Positions 1 to 64,000 of a stretch of DNA of 64,000 bases are shown here, in pieces (position 1 is the stretch's first letter; every line of letters starts with the position of its first letter). Source of the stretch: Polytrichum commune (Eukaryota; Streptophyta; Polytrichopsida; Polytrichales; Polytrichaceae). The notes under the pieces are model-generated. The model was not told the DNA's origin, made no database searches, and saw only the letters and a program-made list of their open reading frames with translations. The stretch spans positions 34,362,144 through 34,426,143 of the forward strand of contig OX485809.1 in assembly GCA_950295325.1 (NCBI GenBank), given 5' to 3'. The position numbers and the translations under genes were made by a program.

Positions 1-462
1 CCCACTGATCCTGATGCTTCGAGTTTGTTAGCTCCACCTCCTGATCCCGGCCAAGTTGCAGCTGGAGACCCTCCATCCACAAGTCTTCCCACTTTGCCCA
101 CGGATCCTGACCCTGCTCCTGCCTCGAGTAATTCATCACCTCCTTCGCCTGCTGATCCGAGTAGTACTGCCACGAGTAATTCATCACCTCCTTCCCCTGT
201 AATTGTTGGCGACCCAAATTCCGGATCCACATCAACCGGCAGCGCTCAATCTGCAGCACCGTCGACGAGCAGCAGCAGCAACATTGGTGCGAAAATCGGT
301 CTGAGTGCAGGCGTGGGCGTCACTGGGGTCATCATGGTGATTGTTGGACTGCTGTATTACTTCAAACCAGATGTGTTTATGTGTTGTAGGACTTGCGTGC
401 GTGTGCAGATTTTCCACCACAATCCTCATGCGGTCGGCAAAATCAATCACAGCACTGTGTAA
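1..462 (+). CDS. 3' end of a Pro/Ser-rich single-pass membrane protein (partial)
   Basis: The frame is open from the first base of the window to a TAA at 460-462, so this is the 3' end of a longer gene and the first 153 visible residues are C-terminal. The N-terminal part is low-complexity Pro/Ser/Asp/Thr, with the octapeptide SNSSPPSP twice (visible residues 43-50 and 59-66). This is followed by a Gly/Ala/Val-rich hydrophobic segment at about residues 99-121 that looks like one membrane span. A short Cys-containing tail (MCCRTC) and about 25 basic or polar residues follow. The composition suggests a cell-wall-facing Pro-rich extracellular region, one helix and a short cytoplasmic tail, as in arabinogalactan-like or receptor-like wall proteins. 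No catalytic domain is visible and I do not recognise the family. Confidence 0.6.
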   Translation, partial: PTDPDASSLLAPPPDPGQVAAGDPPSTSLPTLPTDPDPAPASSNSSPPSPADPSSTATSNSSPPSPVIVGDPNSGSTSTGSAQSAAPSTSSSSNIGAKIGLSAGVGVTGVIMVIVGLLYYFKPDVFMCCRTCVRVQIFHHNPHAVGKINHSTV

Positions 463-526
463 ATCAGTTAACTAGTTTCCCATTTGTGAAACATGCATAG
501 AGACTCTTTTTTTCAATACTGGGGGC

Positions 527-565
<39 letters not shown>

Positions 566-2563
566 CCGAATCTCCATCGATATTGCAGGAAGATGATTAG
601 GGGATCGTCAGATATTTTTTGGTGACATTTAAAGCAAGCTTGCGTTTTTCTGCACATGCCAGGTCGGTGTTTGGAATTTCCAGAAGAGCAGAGACTGTCT
701 GCAGGGAGTTAGTTCTGTAGTTTCGTAGCAAATCATGATCAGCCTTGTACACGTTTCGCTCTGACAGAAGCTTGCATGTTTTATTGTTCAGAAGTATGTT
801 ATCCCCTCATACTTATACCTTGATGCAGCGACTGATTGATGCATGCATATGATGTAGCCGGACACCTGCCAACACTAGACAATAATCTCTTCCTTCAAGG
901 GGTGAATATTGCCCCTGGATTTGTATGTCAGCCATTCAGCTTGAAATTTTTTCAGTACTTTCGAAGTGGCAATCGAGGCAGGGATAAAAGTTGTGAATCT
1001 GCGTGTCTCAGGGCTGAGTTCATATGTGGAATCCAAGGATGTCCCCATTCCAGGATGCTTTTGTATGGCACAACTACCAAGTCTCAGAGAGGAGAGTTAC
1101 AGTGAACATCAAGAGAGTAGAACAATGTTTATTTGAAGTCAAGGAGTTTCTTGAGCACATTATCCTACTTTCAATCTTCGGCCTGAATCCATATCTACAG
1201 CTTTAGAATCTATGTATATTAAAGGTTCAGGTAAGATATGATCTACTTGTCTGCGCATGAATAGAACTGCAAATTTGACCTTTCAATATCCTTGAATACA
1301 AGCATGAGATTTGTCCAATTTGTCACGTGCAGATACATGTATTACAAGTATCCACAACTGCCCGCCTTCGATGGTCGAGCTATTACACTTCTCAAACCTT
1401 AACCCCTGAACCCTAAACCCTGAATTGCACAAACCTTGCTAACGTCACCACATCAAACATATTGCTGTATACGTGATGCAAAGCACAACATACATATGCT
1501 CATACAGTTGCAATCATCAACACATCTTAGGACGAGCCACGTCATGCACAGGGAACAACTCAACCCAACATCATCAGATTAATGTAACTCATCAAGAGAT
1601 AACTAAAATGAAATTGACAACCACTCGTGATGGCCTTCTCAAACCTCCCATGTTTGTAAGATGTAACAATTCTAATTCCTCAAGATGCAAGCAAGAAATT
1701 TTCTACCAAAAGTACTCCCACAAACTTACGAGGTATTGTAACATTAGGGTGACTTAGGGTATTAGGTATACATGGTGAGAATTGTAACGATGTTGTCTGT
1801 GACTTGAACTGGGCCAGGACGACTACACTAAGTATTGTATTTAGTGTCATATGGTATTTTATGTCACTGCGGTCTTTTGTAGTGGCACTTTCTAAGAATA
1901 AGTTTATAAATATTGTCATCCCAACTTACTTTCAGTTCGTCCAAATGCCAGTGATGAAATACTATCATGAAGGATTGAAATTTGGATGAGAAATCACTTT
2001 GTAAGTGACAGTAATTGCAACACTATAAATCTACGATGCCTGAAATTTTTTCCAAGGAATCACAAATAATGTTAGGTTAAAATTTAGTGTTGGTGACACT
2101 ACACCGAGGTTTCCAATTAGTATTGAGCAAGACAATTAAAACTGTGACACTAAATAAATCATTCAGTGTACTACTGTAGCTAGTGACACTAGCGCTATGC
2201 GATAAATCCCGTATGTCCACCTCAATTTTGTCCTTAAGAAAGAAATGTTACCATCCAGTTGCAGTGGTGGTCGAGGTCATGTGAGGACAATAAGGTCTTG
2301 TTCAGCCTTACTCTACACCAACCATTCATCCATGCATGTCAAAATCTTGGCAAGGACAGTGTCACTGTAGGTTCCCGTGACAAGGAAGGTGTCCTTGATA
2401 AGCGAGCATCTGATTTGATGACAAACAAAGCAATCCCATGCTGCAGCAGTCAAGATCTATCACATGAGTCACAGGAGGGTTCCCAAGGACGAGTCACAAG
2501 TTACACCAGCCTGTGCTTTCTCCTCCGATCTAACTTAACTTACTGAGTAAAATGAAAGACATA
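463..2563. other. Intergenic, no gene recognised
   Basis: This stretch holds the 3' flank of the upstream gene, a GA microsatellite (531-563) and scattered short open frames without recognisable motifs. From about 1800 to 2210 there are repeated TAGTGTCA / TGACACTA motifs in both orientations, which could be subterminal repeats of an old DNA transposon. A few CCCTAAA-like heptamers occur near 1395-1425 but are too few to be an interstitial telomere array. Confidence 0.6.
531..563 (+). repeat. (GA)n microsatellite
   Basis: A pure dinucleotide GA run of about 16 units lies 70 bases after the stop of the upstream gene, probably in its 3' UTR. Confidence 0.95.
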
Positions 2564-3190
2564 CTGTAGCACCATAGCTGGTTCGTGAACCTCGAAACGA
2601 ATATTTATTTATTTTTTGAAAAACAAGGTTCGTCAACTAAAAATATAATTTATGAAATTTCGTTAATCCTATGATTTAAAAAAATTTAATTCGTTTTTTT
2701 GGTCAGGTCCAACAGTACTAGAAGTAGGTTGTTGTTTTTTTCATTCATTCATGACGGCTTCTTGGCCTTAAACCTAAGTATCCACCTTCACCTTAGTGTG
2801 GCTCTTGTTTGTCTTTGCACAGTGTATGTGTTAGGTCTTCTGTATGTATTTGCACTTTGACATGTGTGAGAAAAGTGTTAGAAATGACACCAAAACAACG
2901 ATGGGTTGATTTTGCTTTTATCCCTATTAGCAAAGAGGAGAGGGAGATGGATATAGAAAGAGGGTTTGCCGCTCTAAGTGAGCAGGGCGCCGAGTCATTA
3001 ACGCGTTAGCATGCAACCTCTTATGGCGCGTTAACATCGTTGGAGCTTAGAAGAGTCCAAGATTTCCAGTAGTTAGTCTTTTTCCTAATATAAATTTTCA
3101 CTTATTCGTTTGATTGGGTTCATAATTTTCGTTTTTTTTTCGGTTTTTTATTGGGAATTATTTTTGCACGAACCAACTATGGTGCTACGG
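2564..3190 (+). mobile_element. Internally deleted pogo-like DNA transposon, 627 bp
   Basis: The ends are inverted repeats (CTGTAGCACCATAGCTGGTT at the left, the complement of CCGTAGCACCATAGTTGGTT at the right), flanked by TA on both sides (2562-2563, 3191-3192), as expected for Tc1/mariner/pogo insertion. The same ends bound the 4.2-kb element at 19270-23443. The interior keeps the first exon region of that element's transposase (open frame from about 2809, including a KEEREMDIER segment). It then jumps at 2978-2982 (GTGAG) directly to the far terminal region of the parent. It has no catalytic domain and is non-autonomous. Confidence 0.9.
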
Positions 3191-6100
3191 TACAATTATT
3201 AGCTAACATATTGAGAGCCTTGATTCAATGTCCAATACATCTTTCAATGTAGCTTCAATGGCTAGGATTGTCCAATGATTGCGCACATGCCCTAATAGTC
3301 CATTCCCCAATTCTCTAGCCTTATCCCCTAGCTCCCATACCCTACATTGCCCTTGTGCTTCAATGGTTGTACACAACGTATCTATTCATACCATACAAAC
3401 AAATAGGTTGTATAGGTCTTCCATTCTAACCATGGGGGATGGCTCGAGATAATTTTATGATTGGGATCAACCCTTATTATTTGTTTTTTTTGAAAAGTAG
3501 TAGATTTGGCTACATGTTGAGTTTGTAAGCAGTCAAAGTTGTGATCTTGAGATGTTTTGTGGAGTTTAGAGATTACATTTTGATGAATCAAAGGAAAGCA
3601 TTTGGCAAATGTGTCATTTTGAGTGGTGACTTCTAGTTGTACATAAATCCAAAATACATGGAAGAAATCCAAGGTTACATGTATGCTTTGATAAGGTGGA
3701 AAAATGGCCCCGCATTCAAAATAATAAGTTGTCCCAAATATATATGCATAGTCTTCAAGCAACCACACACCACAAACTAAGGGGGCAATTGCCTACGTAT
3801 TGAAATTGGCTACCCAAAAAAAAATTACTCTAGCCCCTTAAACCTCTAGAGGCTTCCAATTTCAACTAGTTTGCAAGTGAATGAGAGGATCACCATGCAC
3901 ATATCATACATTTCAAGCACTGAGCAATATATTAAGCCAATAAGTATTGCACCCTCTTAAATATCAATGTGCACCCAAATCGAACCAATTTGCACACATA
4001 TAAAGTGATCAACATTGAATCATCATACACTTGAAATACCTAATGCATTTTTACACCCCAAAAATTAGGCCAACCTACTTAAACAAGAGAATACACCCAA
4101 TATGAACATCATTGCTTAACCCTTAAAGCTCATGCAACCCAAAATGGGTTGCCACCTAATATTCTGATGGGATTTGTGATCAGCTTGGTGGCCATCTATG
4201 TGGATGGAAGGTATCTACTCATAACATTAAGTAGCAATGCTACCAGCGTACCCTTTGGGGTTGTGGGCGAGTGCAAGGTCAATGAGCATAAAGTGAAAAT
4301 ATTATTCCTTAATGTGGATAAAGGCTGGGCTAAGTAAAGGTGAAATTCACAAATTTAGTGTCTTACAGAAAGTGCAATCAAGGTTTTGTACTTGAAACTT
4401 TTATGATAAATGCTAAATAATGAAAGTAACTATTTCAATTGATTAAAAATAGGCTAAGTAATATTTAAAGGTAACACTACCTTTCCTTTCAAAAGACCAT
4501 CAAACTGGCGCACGCTGGTTTGATGCTCTTTTGGGAACGTTAATTCGGGGGCGCTAAATAATGTTATGCTAGTGTAGGTGGTGCCCACCTTCATGAGGGC
4601 CACAATAACAAATAAAAACCTCATGCTCCAAGCATGTAGGATTTTTTGTTAGGTTAGCTTTGCTTGTTTTGGGAGGCGGTTCTACGTGTTACTCAAATGT
4701 AGGAGCCAATATCTTTCACATATGATGCCCAATTTGGGCGAGGTTTTTTTCTTCCCTTAGGACAATATGATAGTTGTCCCAAGGGGTGGACTTTTTGTTG
4801 GGAACCTAAATAATGTGCATGGATTACTATGAAATAAAAGTTCCTATATACGAGAAGTTTATAAAAACAAAAAGGTGTATATGTACTAATGGCATGCTAA
4901 AAAATGGACTCATGTATTTATACTAAGCATTTCAATGTAATGAACGCCTGCACTACATACACAAATATAAACCTCGAATTAAATAATCATTTATTACATA
5001 TAGAATCCAATTTCACTTCCCAAATTGTCGTTGAACATTTTGTCATTCATAGCCTGTAATACAACAATTGCATCAAGCAAACAAAGACAAGAGTATAATA
5101 AATTAATCAAAATCTAGAGAGCAAACTCAAGGGAGGCCATGAACGCTCCAAGAGCCTCTAGTTTGTAAAAACCTCGAACCTTAATGCAAACCCCAACAAG
5201 AATGGAAAGGAGGTCATTTGAGGACTATTACCATATGACAACAATGAATGACACCGTGAATTGCATGAAACCAACACATTTATTGTCAATTTTTTCTCTA
5301 AACTTTGGGGGCCCCTTTTGTACATCTACCTTTACTTCAACATAATTAATGACCTTTTAAAATGTACACACTAGAGAATAATAATATCTCTCCCTTATGT
5401 ATACTATATACACTAATGCCTCAAATAATACCCCTTCTTACACTCACGTTAGTTCACATATGGTATGAAGGGTCCCCCCCCCCTTTGATGGTTGTGCACG
5501 ACTTGACCAAATGGATTTGGAAAAATATGAGTGCACATGTTGCTTGCTCCATGAAATAGGGGAAATCTCCCAAAATGACCTCATGTGGCCCCTCCAACTT
5601 TGAGGGTGACGGACATTATTTAAATTTGCTCACAAAACCCCAAAATTTTGGGAGCAACTCATTTGTCATGCTCATAACATATTATGGCAAAGTTGCCAAG
5701 TTTCTAAAATTTGTGGTATGACAAAAACGGTAATGAATCAAATTTTTTAAGAGTTTTCTCTACCCCCCCCCCCCCCCAACCCACCGCGGCCGGATGAAGG
5801 CCATGTTCATAGTTGTTTGATTGACTTCAAAGTTTTATAGCAAGAATAAATGGTACCCTAGTCACATCCGTAGGGTTGGGTTTTAGGAAAACAAAGTCTA
5901 TTTTGCTACATAACAAAAAATATTAGTAGTGGTGCTAAAAATGCCCAAAAATGGAATGTGAAGGCTTGAGCGTTCAGGGGTTAAGAAGAGCACTCATACA
6001 ATCACACATACAACTACAAATAGGTAGGAAGGGAGTTTGACGCCTTTAAGCACCACCAATGAGTTCCACTCTGAAACTTGATGGTACCCAAGATTCTTAA

Positions 6101-7873
6101 TCTCCATACAATCCAAAGGTGGCACCAGTACATGAGCAAAGAGGCTACAAGGTATAAGCTAAGAGAGCAAGAGTGTGGCAACCATAGGGGTGAGAATGGA
6201 CGAGAAAGTGGCGACACCACTCACCCCACCCAATTAAATTGTAGGCAATGTGAGTCCTTGGATGGGAAGATGGGTCCCATCCATAGCTCACAATTGAGCT
6301 CAATGGCTACTCTTAAGTATGAAGCTCAGAGGGGGGCCTAATTTTTAGGTGACTCCACTCCACCCCTATGAAACAAGTTGGCGTCACCTCATAGTATCAT
6401 ACCAACAAAGAGTGGAGATGGAACCTTACAAAGGAAAAATTCAATTTTTTTTAACATGTGTGTGTGAATCAATTCACTTCATTACAACAAAGCGGCTACC
6501 AACAACCAAGAAAAGAAGAGTAGGTTGGGATGCAAAAGCCTCAAATAATGGCATAAACGGTTACTTGAACAATGCACACACCTTAAGGTAGAAATATGGA
6601 AAATGATGAAAATAAACTTATTCAACCAAAACAAGTGGTTTGAAAATTGTGCAATATCTTTTAGAGATGGAGTACAAAAAATGATGAGGAATGCAAGTTG
6701 ATTCATAATTTTATTCCATGTAAATAATTAATTACATTTTCCCAAAGAGGTAAGTCAAATCCCCTACCTATATAACAAAGTCTCCTTAATTTGAGTATCA
6801 AAGTTTCTTACTTTGCATACGAACACACACAAAATGATTCACTTGTTGGCAACCAAAAGTGATCACAAGTGGTGTGAAACAACACCTATCCGGCCAATCA
6901 CTATATCCCACTTATCAACTCCATCCTTTTCGAACCACCACTTTTACAATTAACCATTTTGAGTTCACACAAGTGTCGTTCTACCCCTAGTCTAGTACAC
7001 CAATAGTGGTCATTCACCACGTTCAGTTTGACTACCTTATCAGAAGGCCTTGGTAGGGACCTAGACTACTGGGTGCAAACTCAGGTCAATTCAGTTGTGA
7101 AAAATACATATCATGTTGTGGAGTCAGCAGCTTTAGAGTTTTTTGGACAATACTTACCATGTGGTGAATAAGGCGCTTTGCTTGTGGGCTTTTAAGATTT
7201 GGCAACATATGTTTACTCTGTTTAAAAAAATATGCTATTTAATTCTGAAACATGGAGATGCTGTCTGCAAAGGCAACAATCCAAATATATAGATTGGGCT
7301 TATAGACCAATGTGTTGAGCACATAAATTTGTGCACTGCACATATCCACTATTTCCATCTTGCAGCATGAAGCAAGATTGAAAATTTAGAATTATAAAGA
7401 ACACAAAATTTTACAAACTTTGCAATTCCACTACTAGGCCCAACTCAACTTTGGTTTTAAAATAGAACATAACAAAAAGAAAATAGTAACAAGCACCCTA
7501 CCTGAAATTAGTCCACTCATCTAGTGCACGTATTGGACTATAATCAGATGGCATCTAATTATTCAAATAACTGATTATAACTAATTAATTAGTTATCTAA
7601 ATAGGGTGCTAATGACTAGTCCAACTTTTGGTCTAATAATAGCACGCAGTTATTTATCTGCACATTAACTATTGGACAGTAACCCAATCTCAACGTTAGG
7701 TTTGCTAAAAACTAGCACACACTCACTTTCAGAAAAGGACTCGAAAACTTCACAAAAAAATTAAGTATTCATAGTGCGACCTGCATTATACGATATGAAA
7801 CCATTTCGTCGAGCCGATCCTGCTGGCTATCAAATTCCATCAAATGCTCAAATACACGCAATACATGTTGCCC
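3191..7873. other. Noncoding stretch with old dispersed repeats
   Basis: No gene is recognisable. The segment at about 4785-5480 is a diverged copy of 18655-19150. A run of 15 C lies at 5763-5777. Other open frames are short and show no family motif. The part next to 7874 is the 3' flank of the minus-strand acetolactate-synthase-like gene. Confidence 0.6.
4785..5480. repeat. Dispersed repeat, copy 1 (partner 18655-19150)
   Basis: Blocks such as AATGTGCATGGATTACTAT, the ACTACATACA segment and the ATGCCTCAAA segment occur in the same order in both copies, with many substitutions and small indels. The class of element is not recognisable. Confidence 0.65.
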
Positions 7874-10800
7874 TCATTGACTGCTTTGTACCCCACCATT
7901 GAGGGGAACCGGTGCGGCTTTTGCCAAAGCTTTTGAGATACCCTGTCCAAGAATTCAAAAACAAGACATCAATGGCATACTACATCTAAATAAAGAAAAA
8001 AAAGTAATGCACAATGGAAAACACAATTTAAAAATTGCAGAACTCACCGTTTCTGATCCTGATTGAGACTTTCGCCTTTTAAACAGGCCTGGCAGTTCGT
8101 GATCCAATATCTCGTTGGCCCATGTGTAGTCCACAGGCACCTGCAAATAGAATAGACAATATATTAACCTCTTTATGTGTAAAAGAGACACCATCAGAAT
8201 GCAATATGCATTGACATCAAAATCGACAAAAGTGCTAGACATCACAAAAATTGCTGAATTATCATGTAGAAACATGATGTTGGATTAACAAAATAATGTT
8301 CCTGATTATTATGTTAGAATTGCACTATACCATTATCTTCTTGTATGTACCACATTGTGCTGTTACGAAGCGAATCGTTATATGAAAAAACATGTATTAT
8401 AAGATAATTGCATTATACACCACTAGCTACAATAGTGACGTAATCATACACAATAGAGATATCCATTATTTCGACCAGGATTTTGGTTGGGAGTTGGTTG
8501 TTTTACATACATAACTTCCATGTTCAGTAAGTTTTGGGTGCATGCTTGGAGACGTTATGGAAGTTTGAACAAAGAACATTCCAAATTGGTTCATTGGGGA
8601 CCAAACTCATTTTGGCGCCTCTTGGCATGCCAAAATGAGTTTGGTCCCCAATGGACCGATATGGAATGCCCTTCATTCAAATCTCCACACCAACTCCAAG
8701 CATGTGCTAAAACCTACCAAACATGGAAAGTATCATATGCAAAACAACCAACTCCCGACAAAAACTCCGGTTGAATTATCGGATAACCCTAATAGACCAC
8801 CCTTTGGGATTTTATGATGGATGGTCATAAAAACATAAATCCTAAATTATCACAACAGGTTGAGAGAAAACTCCTGAACTTGTAACTACCAATTGCTACC
8901 TACTGAATCAACCCTTAAAAAGCCACCACCATTATCCAATAACTATTAGCTTGTCACTGGAAATTTCAGATAAAAGGATGACATTACCTCAATGAGCTTG
9001 ACTCCCTCTGGCAAATGATAAAGACAGTCGTGGAGGACTTGGGAGTAGTCCTCGGCACTTGTTACCCGAAAGCCCTTAGCACCATAGCTGTTAATGTACA
9101 ACAAAAATGGACTTTGTGTCAGCGTATATAGAACCTAGACTATAATAATACATTACAAAATTCTCAACTTCCAACAATTGGTATTAGCTTTTAGGGTCTA
9201 GGATTCCAAATCCAACGTCCATTAGCCAGAATGGCATTGACGGGATATTGGTAAAAAGAGTGAGTACTCATGTTTATAACTCTCAAAGCTGTGCTGACCT
9301 CTTTGCGTATTCAACAAAGTTTGGATTGCCCAAATCCAAGCCAAACCTGTACATTCATAAGCAGAAAACCATTAGAAAAATAATGCAAAGTTTGATCGAT
9401 TAGTCTTATCAAAGTTTTTCAACACAAGTCAAGTCACCTTACGTGTAGTGTATAAATTGCCATACATGTAACAAGTCAATTCCAAATAAGAGACTACTAT
9501 CTGGATACTCACTTTTTAAATCCTGCACTATTTTGCTTCCACTTGATCATGCCATATGCATTGTCATTCAACACTAGAACTGTAAGATTCAACTTCAATC
9601 GCACAGCTGTCTCCATCTCCTGCAAAGAAAACGAAATTGTGAGTACAGTGCTCCAAAATGTTATTTGTGTTCGAATATGCATTAAGGTGACAAGCTGTTT
9701 ACTTCTTGGCATTTTAAGCTACAAGTGTCAAAAGAGACCCTGTATAAAACTAGTCCACTCATCTAATGCATTATTCTAATTGGAACCTCAATATAAGTAA
9801 AATAAACTATAGGGACATATGAGCTTATATAGATGACATAGACTCAAATACATATTGCGTGAATCTAATCAACATTGTCGCATATGACTTCCCCTCTTCC
9901 TCTTTTTGATGGGTTGTGCTAAATAAGGACTCAAGATCACAGACCAAATGATACATTATTACATTACTTCTTGGGGATTCATATAAATCATCATGTGACC
10001 TGTATAATCAACCCCTGCAGTTCTTTTTAGGGTTAAGGGTTAACACAAAATCAGAATAAAGTCTACAAATGACCAAAATTCACCTGAGAATTCATCATAA
10101 AGCCTCCATCACCGCAAACAGCAACAACCTTTTTCTCAGGATGTAGGAGCGCAACGGCCATGGCTGATGGCAATCCTGCTCCCATTGAGGCCAATGCATT
10201 GTCCAAGAGCAATGTGTTGGGCTCAAATGCCTACATGGCAACTCCACTCAGTTACTCCACAAAAACCTATCAATTCATCTCTTCAAGTAACCAACCATCC
10301 TAAACAGTTTATGTTTGACAGGTTTTATATATCTTGTCTGCAACATGTGACCTTACACAAGATGATAGGTTAATGGCAATGTATATCTGTAGAATATTGC
10401 AAATTGTACATGAGTGGCTTAAATTACAGTAGCAGACACACTTTTTGCAGTGAGCAAGGTTTCCATTAAACTGTAAATTTGAGCATAAGCAGAAATCAAT
10501 GACATACCTTGTAACATCTTGCAAACCAGATTTTGTACATCCCTGAAAGGAAGTGAAAGAGCCAATGCCAGTGTTAATTTTGTTTGCAGAGAAAACGTAT
10601 ATATACTATACAAATAATTAGACTACTAGTTCACACTGACGACCAAGTGATGAATGGTAGTAACCAATGTTGGACTAGTATATAGGTGATGAAGGGATAT
10701 CATTAATCCACATCAATAATGGTATCAAAGAATCTACCCATAAGTATCAAAATTGTAATACCATTCAATTAATGATATTTGGTGGGTATGTCAATATGAG

Positions 10801-13800
10801 AGAATCTTTACATACCCGAGTTATTATTTGGGTCAATACCATTCTAAACCATATGGATACTATGGCAATTTCGCCTAGGTATGAAGTTTCTTGCATGGTA
10901 TACACCCGGTGGTCTTTAGAAAAAAATATTCATCAAATACCCATATCCTACTGGTATTAAAAAATGTGAAAACCTCATTATAGATATCCAAATGGTATTA
11001 AAAAAAGACAATACCAATCCAACAATGGTTCTAACACCACATGCAAGAGAAATATATCCTGAACATTTCACTTACCATTATCCAAGCACACAATACCATC
11101 CTTGGGAACTTGTTTCCTGCAAAAAACCACAATTATTGTTAAGTACTTGAAACCAAAATCCTCATAAACCACACCTTGATAGAATATCTCCTACTCTTCA
11201 GATATTTTAAGCTGTCATGAAGAAAATTCTGATTGCATACCGTAAATCTCCAACAACTCGTTGAGGTACAAGGGGAAACCGAGGATCATCAGAACCTTTC
11301 AATAAGTGTGCCTCCAAATCTTTCTTGACCTGTACGCAATATACCACAATACAGCTATAGGTTCTCAAGAGGAACAATGGCATTTTCAATCCACAGCCGA
11401 GCCTCCAGATTCTTTCATATAAGGTATGTATACCCAAAACCAACATTGCCCTAAAACCAACATGTACATATTAAGTATGAAAATGTACAACAGTCGAACA
11501 TCTGGTATACATGTTGGTTTGGAATCACCTACGAATCTAACTTTTACATTCCTTGAAAAATATAATATCCAAACTATGTGTTCTTCAATGTGTTGAGATC
11601 CTCTTAAACTCGCATACAAGAAAATTAATAAATTTGACCAATCTAATATAGATACTGTGCCAACAGTACCTCCATCATAAAGGAGAAGTCCCAATGTGGT
11701 TGATTTTTCAGAATCTCCTTCATTTGCCACATAGCATTGGCTATATCGCCCACCACTTCCAGCTGCACAATTTCAAGCAGAATTACATAAAATCATGAAA
11801 GGGAACTGAAACATCAAATACGACATTGTCATCCATAAGAAATATTCACAAATGCAAGTGAGCATGGCAAGCTGTATACTGGAAGGGTTTTAGCACAAAA
11901 TAACAATGTGTCAATGGCTGAGTTGAAAACCAAACCTGAGGGAAATAAACATTGTCCACTTTTGCAGTATAAAAATTGACATGAATAACAAGGGGTGGTG
12001 CGCCAAATCTGCCATATCCATTCAATGGATTCTCCATCAACGTTTGCGTGGCAGCCTGATGATGAGAATACACAACATAACTTCTTGAACTAACTAGAAG
12101 GAGGAAACTGAAAGCTATATAGAGAGGAGACAGTTCAACTCTCATGTGGGGGTCACACATTCAAGAATGCCATTTCTTGAAACAGAGTTTGGTGAGCCAA
12201 AGTGAAAGATTTTGACCTTGACTTCTGCCTAACCTTTGGGAGCTTGGTTTCAAGGTTAGTCCCTCTGTTTTTGGGTATAAATGTCTGTTTTCAACTCCTA
12301 TCCATGACAAAGGTTTTGAAAGGCTTAAACCTGCCACCATGGATCAGAGTTGAAACGGACATTTCTACCTGAAAAACAAGGTACCAACCTTGAAATCAAG
12401 ATCCCCAAGGTTAGGCACATGTCAAGGCCAAAAAACTCTTACCTTGGCCCACCATACTCCATTTTAATGAGGTGTTTTTGAACAGTGTGATCCCACCCCC
12501 CTCAATACATGACTTAAAAGTCCAGATCATTCTGACCAAAACATTCAAAGATTTTATACATACCTCATTATAAAAGGTGGCTTTTCAACAACATCATGCC
12601 CGACATTGATGATCAGATCAGCCTTTTCAATGCAGCAATGCACATAGTCATTTGCCGACAAAGCACAACACCCTAAGTACAGGGGATGATCCTCTGCAAA
12701 AAAAAACCATGTAATTAGGTTCATCATCATCAAAACCACGACTCGGAAAAAACGCATCTCCATGATGGATGCAAGTGAAATAAAACCAGCTGGGAACAAG
12801 ATATTACCAGCCACAGACGATTACTACGCATTTAGCATCCAAAGATTTCAAGGTGCAGTAGGAGGAAGATCTACCAGTCACAACGCCCTTGCCCATTTGA
12901 GTAGTGACAAATGGTATGTTGAATTCATTCACAAACTCTTTGAGCCTGTGTCAGGGGTTAACAGAAAGAACAGAATTTAGGTTCTTCAACCAAGCGCAGT
13001 ACATACAAATACAGATGAGAAGAGATATAGTATCAAGTAAAAATTAAGTAAAACAAGACAAACAAACTGAGTTTTGACCTCGCACATCTTTTGGGTCCGC
13101 TTGCGATTAGCGCCTGCTCCTATCAAAAGGAGAGGATGAGATGCTGATTGGATCATTTCCACAGCTTTTTCGATCGCTTTTCCTTCAGCTATTGGTCGCC
13201 TAACAGGATATACAGGAAACGGGTCAATTCCTGTTGTGGTGCTTGCAATATCTTCAGGCAACTCCAAATGCACAGCACCAGGCCGTTCTTCCTCAGCTAC
13301 TCGAATAGCCTCCCTCACTAGAGAACAGACCAAATCTCCATCCACAATCTGCCTTGTAAACTGCAAAAGAATGGCAATAAAAATATTTCACCACAAAAGA
13401 ATTAACCTGTTGCTTGATGGGACTTTTTGTCGGGAGTTAGTCCACTATGATTTTCCATTGGTTGTTTTGCATACAAAATCAATAGTTTCTTTCCACTTGT
13501 GTATGTTCGGTAGTGTTTGCGTATAGAGCAACCTATATCAGTTCATCGAGAGCCAAAGCCATTTTATCACCCCTTGGCATGCCAAACTGAGTTTGACACT
13601 CAATAAACCAATATAGAATGTTCTTTGCTCAAACATCCACACAACCTCCAAGCATGCTCCGCAAACTTTCCGGACATGGAAGGCATTGTATGGCAATAAA
13701 CCAACTCCTGACCAAAAGTCATGTTGGGTTAGAGGATGACTCTAATATTCCTATCTAGATACACAGAAAGAGACAAACTACTACAATTGCATGAATCTCC

Positions 13801-16675
13801 CAAAAAGATGTACATTGGACTAAATTTTCTTAGTTGATTACTAGTGTGAGAACATCAATGACATAACTTGTTACTATGGTTTCTGTAACTTACTTTTGTG
13901 ATTGGGCGCATGTTTTCAACAATGTCCACAATTTGAAAGGAACCTTGTTTGCTTTTGCGAATTGGCTTCTGCCCAGTGATCATCATCTGCTCCCAATCCC
14001 CAAAAAATAATTGACTTCCATAAATATCTTGCTGCAATTTGAAAACCTCTAGCTAACTTTCACCTTTTACCAAACTGAGAGCAAGCTGGAAATACAGGAC
14101 ACAACAGCCCTAGAGATTAAGTTCCATTCAAGAGGTGTAAGCATCTTTTAGCAACGATTGCAACAAGATAATGGGTCTATATTGCAAGCCAAATTAGTAT
14201 TCAATAATGACAAGGCACATCCTGCCTGATTTTAAAGAAATACCACCATAAGACAGATTCAGCTCAAGGCCCACACCCTTAAGGATATGAGGCCACCATA
14301 TAGCAGTTTCAGTACAACTCAAATTCCGATGCAAAGATAATAGAGTTATCCCCTAACCCAACATGACTTTTGGTCGGAAGTCTGTTATTTTGCATAAAAT
14401 ACCTTCCATGACCGGAAATTTTGGGCTGCATGCTTTGAGGTAGTTTGGAGGATTGAACAAAGATTATTCTATAATCGTTCATTGTGGATCAGACTCTTTT
14501 TGGCATGCTAACAGATGCTAAAATGAGTTTGGCCCTCAATGAACCCAAAAAGGTTGCTCTTCACTCAAATCCCAAACACTGCCTCCAAGCATGCACCATC
14601 ACAAGTGGAAACAAATTATTGATATTGTATGCAAAACAACCAATTAAAAATCAGAGGGAACCAACTCCCAACGTAAAGTCCCATTGAGCTAAAAGGATTA
14701 CTCTAATGAGCAATGGAATAGCTCCAAGAGAATCAACACTTGACCAGTTCCATTACAAGCCTCGAGTTGAATTTCCTAAGTTGAAAGATGAAATGGTTAC
14801 TAAGAATTTTATACCATTGGAAAGCCTGCTAGCTGAGCATAAGCAGCTGCTGTTGCAAAATTTGTTGCACCCGGGCCAAGAGTTGAAAGGCAACAACCAG
14901 CCTTGCCAGTGAGGCGACCCACAGTCGCAGCCATGAATCCTGCAGCTTGCTCATGCCTTGTGACTACCAGTTTGATGGAAGAATTTTTGAGTGAGTCCAA
15001 CAAATCCAAATTCTCCTCCCCAGGTATCCCAAATATATACCTGCAAATCCCAATGGACAAATCTTCATCTTCATCTAATATGCAAAACATGAGAAAGAAG
15101 GTAACCCATAAGGAATGTGGGTGTTATTCATATTCTCCAACTTCTAATAATTAGAGTTACACAACAAAACTTGTATTGCATTAACAAATCTACAAATCTA
15201 CAATGAAAATTGGATTGAAAATCGGACCTTTCCTGATTTAGTCATGTTTATCATAAGTGCATGATTGTTATTTCTTTAACTGAATCCATAGGTCCTCCCA
15301 ATTGTGTACTCCTGAGTGTGGAGTAGTTAATAAAATTTGAAGTCGTAGTTCAATCGCTTTTAAACAAGTTTCTTTATGGTGTTAGTTTCTTTATGGTGTT
15401 TGTTCTTTGATCCTCACCTCACCACACACCAATCAAATATAAGGGTCCATTTTTGAAAAGTAACTGAATAAAACCCACATACCTCATTCCACAACATAAA
15501 AAACACACATACTACACACTGGTATATCATAATAATGTCCACATTTGATGTTCTTCCAGCCAGCACCGATCTCAAATATGCAGGCCTTTCATGGTCCCTT
15601 TATTTAATCAGACAGCTATATTTTGAGCGGTGTTGTGTTTAGTTGTGGATCTAAGAACGGACACCGAAAAGGCATCATGTCTTTGAAAGAGATTGGACTA
15701 CATGCTCAGAATTTGTTAACCCTTCTAGGCTCAATAGTCCACATAATTGGGGGGACCTATATGAGCACTTAATGAGCTCAAGAATTTTCACTTTAATAAT
15801 GAATAACCAATTCATATGAGCTCCAAAACTTAATGAGGCGAATGGCTACGGACACGATTTGGAATTCGCAATTATCTCGCACTAATTGCATGTTTAGAAT
15901 CCTCCCAGAAGTAGGTGCAGAGCTAAGAGCGTGTCCATTCAAGGCCTGCTTACCTTACACACAACTTACTGTGGCTAGTCTAGAGGAGAAGTTCTCAATG
16001 AATAGGAAATCTCTCTTCTCAACTGTGGACATTGTTGAGAAGGTCAGTCTCACACACTTGGGACTGTCAAATTCCTTAGTTGTATTTGAATCAAACTCAA
16101 ATAAAGTAGGATGTGGATTTCAAGCAGCAAATTTGAAAGTCCCTATGCTGAATTTTTCTCTCGTCTTAGGGAATAGCATTGTCAGACATTTTACACTACA
16201 CAATTCGGACTCGGCTGCTGACTTGTAACCTCAAATATGTTAAGCTCTAAATCTCCAAGATGGATATATCTCACGCTCTTTCAAGTGGCTCATTCTACAG
16301 CTGCAAAACAAGTATTAGGGTAAACATAGATACATGTCAATTTCTTACCAAACCTCAAGTCTACCTACAAGTTCAGAGGGATTCAGCTGAGACATAAAAA
16401 ATGCCCTCTGGATCTTCATCTCCATTCTCACTCAGCATGTCAATGCCATACTACCGCTCATACATTCGAAAGTGACCATAATCCCCAACACTCGGAGGCA
16501 GAACTAGGTAATCACAAGACCCAGAAAATTTAGTGCAAAATACTCCTCAAATCTTGATACCCAGAGACAACTGAAAATGCCAAAAATTCACAAAGAGCTT
16601 CACTTACTCAATATTTTCGTTCTCCAGGGCTTTGACCATCACATCAGACGTCTTTTGCACTCCATCAGACGCCAT
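7874..16675 (-). CDS. Bacterial-type acetolactate-synthase-like ThDP enzyme, 17 exons, 601 aa
   Basis: Exons read by hand (minus strand, 5' to 3'): 16675-16608, 15040-14815, 13986-13894, 13360-13079, 12935-12875, 12693-12560, 12055-11936, 11762-11670, 11329-11241, 11116-11076, 10542-10508, 10230-10084, 9619-9513, 9346-9299, 9087-8988, 8140-8048, 7942-7874. All introns are GT-AG and the total is 1806 nt with no internal stop. The fold is the ThDP-dependent decarboxylase family: N-terminal pyrimidine-binding domain with catalytic Glu (TRHEQ, about residue 53), GPGATN loop, ITGQKPI, central domain, and C-terminal ThDP/Mg motif GDGG (about 454) to NDN (about 481-483). The wording (IFGIPGEENLDLL, AATVGRLTGKAG, INVGHDVVEKPPF, YFPQLEVVGDIA) matches bacterial catabolic-type acetolactate synthases, not plastid AHAS. 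The expected reaction is two pyruvate to acetolactate plus CO2. No transit peptide is seen, so it is probably cytosolic. The last two exons add a basic tail of about 35 residues. The exon 6 donor (12560, GTATAA) was chosen to keep frame over a stronger-looking GTATGT three bases upstream. Confidence 0.9.
8474..8796. mobile_element. Foldback MITE, copy 1, in intron 15 of the synthase gene
   Basis: The two halves are inverted repeats: GGGAGTTGGTTGTTTT near the left end and AAAACAACCAACTCCC near the right, with a central inverted stretch around CCAAACTCATTTTGGC / GCCAAAATGAGTTTGG. It shares ends and core with the elements at 13399-13742 and 14343-14703. The left tip is diverged. Confidence 0.8.
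10660..11030. repeat. Dispersed repeat in intron 10 of the synthase gene (partner about 58840-59210)
   Basis: The two copies share an ordered set of blocks rich in ATGGTAT and ATACC motifs: AATGGTATCAA, TTTGGGTCAATACCAT, TTGCATGGTATACACC, CAAATACCCA and GAAAACCTCATTA. They are the same orientation and strongly diverged. It carries no coding capacity. Confidence 0.75.
12191..12453. mobile_element. Foldback element in intron 6 of the synthase gene
   Basis: The first about 75 bases and the last about 75 bases are imperfect inverted repeats: GCCTAACCTTTGGGAGCTTG on the left against CCCAAGGTTAGGC on the right, ending GGTGAGCCAA / TTGGCCCACC. It is noncoding and the target duplication is not clear. 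This is a MITE-like hairpin unrelated to the three-copy family in the same gene. Confidence 0.75.
13399..13742. mobile_element. Foldback MITE, copy 2, in intron 3 of the synthase gene
   Basis: The right end (ACCAAAAGTCATGTTGGGTT then AGAGGATGACTC, followed by TA) is the inverted complement of the left end of the copy at 14343. The left end (GATGGGACTTTTTGTCGGGA) matches the inverted right end of that copy. It has the same GCATGCCAAA / TGAGTTTG core as the other copies. Confidence 0.8.
14343..14703. mobile_element. Foldback MITE, copy 3, in intron 2 of the synthase gene
   Basis: The tips GAGTTATCC and GGATTACTC are flanked by TA on each side (14341-14342 and 14704-14705), followed inward by long inverted repeats. 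It is 361 bp. This is the best-preserved copy and defines the family ends. Confidence 0.82.
15775..15930. repeat. Dispersed repeat (partner 17878-18030), in intron 1 of the synthase gene
   Basis: Both copies run through a similar order of words (TTAATGAGC, TTTCACTTT, ATTCATATG, CTCCAAAA, GGCTAC, TTTGGAAT, TGCATGTTT or TCATGTGTTT). They are diverged direct copies of an unrecognised repeat. Confidence 0.6.
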
Positions 16676-19269
16676 TTCGTCCCAAAAACCACAACCCAAA
16701 ACCCGCAACCCAGAAACCGACTCCCTGAAATATTTTCGACCTCAACAAAATCGTTCAGGTGAGTATCGACTCGCAAAATTGGGTTGGCAGTGGTGGCGAG
16801 GAGAATACCGCCCTCGCGAGGTGGGGCGTTTGACAAGGAACGCATTCTCAATTTTCTAGGCTCACATGTACCTTATACCTAGATCTCAAAAAATCTGTGC
16901 AAGGAGCGCTAGCTTCTTGAGGTACATTCTTGAGGTCCAAATGTAACGGAGTTGAAGATTTAGCTGTGAGGACTGAGGAGGAGCCAACTGGCAGAGTAAA
17001 GGGCAAGTATAGGAAGGCCCACGTCGACCTTCGTGGAAGACGTCACCTTCATGTCTAATTTACATATATATGACGTCATTTGTAGGGGAATATGCTTCAA
17101 TGTTTTAGAATTAAATTTATGACATTCAGTGGTTTTGAGTTGACTCGATTCTGAATGCATTCCAAATGCTGGACTTTGAACCACATACTTTCCATCAAGA
17201 AGGGATATTTATGCCCCTCACCCAAGGTTTCCTATGGTGAACCATAAATTCCATTCAAACATTGACGTAACATTACTTAGCCGATGAGTTGTATTAAGTT
17301 GTCATGACTTCAAAGTTAGTATGAAGTAGTGGGATTATGGCATCCGGAGTCTTTACTCTCGAATTTATTGTTGGGTTCATGAACACAACTCAGCAGCTGA
17401 GTAATGTTTGTCATCATCTGCAAGGTTGGTAATGTGAGGCGCACTGTTGCTACATGTCATAAGAGGATTAAAATCGCACAAAGGAGCCACTGTCGCTTTG
17501 AATATGGGCATTGTCACATTCAGTTGCAACAAGGTGTTGACTACTACGATTACAAGCATGAATAGTGGACCTAAAAACCACAATGAAACACCAAGGTCCC
17601 AAAAACAAAAACGAAAAAAACATGTTCTACAATTGAAATGATTAAGATGCAACATTTGCAATCACATGTGGATGCATAGGCATGAGGAAACATGACTCCA
17701 GGTTTTGTTATTGCCTTATTGAAGACTTCTATAAAGGCATTAACTAAATCAAAACCAAATAATAATACATTTAAAATGATGCTTGAAACCAATAAAGATA
17801 GATATTACAACGGAGTCAATTTAAACACATTAAGAGCATATCGTGCGATACATGTTAACACCCAAACACAAAGTCAACTCATTTAATGAGCATGAAAATC
17901 TTCACTTTGATTAAGAATGAGAAATTCATATATGCTCCAAAAATATGAGTGAAATGGCTACAACCTCAATTTGGAATCGCTAACCATTTTGTAGTAATCA
18001 TGTGTTTCATATCCTAGGAGAAGTGAGCTAGTTGAAAAATGTAACCATGCAACACCCATTTCCTTATGTAGCATTCAAGTCTCCATGTTTGGATTATGGC
18101 AAGATTCAATGAATTTTTTTTCAAGAATTTAATTTAATTTTAGACAAATGAAACAACCTTTATTTCATTGCCAAACAAAATACAAGGCCATTGGGACCTG
18201 AAAAAAAAGTTGGGGGGACTCTTTTGGGTGCTCATGATGGAACCACGAAACTTGCAACATGTGAAGATCCTAAGCATGATTATCTAAGCCAACATTAGGT
18301 GCTCTAATATGCCACGCAATTCTATCACATTGAAGTAGGTATACATTTCTTGAATTGAAATTTCTATTTGTGAGGGTAATGTCAGAATTGATATTTTGTC
18401 GGAGGTACTTTGACATTTTGGACATGCAAATGTGTTTGAGTGCTTTTAGTTGTACTAAATGGTCGATTTATCTAGTTTGCTTGAATAGGAACTTGAAATG
18501 CCTTGTGTCCTTGGACTTACCTCAAGCAACATGATTGTTAAGTGACAAGCTATAAATTTGTGTGAATATATGATGCTAATGTTGTTTAAGGTCTCAAACA
18601 CTATGCCATTGCATGTGCATGTCTATGACTGACATGCAAACCTAAAGACCCCAAGGGTGGACTCTTCATTAAAAATCTAAATGATGTGCATGGGTGACTA
18701 TAAAATAAAAGTCCCTAAAGACGAGAATTTTATAGAGTTAAACAAATGCATACATATCAACGGTAGGCTAAGAAACATGCTCATGTATTTATATTGATCT
18801 TTTTATTTTGATGTGATAAATGCCTCCACTACATACAAAAAAATAAATGTCATGAAATAAATAGGCCTTTATAACATATAAAAGCCATTGGGGATTATTT
18901 CCATTTGATGGAGATGGATCAAATGTAAATTGGATGAAGTAGCACATCAATATGTCAATATTTTTCCTTTAAACCTTGAGGCTCCCTATTGGAACATCTA
19001 CCTTTTACTCTAAATTTAACAATACCTTAATTTTATGTGCATACTCAAGAAAAACAATACCTCTGTGTTATGCATACTATCTACGCGAATGCCTCAAACA
19101 GAAACACTTCTTAAACTCATGTTAATTTGTACATGGTATGAAGAATCCATAATACAAACCAAAACTTCTCCCTTCCCACAGTCACACTCTCATCTTAGCC
19201 CGAATCTAGCCATGAATGAGAATCGAGGGTAGAGTTCCCAAATAGTTCCCAACCCCTCATAAGTCAATA
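16676..19269. other. Upstream region of the synthase gene plus old repeats
   Basis: The 5' flank and probable 5' UTR of the minus-strand synthase lie just above 16675. No independent gene is recognised. The stretch 17878-18030 repeats 15775-15930, and 18655-19150 repeats 4785-5480. The open frames in 17.4-17.9 kb overlap one another on both strands and carry no motif. Confidence 0.6.
18655..19150. repeat. Dispersed repeat, copy 2 (partner 4785-5480)
   Basis: This is the diverged direct copy described at 4785-5480. It stops about 120 bases short of the left end of the pogo-like element. Confidence 0.65.
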
Positions 19270-22200
19270 CCGTAGCACCATAGTTGGTTCGTGCAAAAAT
19301 AATTCCCAAATAAAAAACCGAAAATTTATGAGTCCAATCAAACGAATAACTGAAAAAATATATTAGAAAAAAAACGAATAATGAAAAATTTGGACTCTTC
19401 TAAGCTCCAACCACGTCAACACGCTATAAGAGGCTGCATGATTACGTGTTAATGGCTGGGCGCCCTGCTCACGAGCTTCACGAGGTTGCTCAAGTCACGG
19501 GACAAAAACACCAAGCACTGCCCAACGCTACCTATAAAATGCCTTGCCTTCATCTTGCCTGGGAATTGTAGAGGAGGGGCTCATGAGGGCAAGGAAACCC
19601 AAAGGCTTATACACAGGGAGTAGCTCTACCAACCTATACCTAGCCGTTGTTTTTGTGCTTTTATATTTGCAAATCATGTTGTTCTCATTTGTTAGGGGAT
19701 TAGGGCATGAGCTAATTCCTGAGGTTTTGACTCGCCACCTTCCCATTTGCTTGAATGATCATTTGATGTAATTGCTAGTTGATGTTCAAGTAGAGAGATT
19801 TGTGGTCCATCTACATGGTCAACATTGATGATGAAAGCAAGAAATTGAAAGAAAGACAGCCTCCAAAACTAGATGATGCAGGCCTTGAAGACTGTGCGTT
19901 GCCTCTTGAGGGAATTCAAGTACTTTTGTGCTCATGGAGATTTAAGTTCTCCTTGGCTACTTAAACTATGATGTGGTTGCTTGAATCATGTTCTAGTATA
20001 GCACTACTATATTCAATGTGATGACTTCATGTTGTTTGCCACGGTTTTTCTCCAGTTTGTTTCCTATTCTGCTCGTCACGGCCTTGTCGCGCGCAAACGG
20101 TGTCCTGCTGGTGTCACACACAAAGGTAGGGAACCTTTGCTTCCTACAGGTTTCGTGTCGCGCTTCTACGGAGCTCCTTCTTGAAGAATACATCGTATCA
20201 TGTCATAAGTTAGTATGTACAAGGGAGGGAATTGATGCAGCGATGATAATGATGATATCGCATTTTATGGCTACAGGAGGTTCTTGATTTTCTGTAGGAG
20301 CTTGGAACAGAAAATGTGAAGGATGTCCATCGCAGCTTAGCCGAAGTGTTTATCGGAATTCCGTACATTCTGTGAACTGTCAAATAAATGTAAAGTGCAA
20401 TGTATCCTCTCATCAACTCCGAAGTTTCTGACCATTTACAACCTTGTGTAGTAGACACCGTGTTTGCTCAGATGACTTCATTGATACCTCAAATTGTTTT
20501 GTATGAACTCGAAGGACTTGTGTTCCTACTTATCACAGAGGTCCAGGTCAAGCCTCGCCAGCAGATAGTTTTAGGATCCTGTGTTGTCCCTGTTGATTTA
20601 GAATAGTGATTGCTGATTTCCTGCGAGAGAAGTGATCGCTGTTATATAAACGTAAAGTGCAATGCATCCTCTCATCAACCCCGAGGTTTCTGAACATTTA
20701 TAATGCAATGAGCTATCTTAGAAGTGATGAAGATTACATGATGATGGAAAGTTGTGTTTCAGAATGACATTAAAGGCTATAATGATTTTCTCATGAAGAC
20801 AGGTGTTGACGTCTTGAGGCTCGATAAAGTAAGCATGACTGGCTTCTGTAAACAAATATTTGATGGACAATAAGTGGGTGATATGGATATATGTACTACC
20901 TTTTTTTCTTTGAATGTGAACTTTGACGAGGACGTGAAAGTGTGGTCCTGATTATGCTCATTTCAGTAGGCATTTTGTTTGGCAGCTGAGAAAGCACGAT
21001 CAGCTGCGGATAGTCTTAGAGAAGTAATAAACACAAAGGTATTTAGTAAGTTGTGCTTTATCAGTAAGCAAAGAAAAATATTTAAGATATACATTTGAGG
21101 ATTTGGAGAGGATGTTGGGAGAATTTTTTGAAGGTAAGACCCGCATAGACCAGAGAAGGTGAGCTGTGTTAAAAATGAACATCATACGTAGACAATGATG
21201 ACAATGTTACGTAGACAATGGTGGTTAGTTGAATGACTTGTGCAACATTCAATTTCATGTGTAAATTCCGAACACATATTTATGCAAATGATAAACTGTA
21301 AAATATTATACTTACACAATCAAAATTGTCACTTCTTTCTAGCTAGATTTCTAATAGTACTCATACTGCTGGAAGAAATAGACTTTGGCAATTCAACAAC
21401 CTTTGTTAATCTCTCTTCCATAACAGTGTCTAAAGACACTTCAACGTCTATCTCCTCATTGCACTCTGTGTTGTATGTATGAACCTCATCTTCAACTGTC
21501 TTGAATAATGGTGTTTTTATGTTGTCCAACATAGCTTGCTTTTGAAATTCTTTGTCAAAAGCACGTAGGAGTCCAGTCTGCTCCCAACCCTTAAGGACCA
21601 TAGCAATCCGACTTGAGACATTTGTCTATGCAACATAGAGCCACTCACATATCTGAGGCTTTAGTTTGCTCATTTTGAAGTCCATGTAAACATCCTCACA
21701 TGCCTTCAGTTGCTTTGCTATAGCCTCCATAGTATACTTGTTAAATGTTTGTCGAAATGCATGTTTGAATGGTCGTTGAATAATAACATTTGCAGGCTGA
21801 TAGATACTTGTGCAATTTGCTGGAATATAAAGAATGTGAATTTTGGGGTGATGATTCTTCATCCACTCCCGAAATTCTTTGCTGATGTGAACACTCCAGC
21901 AATCAATGAGCCAAATCATCTCTTGCATTGCTGGAAGGTTCAATAATTCCACTTGTGAGTCCTTATACGGTACCAATATCTTCTCCACGAACTCTTTGCA
22001 TGTGTCCAAAGTAGACCAATGGTTATGGCTGAAAGTCAAATTCCATCCTGCATGTTTACAATCATACCTCCCCCCTTCTAACTTCGGTAGACTTTTGCTA
22101 GTTATCCCTTGGAAAATTGCCTAGAAAGGGAGGCATTTTCCACTAGCTGCAGAAGATACTGTCACAGTATTTTTTCGTTTGTCATCTTGTCCGTGTATTT

Positions 22201-23443
22201 TAATATGCTTAGTACCATTCATTTCCCATATTCTACTACCACGTGTAGGAACAAGATGTATCCCAGTTTGGTCAGTATTCACAACTAATTCTAAAGAAAT
22301 GTTGTGAACACTTATCAAATATGCACATCTTTGAGCCATAGCCTTCCCTTGGTCCTCATAATCTTTTGGTAGTTTTCCTGCTGCACTGGTTGCTGCTCAG
22401 TAACTCCAATTCAATTCACTCTTCACAAAATTCTTAGTCCAAGCATACGAAACACTAAACGAGATCTTGTGCATGCCTTCTAAGAGTTCTGGAGCTTTCT
22501 CTTGGATTATGGCCTTTATAAGTGGTTGAATGCAAACTACATATAAAGGTTGGTCTGCCTTTCTTTGATTCTTAAGAATGGCACAAATCTCATCCTTCAG
22601 AATTGGATTAGATTCCAAGATTGGGCAGTGTTGTGCAGTTTTGGCAAAGTATGTACCAAAATCGACACAACATTTATAGGTCTCCTTCAAATCTCCATTC
22701 GGATGAAACCATTCTCGCATAGAGCTCTTAGATAAATTTTCATAGACATAAGAAAGATCTCCTGGTTTTCTATAAGCTAACCTAAGAAAACTCCATGCCT
22801 CTATGATATTACGATGTTGTTTTACAGCCTTGTAAATAGGAGGCCAGAGAGTAGGGGTAAACCAATTGGTGTATGAACCTTTGACCTTCTTTGGCTTGGT
22901 AATTGGCTTTATCCTCTCAACCTTTGGCTTTAGTAGCATTGTTTGTCTCTCCTTCCTTGGTCTCCCTACTGGCCGCTTGAATGTCTCCTTTTTGGGCCTT
23001 GATTGCTCCACCTGCAATCTCTCACTCAAAGCGGCAAACTCTCTTTCTATATCCATCTCCCTTTCTTCCTTGCTAATAGAGATAAAAGAAAAATCAACCC
23101 GTCGTTGTTTTGGTGCCATTTCTAACACTCTTCTCGCACATATCAAAGTGCAAATACATACAAAAGACCTAACACACACATTGTGCAAAGACAGACAAGA
23201 GCCACACTTAGTAAGGTTAAGGTGGATACTTAGGTTTAAGGCCAAGAAGCTGCCACGAATGAATGAAAAAAACAACAACCTACTTGCACAACCGTTGGAC
23301 CTTAACAGAAAAACGAATTAATTTTTTTCAAATCATAGGATGGACGAAATTTCATAAATTATATTTTTTGTTGACGAACCTTATTTTTCAAAAAATAAAT
23401 AAATATTCGTTTTGAGGTGCACGAACAAGCTATGGTGCTACGG
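19270..23443 (-). mobile_element. Pogo-like DNA transposon, about 4.17 kb
   Basis: The left tip CCGTAGCACCATAGTTGGTT and right tip (complement CCGTAGCACCATAGCTTGTT) are inverted repeats, each next to a TA dinucleotide (19268-19269 and 23444-23445). The transposase lies on the minus strand at 21329-23278. The remaining 1.8 kb (about 19.5-21.3 kb) is not transposase and includes a short duplicated segment (near 20390 and 20648). It is the evident parent type of the 627-bp deletion derivative at 2564-3190. Confidence 0.9.
21329..23278 (-). pseudogene. Decayed pogo/Tigger-type DDE transposase
   Basis: One reading frame of about 650 codons runs through the whole stretch, interrupted by three in-frame stops: TGA just 5' of 22397, TAG at 22121-22123 and TAG at 21626-21628. 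The N-terminal part is basic, with an AT-hook-like VGRPRKER, then a helix-rich DNA-binding region. The DDE core is visible: NTDQTG (first Asp), WLIDCWSVH (second Asp), and a block CTSIYQPANVIIQRPFKHAF where the family usually has Asp and this copy has Asn. A C-terminal tail follows to 21329. Nonsense codons plus the changed third acidic residue indicate an inactive enzyme. Assignment to the pogo/jerky-like group rests on the TA target, the DDE spacing and the PANV.PFK block. Confidence 0.85.
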
Positions 23444-23539
23444 TAGCCATTATAGTATTGGATAATGGATGATGGAAGTGCTATATTATCCAACAAAAGC
23501 TACAGTCTAGGTGATTCAAAGGTGTGCGAAGTTGCACTA

Positions 23540-24606
23540 CAGTCTAACCTTGATAATGTCACCCTTGTTAATAGAACACCTTGATATTGTCACCTAAAAG
23601 TTTGAAACCGATTTTCATAGTGTAAAACTCCCTCGTTATTATCCCTATCACCCTTGGTAATGTCACTATTTTTTTCCAAAATCCGTAGTGTAAATGTGAT
23701 AATACCAAGTATGGATGGATTGTATGTGATGGTTGGATGGACAGATTGTAGTAGCCGAAAGGGTCATGCGCATGTCGTGTGGCGGCATGGCATGAATTAG
23801 ATGATCAAACCATTAGAAATTGATGGAGAGAGTCCGCCATATTGACTACATAGTGGAATGCAGATATCAACAATTTTGATGAACGTATGAAGTCCAAAAT
23901 GGAGGAAGCAGCTTTGGAATTGGGCAATCTCATCGCCGCATTGAATTTGGGTTTGGATGTTGAAGGCAAGCCTGTAGAAAAGCTTTGTCCTTTGGAGTAC
24001 ATAAACATGGAAGGTGAAGATGATTTTGAGGTGGAATATTCTACTGAGGAGCTTGTGCAATTAGTCCAAGATGGCGAACAAGTTCTTGATTCCATGGAAG
24101 TAGACCCATTGATTGTTGATAGCAGTGATGATGAGTCTAAAGTAGTGAAGCTAAGCGATGCACAAAAATATTCTAAAGATGTTTTGAATTTTATGCCTAG
24201 CCAAGGTTCTCAGATTTTCAACACTCTGGAGTTGTTAGGAATGGAAAAAATCCATGACAAACTCATTAGAATTGGTGTTGCACATTTAACATCAACAAAA
24301 CAATGTGACATTAGAAGCTTCTTTGTCTCTAGTGAGAGGTCTTTACCTGATCTCAATGACACATTATGATGTGCTCTTGTTGTTATTCACAATTTTGAAT
24401 TAGATTTTACATTCAAAAATATTGAAGTCTCGTATTTTTTATTTTCTTTTTTACATTGTAATTTTATTTTGATTTTCTACCTATTTTTTTGATAATATCA
24501 CATTATGCACAAATCTTCAAAATGTGACATTATCAAATATGTCACACCTTGTTTATATCACTCTTTTTGGTGAAACGGATGGTGTGACATTATCAAGGTT
24601 AGACTG
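23540..24606 (+). mobile_element. Second pogo/Tigger-type element, 1067 bp, non-autonomous
   Basis: The tips are perfect inverted repeats over about 23 bases beginning CAGTCTAACCTTGATAATGT, flanked by TA (23538-23539 and 24607-24608). The motif TGATAATGTCAC is also repeated inside both ends. This terminal sequence differs completely from that of the neighbouring element at 19270-23443, so it is a different family. The insertion sits only 96 bases away from that element. Confidence 0.93.
23887..24369 (+). pseudogene. C-terminal remnant of a Tigger-type transposase
   Basis: This 160-codon open frame lies inside the 1067-bp pogo element. It is acidic in the middle (SSDDES, EYSTEELVQLVQDGEQ) and ends with helical segments and TSTKQCDIRSFF, reminiscent of the short tail (basic stretch then DFF/DYF) at the C-terminus of many Tigger/jerky transposases. 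No helix-turn-helix or DDE core is present, so only the 3' end of the original gene was kept. The frame is intact but function as a transposase is excluded. Whether it is expressed is unknown. Confidence 0.65.
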
Positions 24607-25832
24607 TAGACTCTGATGCCACTATTTTATGAGATTGGTCAGAGTCCATGTGTACCTTGTCAAATCATACTTGGCCCTCACGCCTTCAAACAAATGGACC
24701 TTGCGTGGCCCATTTCGACGAAACTCTTCTGAGAAATACGCAATCGTGCTCAGACTCGACATCAAAATGTTTGGAAAGCTATTGGCCCTATAGAGTAAAA
24801 GAGCAGGAGGTACCATGATGCAAAAGACAGGAAATGCTCTCAGAAATCACAAGCTTGCACCCCACTTCGAAGATGACTACTTTACAAAAAAAATCAAAAT
24901 ATCAATTTCAGCCATCTAAGACTTGATGTTATGCTCTTATTGGCTTTCAAAATGATGGGCCGTATTATCTTCCCAACATTTTTCAAGAGTTGACGGTCTG
25001 GTGGGGAGGCAAACCCCATTTCCACCTACCAATTCAAGGAAGAATCAACTTTTTATTTAGCTCCCATAATGCTAGGAAGGTGGCGTCAGGTGGGGAAACT
25101 GGCGGTTTCACAGCTTGTGTTGCCCCCCTACAGTCGTGAGCCCCACAGAAATAACAAAGATTGTCCATTTATCAATTCTTCAAAGTACTTTTTTTTTGTT
25201 CTTCAAAAAGGCAACCTACTTCAATGAACAGGGATAACCGACTGCTAGTGACAGATGAACTGGTTTAGCTTGAAAAATAACCTATTGAAGGTCACGACTT
25301 CAGGAAAATCACAAATCATTTTAGAGGAATGTATCGTTCATATACCTCAATTTAATAGATAAAAACTGGAGGATGTCAACATGTAACTGATTGGACTTGG
25401 GAACACTAAGATCTAGGCCGATTATGCCCAAAAATCTCCCCAAACACTGGCCCACTTAGTACTAGATTGACTTCTGGCCTTAAAAAGTTGTTAATCTTTC
25501 CTCAATATAGCATATATCACAATCTAGCTAAGATCTATGAATGGTATGACTGGATCCGAGTTGTTTGTATGACATTAACCTTAAAGGTCAAGAGGGGGGG
25601 GGATTGTTGGACGAGGGGCCAAACAAGTTGTGAAGCTGTTGGTTTCCCCCACTAATGCCACTTTCTTAGCATTCTGGGAGCTAAATAAAAAGTTGATTCT
25701 TCATTGGACTGCCAATTAGGAAAGGGGGTTTGCCTTCCCACTAGAATATTGGCTCTTGAAAAATGATGAGGGAAAACACAACCCATTAATTTGGGAGCCA
25801 ATAAGAACACAACATTAGGTCATAGATGTTTA
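24607..25832. other. Intergenic, nothing recognised
   Basis: There are no open frames with family motifs and no clear terminal repeats. It contains a pair of loosely inverted segments around 24990-25140 and 25570-25720 (GGCAAACCCC and GTTTCCCCCAC type blocks) that may be an old foldback insertion. Confidence 0.4.
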
Positions 25833-26232
25833 CACGGGGAGGTCACTCCATTGTCAAGTTGAAAACCACGTGCGAACAAAAAAAATCTACTTTTTCTAAG
25901 TTGCATCAACAAAATGGGTCAAACTTTTATCAAAAAAAAATTATGAGTACATATACATGGTATCTATTACATAGTAAAAATTGACAACCAAATTTGATAA
26001 TTTGTTTTTTCTAGAAAACATACCGTTTCTAACTAGAATGACGCATAATTGAACTAAAACAATTACTAGAAAAAATGGAGATGACTAAAAATATATAAAA
26101 TATATTATCAATGGATATGTATATATAGAAAAAATATCATAATTTTTAAAATTATCTATAGCATATAATATAGGGGTAGCAAACTTTGTTCGCACATGGT
26201 TTTCAACTTGACAATGGAGTGACCTCCCCGTG
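25833..26232. mobile_element. MITE with long inverted repeats and 8-bp target duplication
   Basis: The left end CACGGGGAGGTCACTCCATT continues for about 48 bases and is mirrored almost perfectly at the right end. The octamer GATGTTTA occurs immediately outside both ends (25825-25832 and 26233-26240). The 300-bp interior is AT-rich and noncoding. An 8-bp duplication is typical of hAT-superfamily elements. The family is not otherwise identifiable. Confidence 0.92.
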
Positions 26233-27897
26233 GATGTTTAGCATTAATATTTTGATCTTTTTGTATTAAAGTAGTCATAATTAAGGTGGGATGTCACTAA
26301 ACTAATGAAAATGATGGCTCATTTGCACATGTAATGTGGCCCCAAGTTTCAAAACATCCGGTTTCACCTCTCTGGTCTGAGACAACTTTTGTGAAAACCT
26401 CTAGTTTTGTGACCTCCCCTTGAGAGGCCCTGAGAGGCTTGGTCTGTTGTTTAAGGGCTAAGGCTCTTGGAACTTTAGACTAAAAAGTGAGGGTTGGAGG
26501 AAGTGTTGCATGTGAACTTTGAACCTCTCATCCATCTCTAAAAGCACATGGATATCGGGACTTGAATGGATGAGACGGACTTATCGTATACGAGCATACC
26601 TCTCATCCATCCAATATTAAAACTTGACCCCCTACATATTTGTTGCCAATTCATCTCAAATGACCTCGAGTCGATGAAGTTGGGGTCTTTTAAGCTAATT
26701 TTGGTGTCATATCAACTTTAAAAAGAAACTTTTGAGATATATACTATTTCAAGCTTTTGTGTTGGATGAATGAGAGGTATTCTCATATACAACAATTCCC
26801 TCTCTCCGACTTGGACAACACATTTGTCGATGAAAATTATCATGCATCACTCCAAATCCTGTAAATCTACCTCTAGGGTACTAGATTTGCAAATTGTTTC
26901 ACCAACACAGTTGTTCAAGTCTCACATGTTTACATAATGCATCCATATGAAAAACCCGCCCCCTATAGGTTTGTAGTCAGTTGATTTAAGATATGTCCTA
27001 GTCAACTAGTTTGGGTTCATTGAAGGTAAGTGTGTTCTTTCAATTATCTAAACATTGACCAAGTCTCCTCTGCATACTATTTCAATACATTATCGTTGGA
27101 TGAATGAGAGGAACTCTCTTACACAATAATTACCTGCATGGCTTTGATCAACATGTTTCCAACTCACTACAAGCATATGAGTTCTTGACAATTGACCTAT
27201 GTCACTATAAACTTGTCCTATATAACTGAGAAAATTTGCAAATCTAGTAGTGGTAGAAATGCATTGTTCTTTCATCGACATGGGACGATTGCATAGTACT
27301 TGTATGCTAAGTTAGTAGAGATGCATAAAGCGAGATTTATCTGTGATTCATCTTAACTCAAAAGCTAAAACAATGCTAGAGAATTTCACAGTTGCAGAAT
27401 GAATTCTGATTCACTTTCAAGATCATGAAACTTCAGCGCTGCTTTCTTTCTCAATCAGAGTCTCAGAGTTGGCTTGCCGAGGAGGAAAACAAACTCCAAA
27501 CAAGCACCAAAAGGTACAGACAAACACAAGCCACATCATTGTCAACTGTTGGTTACTTGGTCAGAAATTCCGGGCTTATGTCCTTTGGGCGGTATCTGAG
27601 CTGCAGCCGGGAGCTTTCTCCAGAAAGCTCGTCAGCCTGAGTCACTAAGAAATTCCCGCACTGTACGTCCACACTTAGCACAGACTAGCGATTTCAGTGA
27701 TTCAAGACTTGCTAATATATACATGTTGTAGCATGTATTCAATTCATCTTGCACTACTCTCTGTTCATGCCTGGACTGCATCGATTGTTTCTGCATACAG
27801 CATTGCTCTTCCTCCAAGCTAGTGTGTGGAGGATCTAACTTACTGATCAGAACTCCGACTGTTGTTCAATCTTTGCACGACATATATTGATTCAGCT
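26233..27897. other. Intergenic; contains the germin promoter region
   Basis: 26.2-27.3 kb holds two loosely repeated segments (GAATGAGAGGTATTCTCATATACAAC near 26.77 kb and GAATGAGAGGAACTCTCTTACACAAT near 27.10 kb), so an old tandem duplication of about 340 bp is likely. From about 27.4 kb on, base composition changes toward the germin gene. TAATATATAC near 27712 is a possible TATA box about 185 bases before the ATG. Confidence 0.5.
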
Positions 27898-28753
27898 ATG
27901 GAGAGTCGTGTCCAGCTCAGCCGACGTGCTTGGGTGCTACTCTTGGCATTCTCATGCCTGCTTGCGCATGAATTGGTCCATGCCTCCGATCCTGACCCCT
28001 TGCAAGATTTCTGCGTGGCCGACTTCTCTACGAATGCGCCGCGTGTGAATGGCTACCCCTGCAAACTGCGCTCGAATGTGACGGCCAAGGACTTCGTGTT
28101 CACCGGCCTTCGGAGCGGCCCGGCTGGCTATGGTAAATTGCCTCGTTTATCATAACTCATATCATCAATGTGTGCTATTAGTAAGTGAATGTTGTGGTTT
28201 CTTCAGTTAGCTGCACAATTCTCTCGACCATTCTCTGTACTGAAATCTCCAATAGGTAAATCTCTGACATGTTGTCCATGTTCCACCAGCTTCCGATCCT
28301 TCCATCACAGGCACAAATGCTGTTGCCACATTGGCAGTTGTGAATGAGTTTCCAGGAGTCAACACTCAAGGGGTCTCGCACCTCAGACTCGACTTTGGCA
28401 TCGGCGGCGTCATCCCCATCCACACCCACCCTCTTGCAGCAGAGACGCTTATAGTGTTGAAGGGATCGATCTACACGGGCTTCATCAGCGACGACAACGT
28501 CTTGTATGCTTCCACCCTGCAGGTTGGGGACCTCACTATCTTCCCAAAGGGCACCCAACATTTCCAGCTAAATGTTGGGAACGAAACCGCCGTCACATTC
28601 AATACTCTGACCTCACAGAACCCGGGATTCTTTTTGACAGCAAACCAAGTGTTTGAGACTGGTGTTCCAAGTGCAGTTCTGGAGAAGTCGTTCGGCATCA
28701 ACGCGAAGGCGGTGAAGAGCATTCAGGGCTCCATTCCTCGATACTGGGGCTAG
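27898..28753 (+). CDS. Germin-like protein (cupin), two exons, 232 aa
   Basis: Exon 1 is 27898-28132 and exon 2 is 28290-28753, with a GTAAAT donor and CAG acceptor that restore frame (TAT G / CT TCC). The N-terminus is a signal peptide ([18 protein letters not shown]). The mature protein begins [14 protein letters not shown] with the two early Cys of germins (FCVAD, YPCK). Germin box A is HTHPLAAET and box B is [16 protein letters not shown]. Together they supply the three His and one Glu that bind Mn. Length matches the family. Germin-like proteins are secreted, hexameric apoplastic cupins, some with superoxide dismutase or oxalate oxidase activity. Which activity this one has cannot be told. 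The gene appears intact. Confidence 0.95.
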
Positions 28754-30366
28754 GGCGTGCTGCAGAATTGTGTGATCTCCCGTAAATCAGTGTTTGGCCG
28801 GGGAGCGCTAGAGGAATTTGGTTTCCAAAGTATATAGTAAGTATTTGTTAATAGCGAAGGGATGCAAATTGAGAATTCGGCTGCTGGGACATTGAGGTCG
28901 CAGGTTGGGCTGAAACATTGGTGGAAGTTCACTGGCCACATTGGGTAAAATTATGGAGTTTGAAGGGAAATCGTGTTCATTGATCACATCATGAACCTGA
29001 GATATATAGCATTTGAGGTTTTGCAATTGCTGACACTCTTGGCATACTTGTCCACATCCATAATCCGAAGTCGTTAAATGTGGATTTGTGTCCTGATCTT
29101 GTGTAATCTTTCGAGTGGGACCATTTGGCCATTACGCTGTATTACTTGGTGATGATCCTCTATCACAAGCATTGACCACGGTTTGGTTCTCGGAAACTGA
29201 TGAAATTCTTATGTTCCTTGCATCAATGATATGAAGCTGATGCTGGCCGGGTATTAGTAAGGATGATGTGGTACAAGGAGTGACCACTGGTTGGTTCTCG
29301 AACTGATGAAACTCTTGTGTCTCTTGCATCAATAATATCAAGGTGATGCTGGGTGTTAGGAAGGATGATGTGGTGGTCTACTGCATTATGATTTGAGAGT
29401 TATACATACAGAGTCTGCCAAAGAGGGACGAAACCGTGGGTTTGATCCTTATGTGAGGAATATTTTAATTAAGAGTTTGTTAGCTTATCATGTATCGGAG
29501 CCTAATTTGAAAGTTAAATGAAACTTCTTGGATTTCCGTTTCTCATCCCAAAATCTAGAACGGCCTATGCAAAGTTAGCTTGGCCCACCCATCCTAGTAA
29601 GACAAGCTAGAAAGTCAATTTTTGTCCAGCACCACTCTTTGAGGAAGCATTAAGAAAACTTGGGTGACTTTATGCTTTATAAGCTCTCAAATCATAATAT
29701 TAATAATTTTGGGACCATAGGCTTAATTTGGGAATATGAATGGCTTTATGAGATCCAATGAAAACTATTGGGAATGCATAGAGAACATGAATGGGAACAC
29801 TAAGGGAAGTCAAACGGGAATGCTTTGGAGACGATAGCAATGTTGTTAAAATCTTACCACACCCTTCTCACTTTTTACCGTCTAGTTACCTTGCCAAACA
29901 CTATTTCCCATTCTCCTCAAATGTTACTTTTAGATCACGCCATGTACGATACCACCTTAGACAACCAACATTATTATTACCTTCTAAGAATGTAGTGTAA
30001 CTAACGACTTTTACTCTTACGCCATAGATTCTAATTAAAATCACTTTGCCCCATATATTTGTACGTAAGCAATGACAAGTAGATTGTAGCAATCTTTGAA
30101 TGTAAATACCATTGTCAATCCATCGCATATATTGAACTTTTGTTTACCAATTGTGTGAAGAATATTATAGTTAATTTTCCACAAATTTCCTCTTGATCTA
30201 GAAGAACATTTGAACAATGCGAGGTCTACGCATGCATGCATATGAATGGAAATGATGCAATGAAATCCTACGATCTAGATATAATATGTAAATATTACAA
30301 AAGATTGGGGCAACACAATGCATCCATTCTATAGATTTAGAGAATCATTCACATTGGCATACATAA
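28754..30366. other. Germin 3' flank and intergenic
   Basis: It contains an imperfect tandem duplication of about 109 bp: 29168-29276 and 29277-29372 share GGTTGGTTCTCG, ACTGATGAAA, TTGCATCAAT and AAGGATGATGTGGT-type blocks. No gene is recognised. Confidence 0.6.
29168..29372. repeat. Imperfect tandem duplication, about 109-bp unit, two copies
   Basis: Direct repeat of GACCAC-GG-TTGGTTCTCG through GATGATGTGGT. The second copy is shorter by several bases. Confidence 0.8.
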
Positions 30367-30530
30367 AACACCATATTCGAAATTTTGGGAAAATTCCATG
30401 ATTTTGGGAAAATACAGTTTAGGTTGAGTCGACCTAAAATGTACCCACTGGGTACATTTTAGGTCGACTCCACCTAAACTGTCATCAAATTGGGAGACTG
30501 GAAATATCCCAAAATTTCGAATATGGTGTT
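30367..30530. mobile_element. 164-bp foldback MITE with ATAA target duplication
   Basis: The ends AACACCATATTCGAAATTTT and its complement are near-perfect inverted repeats. The centre is a second hairpin (GTCGACCTAAAATGTACCCA against TGGGTACATTTTAGGTCGAC). ATAA sits directly outside both ends (30363-30366 and 30531-30534). The whole element can fold on itself. Confidence 0.92.
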
Positions 30531-31379
30531 ATAAGCAAAGAAACAATGAAATGATGATGATGGAAATGTACATGGTAGAAATAAACGTCATGCTCATATT
30601 GTGGCATTCATTGGTGGGAGGGGTCCCAAAAAATGTACTATATATAACGATCTCAAATTGTATTATTATAATTGAAGAAATATTATGTTTGTATTGCTCC
30701 TCACTTTGGAATTGATATTGCATGAGCATGCTCATGTTTTAGGTGTTTCATCTCCATGTTGTAGCCTGTAGGGTCACATGCATTACCATGGAACATATAG
30801 GCAAAAAAATTACATGCAGGTTTTACACATCATGATCCAAGTTTGTTGCAATATGAGCTTTCTCACTCCCTTTGGACCGAACCAAAACAATCGTGAACAC
30901 AAACAAGATGAAGGCAAACAATTGCGAGAATGACAAAGAGAAGTTCAACTACAAACCTATTCATCTCTCCAAAAGCTTTGGAGACAACAACCTTTCGTCC
31001 CTCAAACCGTACAATATTCGTATCTGAGCACGCATGCTTACCCATGTCATGTGCAAATCATCTTGATATACGACACATTCATACACCCTTCCGTGCCCCT
31101 CACATACGGTTGAAGTTCAAGACTACATGAAATTTACCGATCATTTTAAAGGAATTTATAGAATACACCCCCGGGTACGCAACTCCCATATTATACGCAG
31201 GGGGCATCGTATTAAAAATGGCTTAGAGGACGGCTTTTGTAAAAATTATATCAAATTATATCAAATTAAAATGATCAAAAAGTTGGGTGAAGACCAAATT
31301 AAATAAATGAGATGAAAAAAAAAGTTAGATTGCATATTTATTTTAAAAAAACTCCAACGTATATAAACAATTGAAACAC

Positions 31380-33340
31380 CTAGTTTTTTAACCTTGTAGA
31401 GCGTCTAAGAGGGTTATTCAATGTAGATGTCGGATTAGTATTCACAAATACTAGAGGGTCCTTTCGAGGTCTCCCTCTTTTGGAAGGAGTTGTGGCAATT
31501 ACAGGTGTAACATATTCCTTCTCCCTATCTCTACCTCCACTACATAAGCCTCTACGCTTCATCTCACAATCCATATGTTTGTTTAAGGCATCACGATCCT
31601 TTGGAGCCAATGTGTAGACATCCTTATCTACATTAATGACTACTGAAACAATGCATACAATACTCTCCAAGCCAATGAAAACGCATTCAGCTCATTCATA
31701 ACCTCCATACGTGTACTCCAAACCTGCAATGTGTTTGTAGTATTTTGGCAATATACTAATGTTCTCATCAGAAAGAGAAACACTTCGGGCGTAATCCACC
31801 TGGGCTCCTTTTTCTCCAACGGTCTTGACTATTTTCTGCACCCTTCCAATGTGCCATACCAACTTTCCCTTACCCTCATCAAACAAGAGTCCTACATCAT
31901 CAAATAATCCCACATACACTTGATCATCATCAAGCACATAAATATTTGGATCTGTATTCTTATATTTCACACGCCTCAACCTATCCAATGGCAATTTTTC
32001 CAAAGAGTATGTTCAATTCTGAAATTAACCTCATCTTATATATTTGACCTTTACCTGGTACTTCAACTATAGAGGAGTGTTTGAAGATATTCTTTGAACC
32101 CACACTTGAACTTGTACCATTTACATCATCACCTTGTTCAACATGTAACAATGTTGATTACAAAACTATTGTGGCTTTTCTTAGAGGTCCATCATCAACA
32201 ATATCATTGATGGTTCACTTCATATTATTTTCATGTGTACTATGAACTAATGATTCATGACTAAAAGAGGGGGGACAAGGGTTAGTACATTTCCCTGATG
32301 TTTGCAACACCACCTTCATGGAAGTTCTTTCAACCCTGTTTTGAACCATGACAACACCCTCACGCCATGTCTTCTTAAGAATTTCATCAGTCACTGAAGC
32401 ATAGTCACACATATTAGCACTTGTCACTAGGGCATTTGATAACCACTATATATTTTTTCTCCTTCGAGATTAACTAAATTTTATTTCATTATCAAAGTAT
32501 TTAATCTGCTCAATTCTACCAATGTGAGAACATCTTTCTATAGCTTCTCCAACAGAAAATATATGTTTGTTCTTCAATTGTTGTCCAAAAAGTGAAAAAA
32601 AAATCCTCACAACAATCCGAACTAATGTTACTTAACGGACATGACAAATGTGGGTAGTAATTTCTCATCATTCTAGCATAATTAATGGCAGCATGACTAG
32701 CTATATGACAATCAGTACGAATCTCTCTACTCAACCAATTATTTCCAATTGTATGACCATGTTTTTTATGCAAGATATACTCTGTCCCATAATAAAAGAT
32801 ATGTGTAACAAATGATGCTAACATTACCCTCTCATATAATGATCCACATCCATAGAAAATTTCTATAAATGCCCATATCACTTCTAAGTGAATAATTGTA
32901 CCCAACACATATTCTTTCCTGAATACATCATTTACAACTACTCCAGCATGTAGTTTCTCCAAACATACTTCAACTCGAATAAATGAAATACGTTGTACAA
33001 CATGGTAGTTCTGTATATCCTTAACATTTATATCTTCATCCAATAAACCATGTTCTTCTCTAGTAAATAATTCAGTGACCAATCGCAAATGATTTTTATG
33101 AGCCAAAAAATGTCCCCAAAATATTGTCCTTCATGAAGTCAATAAAGGATTTTGAAGTTTCTTACCCACGTGTATCGGGTCTTGTACCATGATCAATAGA
33201 TGTCCATCAACAATCTCGGATTTCATCAAAAAACCATCTTCATTAAATCCAAATATGCCTTTGCAAATACTCTCTAACATAAGTTTTTTCCTCCTTGCAT
33301 CACCATCACTTGCATGCCCCCTAAGAGGACCAATTGGCAT
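31380..33340 (-). pseudogene. Degenerate transposase-like gene, 3' part
   Basis: Several minus-strand frames form one decayed gene. From 5' to 3' they are: 33340-33131 (ending MVQDPIHVGKKLQNPLLTS), an in-frame TGA, then 33106-32516 (HLRLVTELF..EHGL, NYYPHLSCPL, SSDCCEDFF), then 32003-31692 and 31670-31380 (basic KRGRPRKDP AT-hook-like segment, ending RRSTRLKN). The QDPxHVGKK...HL...HGL layout is shared with a group of repetitive transposase-like proteins found in many eukaryotes, but I cannot name the family. The upstream part continues at about 37340-37940, beyond a 3.7-kb insertion. In-frame stops show it is not functional. Confidence 0.6.
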
Positions 33341-34424
33341 CTCTAAATGTTTCTTGTGTAAATCTGCGATATGTGTCTATTATAATTTAATTTGGACAAC
33401 ATCAAATTTATTGCACGTCGTAAGTATTCCATAGATTAATCTAGGTATTCCTTTCACCAATGGATTTGTTATTAAACTCGACACATGTTGCCAACCTCCA
33501 TACTAGAAAAAAAACCTTTGTAATTGATTTAAAACTAGCAGCTGATAGTTTAGGATCAAATGAACATTTATGAGGAGTTTCAAGAGAAGCTTTAATTCCA
33601 CAAAATCCATCTATGAAATCATTACGCCAATTCAGAGTTGCTAGTGTGTGGTGCTTTTGGGTACCCCCTCCGAGGGAGCCTAAAAGTACTGCACAAGCCC
33701 TTCGGTGAGGGTGGCCTGCATTGGCAAGTGCCCAAGCCGAACCCGGGTATTATGATATTTAATGGGTGTTTTGTGTTTGTAATGGAATTTGATAATCGCG
33801 TCGTATCCTTCCGATAGGTTGTGCCTAGCTTTTAAGTGTCTAAGATAATTATCAAGTTCTCTAACCTAATGTCTAATCTATCCTAGTCTACGCGCAGACG
33901 CATCAGCCTTGAGATCAATGCAACCTAACCCTAATGAATAAATTAACCTTACATTTTACCTTGGGCCAACTCTAATTCTTTACTTCTTATATATTAGATT
34001 CTCTAAACGGGGGGACCTTAATTAAGTCTCATCCTCTCAACCTTCATTCTTAGTTTATGGTTGATTGAACACAGCCCATGTTACTAAGTTCATAATATAT
34101 GACATCACCACCTACATATTTGGTGCACACCCTAACCCGAACCCTTCAATGTCGCGCACCTCTCCATGAGGAGTGGCCGAAACACCATGGGCACAAGGGG
34201 GACCCCGGAGTGACACCCGGGACTTGTGGCGCCGTTGGTGAGAGGGCCCAAGTGATCCTAGTGTGGGTGAGGGCCCCGGGCGTTGGGAACGCCTCCCACC
34301 CACGAAGACTAGGAGGCACAAGGGTAAGGCCATGAGCTATGCGTAGCTCATGGCGTGGTGATTCTAGAAAGCTCAAGAACACCTCAATCGGAGGTGTGAG
34401 CTAGGAGTTATGGCCATTTGAGTG

Positions 34425-34448
34425 GGGCGCTGTCCCGGGACAGCGCCC
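34425..34448. repeat. 24-bp perfect palindrome
   Basis: The twelve bases GGGCGCTGTCCC are followed directly by their exact complement. The sequence lies inside the large noncoding insertion. Confidence 0.95.
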
Positions 34449-35804
34449 TGGTACAGCAGTGCCTGGGAGTGATTCCCGGGACTGCCAAGGTTCAAACAGG
34501 CATAACTTCCTCAATACTTGCCCGAATGGGGCAAGTGAGGAGTCCATCGGCATCTACGTGAAGCGTAGATGAGGATGGAGTGGTTGGTTGTTCTGATCAG
34601 ACATCATACAAGGAAGTTATGATGGTCTGAAGCTGGGGGGGGGTTCTAGGCCCAGCAGCTAAGGGAAAATGTCCACTTGGCCCCAACTCTTGGTAGAGAG
34701 ACAAGAGGTTGGTTGGCGGTGGGGTAGGGGCTCCGTGTAGAGTCCTAGAGGCTTATATGGGTGAGGTGGTGTGGCCTCACCCACCCGAGGCCGAACGGCA
34801 AGGCCTCCATGGGCTTTGGCCTATTGTGAGGCCATAGTTGCCTAGTATGGTTCGGGTTGTTGTAGTGTTGCTCCGGCAACGCGATGATCAACATAGGATT
34901 GGACTTCCATGGATGGAAGTCCACATTGGGGAAATGGGTTACCGATTAAGGGGTGAGTCCCGAAAGCAAAGTAGGAGGGTTGGTTCCCTCCTATGAACTA
35001 TTGGTCCGGGGTAGGAGGAGCTAACCATTAGCATGGCGGTATGCGAAGGGTTAGGCACTCATAACCTTTGCTAGAATTGAAAATTGGCAAGATGGTCAAG
35101 GGGGGCTAGCAAGGGTTGCGACATTCAAGGCCCTGTGCAGGGATCTTGAAGGTTGATTGATAATTACACCCTCCGATCTTTGCTGTCGGAGGGGTAGTCT
35201 CAATCCTCCGAGTTAAATTTCCGATTGGTTTTTGCCCACGGGGGTCGTACGAATTTTGTTGGTTATCAATTAGTTTAACATGGTTTGACCATGAAAATTC
35301 AACTTGATGGGACCGGAGAATAATGCAACCTGTGTATTTAATCTGTTGCACAATCTTGAAGGGTTGGAGCCATCACCTCCAACCTTTGGGACCAACAACA
35401 TGATGGTGGTTCCATGGGTCATTACTCCCACCTTACCACCTACAAACATACAGAGTGGTCATGCCGGTGATTAACCCGACTTCACCACACATCAATGAGC
35501 TATAAATAGAAATTACTACCACAACACTTGACCGAGAGGCTCCGTACACATGGGAGTTGGAATCCCCCTCGGCAGTTAGGTGGGTGATGCCCCCCTAGCC
35601 TTACATGAATAGTTGGATTGGGTGAGAATTTACCTTTGCTGCGCTCCCTCCGTTCCTAAATTGAAGGGTGTAGGGTTAAAAAGCTTACCGATTGATTCCC
35701 ATCTTGGTTTGGCGATGGTTGGTGCGGAACCCCTACTCCAACGCTCGGCTGTCCATAACACCAACTCGTACCCGCCAACCTTGGATAGACGAACCTCTTA
35801 TCAT

Positions 35805-36650
35805 AAGGCAGCAAACACCCCTTCGCTTAAATGGCCATAACTTTTGTTAACAAGCTTTAATTGGAACAATTGTTAGTAATCTAGAAAGCTAACAACAAGA
35901 ACTATAACTCATCCAATTATGAAAGAAACTACATATATCTTCTTAGAGATATGAGCTTACAAAATCAGCTCCTAGAATTCAAGAGGCAGCTGGGATACCT
36001 TCATTCAACCATCCATAATTTATGCTTATTAACTTAGATTCCAGCAAGCTTAGACTTTCTAGAAACCTTAAAATCAGATCTACAACTACTCCAAAGATCA
36101 AAACAATTGCATGCTTCCTCTTGCGGGTATGAACTTACAAAGTCAGCTCTTATATTTTAGGAGGCAGCTGGGATACCTTCATTCAAACATTCATTACTCT
36201 CACACCTTAAATTTGATTGTAACAACCTTATACTTTCTACAATGCTAACAACAAGAACTATAACCCATTTAAATATCAAAGAAACTGGATCATTTCTCTT
36301 TTAGTTATGCGCTTGCAAAGTCAGTACTTGTAGTTTGAGAGGCAACTGAAACACCTTCATTAAAACACTCATAACTTTCACACATCAAATCAGATTCAAG
36401 TATGCTTATACATTCTAAATAGCTAAAAACAAGAACTATAACAACTTTAAATACTAAAGTAACTGAATGACTTTTCTTTTAGTTATGCGCTTGCAAAGTC
36501 AACGCTTGTAATTTAAGAGGCAGTTGAGACACCTTCATTCAAACACTCATAACTTTTGCAATCTAATTCCGATTCTAACAATCTTAGGCTTTTTGGAAAG
36601 CTAACATAAAAGACTACATTCACTTAAAATATGAAGGCTAAATTGTAATT
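35805..36650. repeat. 178-bp tandem array, about 4.7 units
   Basis: The landmark GAGGCAGCTG / GAGGCAACTG / GAGGCAGTTG starts at 35983, 36161, 36339 and 36517, exactly 178 bases apart each time. A weaker unit starts at about 35805. Each unit carries ACACCTTCATTCAAAC, AACAACAAGAACTATAAC and GCGCTTGCAAAGTCA-type blocks in the same order. Confidence 0.93.
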
Positions 36651-37338
36651 TTTGTATCTACTATAGTCGCTTGAAAGTGACACAGCTACTTAGGGGTGTA
36701 TTTTAAAATACACTACCTTCTCTCAAAAATTCTAACTACAAGAATTCTAACTTATGACTATATTCAATGAATGAGGATGTTTCCTCCTGACTAAAATTCT
36801 AGAGGGCTTCGCCGTGCTAAATGAAAATTCGGAAAGAATATTGAAAGGGGAAGAGGGGATTTTTATCACTATTCAAATGAAGGGTTGGGCCCCTTCTCCC
36901 TTCCGTTCACCGAGGGGTCATGTTCCTTGAACGGTAGCAACCAAGATCCGGAGGTGAATGGGGGTGAGGGATGTCACCTCGCACCTCACTTGCTCAAGCC
37001 CTAAAAAATGTTTTTCCATTTTTGTTTGAAATTCATTTTTGGTTCGCAAGGGTGGCAACATGTCCCTTTGTCATAATTGGTAAAATCCTTTACGTTCGTA
37101 GTTGTCACTTTCTTTTATTTCTTGGCCGCTTTCGGTATTAACCTTGTTTTTCCGCCACTTGACTTTTGATAGTTTGATTCAGTTGTTCATAATTTAACCT
37201 ACCTACTAACTAGCCAACTACTTTCACACTTCCGATTCGGATAAAAGGCATTTTTCTTTTACCCCTTCGGTTACTAAAGTCTACTTGTCCAAGAGCTTTA
37301 TTCCAAGGGTAAAACACCCCTAGCCAACCTACCTTAAT

Positions 37339-38200
37339 CTAAATGGTTTTTTCGCTAAATTTTCCTATTACTAATCTAATGATTTTTCTAAATCGCCTCA
37401 ATTGTGAGCCAAATTGCCGTTGGGGGCAATTTTGACGCTCACATAGTGCAACACACGTGGTTTCATCTTCGGAACATTCAAAAGGAATTGGTCTTGATAT
37501 ACCAAGTTTAACTTTGCACTTCGTTAGTATTGATGATAAATGACTGAATGTTTCTTCATTCAATCCAATTGTGTATAAGAACCCTTCACTTTTATATATT
37601 CTTTGGCTGGTATTTATAACTGGTCCTAATAAATTAGAAGAAAGAAAATTATGTGTGAAAATGCCACCAAAATTATGGACTACCTCAAATAATTCCAAAG
37701 TATTTGGATTCTACCTCTTTCCACGAGCATCTCCCCCATTATTAAGAACCGATAACAAATTAGAAGTTGTGTCAAATAAAAGATTATACAAGATAGACTG
37801 TTTTTTGAAAGCTCCACAATTCGTTGCCTTCCTAAATAACTCAGTTATTTCAAGAAGTGAACATTTAATCAATGTAGTCTTTAATTTATGCTGAGGATAT
37901 TTCTGAGCGGTTGTTGCTCTAGTCAACGTCAAATTTATCATAAAAATTTGGTCACTACATGCATTGGCTTTGCTCTCTCACTCTCTTGCTGAGGTAATCA
38001 ATTCCTCCCGTTGGAGATAATCGAAATGGATTCCCGATTGTATGGATCGTTCTCCTTTAGAAACAATCATGTCCCTTGAACGCCAAACTTTTCTTTTAAA
38101 GTCAGCTAGGGTTGGGATCAAGGGACACATGTTACAAAACATAATTGAACAATCAACATATCTAAAAATTTCTTTAATATGTAGAGTTTTACCATTTTTC
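37339..38200 (-). pseudogene. Degenerate transposase-like gene, 5' part
   Basis: Minus-strand frames at 37941-37711 and 37698-37339 are the upstream continuation of the gene whose 3' part lies at 31380-33340. They read HNFGGIFTHNFLSSNLLGP, then a basic RQFGSQLRRFRKIIRL stretch just before the insertion. There is no complete frame and no recognised domain. Continuity with the 3' part is inferred from orientation and from the insertion between them. Confidence 0.45.
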
Positions 38201-38539
38201 TCTATGTGCTGTGAATAATGCTTCAGATGCCCAACTTGTTTAGAACAAAATTGCCACCCACCTGACCGACGCTGCCCGGCCTAGTCTGCCCTTGCCCGGG
38301 AGGAAGGAAAATCGTGCCGCCAATAGTGTGGAGGGTGGGATTTTGGATCCAAACAATGGGAATCATTAACTAAACTTCGACACCCAAAATTCCTCAAATC
38401 CAACTTTAAAATTGTTTATTTTTTGTAATATGCGAAATGAATATGGTAATGGTTTTTTAAGCATTACTAATAAATTTTGGAATTATATGTTTTTTTTTTT
38501 ACTTTTGTTAACATTGCAGGTTATACTCTTATGCGACAA

Positions 38540-40325
38540 ATGCAATGGAAACGGGTGAAGATTGAGGAACACGTAAAAAACGCCTATGTCATTGTAAACG
38601 GTGTAGGGGACAACATTTTCGGCTATTTCATATTTGTAATAAACATGAAATTCAATATGGCCTTCACATTGAGGTATCGAGCTCTTCAAATTCGCAAGAC
38701 GATATATCTTCATCTTCAACAAATTCATCACAAGTATGAAATATATTTTGGTATAATTTGTTCATTTAAAATTTTTACAGTTTAAAATAAATAAACCTTC
38801 TTGTATTCAAAAGTTATTTTATTTTCTAATAAAATGAAATGTGTAATATATATATATATATATAATTTAAAACACAAAACTACAAAATCAAAAGTCCAAA
38901 TATGTTTGCATTTCAGGGTTTTTTACAAGGTTTTGAATAATGATGAACATAATACGAATATTATGAACATATAGTTGAAGAACATGATGTCCCTCAATCA
39001 CAAGAAAGAGATTTATCAATGCCTTTGAAAAATGAGGATTTGGAGACTGAGTTCATTCAACCACCAATATTAGTCCCACCTAATCCAACATCTGCACCAA
39101 GTATTATGGATTCTTTGTTACAACAACCTCTGTACAAGGATTGTCAATTGTCAGCATTACAATCAAACATATTGTTGTTAAATTTGTAAACATATACTAA
39201 TGATCCAACGAGAGTATAGATGATTTATTAAGGTAATTAAAATGATTTATTTAATCTTTTATTATGAAATGATTTTTTTAAGATATTTATTTATTTATTT
39301 AAAATTATTTATGATTGTGGGTTGTAATATGTTGTTGCATCAACATTGTTCCATCTGACAATCATTATCCTCCGACACATAGAGAGACCATCAATTCACT
39401 AAATCATGTAAAACTTCCTGTGCATATTATTCATGCCTTTAAAAAAAATTGCATTCTTTATTAAAAAGAATATGCAAATTTGGAAGTGTGTCCAAAATGT
39501 GGCATCTCATAATATCGTCACAGTTGAGGCAAAACTCGTGTGCCACACAATGTGTAATTTTAATATATTGATTGGTGTTAAAATTGCCTTGTCATTTTCA
39601 TGAAAGTTTTCATTATTGAAGCATAAATATTTTTTCTTATCGAAGCTATGGAAAGTATTTTTTTCAATTAATATTTCATTTTTCCATTTTATTATGTGAC
39701 CTATCAAATTTATATTAAACACAAATATCATTTCTTTGTGGAACTAATTGTGTGTGTGCATATTGCATATGCAGGTTTTACGATATATGTCTAATATTCC
39801 AAGAATCAAACAAATGTTCTTGATTTTATCTAAAGTTAAACATTTGGATGCTCACATTCAATACCGAAGTAATGATGAAATTTTAAATGAAATTTTTGAT
39901 GATGAAGCAATTAAATAATTTGAATCTCTGCCATATCATGATTTTACAGCTAAACCTCGAAATTTTAAGTTCATGCCAGCTAGTGATGGTATTCAACCTT
40001 TTTCTGACAGATCCACAAATAATAGTGTTTGGCCTATGACTTTGATAAATTGTAATCATCCTCCACATTTGGCCATCAAGAGTGCATTCATGATAACTTG
40101 TATGATTATTCCTAGTAAAAAACAAGTGAAATTTTTCTATATATATTTGAGGCCATTGTTGGATGAATTCAAATTATTATGGTTTGAAGGTATCATGGTG
40201 CATGATGCTTCTAAACCACATGAAGGCGAATTTCGATTGCGAGCTTTGTTGTTCTCTACGTTGCACGATTATCCTGGCCTTTCAGTTGTTTCAAGTACAT
40301 GCTTTAGATTTAAAATTATGTTTTT

Positions 40326-40366
<41 letters not shown>

Positions 40367-40400
40367 ACCTATACAACCTTCATTACGTAATTTAAATTTC
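38540..40400 (+). pseudogene. CACTA (En/Spm) TNP2-type transposase relic
   Basis: Decayed exons of a plant CACTA transposase lie in order. At about 38570-38740 (frame other than the longest open one) a Cys/His N-terminal segment reads LCHCKRC...HICNKH. At 39405-39520 the segment IIHAFKKNCILY, a TAA, then KEYANLEVCPKCG matches the conserved zinc-ribbon-like block. From 39775 VLRYMSNIPRIKQMF, another TAA in IK-stop-FESL, and then SDGIQPFSD, SVWPMTLINCNHPP, LAIKSAFMITCMIIPS, IYLRPLLDEFKLLW and FRLRALLFSTLHDYPG follow the Transposase_21 core closely. The stops make it non-functional. Terminal CACTA repeats were not found. Confidence 0.85.
40330..40362. repeat. (AT)n microsatellite
   Basis: An uninterrupted TA run of about 16 units lies immediately after the TNP2-type block, in what would be an intron of the old transposase gene. 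Confidence 0.9.
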
Positions 40401-41890
40401 AATACACCAATGCTAAGACAAAGGTTTAATCAAGTACTCATAAGCATACCTGCTCGGGTTAGCAACGATGCTACAACCCGAGTAGGTATATCAGAACAGT
40501 ATGAAAATGACAATTATGATGATGTGGAAAGCGGGCCTAGCGCTCCGCCAAATACAATGTATGCGGGGACGTCCTCTGATTATATTCATAGTAGAGAGGA
40601 CGAAACACTGCACAAGGTCATTTCACAACCAAAATCGAATTCAAAACCTTATAAAAGAAGTAAACTAAACATAGATTGTTTTGGATTTCCGGCCGGTGAA
40701 AATAACAAAGTTTTTTTTATCTCGAGTGAGGACATTAGTACATCATTACTTGAGAGATGTACATGTCAAATGGATTGTTTTTAAAAAAAATTCAGCTTCT
40801 TCTAGCATTATGGGAAAAATGAGGAAGCAATTTCCTGGATAATGAAACGACGCTTGTGTATATGCTATGATAAGTAGCATACGACGTCAAAAAATGTGCA
40901 AGTTGAGAAAGCTCGCCATCAGTGGAGGTAAGTTTATGATTATGTTTATGATAATTGAAATTTTATATCTTTTATTATTGCTTCAAGAATGTGAGATTTC
41001 AATGAATTGATTTTTTATATAGGTGAAAGGCCACCTAATTGTACTGCAACAAACCTTTTTTTATTCGAGAGGCCAGAGAGCACGTTCGAAATCCAACCTG
41101 GAATGAACAACAACGGAAAGCCTCTCAAATTCATTTAGGTCCTAGGTCCAAATTTGAAAGCGGCGGAGCAAGATCTTTTGCTCGAAAATTTGTAAGTTTA
41201 TTAAATCCTAAATTTATTTTTACGTAGTTTTTTGAATAATATGGTAATTATTCCAACTGATTTGAATGACATTGTTTCTTACCAGGAAGAGATGTTTGGG
41301 GTACAACCGACTACGGAGCAAATTAACAAAGCCAAATTGGTTGGCTTGAAGGAGTTTTTTAATACATTTGATATAAGTGAATTAGTATATAAAGAAGCAT
41401 ATTAAACTTATAGAAATGTAAATTCGGGTTCGGAAAGCTGGTAATGAATATTTGTTTTGAAAGTTATTTTCACAACTTGTTTGTGAAGGCATTGAGTTTG
41501 TGTGCCTAAAATCTCAGTTTTTGAATAGGTTTTGACGAATGTCGGTTGTTGCAGAGATGTGGATTATTGGATTGTATGCTCATGCAGGGTTGTACGTAAA
41601 TACTTTACACAATTCTCTGCACAAAGAATATTTATTGTGTTCCTGCTTCAATTAACCCTTAAAACAAATTGCATAAATTCACTGCACATTTATTTTGTGG
41701 TTGATGCTGTCTCTTCGGCATTTTGTCGAGTATTAAAGTTCTTCCTCTCAAACAAGGGGTTGGTCTACAACAGGAGGTGATATGCAATGAGGTGCCCAAT
41801 AGATGCAAAAATGAATAACCTTGGTATGTTGGTTTTATCAGAGGTTGATGTTACCCACTTTGTTGCTTTCACCTCGAATTTGATCGGTTA
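40400..41890. other. Unrecognised coding-like fragments between CACTA relic and TIR-NBS pseudogene
   Basis: An open frame at 40410-40784 (Ser/Asn-rich, ending CTCQMDCF) and short frames at 41030-41170 (PNCTATNLFLFERPES) and 41285-41400 (EMFGVQPTTEQINKAKLVGLKEFF) look like former exons, possibly of the second CACTA gene. No family could be assigned. A 147-bp repeat lies at 41684-41830. Confidence 0.4.
41684..41830 (+). repeat. 147-bp direct repeat, copy 1 (partner 44269-44412)
   Basis: Both copies begin CACATTTATTTTGTGGTT and run through CTCTTCGGCATTTTGTC, GGGGTTGGTCTACAA and GGAGGTGATATGCAATGAGG to ATAACCTTGGT with about 90 percent identity by eye. They bracket the TIR-NBS pseudogene. Confidence 0.9.
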
Positions 41891-44265
41891 GGAGGTGGTG
41901 CAGTATGCATGTCACGTTTGATGACGGATGTTGGGGATTTCAAGATAGTCTTGACTTTTACAGGATCAAAAATCATCAACAAAGAGGTGCTCGAAAACAT
42001 GAGGTCACAGTGGTCATTGTGTTGGAGGGGTTCCCGACATCCAAGTGGCCCGTAACGGAGCTCATCAAATTCGTGGACGCTAAGAAATCAAGGCTGCTAA
42101 ATAAACCCAACCCTAACTACAACCCCAACTTGAGGATTGTTCCCGTCTTCTACAAAACAAGTCCAGATGACCTTAATAAAGATCTCTTGGACAATCTCTG
42201 GAACAAGCTGGTCAAAAAACTTGGAAAAAATGACACAAGGTTGAGGTTTGATGTGGAAAAATATGAAGAGGCAATTGGTCAGCTGTTAATAATCACCGAA
42301 CTGAAGAATATGCATGGAAAGAATGAAAAAAAGTACCGGAACGAAGTGGTGAAACAAATCTTGCAGCTTTTGCCTCCGGCATTACCAATTGATACTTCTG
42401 GCATTGAAGGTTGCGAGCGGCTGTGTTAGGTGTGTGTAAGTTTTATAAATCAAGTCTCATAAAATAAATCACCGGTTGTATATTAATTGCGTTGGACAAA
42501 TTTTGGGTGCAGTTGCAATTAATCAGTTTTTTTGTTTCATGACCTTTTGCTTGGTCCGTTGGTGGTGGTTACTCTCAGTGCATAATTGGAATGTTTGAAA
42601 GGAAAGACGTGGAACGCAAGGGAAAACCTGTGCAAAGAAATTATCTAGGTTTATTTGGCAGGGTAGGAATGGGGAAAACAATCATATGTTGTGAAGCCAT
42701 GTGCAATTTTTACCAAGGGCGATATATATGCTCTGAATATCCCGGGCGGTTTTGTTGTGTGAGGCTGGACAGTGAGAAATGTGGCGAGGGTAAATTTGCT
42801 GACAGGCAAGTTGCGGTCATCAAACACCGATTAGCCAGGCTAATGGCCGTAATAAAGCAATTGGCTGGGGTGCCCAAGAGCATGTCAACAATTATGACAG
42901 AATATGAGGTAATAAATAAGGGTCGTAAACTTGCGTTATTTATATCGTTATCCTTCTATGATTTGTTTGCTAACTTGTTTGTATACTTGTTTTGTTTGGT
43001 TTTTGAATACAAATGAGACGATTATTTACTTGTTTATGACAAGTTCATGCCAATTATAAGCTTCATGTAAGAGGCGATAAACTAACTATATTTTGCACTA
43101 TATTTTGCACTAATTAACGAAGTCTGGTCTGACTTCGACCTGGTTTAAAATCTCAATACGACCTTAGCTGGGATTCAATTGTAGGGTAACATGTTGAATT
43201 TTGTGGATGCACTGCAGGGCAAGACGTATTTAAGAAACCATTTGGATCACATGAAGCGAGTTGTGTTTCTGGTTGTGGATGATGTTTCGGTTACCACTCA
43301 GGACGAAGCGAAATGGTATGTGAGTTGCGAGTTTCAGACAAACAGTTTCGTGTTAGTGACATCCAGGCGTTGCGATCTTCTGGAGTATGTGCTAAAAGAT
43401 CAAATGTATTGCAAGTTTTTTCCCAATCTAGATCCTAAAGAAGCTCGATTTCTTTTTCTGTCCAATGCTGCTCCGAGCAAAAAATCCCTTGTGACATCAA
43501 GTGAAGCTCAAGATGTCATTGTGGACGATTATCTTACTTTGGAGGAGTTCGAAGTTGTGGAAGAATGCCTTCGGAGATGCTGTGTCAACAAAAACTTTAT
43601 TCCAAGGATGTTGGCCACGTTTGCTTCCTTCCTCAAGAACAAAGGAAGCATTATGCGCTGGAAGGAGTATGTCAATTATGCCGACAACGTCATTGGGTAA
43701 GAATAGGATGCTCTCGACGATACCTCAAAACTCATATTTCTGGACCTCGCAATTTTTGCCAAAGAGATGCGTTACACACACATGGATTTTCACGCCGAGC
43801 TAGAGTGGGAAGAGCATGATAACTCCAGGCTGCTCACAACCGAGTTCCTTGCCATGTTGCATGGTACACCGCGGAGAAGAAGGTTGGGTGCATCCTTATT
43901 CCAATTCAGTGATATCATCCATGGGCTTCTAGTATTAAAAGTACATAAATATTTGTTACGTGTGTTTTTCAATACTTTGGGGATGGTAATTATCTGTATC
44001 ACCTGCACGTGTCAACGACTTTTGAAATTTTGCAAAAATTTCAATTTTAGGAAGTTGTATTAAGGAGCCACTGTTGTATTGCAAGCATTTCGAAATCTAG
44101 GAATATTATGAATTTCTATGAACGTCCGGATGGTTATCCCCGGGTGACAAAATAGCTTACTGAGATCTGATTTTTGGTTCTAGATCATTCATGTGCAGGT
44201 GAAAGATCTGCAGCACTCCTTCCTGAATGACTCAGACATTTTGGTCTCCAAAGATTGCTCTGGGC
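41890..44265 (+). pseudogene. TIR-NBS disease-resistance-like gene, decayed
   Basis: The first block (41905-42427) is TIR-like: VTVVIVLEGFPTSKWPVTELIKFV and RIVPVFYKTSPDDLN correspond to the second half of a plant TIR domain. The second (from about 42575) is the NB-ARC P-loop: GLFGRVGMGKTI. An intron (donor at 42909, acceptor near 43184) leads to the third block. There the kinase-2 motif VVFLVVDD, RNBS-B FVLVTSRR and an RNBS-C-like FFPNLDPKEARFLF are visible. The ARC2-like segment DTSKLIFLDLAIF follows in the same frame, but only after TAA (43698-43700) and TAG (43704-43706). A TAG also closes the TIR block at 42427-42429. No LRR region is seen. Such proteins are cytosolic immune receptors, and this copy is probably dead. 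Confidence 0.8.
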
Positions 44266-44268
44266 TTG

Positions 44269-44412
44269 CACATTTATTTTGTGGTTAATGCTGCCTCTTC
44301 GGCATTTTGTCAAAGTGTTAAAGTTCTTCCTCTCAGATGAGGGGTTGGTCTACAATAGGAGGTGATATGCAATGAGGTGCCCAATAGATGCAAAAGTGAA
44401 TAACCTTGGTTT
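44269..44412 (+). repeat. 144-bp direct repeat, copy 2 (partner 41684-41830)
   Basis: This is the second copy of the repeat described at 41684. Here it directly follows a possible last exon of the TIR-NBS relic (44200-44268). Confidence 0.9.
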
Positions 44413-47400
44413 GTTCATTAGTGTTGCATGCTGACACCTTGAAAGTTTACCAATGTTTAATCCACATTGTCTGGAACATCAGAACTTTGTATCAAGTGTT
44501 TGGTGACTCACATTTCAATACTTGATTTCAATGACAAAGCACAATAACCTATTAGCTTGCAGTGACGCATATGTCTATCTCTCGGGGAGGTGACTATCGG
44601 AATTTTAGAAACCACGTGAGATAAAACATAGGGTCAATTTAATTCGTTGAGGGTAAATTTTATAAGTTTGTTAGATCTACCATAGCATTGGAAATATGTC
44701 CCCTACATGATTATATGTAAAATAAGGTGGTGAATAAATCCTTCATTTTAGTAATTAGTAGAAAAAAATAAGGTCATAGATATTGGATCCCCCCAAATGT
44801 ATGTAGTAGGATCAATAAAATAATATGGGTTTGACTACTTGGATGAATATTGTTTAAAATCTGTCCAAATTTGAACGAAATTAAATGCATTAGTATGGAA
44901 GGAATTGTTGTGGATTTTGTTTGGGGAAGGAATCTTGCGACTTCTCAATGGCCCTTGGGCTTGCTTAAGGTTTGGGCAAGCATAGTCGCGTGAAAGCGGT
45001 AGGTAAGACATATTTTTTGGAGCTTTATTCTTTGTTCCATAGCATTCACATATGGTGTTTCACAAGCACCGAAGATTCGGCTTGCTCCGCTCTCGTGCAA
45101 TAAAAGTCGATTTCAAACTCCACCTCTTTGATTTTCCCCTTCCATTGTCCGTTTTTTACGACATACTATTGATTTCCGACGCCCTCTTGAATGTGGGATG
45201 TAGAAAAATGAAGAGTTACAAGACCTGAATGTAAGCGTAAAAAGATGAGATGTTGATGATTACATCAATGCTTCATCTTCTACAGAGAGAATGTTGGGTC
45301 TTGGGATGGATTGTGGAGTGTATTTTATGCAGAGCAGTACGACAACTATCTCATCCACGGTTAAATCAGTTGTTAAGAGGACTAGGGGAAGACCTTCCAA
45401 AAATCTGCAACCTACATGTGTCCTCAATGGAGTTGACCAGGGCACATGGTATATATGACGAGTTCAAAAAATGAGACGGAAGGTAGGTACAAGGTGGAAA
45501 AGTTGCAGGCATCTCATTGACCGTCTTAATCAGGAGCTGAACAAAGGTAAATAAATAAGTATTGCCATAACCGATTTTATGCTTTATCTTAATTATTTTA
45601 GAATAGTCCTTGGACACTTCAAATTCAAATGTGATCACTCGGATTGTATTTGGGTTGATGTAGATAGGATAATTTGCACAGTGACTATGTCATTTGATGT
45701 AAAGAATGATGTCTTTGAGCTTGATCCGGTTGATGAGAATTCCTTGAATGAGTTTGTTGAGAAATCTACATGAAATTGATAGCGATGTAGGATATTGGTT
45801 GTGACCCTATACCCATAGCACAAAATAACTAATTTTATTTTCTAGTGTACAAATTATGAATGATTGTTGTAAAATATGTTTTCTAAGTTAGTAGGTGTTA
45901 TTTAATCTATGAAATTCTCTTGCTTCATTCAAAGATGTCATTTATTAATGAGCATTGGATGGTTGAAGTGATAAGCATGTATTTGTCTTTTCAAATGCAT
46001 GAAGATGATGAGTTAACTCTCAATCCAAATTCGGAAGAAGTTAGGTACTATGTACTTTTAAATCTTAAAGTTGTACATTTTCTTTTTATTTGGTCTTTAA
46101 TAGATTTTTGATTGAGCATCTTCAATTTTCTAAATTTAAAACCTAAGTTTTAAGTCATGAAATTATGAGAATTAATATTGGCTTGTGGGTCATTCTTCAT
46201 CAGTTTTTATTGTTGCTCTCGCTTGTTTTGCTAGTAGTGTCCAATATGCCAACATTCTATTGATTGCCCTTTTGTTATAACAACCTTTTAGAGATGATCG
46301 ATTGGTGTGCTACAACATTTGGCAACCTCACCATGGTAGACTCGGAGGATTGCACTTTGCCTTGAAGGAAGACGTGTTGGAGTGGTTAAAGACTTTGAAG
46401 GTTGCCCGCCTCATGCCAACAATTTGTTTTAATTATTCGTCATCATTAGTGTTAAACCTCTCCAAAATTTTTAATCTTATCATGACATTGTAGAGAATAT
46501 TGACATGTACCTTAACATATATTAGAGGGTGCATAGTTTTATCCTAACCCTCCACATTGTAAATATTTGGTACAAGGTTGAATATGTTTGTAAACACAAT
46601 TAAAGTAAATGTTTTCAATTTTTGTATTTAGCTTTCTTTCATTTGAATGCAATCTTTTGTTTTGGAGTATATAGTCGTGCAATTTTTCATGTCTTGTGAT
46701 AATTGATTGTATTTCTTGTTTTGTTTTATCCGCGTTTACAACTTGTTTATGTTAGCTTGTACATTTTGTTATCTCCATGTTTATTGGTAATCTTTTAACT
46801 AGTATTCAAGTGCTATTGGTTGTATTTTGAATGGGACTTTGAATGGTTTAGCATTGGTATAACTAATTAAAACCGATTGAATGACAAGATGGAAGGTATG
46901 GACCGTTTGTTGCTAACATAGTCGATTTTGCAATGCTATAGTATTCCGTCCACTATTTGGTACTTGTACGATTTATTAAAAAAAAATGGTGGCAAAAAAT
47001 AGCCTCTCTAAATAATTACAAATAAATATAGGGTGCTAAAAAATATGTCAAAGTAGCTTTATATCTACAAATAGGGAGGAAAAAAATATTGAGAGGTGCA
47101 TAAATATCCCCCCATAAAATACCCCATTATCGCACGTGGTTACAAAATGTAAGGGGGTGTGATCCCCCCGTGGTCTATCTACAATTAAACTATAAATTTG
47201 TAAAACATCAGTTGGTGTACCTTCTGTTAGAGCTATGTGAATAATATTCACACAATCATAGCATTTGATTTGTTTGTTTTTGTCATGCGTTGTAGTATTC
47301 GCTTCCAAAGCCAGAGGGAGGCAGGCAAGGAGCAGCTAAGAATCCTATTTTACGTGAAGACCAACTGCCACACAGAGTCCTTCATCCAAAGCAAAAGAAA

Positions 47401-50400
47401 TCATATGTTGTAAGAATCTATTAATGGGTTTGTACAAATGCAATGAATACCCTTACAACTATGTTTTTGCGGAGTCTTTTTAAAGTACAGGGCACTAGAC
47501 GTCACCATGTCAACCCACTTGTCTATTGCACAACAACCTTGCTAAGGTCATTTGAAAATCTTAGTATAATTGTAGTGCACCCCTCCTTTTATTCAAATTA
47601 TAACTTGTGAAGGTTACTAGGGATAGATTTGGGTTGCAATATAGAATCAACGTTTCCAAACGCCTGCATATAGAAACAAATGTATCAAATAGGGTTTTTC
47701 TTAACAAGTAGATTAATTGTATCAACTGTTTAGTTTCTATTCTTGTTCTCTAAAGTTGACAAAAATCTACACCATAAACATTGGTATGGACTCCATAGTA
47801 GTGTCATTCACCACACTGAGGTACATGCAAATTTCATATTTGTTGTATACAATATCTATATCCTGGACACTATTATGAATGTAAATTATGGCTCTCTTTA
47901 ATTGGCAGGATGGCGATGCATTTGTGACGATGGACACTGTTTTCTTGGACAACAAATCTCAAATGTTTGGGAAGAGTCCTCAAGTGCAATAGGCAGCTGC
48001 AGTGTATGGAGATCGGCAAAATCCAAATGAATACAGAGTGGCCCGGAAGCACTGATGTTCATGTTTTCTTTTGTTCTAATAATACCATGTGTTATTTACT
48101 TGAAAAATTGGGCACACAGTGGCCAGGGATCGAGAAACAAAAGGTGCTACAAGTGGATAATCCTGGAGTTGGGATTCGCTGACGGGAACACACGGTGCCG
48201 GATTGAAATTGTAGATAAATTCAGGCCACTGATGTGCTTCATGTACTAGTTTGTAGGCCTCTAGATTACAAAAGCATTGAAACATATTTGCAACAATTTT
48301 GCATCAGTTTTGCAAAATTAGTTGTATTATATCACATGTGTATGATACTCCATTGTATTGTATACATGGTTTTCCAATTTACATGTATTACAAAAAAGGA
48401 AGTCAATAAATTTCATTTTTAACATCAAATATTTCACGTTCTTTACTATGCAATTGCGGATGATATGATTTATGTGGTAGAAAAAATCACATAGAATGTG
48501 ATACGCTTTTGTTGGCAACTTCCTACAGAATAACACCGAATTCATATGATAAAAGTTTAAATACTAATGAAATAATCTTTCAAAAACCCTACACAATGCA
48601 TACGTTTTTAATTTGATTGCATAATGATTGCATATTGTTACAAGAATGTCAATGAAGAGTGTGGATTGTATACAACCAATGTTGTCATTATGAATGTAAT
48701 GTTGTGGAAGTATGTGAAATACACATGTTCAATTAATGAAAAACTTGGTACTAAACAATTCACAATCAATATATAATGTATTTAATGTCTGAAATGCAAA
48801 TGAGTTTGATTTGTAGACATAACGCACAAAATCTGTGGATGTTTTATTCTTCATTTGTTGCAAAGGTATATTTTCAACATGATTTGTAAAGCACTACAAA
48901 TGCATTTCAAAACTATAGCTAAGCCGTTGCAAAACCAATACAAAGGTAGGCAAAATATGAGCATTTCTTTCTACATTAGCAACGGTTTTTAAACATAGCC
49001 ACAACACATTTTAAACGCCACTTTTGCAAACGGTATACAAACAAGCTAATAAAATATTTGCAACATACTTGTAACAAGATTGCAACGCTTTTGAGAACTT
49101 GACACAAACATTGGGATTTCCAAAACCCACAAAACCGTTGCAAAAATGTTGCAAGAATATTACAATTATGTTGTAATGTATGCCCCTAGGTACTAGTGAT
49201 TGCTGAACATACAAGCAAATGTGATCGTGATGAGCTCGATCGCGAGCACCAGCACCACAAGAGTTACATTAGTAGGCTCGGCAGCAAGTAACCCGCTTTT
49301 AATGCTTCTTGCATTCTTCTCTCATAACGGTTCATCAGACTGTAACATGAAAGAAGATCACGCATGAGCAGACACAAAAGTAGCAGGGACATGTCGTGGA
49401 TTTTCAACTCCACTTCACTATTATGAATTCCAGCTTTCAGGACTGAATTCAAACAATGACAAACAAATCACAGGAACTAGCTCACAACTCTACAGAAGAA
49501 AAAGTGCATAAGCGATCGGCAAAGCATGACTATGGAACTTTGCAGGACCGCACTACCAACCTGGAGGATGAGCACATCCGCTGCAAGAAGGAAGCTTTAA
49601 CAAGGAATTAGGAAGCTCGCGACAGGCTCCTAAGACAGCAGATTCTAACACCAAAGTGAGAATTTGCCCCTTTTATACAGGCAGGAAGCGCCTCGAGGCA
49701 TCCTCGGGGATTGTGGGAGGCAAAAGCGGATACTCTCTGTCGACCTCAATTGGCGAAAGGCCGGTTGGCTTCTCCACATTTAACCTTCCCTAAATTTCAT
49801 GTTGTGCGAACATGTATCTGGATCGCACCCAGGCACAGGGCAATGGAATGTGACAGTATACATCATGAATAGTATCGAGAAGTACACTACCATGCAAAGA
49901 TTGACATTTTTTGTCATCATAAGTCTACTGATGAACATTCTGATGTTAAATTCAATTGTTGGCTCAATATCCTTATGATACGTGTATAACTTGGCATGAG
50001 TATGAGGTCATTGCGTTATAAATGATTTGTTAGAGATCTGAATGGCAATGGTCCTTATTCCAAACATGTAAATGCAGTCTTCAATTCACCATTCACGACT
50101 TCTTCACTGTAAGTCAACTCTCCAACTTGTATGTTTTTATACACTTTGGATTTGTGGTGAACCCCTTGGCAGGCATTTAGGAGTTGAGCGTATGGGACCT
50201 TCATGTACTTAGAAACAAAATTTGTTAATTCCTTTCATTTTGTGGTTCATTTTCTAGTATACAAGACATGGGACATATCATATGTTGTAGGTCCAAATTA
50301 TTGTGATTCACACAATTTGCAATTGAGTGAAGCCTATGAGGAAATTTTCTTCAAGTGGCGTACTTGTTTTGTCGTGCATCTCTCCCGTCACAAATTCACC

Positions 50401-51373
50401 TACACTTTGGTTATAAGGATAATCTGAATCCAACCCTGACAAGGGGCAATATTGAATCCCCATTGAACCATCCCACTTGTGACTTGCAAGTGCACATTGC
50501 CCTCCTTTAAAGGAAGTGCTCCACTAAATGGTGTGTAGGGTTTTGGGTTCAGGTTAGGGGTTAGGTATATATTGGTTTCACCCTCTCAGTTGGTAGGTGA
50601 GCATTTTCATGTCCACATATGTCTACATAAACTCATCCGTTGGGAAAGTGAAAGAACAGTAATGACTCAAACATTCCGCTACAACCTTCGGTTTATTTGT
50701 TTTAAGATAGTTTGACTCCGGAAGCGACATCACAAACTTCAAATCAAGCCAAAGTGGTCTAGCTGGATTAAATAAATTAGCCCTCAACCTAAGCTAATAG
50801 GTTGTGCAAAAAAACATGCCAACAAGCATGTTAATCAAGTCTATTGTCTACGCATATTAAACATATTCCGAATGCCAGATCATGACTTGGGACAAAATAA
50901 TAGAGTCCGCATGCAACTAGTAGGACCTGGGCTCAATGGTAAAGTTGTGTATTTATCAGATTATGAAGGCCAAAACACCATGGAATATATATACATATAT
51001 AGTATCAGTATCTGTATCTGATCCGGAGGTTGAAGCAATTACACCCTCGACAATCACTGTGTATCGCATGCGGAGTGACCTTCTCGTGGTTCCAGCATTT
51101 GCAGGACATACTGATCCACCTACATCTGGGTTTGTTTGGCGAATGCATTGTCCACATCCTGGCCAAATGGAAAATCTTCCAGCTCCGCAAGGTGACAATC
51201 TCCGTCCATCTCCTGCAACTTCAAAATCTTTTGCGCTAGTTGCGCAGCGAACGTCGTCTCTAATTCTGCGTCGTTTCTAATTCTGTGTCGCCCAACACTT
51301 GGTCAAAATCCTCATGATCGCCACCTCATGCCATCGTGAATTTCCAAATACGTATATGCCCTCGAATGTATAA
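44413..51373. other. Long AT-rich stretch with fragments only
   Basis: I recognise no intact gene. At about 45640-45773 a frame reads RIICTVTMSFDVKNDVFELDP, resembling SIVCIVSVVINVDKDVYTLAP of the decayed gene at 31.4-31.7 kb, so a fragment of the same transposon family is likely. Another possible fragment near 47900-48050 (DGDAFVTMDTVFLDNKSQMF) is unassigned. Around 47100-47174 a segment in reverse (CACGGGGGGATCAC, AACCACGTGCGA) resembles one end of the MITE at 25833-26232. The slightly more GC-rich block at 49.2-49.8 kb has a short minus-strand frame without recognisable domain. Confidence 0.5.
50695..50985. repeat. Dispersed repeat R1, copy 1
   Basis: It shares an ordered series of words (TTTGACTCCGGAA, CAAGCCAAAGTGGTCTAG, AACATGCCAACAA, CGAATGCCAGATCATGACTT, CATGCAACTAGTAGGACCTG, CAGATTATGAAGGCCAAAAC) with 56205-56485 and 57668-58345. 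Confidence 0.88.
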
Positions 51374-51570
51374 GGGTTGGTTTACACTACGGTGGAGAAG
51401 TCCACCGGTCATGAAAAAAAGGGTGTTTCTCAATTGTGATTGGTCGAAAATGCAACTCTTGACCGGTGGGTGTTTACACTAGGTGAAGAAAACAATGGTG
51501 GTGAACTTTTCTCATGGATGATAAAATGACATGGCCGCCTACATGGCCGCCTACATGGCCGCACTTTTTG

Positions 51571-51654
51571 GAGTTGGGCTTCTCCGGAGGAGGAGTTTCT
51601 TGTCCGACCTCAAGAGGCCGGACAAGAAACTCCTCCTCCGGAGAAGCCCAACTC
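51571..51654. repeat. Perfect 36-bp inverted repeat with 12-bp loop
   Basis: Arm 51571-51606 (starting GAGTTGGGCTTCTCCGGAGG) is the exact complement of arm 51619-51654. The loop is ACCTCAAGAGGC. It lies inside the Harbinger element at the point where the transposase frame is lost. Confidence 0.97.
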
Positions 51655-52234
51655 AATAAAAAATTGGAATGTGATTCCCATCTATTGCCCCTAAAATGTA
51701 TGGAATTCCATGCAAATTCTTAAAGTCTAAAGCTATTTGCTTCATTCTTGACAATGTTGGTTTAGGAAAAACCAAAGGCCTCAAAACACTTTTAATACCC
51801 TCACATACTTCTCTCACTATGATTGACAAACTTGACTTTGAAATACCATACAAATCGGCAAGTGTATGCAAAGTATCACCGGTTGCCAATCGATGCAATG
51901 TCAAAGAAATTTTACACTCTATTGGAATACAAAGTCTTAATTTTGTATCTTTCTTGCTCAACATGGGTCCAAGCAAATGACATAAATAAATAAAAGTAGG
52001 CTTACTCACCTGTACACGATCTTTGAACATTTTTGCATTATATGATCCAAGAAGAAATTGTGACACATATCCACTTGGCCGGTCAAATTTCCACACCATC
52101 CTATCCTTGCTCCCAAACAAAAAATATGTCATCATCATAATTGAAGCATTATGGTGATACATGATGGTTTTTTGTATCGCCATAGTTGAAACGATAAAAT
52201 ACTTCAAAACCATAAAGATCATAAGAGAGCACAA
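51653..52234 (-). pseudogene. Truncated Harbinger transposase
   Basis: This 193-codon frame has the PIF-type layout: FGSKDRMVWKFDRPSGYVSQ, then FLYLCHLL-like helix, a helix-turn-helix (TLADLYGISKSSLSIIVREV) and the first catalytic Asp in GAIDGNHIPI near the C-terminus. It stops a few residues later. The second Asp and the Glu of the DDE triad are absent, so it cannot be catalytic. Upstream on the minus strand (52255-52443) a short open frame shows no motif. Autonomous PIF elements also carry a Myb-like gene, and none is seen here. Confidence 0.88.
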
Positions 52235-52795
52235 AATCTCTCTTCTTCGATTCTCTATGATTGAAGATCAAAGATAAGAAGAGAGAAATTGATGAGGATG
52301 ATTAAGAGGAGAGCATGTCTTAAATAATACCAAAGAGTAGTGTTTTGTCCAATGTGTATGGGTTTTCCCCTCTTCATTCTTAAACACCCAAGGAGACATT
52401 TATTTCCTACATGGGCCAAACTTGACAATTGGCAATTTGGCAATTTTCATTATCTTTTGAATAAAATTGAACATTATATTACACAATTCTTATGAACACG
52501 ATTCTTGTTGAAATCTTTTGATACAATGTGAATGTAGAGAATTATGGTTTTTTATCACAAAAAATCTTCACCATTAGGTGAACTTCTCTTCACCGGTGAA
52601 CTTCTCCGGTGGACTTCTCCGCTAAACTTCTCCTCTAGGTGTTTAGACTTCAACCGGTCAAGACTCCTTAAGAAATATTTTATTGCCTTTAATTCTTCTC
52701 CGGCACATTCAGCATTTGCCTCATATAACCATGTCTTGGCCAAGCATTCTTGACCGACCGGAGGCCTTCTCCACCGTAGTGCAAACCGGCCCTAA

Positions 52796-55700
52796 GTCTC
52801 CGTCCCTGCAATGAGGCGAATCAAATCAACATTAAAAACCTGCTCACTTTTTCAAGATGATCTTTTGTTCTTGCCCAAGTGCTTCATCCGCTGCAACTTA
52901 CTGTCAGGGTGGCAACCGCCTTAAGAAGAGGAATTCAACCTGAACTTTTATAATAAAATTTTATATAATAAGCTTATTATAATTTATAACAAGAGATTTA
53001 AAGAAAAGACTTGCACCTACTAATTCTAATAAGTTATAAATGAAAAATTGCTTAAAATGAAAAATAGCTTATCATGAGAATGACTTGAAACTTAGAAATG
53101 CTCAATCCATATGAAGTTGTTATCCGAGTTTTATGGGAGTTCGATATGCACCTACAATCATTCAGCTAGGTAAAGTACACATAAAGTTTGAAATTGAACA
53201 TTATCAAGCATTGGAATCTGATGGATTATTACAACGTTGGCCAGGAGCGCAAATGCAAATTGATCTTCATTTGCAAATCCAAAGTTTTAGTTTAATTTTT
53301 ATGTAATATTTGAAATGCATTACACATGCAATTGCATATTGATGAGATTAGATCGTCATCTCCAACCTCCTTTGTACCAATTTGAAAAGAAAAGATGAGC
53401 TAGAGACATCATAATCATCTCTAATATGATATGTTGTTTATATGTCAAGTTTGGCTTAATAGGATATGCAAGGCGTTTAAACCTAAATGTAGAAAAAGAG
53501 ACTTGTGAACATGACGAACATGACTTGTGAAGGTACATAAGAAGATACAAGTGTGAAGTCAACTCTAAATTTTACAAGAGAAATAGCTTGGGAACAACTT
53601 CAACATGTTTAAAGGTAATAATTTATGAGAACTTAAAAGGTCTCATGTTTTTCTTCATGAGTTGATTCATGAAAAAGATGTTTGTCGTTGTTGTTTATGC
53701 TTCAATCAAGGACTCATCTAATTGCTACATAATCTAGACTCATCAAGGACATAATCTATTGCAGCTCAAGTAGTTGCGCATTTCCCCCACTCACACATAG
53801 GTCACACACAACGCCAAAACGACACCAACACTAATGCAAGCCCAAGCCCCCTCACAACCCTCAAACCCTAGACCCTAAGCCATGCCCTAAGTCCCCTTGG
53901 AAGTTTCCCTTCTTTAAAAAAAAATCAATTTTTTTTCTAGAAAATACATAAATTCTAAGAAAGAAATATAAAGTTGGGGGGTCTGGACGTGACCCTTGGA
54001 TAAGAAAAACTATTGATAATAAGTTCTAAAATTAAATTTTGGAAGTCCAAAACTTTTTTGATCTGAACAATTATGATGTCATTGGATTCCTCTCGATGCC
54101 CTCTCTCTATGCATGTTGTTTGCCTTTACATAATAACAAATTGTAAACCCTTAGATGCATTAGAAGGGAATAATAATGGGTTGTTCTTGAATGAAGAGTT
54201 GCCACCCCGGAAAGTTACTAAAAGTCGTTACTTGCACAATCCACAGTGTACCCAAGCAGAACGCTTTTTCATATCTACTGGAACACACATCACAAGTTAC
54301 AACTTCGATGTTATGAAAAAGATGGTAATAGTTGCTTTCCCTGTGGGAAAGCAACATGGAGTGTGTCCCTTATGCGAGAATTAATGGGACTTCATTTAGT
54401 CGACACTGCTCATGCTAGACTTTCATACTTTCATGCTCCTCATTGAATCTGCTTGCATTGGCTTCAATACTAATTAAGAATATTCTAGGCACTTCGAAAC
54501 CTTGCATCAACAGTTCACAACATTTACATGACAGCAAGTCCGTTGCTTAAAAAGGTAACAAACATCTCACCATGACATTCTACAGAACATTTTTCAACAA
54601 GGCGAATCGCCTTGTCATCATAATTTCGTTGCACAATGAGTTTTTCTTCACCTTCCACACATGATCATGATTTGTGTTTGTCCAACCTCCACTAACTTAT
54701 TAACCTCTGCACAGACATATAAGCCAAACACAACTTCATAACCATTTGAACAGACACGACAACATGCCATATTTCTTTGCAAGAAAAGGGAAATCAACAT
54801 CCTTCCAATTTCCTTTCTGTGAAGATGCCATTGAATCCTGATTGCAAATCTGCTGTGGATTTCGTGCCTTCATGCTCATCATTCTGCCTGCATCAACTTC
54901 ATTACTAGAAAGAATTATAAGTTCTTAGAACACTTCATTACAAGAGAAAATTCCACAAAATCTACATGAGGCTGTGGCATGAATTTAGCAACAGACAAAT
55001 GTGATGACATTTACCAACTTAGACATATTATGACACTAAGTTACGTGCGCCCCATGTGTAGTTTCCAAACCTTAAAATCAATTCCCTAGTGGTAAGTCGT
55101 AAGAACAACCAAAGCCAGCTAATTGCATCTAGCTCTGGCAATCAATCAAGAGTGAAACTTACAGCTTTAACGTAGTCGCCGAACTGTCAATGAATATGAA
55201 ATTCTATACCTCCATGATTCAGGCTTGCAAGGAGATTACGAGAAGTGGGAGCACTTGTCTTTCACTTTATAAGAATTCCCAAATACTCTAGGATTGATTA
55301 AATTAGCATCAATCACGAATATGCCATCATCAAATATTATAGGCTAGGGACTCCTATGAAATTCCAACTAGCTAGCACAACTGGAAATCTATATAGAATT
55401 CTGTATATTTTGTTGAGTTGGAAAGACTTCATGAAAACTCAATTTCACTTGCAATCCGTGAACATCGTCAAACCTCGAGGAACATGGATAAATTTTTGAA
55501 TTTGTGTTGGCAATGATGATGCCCAATGATGGGAACTTCTTCTACAAAAAGATTGTTGGTTCAAAGGAGGTCAACAACATTGACTCGTACAATGCAATGG
55601 GCATCTAGCAAGATGTGAATGCAAACCCCCATTTATCAAGCACCTGGATAGATCTTCATCTCTTTCCTCAAGCCTGGACTCTCTCCTCCCTCTTCATCAT

Positions 55701-56204
55701 GCAATGTTGTAGATTGATTATTTTGTATATCAGAAGAAAGGTACATGATGAGGTTTTCCCTACCCCAAGGGAGTTCAATGACTACTCTATGAACCTCAAA
55801 AACATGTGCATGCTTACTAAAAAATAAATGTAAACCCTACATACATGTACAATATAGAGGTGGAATAATGAATTCAATCCTTTTAATATAATACTTTGAA
55901 GTTGAAAAATAAATGCATCAAGTATGTATACGCAATATAATGCAAGACAAACAAACATGGCTACATTCCATACACCACTATTTATTTTTCTAACTGGTAC
56001 ACTTCCTAGACAACTCAGAGGCCCAACACCACCCCCATAAACACCCATAGAACATTAACACCCATAGAACATTAGCACCAGAAAATGACATCTACATGGC
56101 CCAAACTTACTTGCTTCGTAGGTCTCTAAAGATATGTGTTCTTAATTACATTGATTTCATCTAACATTCTTCCTTAACTATTTTTTTGTTTGCAAGTTCT
56201 TTGT
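52796..56204. other. Intergenic, nothing recognised
   Basis: It is AT-rich with scattered short frames lacking motifs. The longest (54073-54384, plus) is 103 codons and matches no family I know. No terminal repeats were found by eye. Confidence 0.5.
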
Positions 56205-56890
56205 TTTAAGATAATTTGACTCCAGAATTAACATCACAAACTCCGAATCAAGCCAAAGTGGTCTAGTTGGATCCAATGAATCAGCCCTCAACCTAAATTG
56301 TTACGTTGTGGACCCAAACATGCCAACAAACGCATTCATCAAAATCAATGTCTTTGCATAAACACATTCCAAATGCCAGATGATTACTTGGGACAAATAT
56401 TAGAGTCCACATGCAACTAGTAGGACCTGGGCTCAACAGTGGAGTTGTGTTTTTATCAGATTATGAAGGTCAAAACACCTTGGAACCCTAACCTTGTCAA
56501 TCAAAAAGCCTTGGAACCCTAACCTTGTCAATCAAAACGCCTTGGAAACCTAACCTTGTCAATCAAAGCATCTTGTCAATTGCTGACTTTCTTGAATTCT
56601 AAACAAAATTAGAGATGTACATAAGCTAATGCTCAATACATGTTGTATAAGTGTTCATAAGCCTGGCCATATCATATGGGAGTTGCCACCCCGGGCTAGC
56701 AACCTCTCAAATTGAGATATCAACCTTGCAACCTCCTAAGCTTGTGCATAGGGGTCTGCCAAGGTTAATTCATTCCCTTAATTTACAAATGCAACACCTC
56801 CTACGACCTGTCTCAAATTTTGATCCTCAATAACTAGTATGCTAAATCACAAGAGATAAAATTTACACTGTCGAGCTATCAGATGTTCTT
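56205..56890. repeat. R1 copy 2 plus downstream block (left copy of local duplication)
   Basis: 56205-56485 is repeat R1. It is followed by three 31-bp units (56478-56570, each CCTTGGAACCCTAACCTTGT-CAATCAAA-type) and then by a block with GCAACCTCCTAAGCTTGTGC, GGGGTCTGCCA and GTCGAGCTAT. The same order of R1 then this block recurs at 57668-58620, so the whole 0.7-kb segment was duplicated locally. Confidence 0.85.
56478..56570 (+). repeat. 31-bp tandem repeat, three units
   Basis: CCTTGGAA(A)CCTAACC starts at 56478, 56509 and 56540, a period of 31. The second duplicate at 58.3 kb has only one diverged unit. Confidence 0.93.
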
Positions 56891-56912
56891 GATAAAGAAG
56901 TCTGTCTAGCAT

Positions 56913-57578
56913 TCAAGAGTTGGTCCTAGTACAGCGATGCTTGTTCAATCTCCTGCAAGAATATGGTATGGGTACTGATATGGCCTTGTTCTTGAGCAGC
57001 TTCTCCTGCAGTATATGCCTGTAGGCAGCAACCTCTGTGTTGGGGTATGAGCCTGGCATAAAGTCAGTAATGGCAAAATCACCCTCAAAGAACAACAAAG
57101 CCTTGTAGCAATGACAACCGGCTTCCTCTTCCTCCAAAAACAACCCCAAGTCCAACTCCATCTTCACACCACTAGCCTCGTCCTTGAAAAAACGAGCTTC
57201 AAACTTCTCCTGCTTTCCAGCTCACCCCTTTCCTGGGTGATTTGCTGCACGTAAACCCCACACCCATCCTTCGCAGCATCCAATAGTCCCTCACACTCCA
57301 CTGTTGCTGCTCCACCATGTCCCTCTCTTATGTCTCAATGGGGAAGTTGTGACGAACCCCATGACTGCCTAGGTGCCTACCTAGCTAGATGAATCCCTTG
57401 TCGTGGGCGCATGCCACTGCTTCAGCACTTCTGAATTGGCCCAGATACCACTGATACACCTTCCACCCTTCTGGAACCTGCTTGCTGGGGTCCCACACAT
57501 TTGCCTCCCAGAATTTTGTGTTATGTTCAAAATAATACCCTTGCATCCGTGGCTAGGAGCTGCTTTCCTCCTAGCCAT
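56913..57578 (-). pseudogene. Unrecognised gene remnant between duplicated repeats
   Basis: Minus-strand coding-like text is spread over two frames. 57578-57381 reads GIWANSEVLKQWHAPTTRD. Further down, ARFFKDEASGVKMELDLGLF and CHCYKALLFFEGDFAITDFMPGSYPNTEVAAYRH run to 56913 with a well-behaved codon pattern. The frame before ARFF switches, suggesting a frameshift or a missed intron. I recognise no domain. It lies between the two copies of the 0.7-kb duplication. Confidence 0.35.
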
Positions 57579-57667
57579 TTGCCTCCCAGAACTTTGAGTT
57601 ATTGTTTGTTATTATACCCTTGATGACAAGGGTGAGTGGCACCCTCCTTTTTCTTCCATTTTCTTCC

Positions 57668-58620
57668 TCTTTAAGATGATTTGGCTCCGGAAATGATATC
57701 ACAAACTAGGAATCAATCCTAAGTTATCTACACTGAGATGTGCAGTAAGGCTGCCCCATGTTAATTTATCGACATCCCACACTATCTTGAATGTTTATTA
57801 CCACAAAAAAAACATACAAAAAATGGTTTTTACTGTGGTTGCTACACGGATAAATAAACAAAGTTATAAGTATTTGTGACCATGGGTTAAAAGGTGACCT
57901 ATTTGCCAAGGCAACTTAATTGCACATTGGATCAAAATGAATCAGCCCTCGACCTAAGCTGTAAGGGATTTGGGCGAACCAACCCATACACTCGTTCCCT
58001 GTTGGATGCCTAAACCCTTGCCTCCAAGGAACCAGTGTACAGATTGGTTCGCCCCAGCCGCTGTTAGGCTCTGGACCCAAACACACCAACAAACATGTAA
58101 ATCAAATTCACTGTCTGCAAAAATAATTCCAAATGCCAGCTCATTTAGCCTAAACTGTTCAGGCTCTGGACCCAAACACACCAACAAACAAGTTAATCAA
58201 ATTCAATGTCTCCGCAAAAATACATTCCGAATGCCAGCTCATTACTTGGCACAAAGGGAAGGTGCACATGCAACTAGTAGAGACCTGGGCTCAACGGTGA
58301 GGTTGAGTTTTTTTTCAGATTATGAAGGCCAAAACACCTTGGAAACCAAAATCACCCTGAGTGGTCAAAGAATTTGTTCAAGCCGAACAAGACCTCTAAT
58401 GATGTGTTGAAGTAACGACCTTCCATTACTAGCAACCTCCTAAGCTGAGATACCCACCTTGCAACCTCCTAAGCTTGTGCATAGGGGTCTGCCATCATTC
58501 ATTCATTCCCTTTTACAATGTAACACCTCCCATGACCTGTGTCAAATCTTCATCCTCACTAACTATGCTACAACACAAGAGATAAATACACAGTCGAGCT
58601 ATTGAATGCTCCTTCAGTAT
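57668..58620. repeat. R1 copy 3 plus downstream block (right copy of local duplication)
   Basis: It has the same order as 56205-56890 but longer. Inside it an about 90-bp piece (CTCTGGACCCAAACACACCA to AATGCCAGCTCATT) is duplicated in tandem at about 58065-58150 and 58154-58240. Confidence 0.85.
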
Positions 58621-59435
58621 ATAAGTGACCCACCCAGGGTTTAACTCACAAAAAGAGGCGACCCTTCTTCAGAGGACCTGTCTCTCCCATCCCACAGCAT
58701 GTTGCTAGAAGTCCTGTCAGACACACATGTCAATATTAATGTTTTGGAGGATCACCTTGAAAATAACCTTGAAATATTCTGCACAATCTTCTACACATCC
58801 TAACCCCTCCCTAAAAGGAAGTCTGAATCCATGTTGGACTGGAATGAAGACGAATGCATGGTATCATTGTCAAAATATCAATGATGGTATCAACGAGCCT
58901 ATATCATCAAAATTGTTATCCCGGTCAAATATTGCTAGTTGATGGATATCACAAGATGAGAAAATCTTTGTATACCTAAATCACCATTTGGGCCAATACC
59001 ATCCTAATACCGAATTGATTCTAGCCTGGTACTTATACCTGTGTATGAAGGGGTTTGTAGGTTCTTTGCATGGTATATACACCTGTTGGGTATCTTAAAC
59101 AAAACTATCCTCAAATACCCACACCCCTACCAATACAAATATTGAAATATTGAAAACCTCATTAAACATACCCAAGTGGAATCAAAAAAATATGAAACCT
59201 GTCCACTGGTTTGACCTAATTCCCTTGTTCCAATCCTAGCACTATCGGCCATACCAAGACTAATAACAAGCTAAATTTGTTGAATCACCCAAAGAATGCT
59301 ATCAGCAATGCAGATTCAATTCAACAAAATTCCTGATAAGACCACATGCACTTTGATCACAAGACCCTTACCTCAAATCAATAAAATGATTTCCGACGCG
59401 CAGAAACAGCGCTTCCCCAACCCTGCCTTGAGCAT
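58621..59435. other. 3' flank of the NAA40-MAP kinase gene with a dispersed repeat
   Basis: The segment about 58840-59210 is the second copy of the repeat in intron 10 of the synthase gene. The rest holds no recognisable feature. No poly(A) tract is seen directly after the kinase stop on the minus strand. Confidence 0.6.
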
Positions 59436-62400
59436 CTACTGGGCGTTGATAGCAGCAGCCTCCCTCCAGATGAGACATTTCACATGTTCAACGGTGAGAT
59501 TGGGCAAGTAAGAATCAAAATCAAACATAAGCGGACACGTTGGCTCATCACTTGGATCATGCAGTGCTGCAAGATATGGATGAGCCAAGGCCTCCTCCGC
59601 AGTAATCCGGTTGGTTGGATTGAACTGTAGCATCTTCTCCGCTAAGTCACATGCTATTGCAGTTGTATTAGGGAACTTGGACACCAACGGTTTCCGTTCC
59701 TGACCCAACAGAGCACTCTGTATCCTCTGGCGAGCATCCGGGTTCTGTAGAAACAAAAGATCAGTTTCATCTGGTGTTCCTAAAAGCTCCGTAATGAGCT
59801 TCAAGTGATTGACAGGGTGCTCTTGTCGCGATCGAATTGGAAACAAAGGCTGCCCAGTCAGCATTTCCATGAATATACAACCAACCGACCACATGTCAAC
59901 AGCTGCAGTGTAATTTCGACTCCCAAGTAAAAGCTCTGGGGCTCTGTACGGTCTCGTTACCACATACTCCGTTAGAAAATCATCCTCCGACGATGTCCGA
60001 GCCAGGCCAAAATCACAGATTTTTAGTAAACAATCATTGCAGTTGATTAAAAGGTTACTTGGCTTGAGGTCCCGGTGCAATATATTGGCGGAGTGGATGT
60101 ATTTCAGGCCTCGCAGAAGCTGGTAAAGAAGAAACTGGCAGTGGTATTCATCCAGTTTTGTGGATCTCACCACTTGATGAAGGTCTGTATCCATCAGCTC
60201 ATTAGCAATGTACGCATCATGAAAATCCTCTATTTTGGCTGGCACAATTATGTCTCTAATGGGGATAATATTGTCATGCTCCGTGTGCCGAAGTAGCAGA
60301 ATTTCTCGCAGCGTACGTCTAGCAGTCATGTTGTTCTGAAATGCATTCCCAATCTTCTTGATTGCAACTTTCTCCCCAGTTTCTATGTTAGTGAAAGCAC
60401 ACACATCACCATACGCTCCATGTCCCACAGGCCCAATCATGCTGTACTTGTCATAAACCTCAAACTCATCCCCCCGCACATTGTAGCGTGCATAATTCAT
60501 ACTACGCCCGATCACTCTCTGGAAGTCCCCGTGCGACTCGTAATCCATATCCATTTGTTGCTTGTCCAAGACTTCACCCCCGTTTGCATCAAAAGCCTTA
60601 AAATGTCCTCTCTGGTAATCAGTCTGAGACTCGCAATCTGTATCCCCTTGTTGGTCCTCCACAATTGCACTTTGCTGCTCAGGCAATACTTTGCAAAGGA
60701 TCTCATAGTTCATCACTGCTCCAGTCTGGCAAGGCAAAATAAAAATCAGTCAATACTCCCAATGTCGTACATACATCACAAACTTCCCAACATAAAATTA
60801 TCATGTAGAAACAATGCAATTATGATACATTAATCATAAAATTATGATTTCAACATTGTCTACATGATAATTTTGCCTCCAGAAATTATAATGAAGGCAC
60901 CACCAAATAAATGCATTAAACTCAAATGGAATTGATACACTCTATAGACTTGCCAGCTTGAGCACAGTAAATAATATTCCACATCTCATCAGGGACCATC
61001 CACATACCTGAGCGTCACCCCATGTGGAGGGAAAAAGAGATACAATGTTGTACCTGCATCACAAATTATGGCAGAGTTCAATAAAAGGTTCAAATGACCG
61101 GAATTATTGCTTAAGGAACTCAGTAATTAACTTTCCACTCAATTTACACTATTGAGAAGACAAACAAATTCTAAACTTTGATACCAATTGATTTTCAAGT
61201 CCATTTCAGATATGCCTAAAATGGATGAGAGCTAATCTAAGAAAGTCGATGTCAAGTTCTAAGAGGAACTGCTCACCCTAATTTTGCAGTGAAGAAACCC
61301 AACGTCCTTGTGTTCCTTTTCTGAACACCTAGAAGTACAGCTCTCATGTTGTTCTGCAAATCAGGACACATGGAAAGGCCTTGAATTAATGATTTCCCAA
61401 AAACCTCCTGGTAAAAATTCTCTGAGCATTATACTTTGATAACAAATAAATGACATGAACTGCTGATTTAAGGAGATTCCCTACAGTGTGTTGGAAAACT
61501 ATTTGGGTTGCATGGAGGCTGAGGAGTTAAACCAAAGGCAAAAGGTGATAAAGAGAAGCAAGTGAAGGATATTGAGCAATTGAACCAACAAAGGCATAGC
61601 CAACTATCAATACAAGCAACCAGTGAATCTGTTGCGAAAGCATACCTTGCAGGCAACCATCTCAAGTAGCTGCATCAGAAACTCACCGAGTCCCCTTCCT
61701 TGAACTAATTTTTCCAGCTGAATCTCATAGGCAAAAAGTGCTGGAACCTCATATTCCAAAACGAATCTGTAATGGACAAATGCCACCACTGGATTACCTT
61801 CACCTGTCCACAACCCTCTATTGCTTGCTTCCATTTCTTTTCTTTCATTGGAGCTACAGTCTTCCCTGACAAAAATGTAGCGTGCATCAGGAGATACCAT
61901 ATCCTTGTGCTTCAAATTCTCTTCTGCAGGCCACTCATGAGGCCCATATAGAACCTCCATGTTTATCTGCTCTGCCACAAAAATATTTGTAATGAGGATC
62001 ACAGAGTTAATTAAACAATACAATTTAACTTCAGTGTCCAAGACATCGAACTATAAAACAAGGTTAGTCAATAAGACGGGTGGCAAAAAGTCTGACCTTC
62101 AGAAGCTTCTGTATGTATTGTTTCAATGGAGGAGACAGAGAATCACCAGAGCCTGCTTCCAATATTAACTTCAGGCCTGCATGAAAGACAATTCCTGTCA
62201 ATTCGCTAACCTCCCAATCCATAGTCGGCATGGGCTCAAGAACTGACATGAGCTGAAGCATATCTGCTTGACCTTTAAAAACCTACTCTAAGAGTGTCTT
62301 ACAACCAAGAAGAAATCTAAAATCTCAGTTAAAAACCCGAGACCGTCTCGCTTCACTTTACACTAGCAATTGAGGGCCTAAGGGACCAAGAAAGCCTGAA

Positions 62401-63553
62401 TAGACCAAAAACCTACATGGAATCCTACGTGGCATGCAATGGATAATGTTCCATGGTCAACTGCATTGTGCATCAAGCCTACAACTTTGAGGCAGGTCTA
62501 ACAAAAACCAGGAGACCATAACACTTCAAAATCCCACCACCTTGATTGATTGTAACTTATTGTGTAGAAGGGCCCACATGAATAGGATGGTAACAAAATA
62601 GCATTCAGTTAAGAGCCCGGCCATGTATGCCTCTACACTTCATTTAAAAGGCCTGTGACCACACAAATTTCAATTTCAATTGCCATGGTCCAGCCTTTAT
62701 ATGAGTTTCAAGAACCCTTGCAATTTCATGGTCACGGCCCTTGGCCATGGTGTAAGTGACCCTAAGAGTAGTGAAACAATGGAAGAAAAAAAAACACAAA
62801 TGGGGACAGTTACTTTGGTTTGTTGAATAAAAAACTTCTCAGAGCATCAAATATATTTGCAATGAGTCATGATGGGCTAAAACCTCCAAATTTGATAGAC
62901 TCACCATTTTGCTCGTATCTGCAATAAGAGGGAAATTCCTCTATAGGGTTGGCCTTGGCAGATGCAGCAATAACAGAAGATTCTCCTTCGGCAAGCTCCT
63001 ATGATTGCAGGATACCAAAATCACATTTCAATGAGTACTTAAGGTAGAGCATGCTTAAACCAACACCCTAAAATCTTGCACTACAAGTAACATATTGATT
63101 TTAAGAGTGTCCACTTCCTCCTTAACATCATCAGGCTCCCGTGTTGATGGTTTTGGGTCATCTACCAATAACACTGTGAAGCCTCATAGCTTTTGTATAC
63201 GAAATTCTAAAGATATATACTTTGGGGCGTTGGAATGTCCTTTCAATTGCTAACGAGAACCATCCAAAACTTCATCAATCTAATAATACCAACAGTAGAT
63301 ACACTTTGACCTTAAAGTGATGGTTTTAGCACCATCTACCTTAAAGAGTTCTGAGCATAGTTCCGGCAATGCAGGTAAGTTAACGGCAGTGAAAGTATAG
63401 GAGAAATGGATTTATCGGCTCAAGCAGGCCTGTCTGTCTGTAATCACTCTGCCCCTTTGCACATCACCATAACTACAACCCTTTGGTATACCAAATATGT
63501 CTATATTGCGCAATACTACTTCAAGGTGCCACAGTACAAACCTGAAGAGTCAT
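59436..63553 (-). CDS. NAA40 (NatD) N-alpha-acetyltransferase fused to MAP kinase, 7 exons, 639 aa
   Basis: Exons (minus, 5' to 3'): 63553-63542, 62998-62905, 62176-62097, 61966-61646, 61353-61277, 61053-61008, 60725-59436. All are GT-AG and frame-consistent (1920 nt). Residues 1-222 are NAA40: [54 protein letters not shown], acetyl-CoA motif QGRGLG (151-156), and C-terminal YEILCK (217-222). NatD acetylates the N-termini of histones H2A and H4. No stop follows. An acidic linker with an internal duplication leads into a complete kinase (about 303-599): GHGAYG, VAIKK (Lys about 333), HRDLKPSN (427-434), DFG (448-450), activation motif TEY (462-464), and common-docking segment [10 protein letters not shown]. 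The kinase is intronless, unlike most plant MAPK genes, which suggests a retrocopy. Trp of the usual TRWYRAPE is Pro here (469). The short first exon (MTLQ) is the least certain. A separate kinase transcript from an internal promoter is an alternative. Confidence 0.82.
60535..60668 (-). repeat. Internal duplication in the NAA40-kinase linker
   Basis: The coding text [17 protein letters not shown] and [17 protein letters not shown] are two copies of one acidic unit about 30 residues apart. The DNA shows the same duplication: both copies start CTCTCTGG on the plus strand and contain GACTCG-AATC. It lies between the NAA40 C-terminus and the kinase domain. Confidence 0.8.
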
Positions 63554-64000
63554 CTTGGTAGCAGAATTACAAGTGAAATGTATCAAAATCGCACCCAACC
63601 CACAGATCGACACACTGTAAATGGCCCAGTGCACAGATTAATATAGGGTTTTGGAGAGGAATTGTGTGGGAATGCCTGAAGATGATGTTACAAGAGAAGC
63701 GTAGATCCAAATCCTTCCGGTCATAGACTAAATCTCCAGAAGTTTCCACCGACAGAAGAAGAGTGTCTCGATCTTGTGAAAAAACCGAGTGCTTGTTGCG
63801 TGAAACAAACGGCATTACTCGTAGCGAACAAAATGAGCCACATTTCCCCCACCGACACCCGACAACGGTGCTTTTGAAACCCGGACATACCGACACCCTA
63901 ACCAACGGTCACTTCCAATCTCCTCTCCTCAAAACCTCAAAACCTCAAAATCAATCCAAACCCAAAACTCACAACTCACATAACCCACACACCCACGCCC
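63554..64000 (-). promoter_or_regulatory. 5' UTR and promoter side of the NAA40-kinase gene
   Basis: The minus strand upstream of the ATG. A 112-codon frame overlaps it (63905-63567) in a different frame and has no domain, so it could be an upstream ORF or chance. On the plus strand the last 80 bases are CAAAACC / CACACCC-rich. No definite TATA box is seen. Confidence 0.35.

Follow-up and report, generated by a model that had tools for sequence, protein, structure and literature searches.

Introduction

In the parts of the literature considered here, the histone N-acetyltransferase NAA40 (NatD) is described as monomeric (PMC9692967), and its mark in human cells is reported to block CK2 phosphorylation of the same serine (PMC7367250). 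Chimeric plant kinases have been described elsewhere. CHARK, a rice retrogene combining a cytokinin receptor and a kinase, has been put down to trans-splicing plus retroposition (PMC7814049), and a genome-wide count in Prosopis cineraria scored 57.3% of the counted retrocopies as chimeric with nearby sequence (PMC9369113); the portions of that survey examined hold no NatD or MAPK case. No published NAA40-kinase fusion was among the literature matches listed, which is weak evidence of absence, since subscription journals are poorly covered.

The locus studied here belongs to Polytrichum commune (assembly GCA_950295325.1, contig OX485809.1) and joins NAA40 and a MAPK in one frame, over seven exons that keep phase. 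The window, that is, the whole stretch of DNA analysed, is 64,000 nucleotides long. Like NAA40/NatD, the first half of the predicted protein has the GNAT core, the substrate-loop Tyr and Trp and most of the key Glu/Tyr positions, and it lacks the beta3 Asp as the streptophyte enzymes are reported to do; unlike NatD as described, it has no stop, carries a kinase and probably starts with a shorter N-terminus than its paralog. The second half resembles the plant TEY-type MAPKs of groups A and B (MPK4, MPK6) in its catalytic motifs, its TEY and an LHDxxDEPxC stretch, which we take to have a docking role. It differs from them in being intronless, in standing behind another enzyme and in a W to P change beside the activation loop. 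The locus shares with CHARK the general plan of a chimeric plant gene with a Ser/Thr kinase behind another domain and retroposition as the presumed source. In contrast to that receptor chimera, the present locus pairs a histone N-acetyltransferase with a MAPK, the intronless kinase occupying the final exon of a gene that otherwise has introns.

On the strength of one genome assembly, we consider it likely that this locus is an old, frame-maintained chimeric NAA40-MAPK gene, whose product may be a novel two-enzyme protein. A NatD-kinase fusion beside an intact NatD would be a natural experiment on whether the histone cap can be coupled to signalling, and the apparently duplicated junction described below might offer a way to date a stop-codon fusion and to test its frame from a single genome.

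Gene model of the fusion locus

The initial annotation described a protein of 639 aa encoded by exons that all keep phase. For exons 2 to 7, the coordinates and phase were borne out, and the introns are of the GT..AG type (Table 1). The domain search that it had called for found both enzymes in the 639-aa protein, namely Acetyltransf_1 at 98-196 (Pfam, E 3.1e-5) and Pkinase at 305-595 (E 1.7e-65). Its first exon, MTLQ, is probably wrong. No exon with an MDRKK-like start was found in 62999-64000, and an exon beyond the window fits better: it reads MDRKKKSTGQE, ends in phase 0 at the donor GAG/GTGAGC (the slash marks the junction) and resembles exon 1 of the paralog, MDRKKPTNSKEKKTKRKE/GTGAGT. 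The sequence match between the two is weak (11 residues, E 0.15-0.32); we accept this exon as probable because the MDRKK start is identical and because phase, donor and position agree. With this exon the fusion protein would have 646 aa.

Table 1. Features of the NAA40-MAPK locus (positions in the window unless otherwise given)
Feature	Position	Strand	Remark
Likelier exon 1	equivalent 64111-64143, C7:34426254-34426286	-	111-143 bases past the window
Initially modelled exon 1 (MTLQ)	63542..63553	-	probably part of intron 1
NAA40 exon 2	62905..62998	-	aligns with human NAA40 and with exon 2 of the C2 paralog
NAA40 exon 3	62097..62176	-	seven-exon layout shared with the C2 paralog
NAA40 exon 4	61646..61966	-	holds Y69, W74, E133, Y142, E143 (639-aa numbering)
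NAA40 exon 5	61277..61353	-	seven-exon layout shared with the C2 paralog
NAA40 exon 6	61008..61053	-	46-nt exon, also fits in the C2 paralog
Exon 7	59436..60725	-	last NAA40 strand (12 residues), linker, MAPK, stop
Linker unit 1, 31 codons	60600..60692	-	NAA40 tail copy 1 (13 residues) and 18 residues
Linker unit 2, 31 codons	60507..60599	-	NAA40 tail copy 2 (12 residues) and 19 residues
MAPK, intronless	59439..60500	-	complete kinase in exon 7

A stand-alone NAA40 on C2 (locus L061) has the same seven-exon layout and ends in YEILCKTFDADAKSILEV*, with its stop just past the tail; it thus shows where the stop belongs that the fused copy lacks. Neither a kinase nor a kinase remnant was found in the 9.9 kb around this gene, 3 kb downstream included, and we provisionally set aside a fusion that predated the NAA40 duplication and was then lost from C2.

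At the fusion locus, one exon encodes both the last NAA40 strand and the kinase, with no stop after the strand. The anatomy therefore shows that a complete NAA40 from this locus carries the kinase, barring an unseen splicing or polyadenylation event. As regards such events releasing a free NAA40, exon 7 has no strong splice donor in its first 300 nt, the best candidate matching 3/7 consensus positions against 4-6/7 for the six modelled donors (the doubtful exon 1 donor among them). Neither intron 6 nor the linker contains any of four poly-A hexamers; this says little, since the five sought in the 536 nt after the kinase were equally absent.

The NAA40 half

The N-terminal part matches NAA40 (best PDB E 6.5e-25), and the six PDB sequences at E <= 1e-3 are all NAA40, one of them in an SMT3 fusion, or protein C825.04c. 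Human Y85, W90, E129, Y138 and E139 correspond to Y69, W74, E133, Y142 and E143 of the fusion (639-aa numbering), and the substitutions relative to human are D127 to V (V131), Y136 to F and C137 to A. All eight count among the substrate-binding residues of the family. Of these, D127, E129, Y136 and Y138 have been named, and the beta3 Asp is reported absent from the streptophyte cluster, in the sections of that study drawn on here (PMC7790372).

Comparison of the copies indicates that the NAA40 at the fusion locus is a faster-evolving second copy, with 17 changes against 4 in the C2 paralog at 187 sites (p 0.007). Its dN/dS was 0.23/0.95 by NG86 and 0.25/0.76 by YN00, or about 0.25-0.33.

The MAPK half and its origin

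The kinase is complete and matches Arabidopsis MPK4 (E 7e-129). In the 639-aa numbering, it carries GHGAYG (311-316), VAIKK (330-334), HRDLKPSN (427-434), DFG (448-450), TEY (462-464), RPYRAPE (468-474) and a 10-residue C-terminal motif (598-607). The reading frame stays open after the NAA40 YEILCK and through the MAPK, and stops near the natural MAPK C-terminus. Among sites invariant in MPK4, MPK6 and ERK2, 136/157 are kept, as are 46/87 of the plant-only sites; the changes at the other 21/157 deeply conserved sites include W469P in RWYRAPE and G507I, and four residues are inserted after PLFP. Kinase activity is uncertain and, given W469P and the PLFP insertion, may be altered or lost.

Among 12 fetched loci, five MAPK genes were modelled (L041-L045), of which the nearest three are called B1-B3. 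We left out L047 and L048, MAPK-like and interrupted, and L046, L049, L051 and L052, which are other kinases; L050 corresponds to the window together with sequence upstream of it. The fused kinase is about 58-61% identical to B1-B3 and has IGNAF in common with them and with MPK4. In a MAPK tree it forms a very long branch, with no well-supported placement in group A or B. Silent sites relative to the MAPKs of this genome are near chance (21/82 against 20.6 for B2), though 219/359 residues match. The saturation of the silent sites suggests that the kinase lineage predates the NAA40 duplication; for the same reason the kinase dN/dS is undefined and was dropped as evidence. Five whole-codon length differences from MPK4 were likewise dropped, since a comparison of proteins would reveal whole-codon differences only.

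B1 has four introns and B2 and B3 have five each, whereas the fused kinase has none; it is therefore probably a retrocopy, inserted at the position of the NAA40 stop. The intronless state agrees with a retrogene. The initial annotation had proposed a retrocopy that landed in the last NAA40 exon and removed its stop. Of this proposal, the joining of an intronless MAPK copy to the end of NAA40, with the stop lost, is well supported; no A-rich 20-mer was found in 58900-59435 and no target-site duplication was detected, the longest flanking word in common being 9 nt. Both marks are said to be unstable in retrocopies (PMC7814049, in part). The accompanying statement that plant MAPKs are multi-exon genes fits B1-B3, but not every plant MAPK is rich in introns: the two group C-like genes here have one each. 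In pepper, group C MAPKs are reported to have one intron and groups A and B 5-6 exons (PMC4585111, in part). An origin of the kinase in viruses or prokaryotes was set aside: in scans that detect close relatives only, no viral-contig match was confirmed (one of eight viral scans) and two distant bacterial matches (25-27%) lay in genome contigs.

The apparently duplicated junction and probable maintenance of the frame

The linker consists of two 31-codon units in tandem, a duplication that none of 1000 codon shuffles equalled. The tail copy in unit 2 resembles the paralog tail KTFDADAKSILE at the place predicted by the offset, and 2/100,000 shuffled tails score as well there; this match was noticed by eye before it was tested. 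Farther on, unit 2 probably holds the MAPK's own start Met, as QQMDMDYES compares with MDVATAEGNVQG at a MAPK N-terminus. The duplication best reads as spanning the NAA40-MAPK junction. This rests on protein similarity and offset, because in the tail part the two units match each other at 17/36 bases only and each matches the paralog tail at 19/36. The duplication also seems later than the fusion, since the second copy starts like the paralog NAA40 tail at the offset-predicted place. Over their full length the two copies differ at 41/93 nt (K 0.67).

Our source is a single assembly, and one might suppose that two loci were misjoined in it or that the kinase is spliced out as an intron-like stretch. 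We regard such an artefact as very improbable: the window contains no N, the junction lies within one exon, and a misjoin would not create a junction that appears duplicated and diverged, as this one does. The poor donors at the start of exon 7 speak against removal of the kinase.

The age suggested by the duplication was used to ask what an unselected frame would have suffered. Simulations assumed a ts/tv of 2 and a mutational bias towards AT, with the indel rate set at 5-10% of the substitution rate. At half of K 0.67, or 0.33 substitutions/site, an unselected 1251-nt frame remained stop-free in 0/4000 runs; for the 135 nt that separate YEILCK from the MAPK Met the figure was 396/4000. Counting stops and the assumed indels jointly, the chance for the 135-nt stretch is 0.003-0.017 if unselected. 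The best-matching 63 nt alone give K 0.39, at which the 192-nt linker is stop-free in 626/4000 runs, with 0.052 for no frameshift. Among 64-codon stretches sampled at 1-59000, 788/16,804 (4.7%) are stop-free, and the chance of an in-frame link through the linker is about 1.6% (4.7% x one frame in three), the kinase not counted.

These figures bear on the idea that the locus holds two units, the kinase being transcribed alone, with its promoter close to intron 6 or the linker, and starting at its own Met, so that the in-frame join would be incidental. The preserved start Met fits this idea, as does a kinase lineage apparently older than the NAA40 duplication, which may first have lived alone. 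The last NAA40 strand within the kinase exon, the missing stop and the lack of a strong donor fit it poorly, and so do the open stretch from YEILCK to the Met and its 93-nt duplication, which kept the frame. Overall we find two separate units unlikely. Slightly less probable still, in our view, is a dying chimeric pseudogene, in which a redundant NAA40 would have received a retrocopy and the frame would be open only as a remnant. A stand-alone NAA40 does exist, the fused copy evolves faster and the kinase carries unusual changes. Decay is nevertheless hard to reconcile with 1290 nt of exon 7 free of stops and net frameshifts while the silent sites of the kinase are saturated, with the NAA40 dN/dS, with the failure of every simulated unselected 1251-nt frame, or with the retention of most deeply conserved kinase sites, a constraint that may partly predate the fusion.

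Proposed origin and function of the fusion protein

For the favoured reading, that of a maintained chimeric gene, we propose the following scenario. A second NAA40 copy would have gained an intronless TEY-type MAPK at its stop position, probably by retroposition, and a later in-frame duplication of the junction would account for the linker of about 60 residues. Splicing into one mRNA would allow translation of a protein of ~646 aa, composed of a streptophyte-type NatD domain, a presumably flexible linker and a MAPK that retains its catalytic motifs. Through tethering, NatD would bind H4/H2A, nascent or nuclear, at the N-terminus and a MAPK kinase could switch the TEY loop; MAPK activity might thus be brought to the ribosome or to chromatin, or NatD might come under MAPK control. 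The stand-alone copy on C2 would keep the housekeeping role, freeing the fused copy to diverge. More tentatively, and with considerable doubt, we speculate that the locus has long maintained a bifunctional enzyme, a MAPKK-switchable kinase tethered to an H4/H2A-capping acetyltransferase, which would couple acetylation and phosphorylation of one and the same histone tip, or of nascent histones, to stress signalling while the paralog does the routine NatD work.

The candidate for the basic N-terminal segment of the fused NAA40, MDRKKKSTGQE, is shorter than that of the paralog, MDRKKPTNSKEKKTKRKE, its exon being itself only probable. In the sections of the two studies drawn on here, the N-terminal segment of NAA40 is credited with stabilising the core (PMC7367250), and a truncated form of Naa40 is reported to be still functional in yeast (PMC8037211).

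Structure of the fused gene

The gene on the minus strand joins NAA40 (NatD, a histone H4/H2A N-terminal acetyltransferase) in frame to a MAPK. Its exons 2-7, as initially annotated, are separated by GT..AG introns in consistent phase and, together with the annotated exon 1, translate to 639 aa. The last NAA40 strand is encoded in exon 7, which has no stop until the end of the kinase and no splice donor of good quality in its first 300 nt. The claimed open frame from NAA40 into the kinase stands. A profile search of the 639-aa translation, which the initial annotation had proposed, placed a GNAT family match at residues 98-196 (E 3.1e-5) and a protein kinase match at residues 305-595 (E 1.7e-65). 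In a search of PDB sequences, residues 1-222 gave six distinct matches at E <= 1e-3, five to NAA40 and one to a yeast relative, and the top matches of the last exon were Arabidopsis MPK4 (E 7e-129) and MPK6.

The first exon is where the annotated model is probably wrong. In the genome searched (408 Mb, 64 contigs, seven of them large), a probable exon encoding MDRKKKSTGQE, with a phase 0 donor GAG/GTGAGC, lies just beyond the window end and resembles exon 1 of the stand-alone paralog on contig C2 (MDRKKPTNSKEKKTKRKE, donor GAG/GTGAGT). The likeness is weak by sequence alone (E 0.15-0.32); we take it as the probable exon 1 on account of its start and phase, its donor and its position. This makes the proposed MTLQ exon probably part of an intron, with a likely length of 646 aa for the fused protein.

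Coordinates of the features (window positions unless a contig or locus is named)
Feature	Position	Strand	Remark
Window	C7:34362144-34426143		
Fused gene, probable exon 1	equivalent of 64111-64143	-	MDRKKKSTGQE
Fused gene, exons 2-7	62905-62998, 62097-62176, 61646-61966, 61277-61353, 61008-61053, 59436-60725	-	
C2 NAA40 (L061)	C2:8832545-8837110 as cut		seven exons; stop nine bases further
NAA40 exons 2-3 and intron	62129-63364		recurs in L062 (C6:21546500-21555500) and L063 (C3:23996500-24006000)
Repeat 3' of kinase	58853-59205		both orientations; 72-73% identical to L061:5480-6045
TPP_enzyme_N	14811-15123 (region 12986-15123)	-	open frame; E 2.8e-26
Second minus-strand frame, like the same enzyme by eye	12988-13387		no Pfam match
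Germin-like (cupin) gene	27847-28753	+	Cupin_1 at 28268-28750, E 4.6e-27
TIR/NB-ARC-like frames	41884-44063	+	by eye; two scanned pieces without Pfam match
DDE transposase	21626-23317	-	DDE_1, E 1.6e-10; upstream open frame without Pfam match
Tandem array	35880-36556		178-nt unit, 3.8 copies, 74% matches

Origin of the junction

The linker is built of an in-frame tandem pair of 93-nt units, which match at 52 of 93 positions over their full length; the best self-match (44/63 nt) was reached by none of 1000 codon shuffles. Unit 1 opens with the gene's own NAA40 tail, and unit 2 with a stretch resembling the C2 paralog tail KTFDADAKSILE. This second likeness, spotted by eye before the shuffle test, was equalled by 2 of 100,000 shuffled tails at that place and, over the whole of residues 228-290, by 1 of 5000. 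At the DNA level the tail parts match more weakly (17/36 between the units, 19/36 for each unit against the paralog). Unit 2 continues into an apparent MAPK N-terminus, comparable to GNVQGVPTHNGQYTQYN in B1, one of the genome's nearest MAPKs. These sequences are best read as a duplication that took in the NAA40/MAPK boundary and arose later than the fusion, the order before it having been the NAA40 tail, two or three codons and the MAPK start Met. On this order the MAPK would have been attached at the position expected for the NAA40 stop, in agreement with the initial proposal of a MAPK copy joined at the NAA40 end with loss of the stop.

The kinase was also claimed to be intronless, and indeed it has no intron, versus four in B1 and five in B2 and B3, at matching positions (five MAPK genes modelled from twelve loci fetched). 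The two group C-like genes have one each; they are oppositely oriented, some 40 kb from each other (C4:31.81 Mb and 31.85 Mb), and share 365 of 373 residues. No direct parent was identified among the five modelled genes. Identity is 215/359 with B1, 219/359 with B2, 209/358 with B3 and 188/353 with each group C-like gene (206/345 with MPK4, 209/345 with MPK6, 167/337 with ERK2), and in the tree the kinase forms a long branch without firm placement. At fourfold silent sites it matches B1 at 28/81, B2 at 21/82 and B3 at 23/80, 20-21 being expected by chance, while the window and C2 NAA40 still match at 29/60 (chance 16.4). This suggests that the kinase lineage predates the duplication of NAA40. 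Either the kinase copy existed before meeting NAA40, or its source was a MAPK outside those found in the genome.

The genome has 14 NAA40 matches. Six belong to the window gene and four to the C2 gene near 8.83 Mb; C3 has two, C6 one, and the last, weak (E 1.4), is at 31.29 Mb on C2. Those on C6 (97%) and C3 (89-90%) represent parts of the window gene including intron sequence, and look like captured gene pieces. The C2 gene ends in YEILCKTFDADAKSILEV followed by TGA, and no kinase was found in the surrounding 9.9 kb retrieved; one of its introns contains a stretch resembling the repeat 3' of the window kinase.

Constraint and possible function

The two NAA40 copies share 148 of 229 residues, with dN/dS of 0.23/0.95 (NG86) or 0.25/0.76 (YN00). 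Over 187 sites aligned with human, 17 changes are specific to the window copy and 4 to the C2 copy (p 0.007); the fused NAA40 is thus constrained but faster evolving. Human Y85, W90, E129, Y138 and E139 are kept, and D127, Y136 and C137 are replaced by V, F and A; loss of the Asp at the D127 position in streptophyte NAA40 is reported in PMC7790372.

Between the linker units there are 41 differences in 93 bases (K 0.67, or 0.33 per copy; K 0.39 over the best 63 nt). Simulated without selection at 0.33 substitutions per site, the 1251 nt that follow YEILCK remained stop-free in 0 of 4000 runs; the 135 nt separating YEILCK from the MAPK's own Met, the part needed solely by the fused protein, did so in 396 of 4000 (0.003-0.017 jointly with no frameshift, under assumed indels). 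At the lower K (0.39), 626 of 4000 runs left the 192-nt linker stop-free, a fraction to be multiplied by 0.052 for the absence of a frameshift. As a test of the open frame the linker is thus of moderate strength and the kinase strong, though a share of the constraint on the kinase may be older than the fusion. Of the 157 positions that do not vary among MPK4, MPK6 and ERK2 the kinase keeps 136, versus 46 of 87 plant-only positions (p 1.5e-8). The 21 changes at deep sites, including W469P in RWYRAPE and G507I, together with a four-residue insertion after PLFP, make altered kinase activity possible.

A single mRNA would span NAA40 and the kinase and yield a single bifunctional protein, in which NatD might bring the kinase to histones or ribosomes, or the MAPK might control NatD. 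A kinase beside NatD would have an obvious putative meaning, since in human cells the NatD mark keeps CK2 from phosphorylating serine 1 of H4 (PMC7367250). Chimeric retrogenes with a kinase domain are known in plants, as CHARK (PMC7814049), and at least one plant genome has many chimeric retrocopies (PMC9369113). No NAA40-kinase fusion appears among the open-access literature matches listed, which are part of the matching titles; as far as seen, the NAA40 and MAPK pairing is new and the kind of gene already known. Elsewhere the window carries enzyme, germin-like, putative resistance-type and transposase frames and a tandem array, as tabulated.
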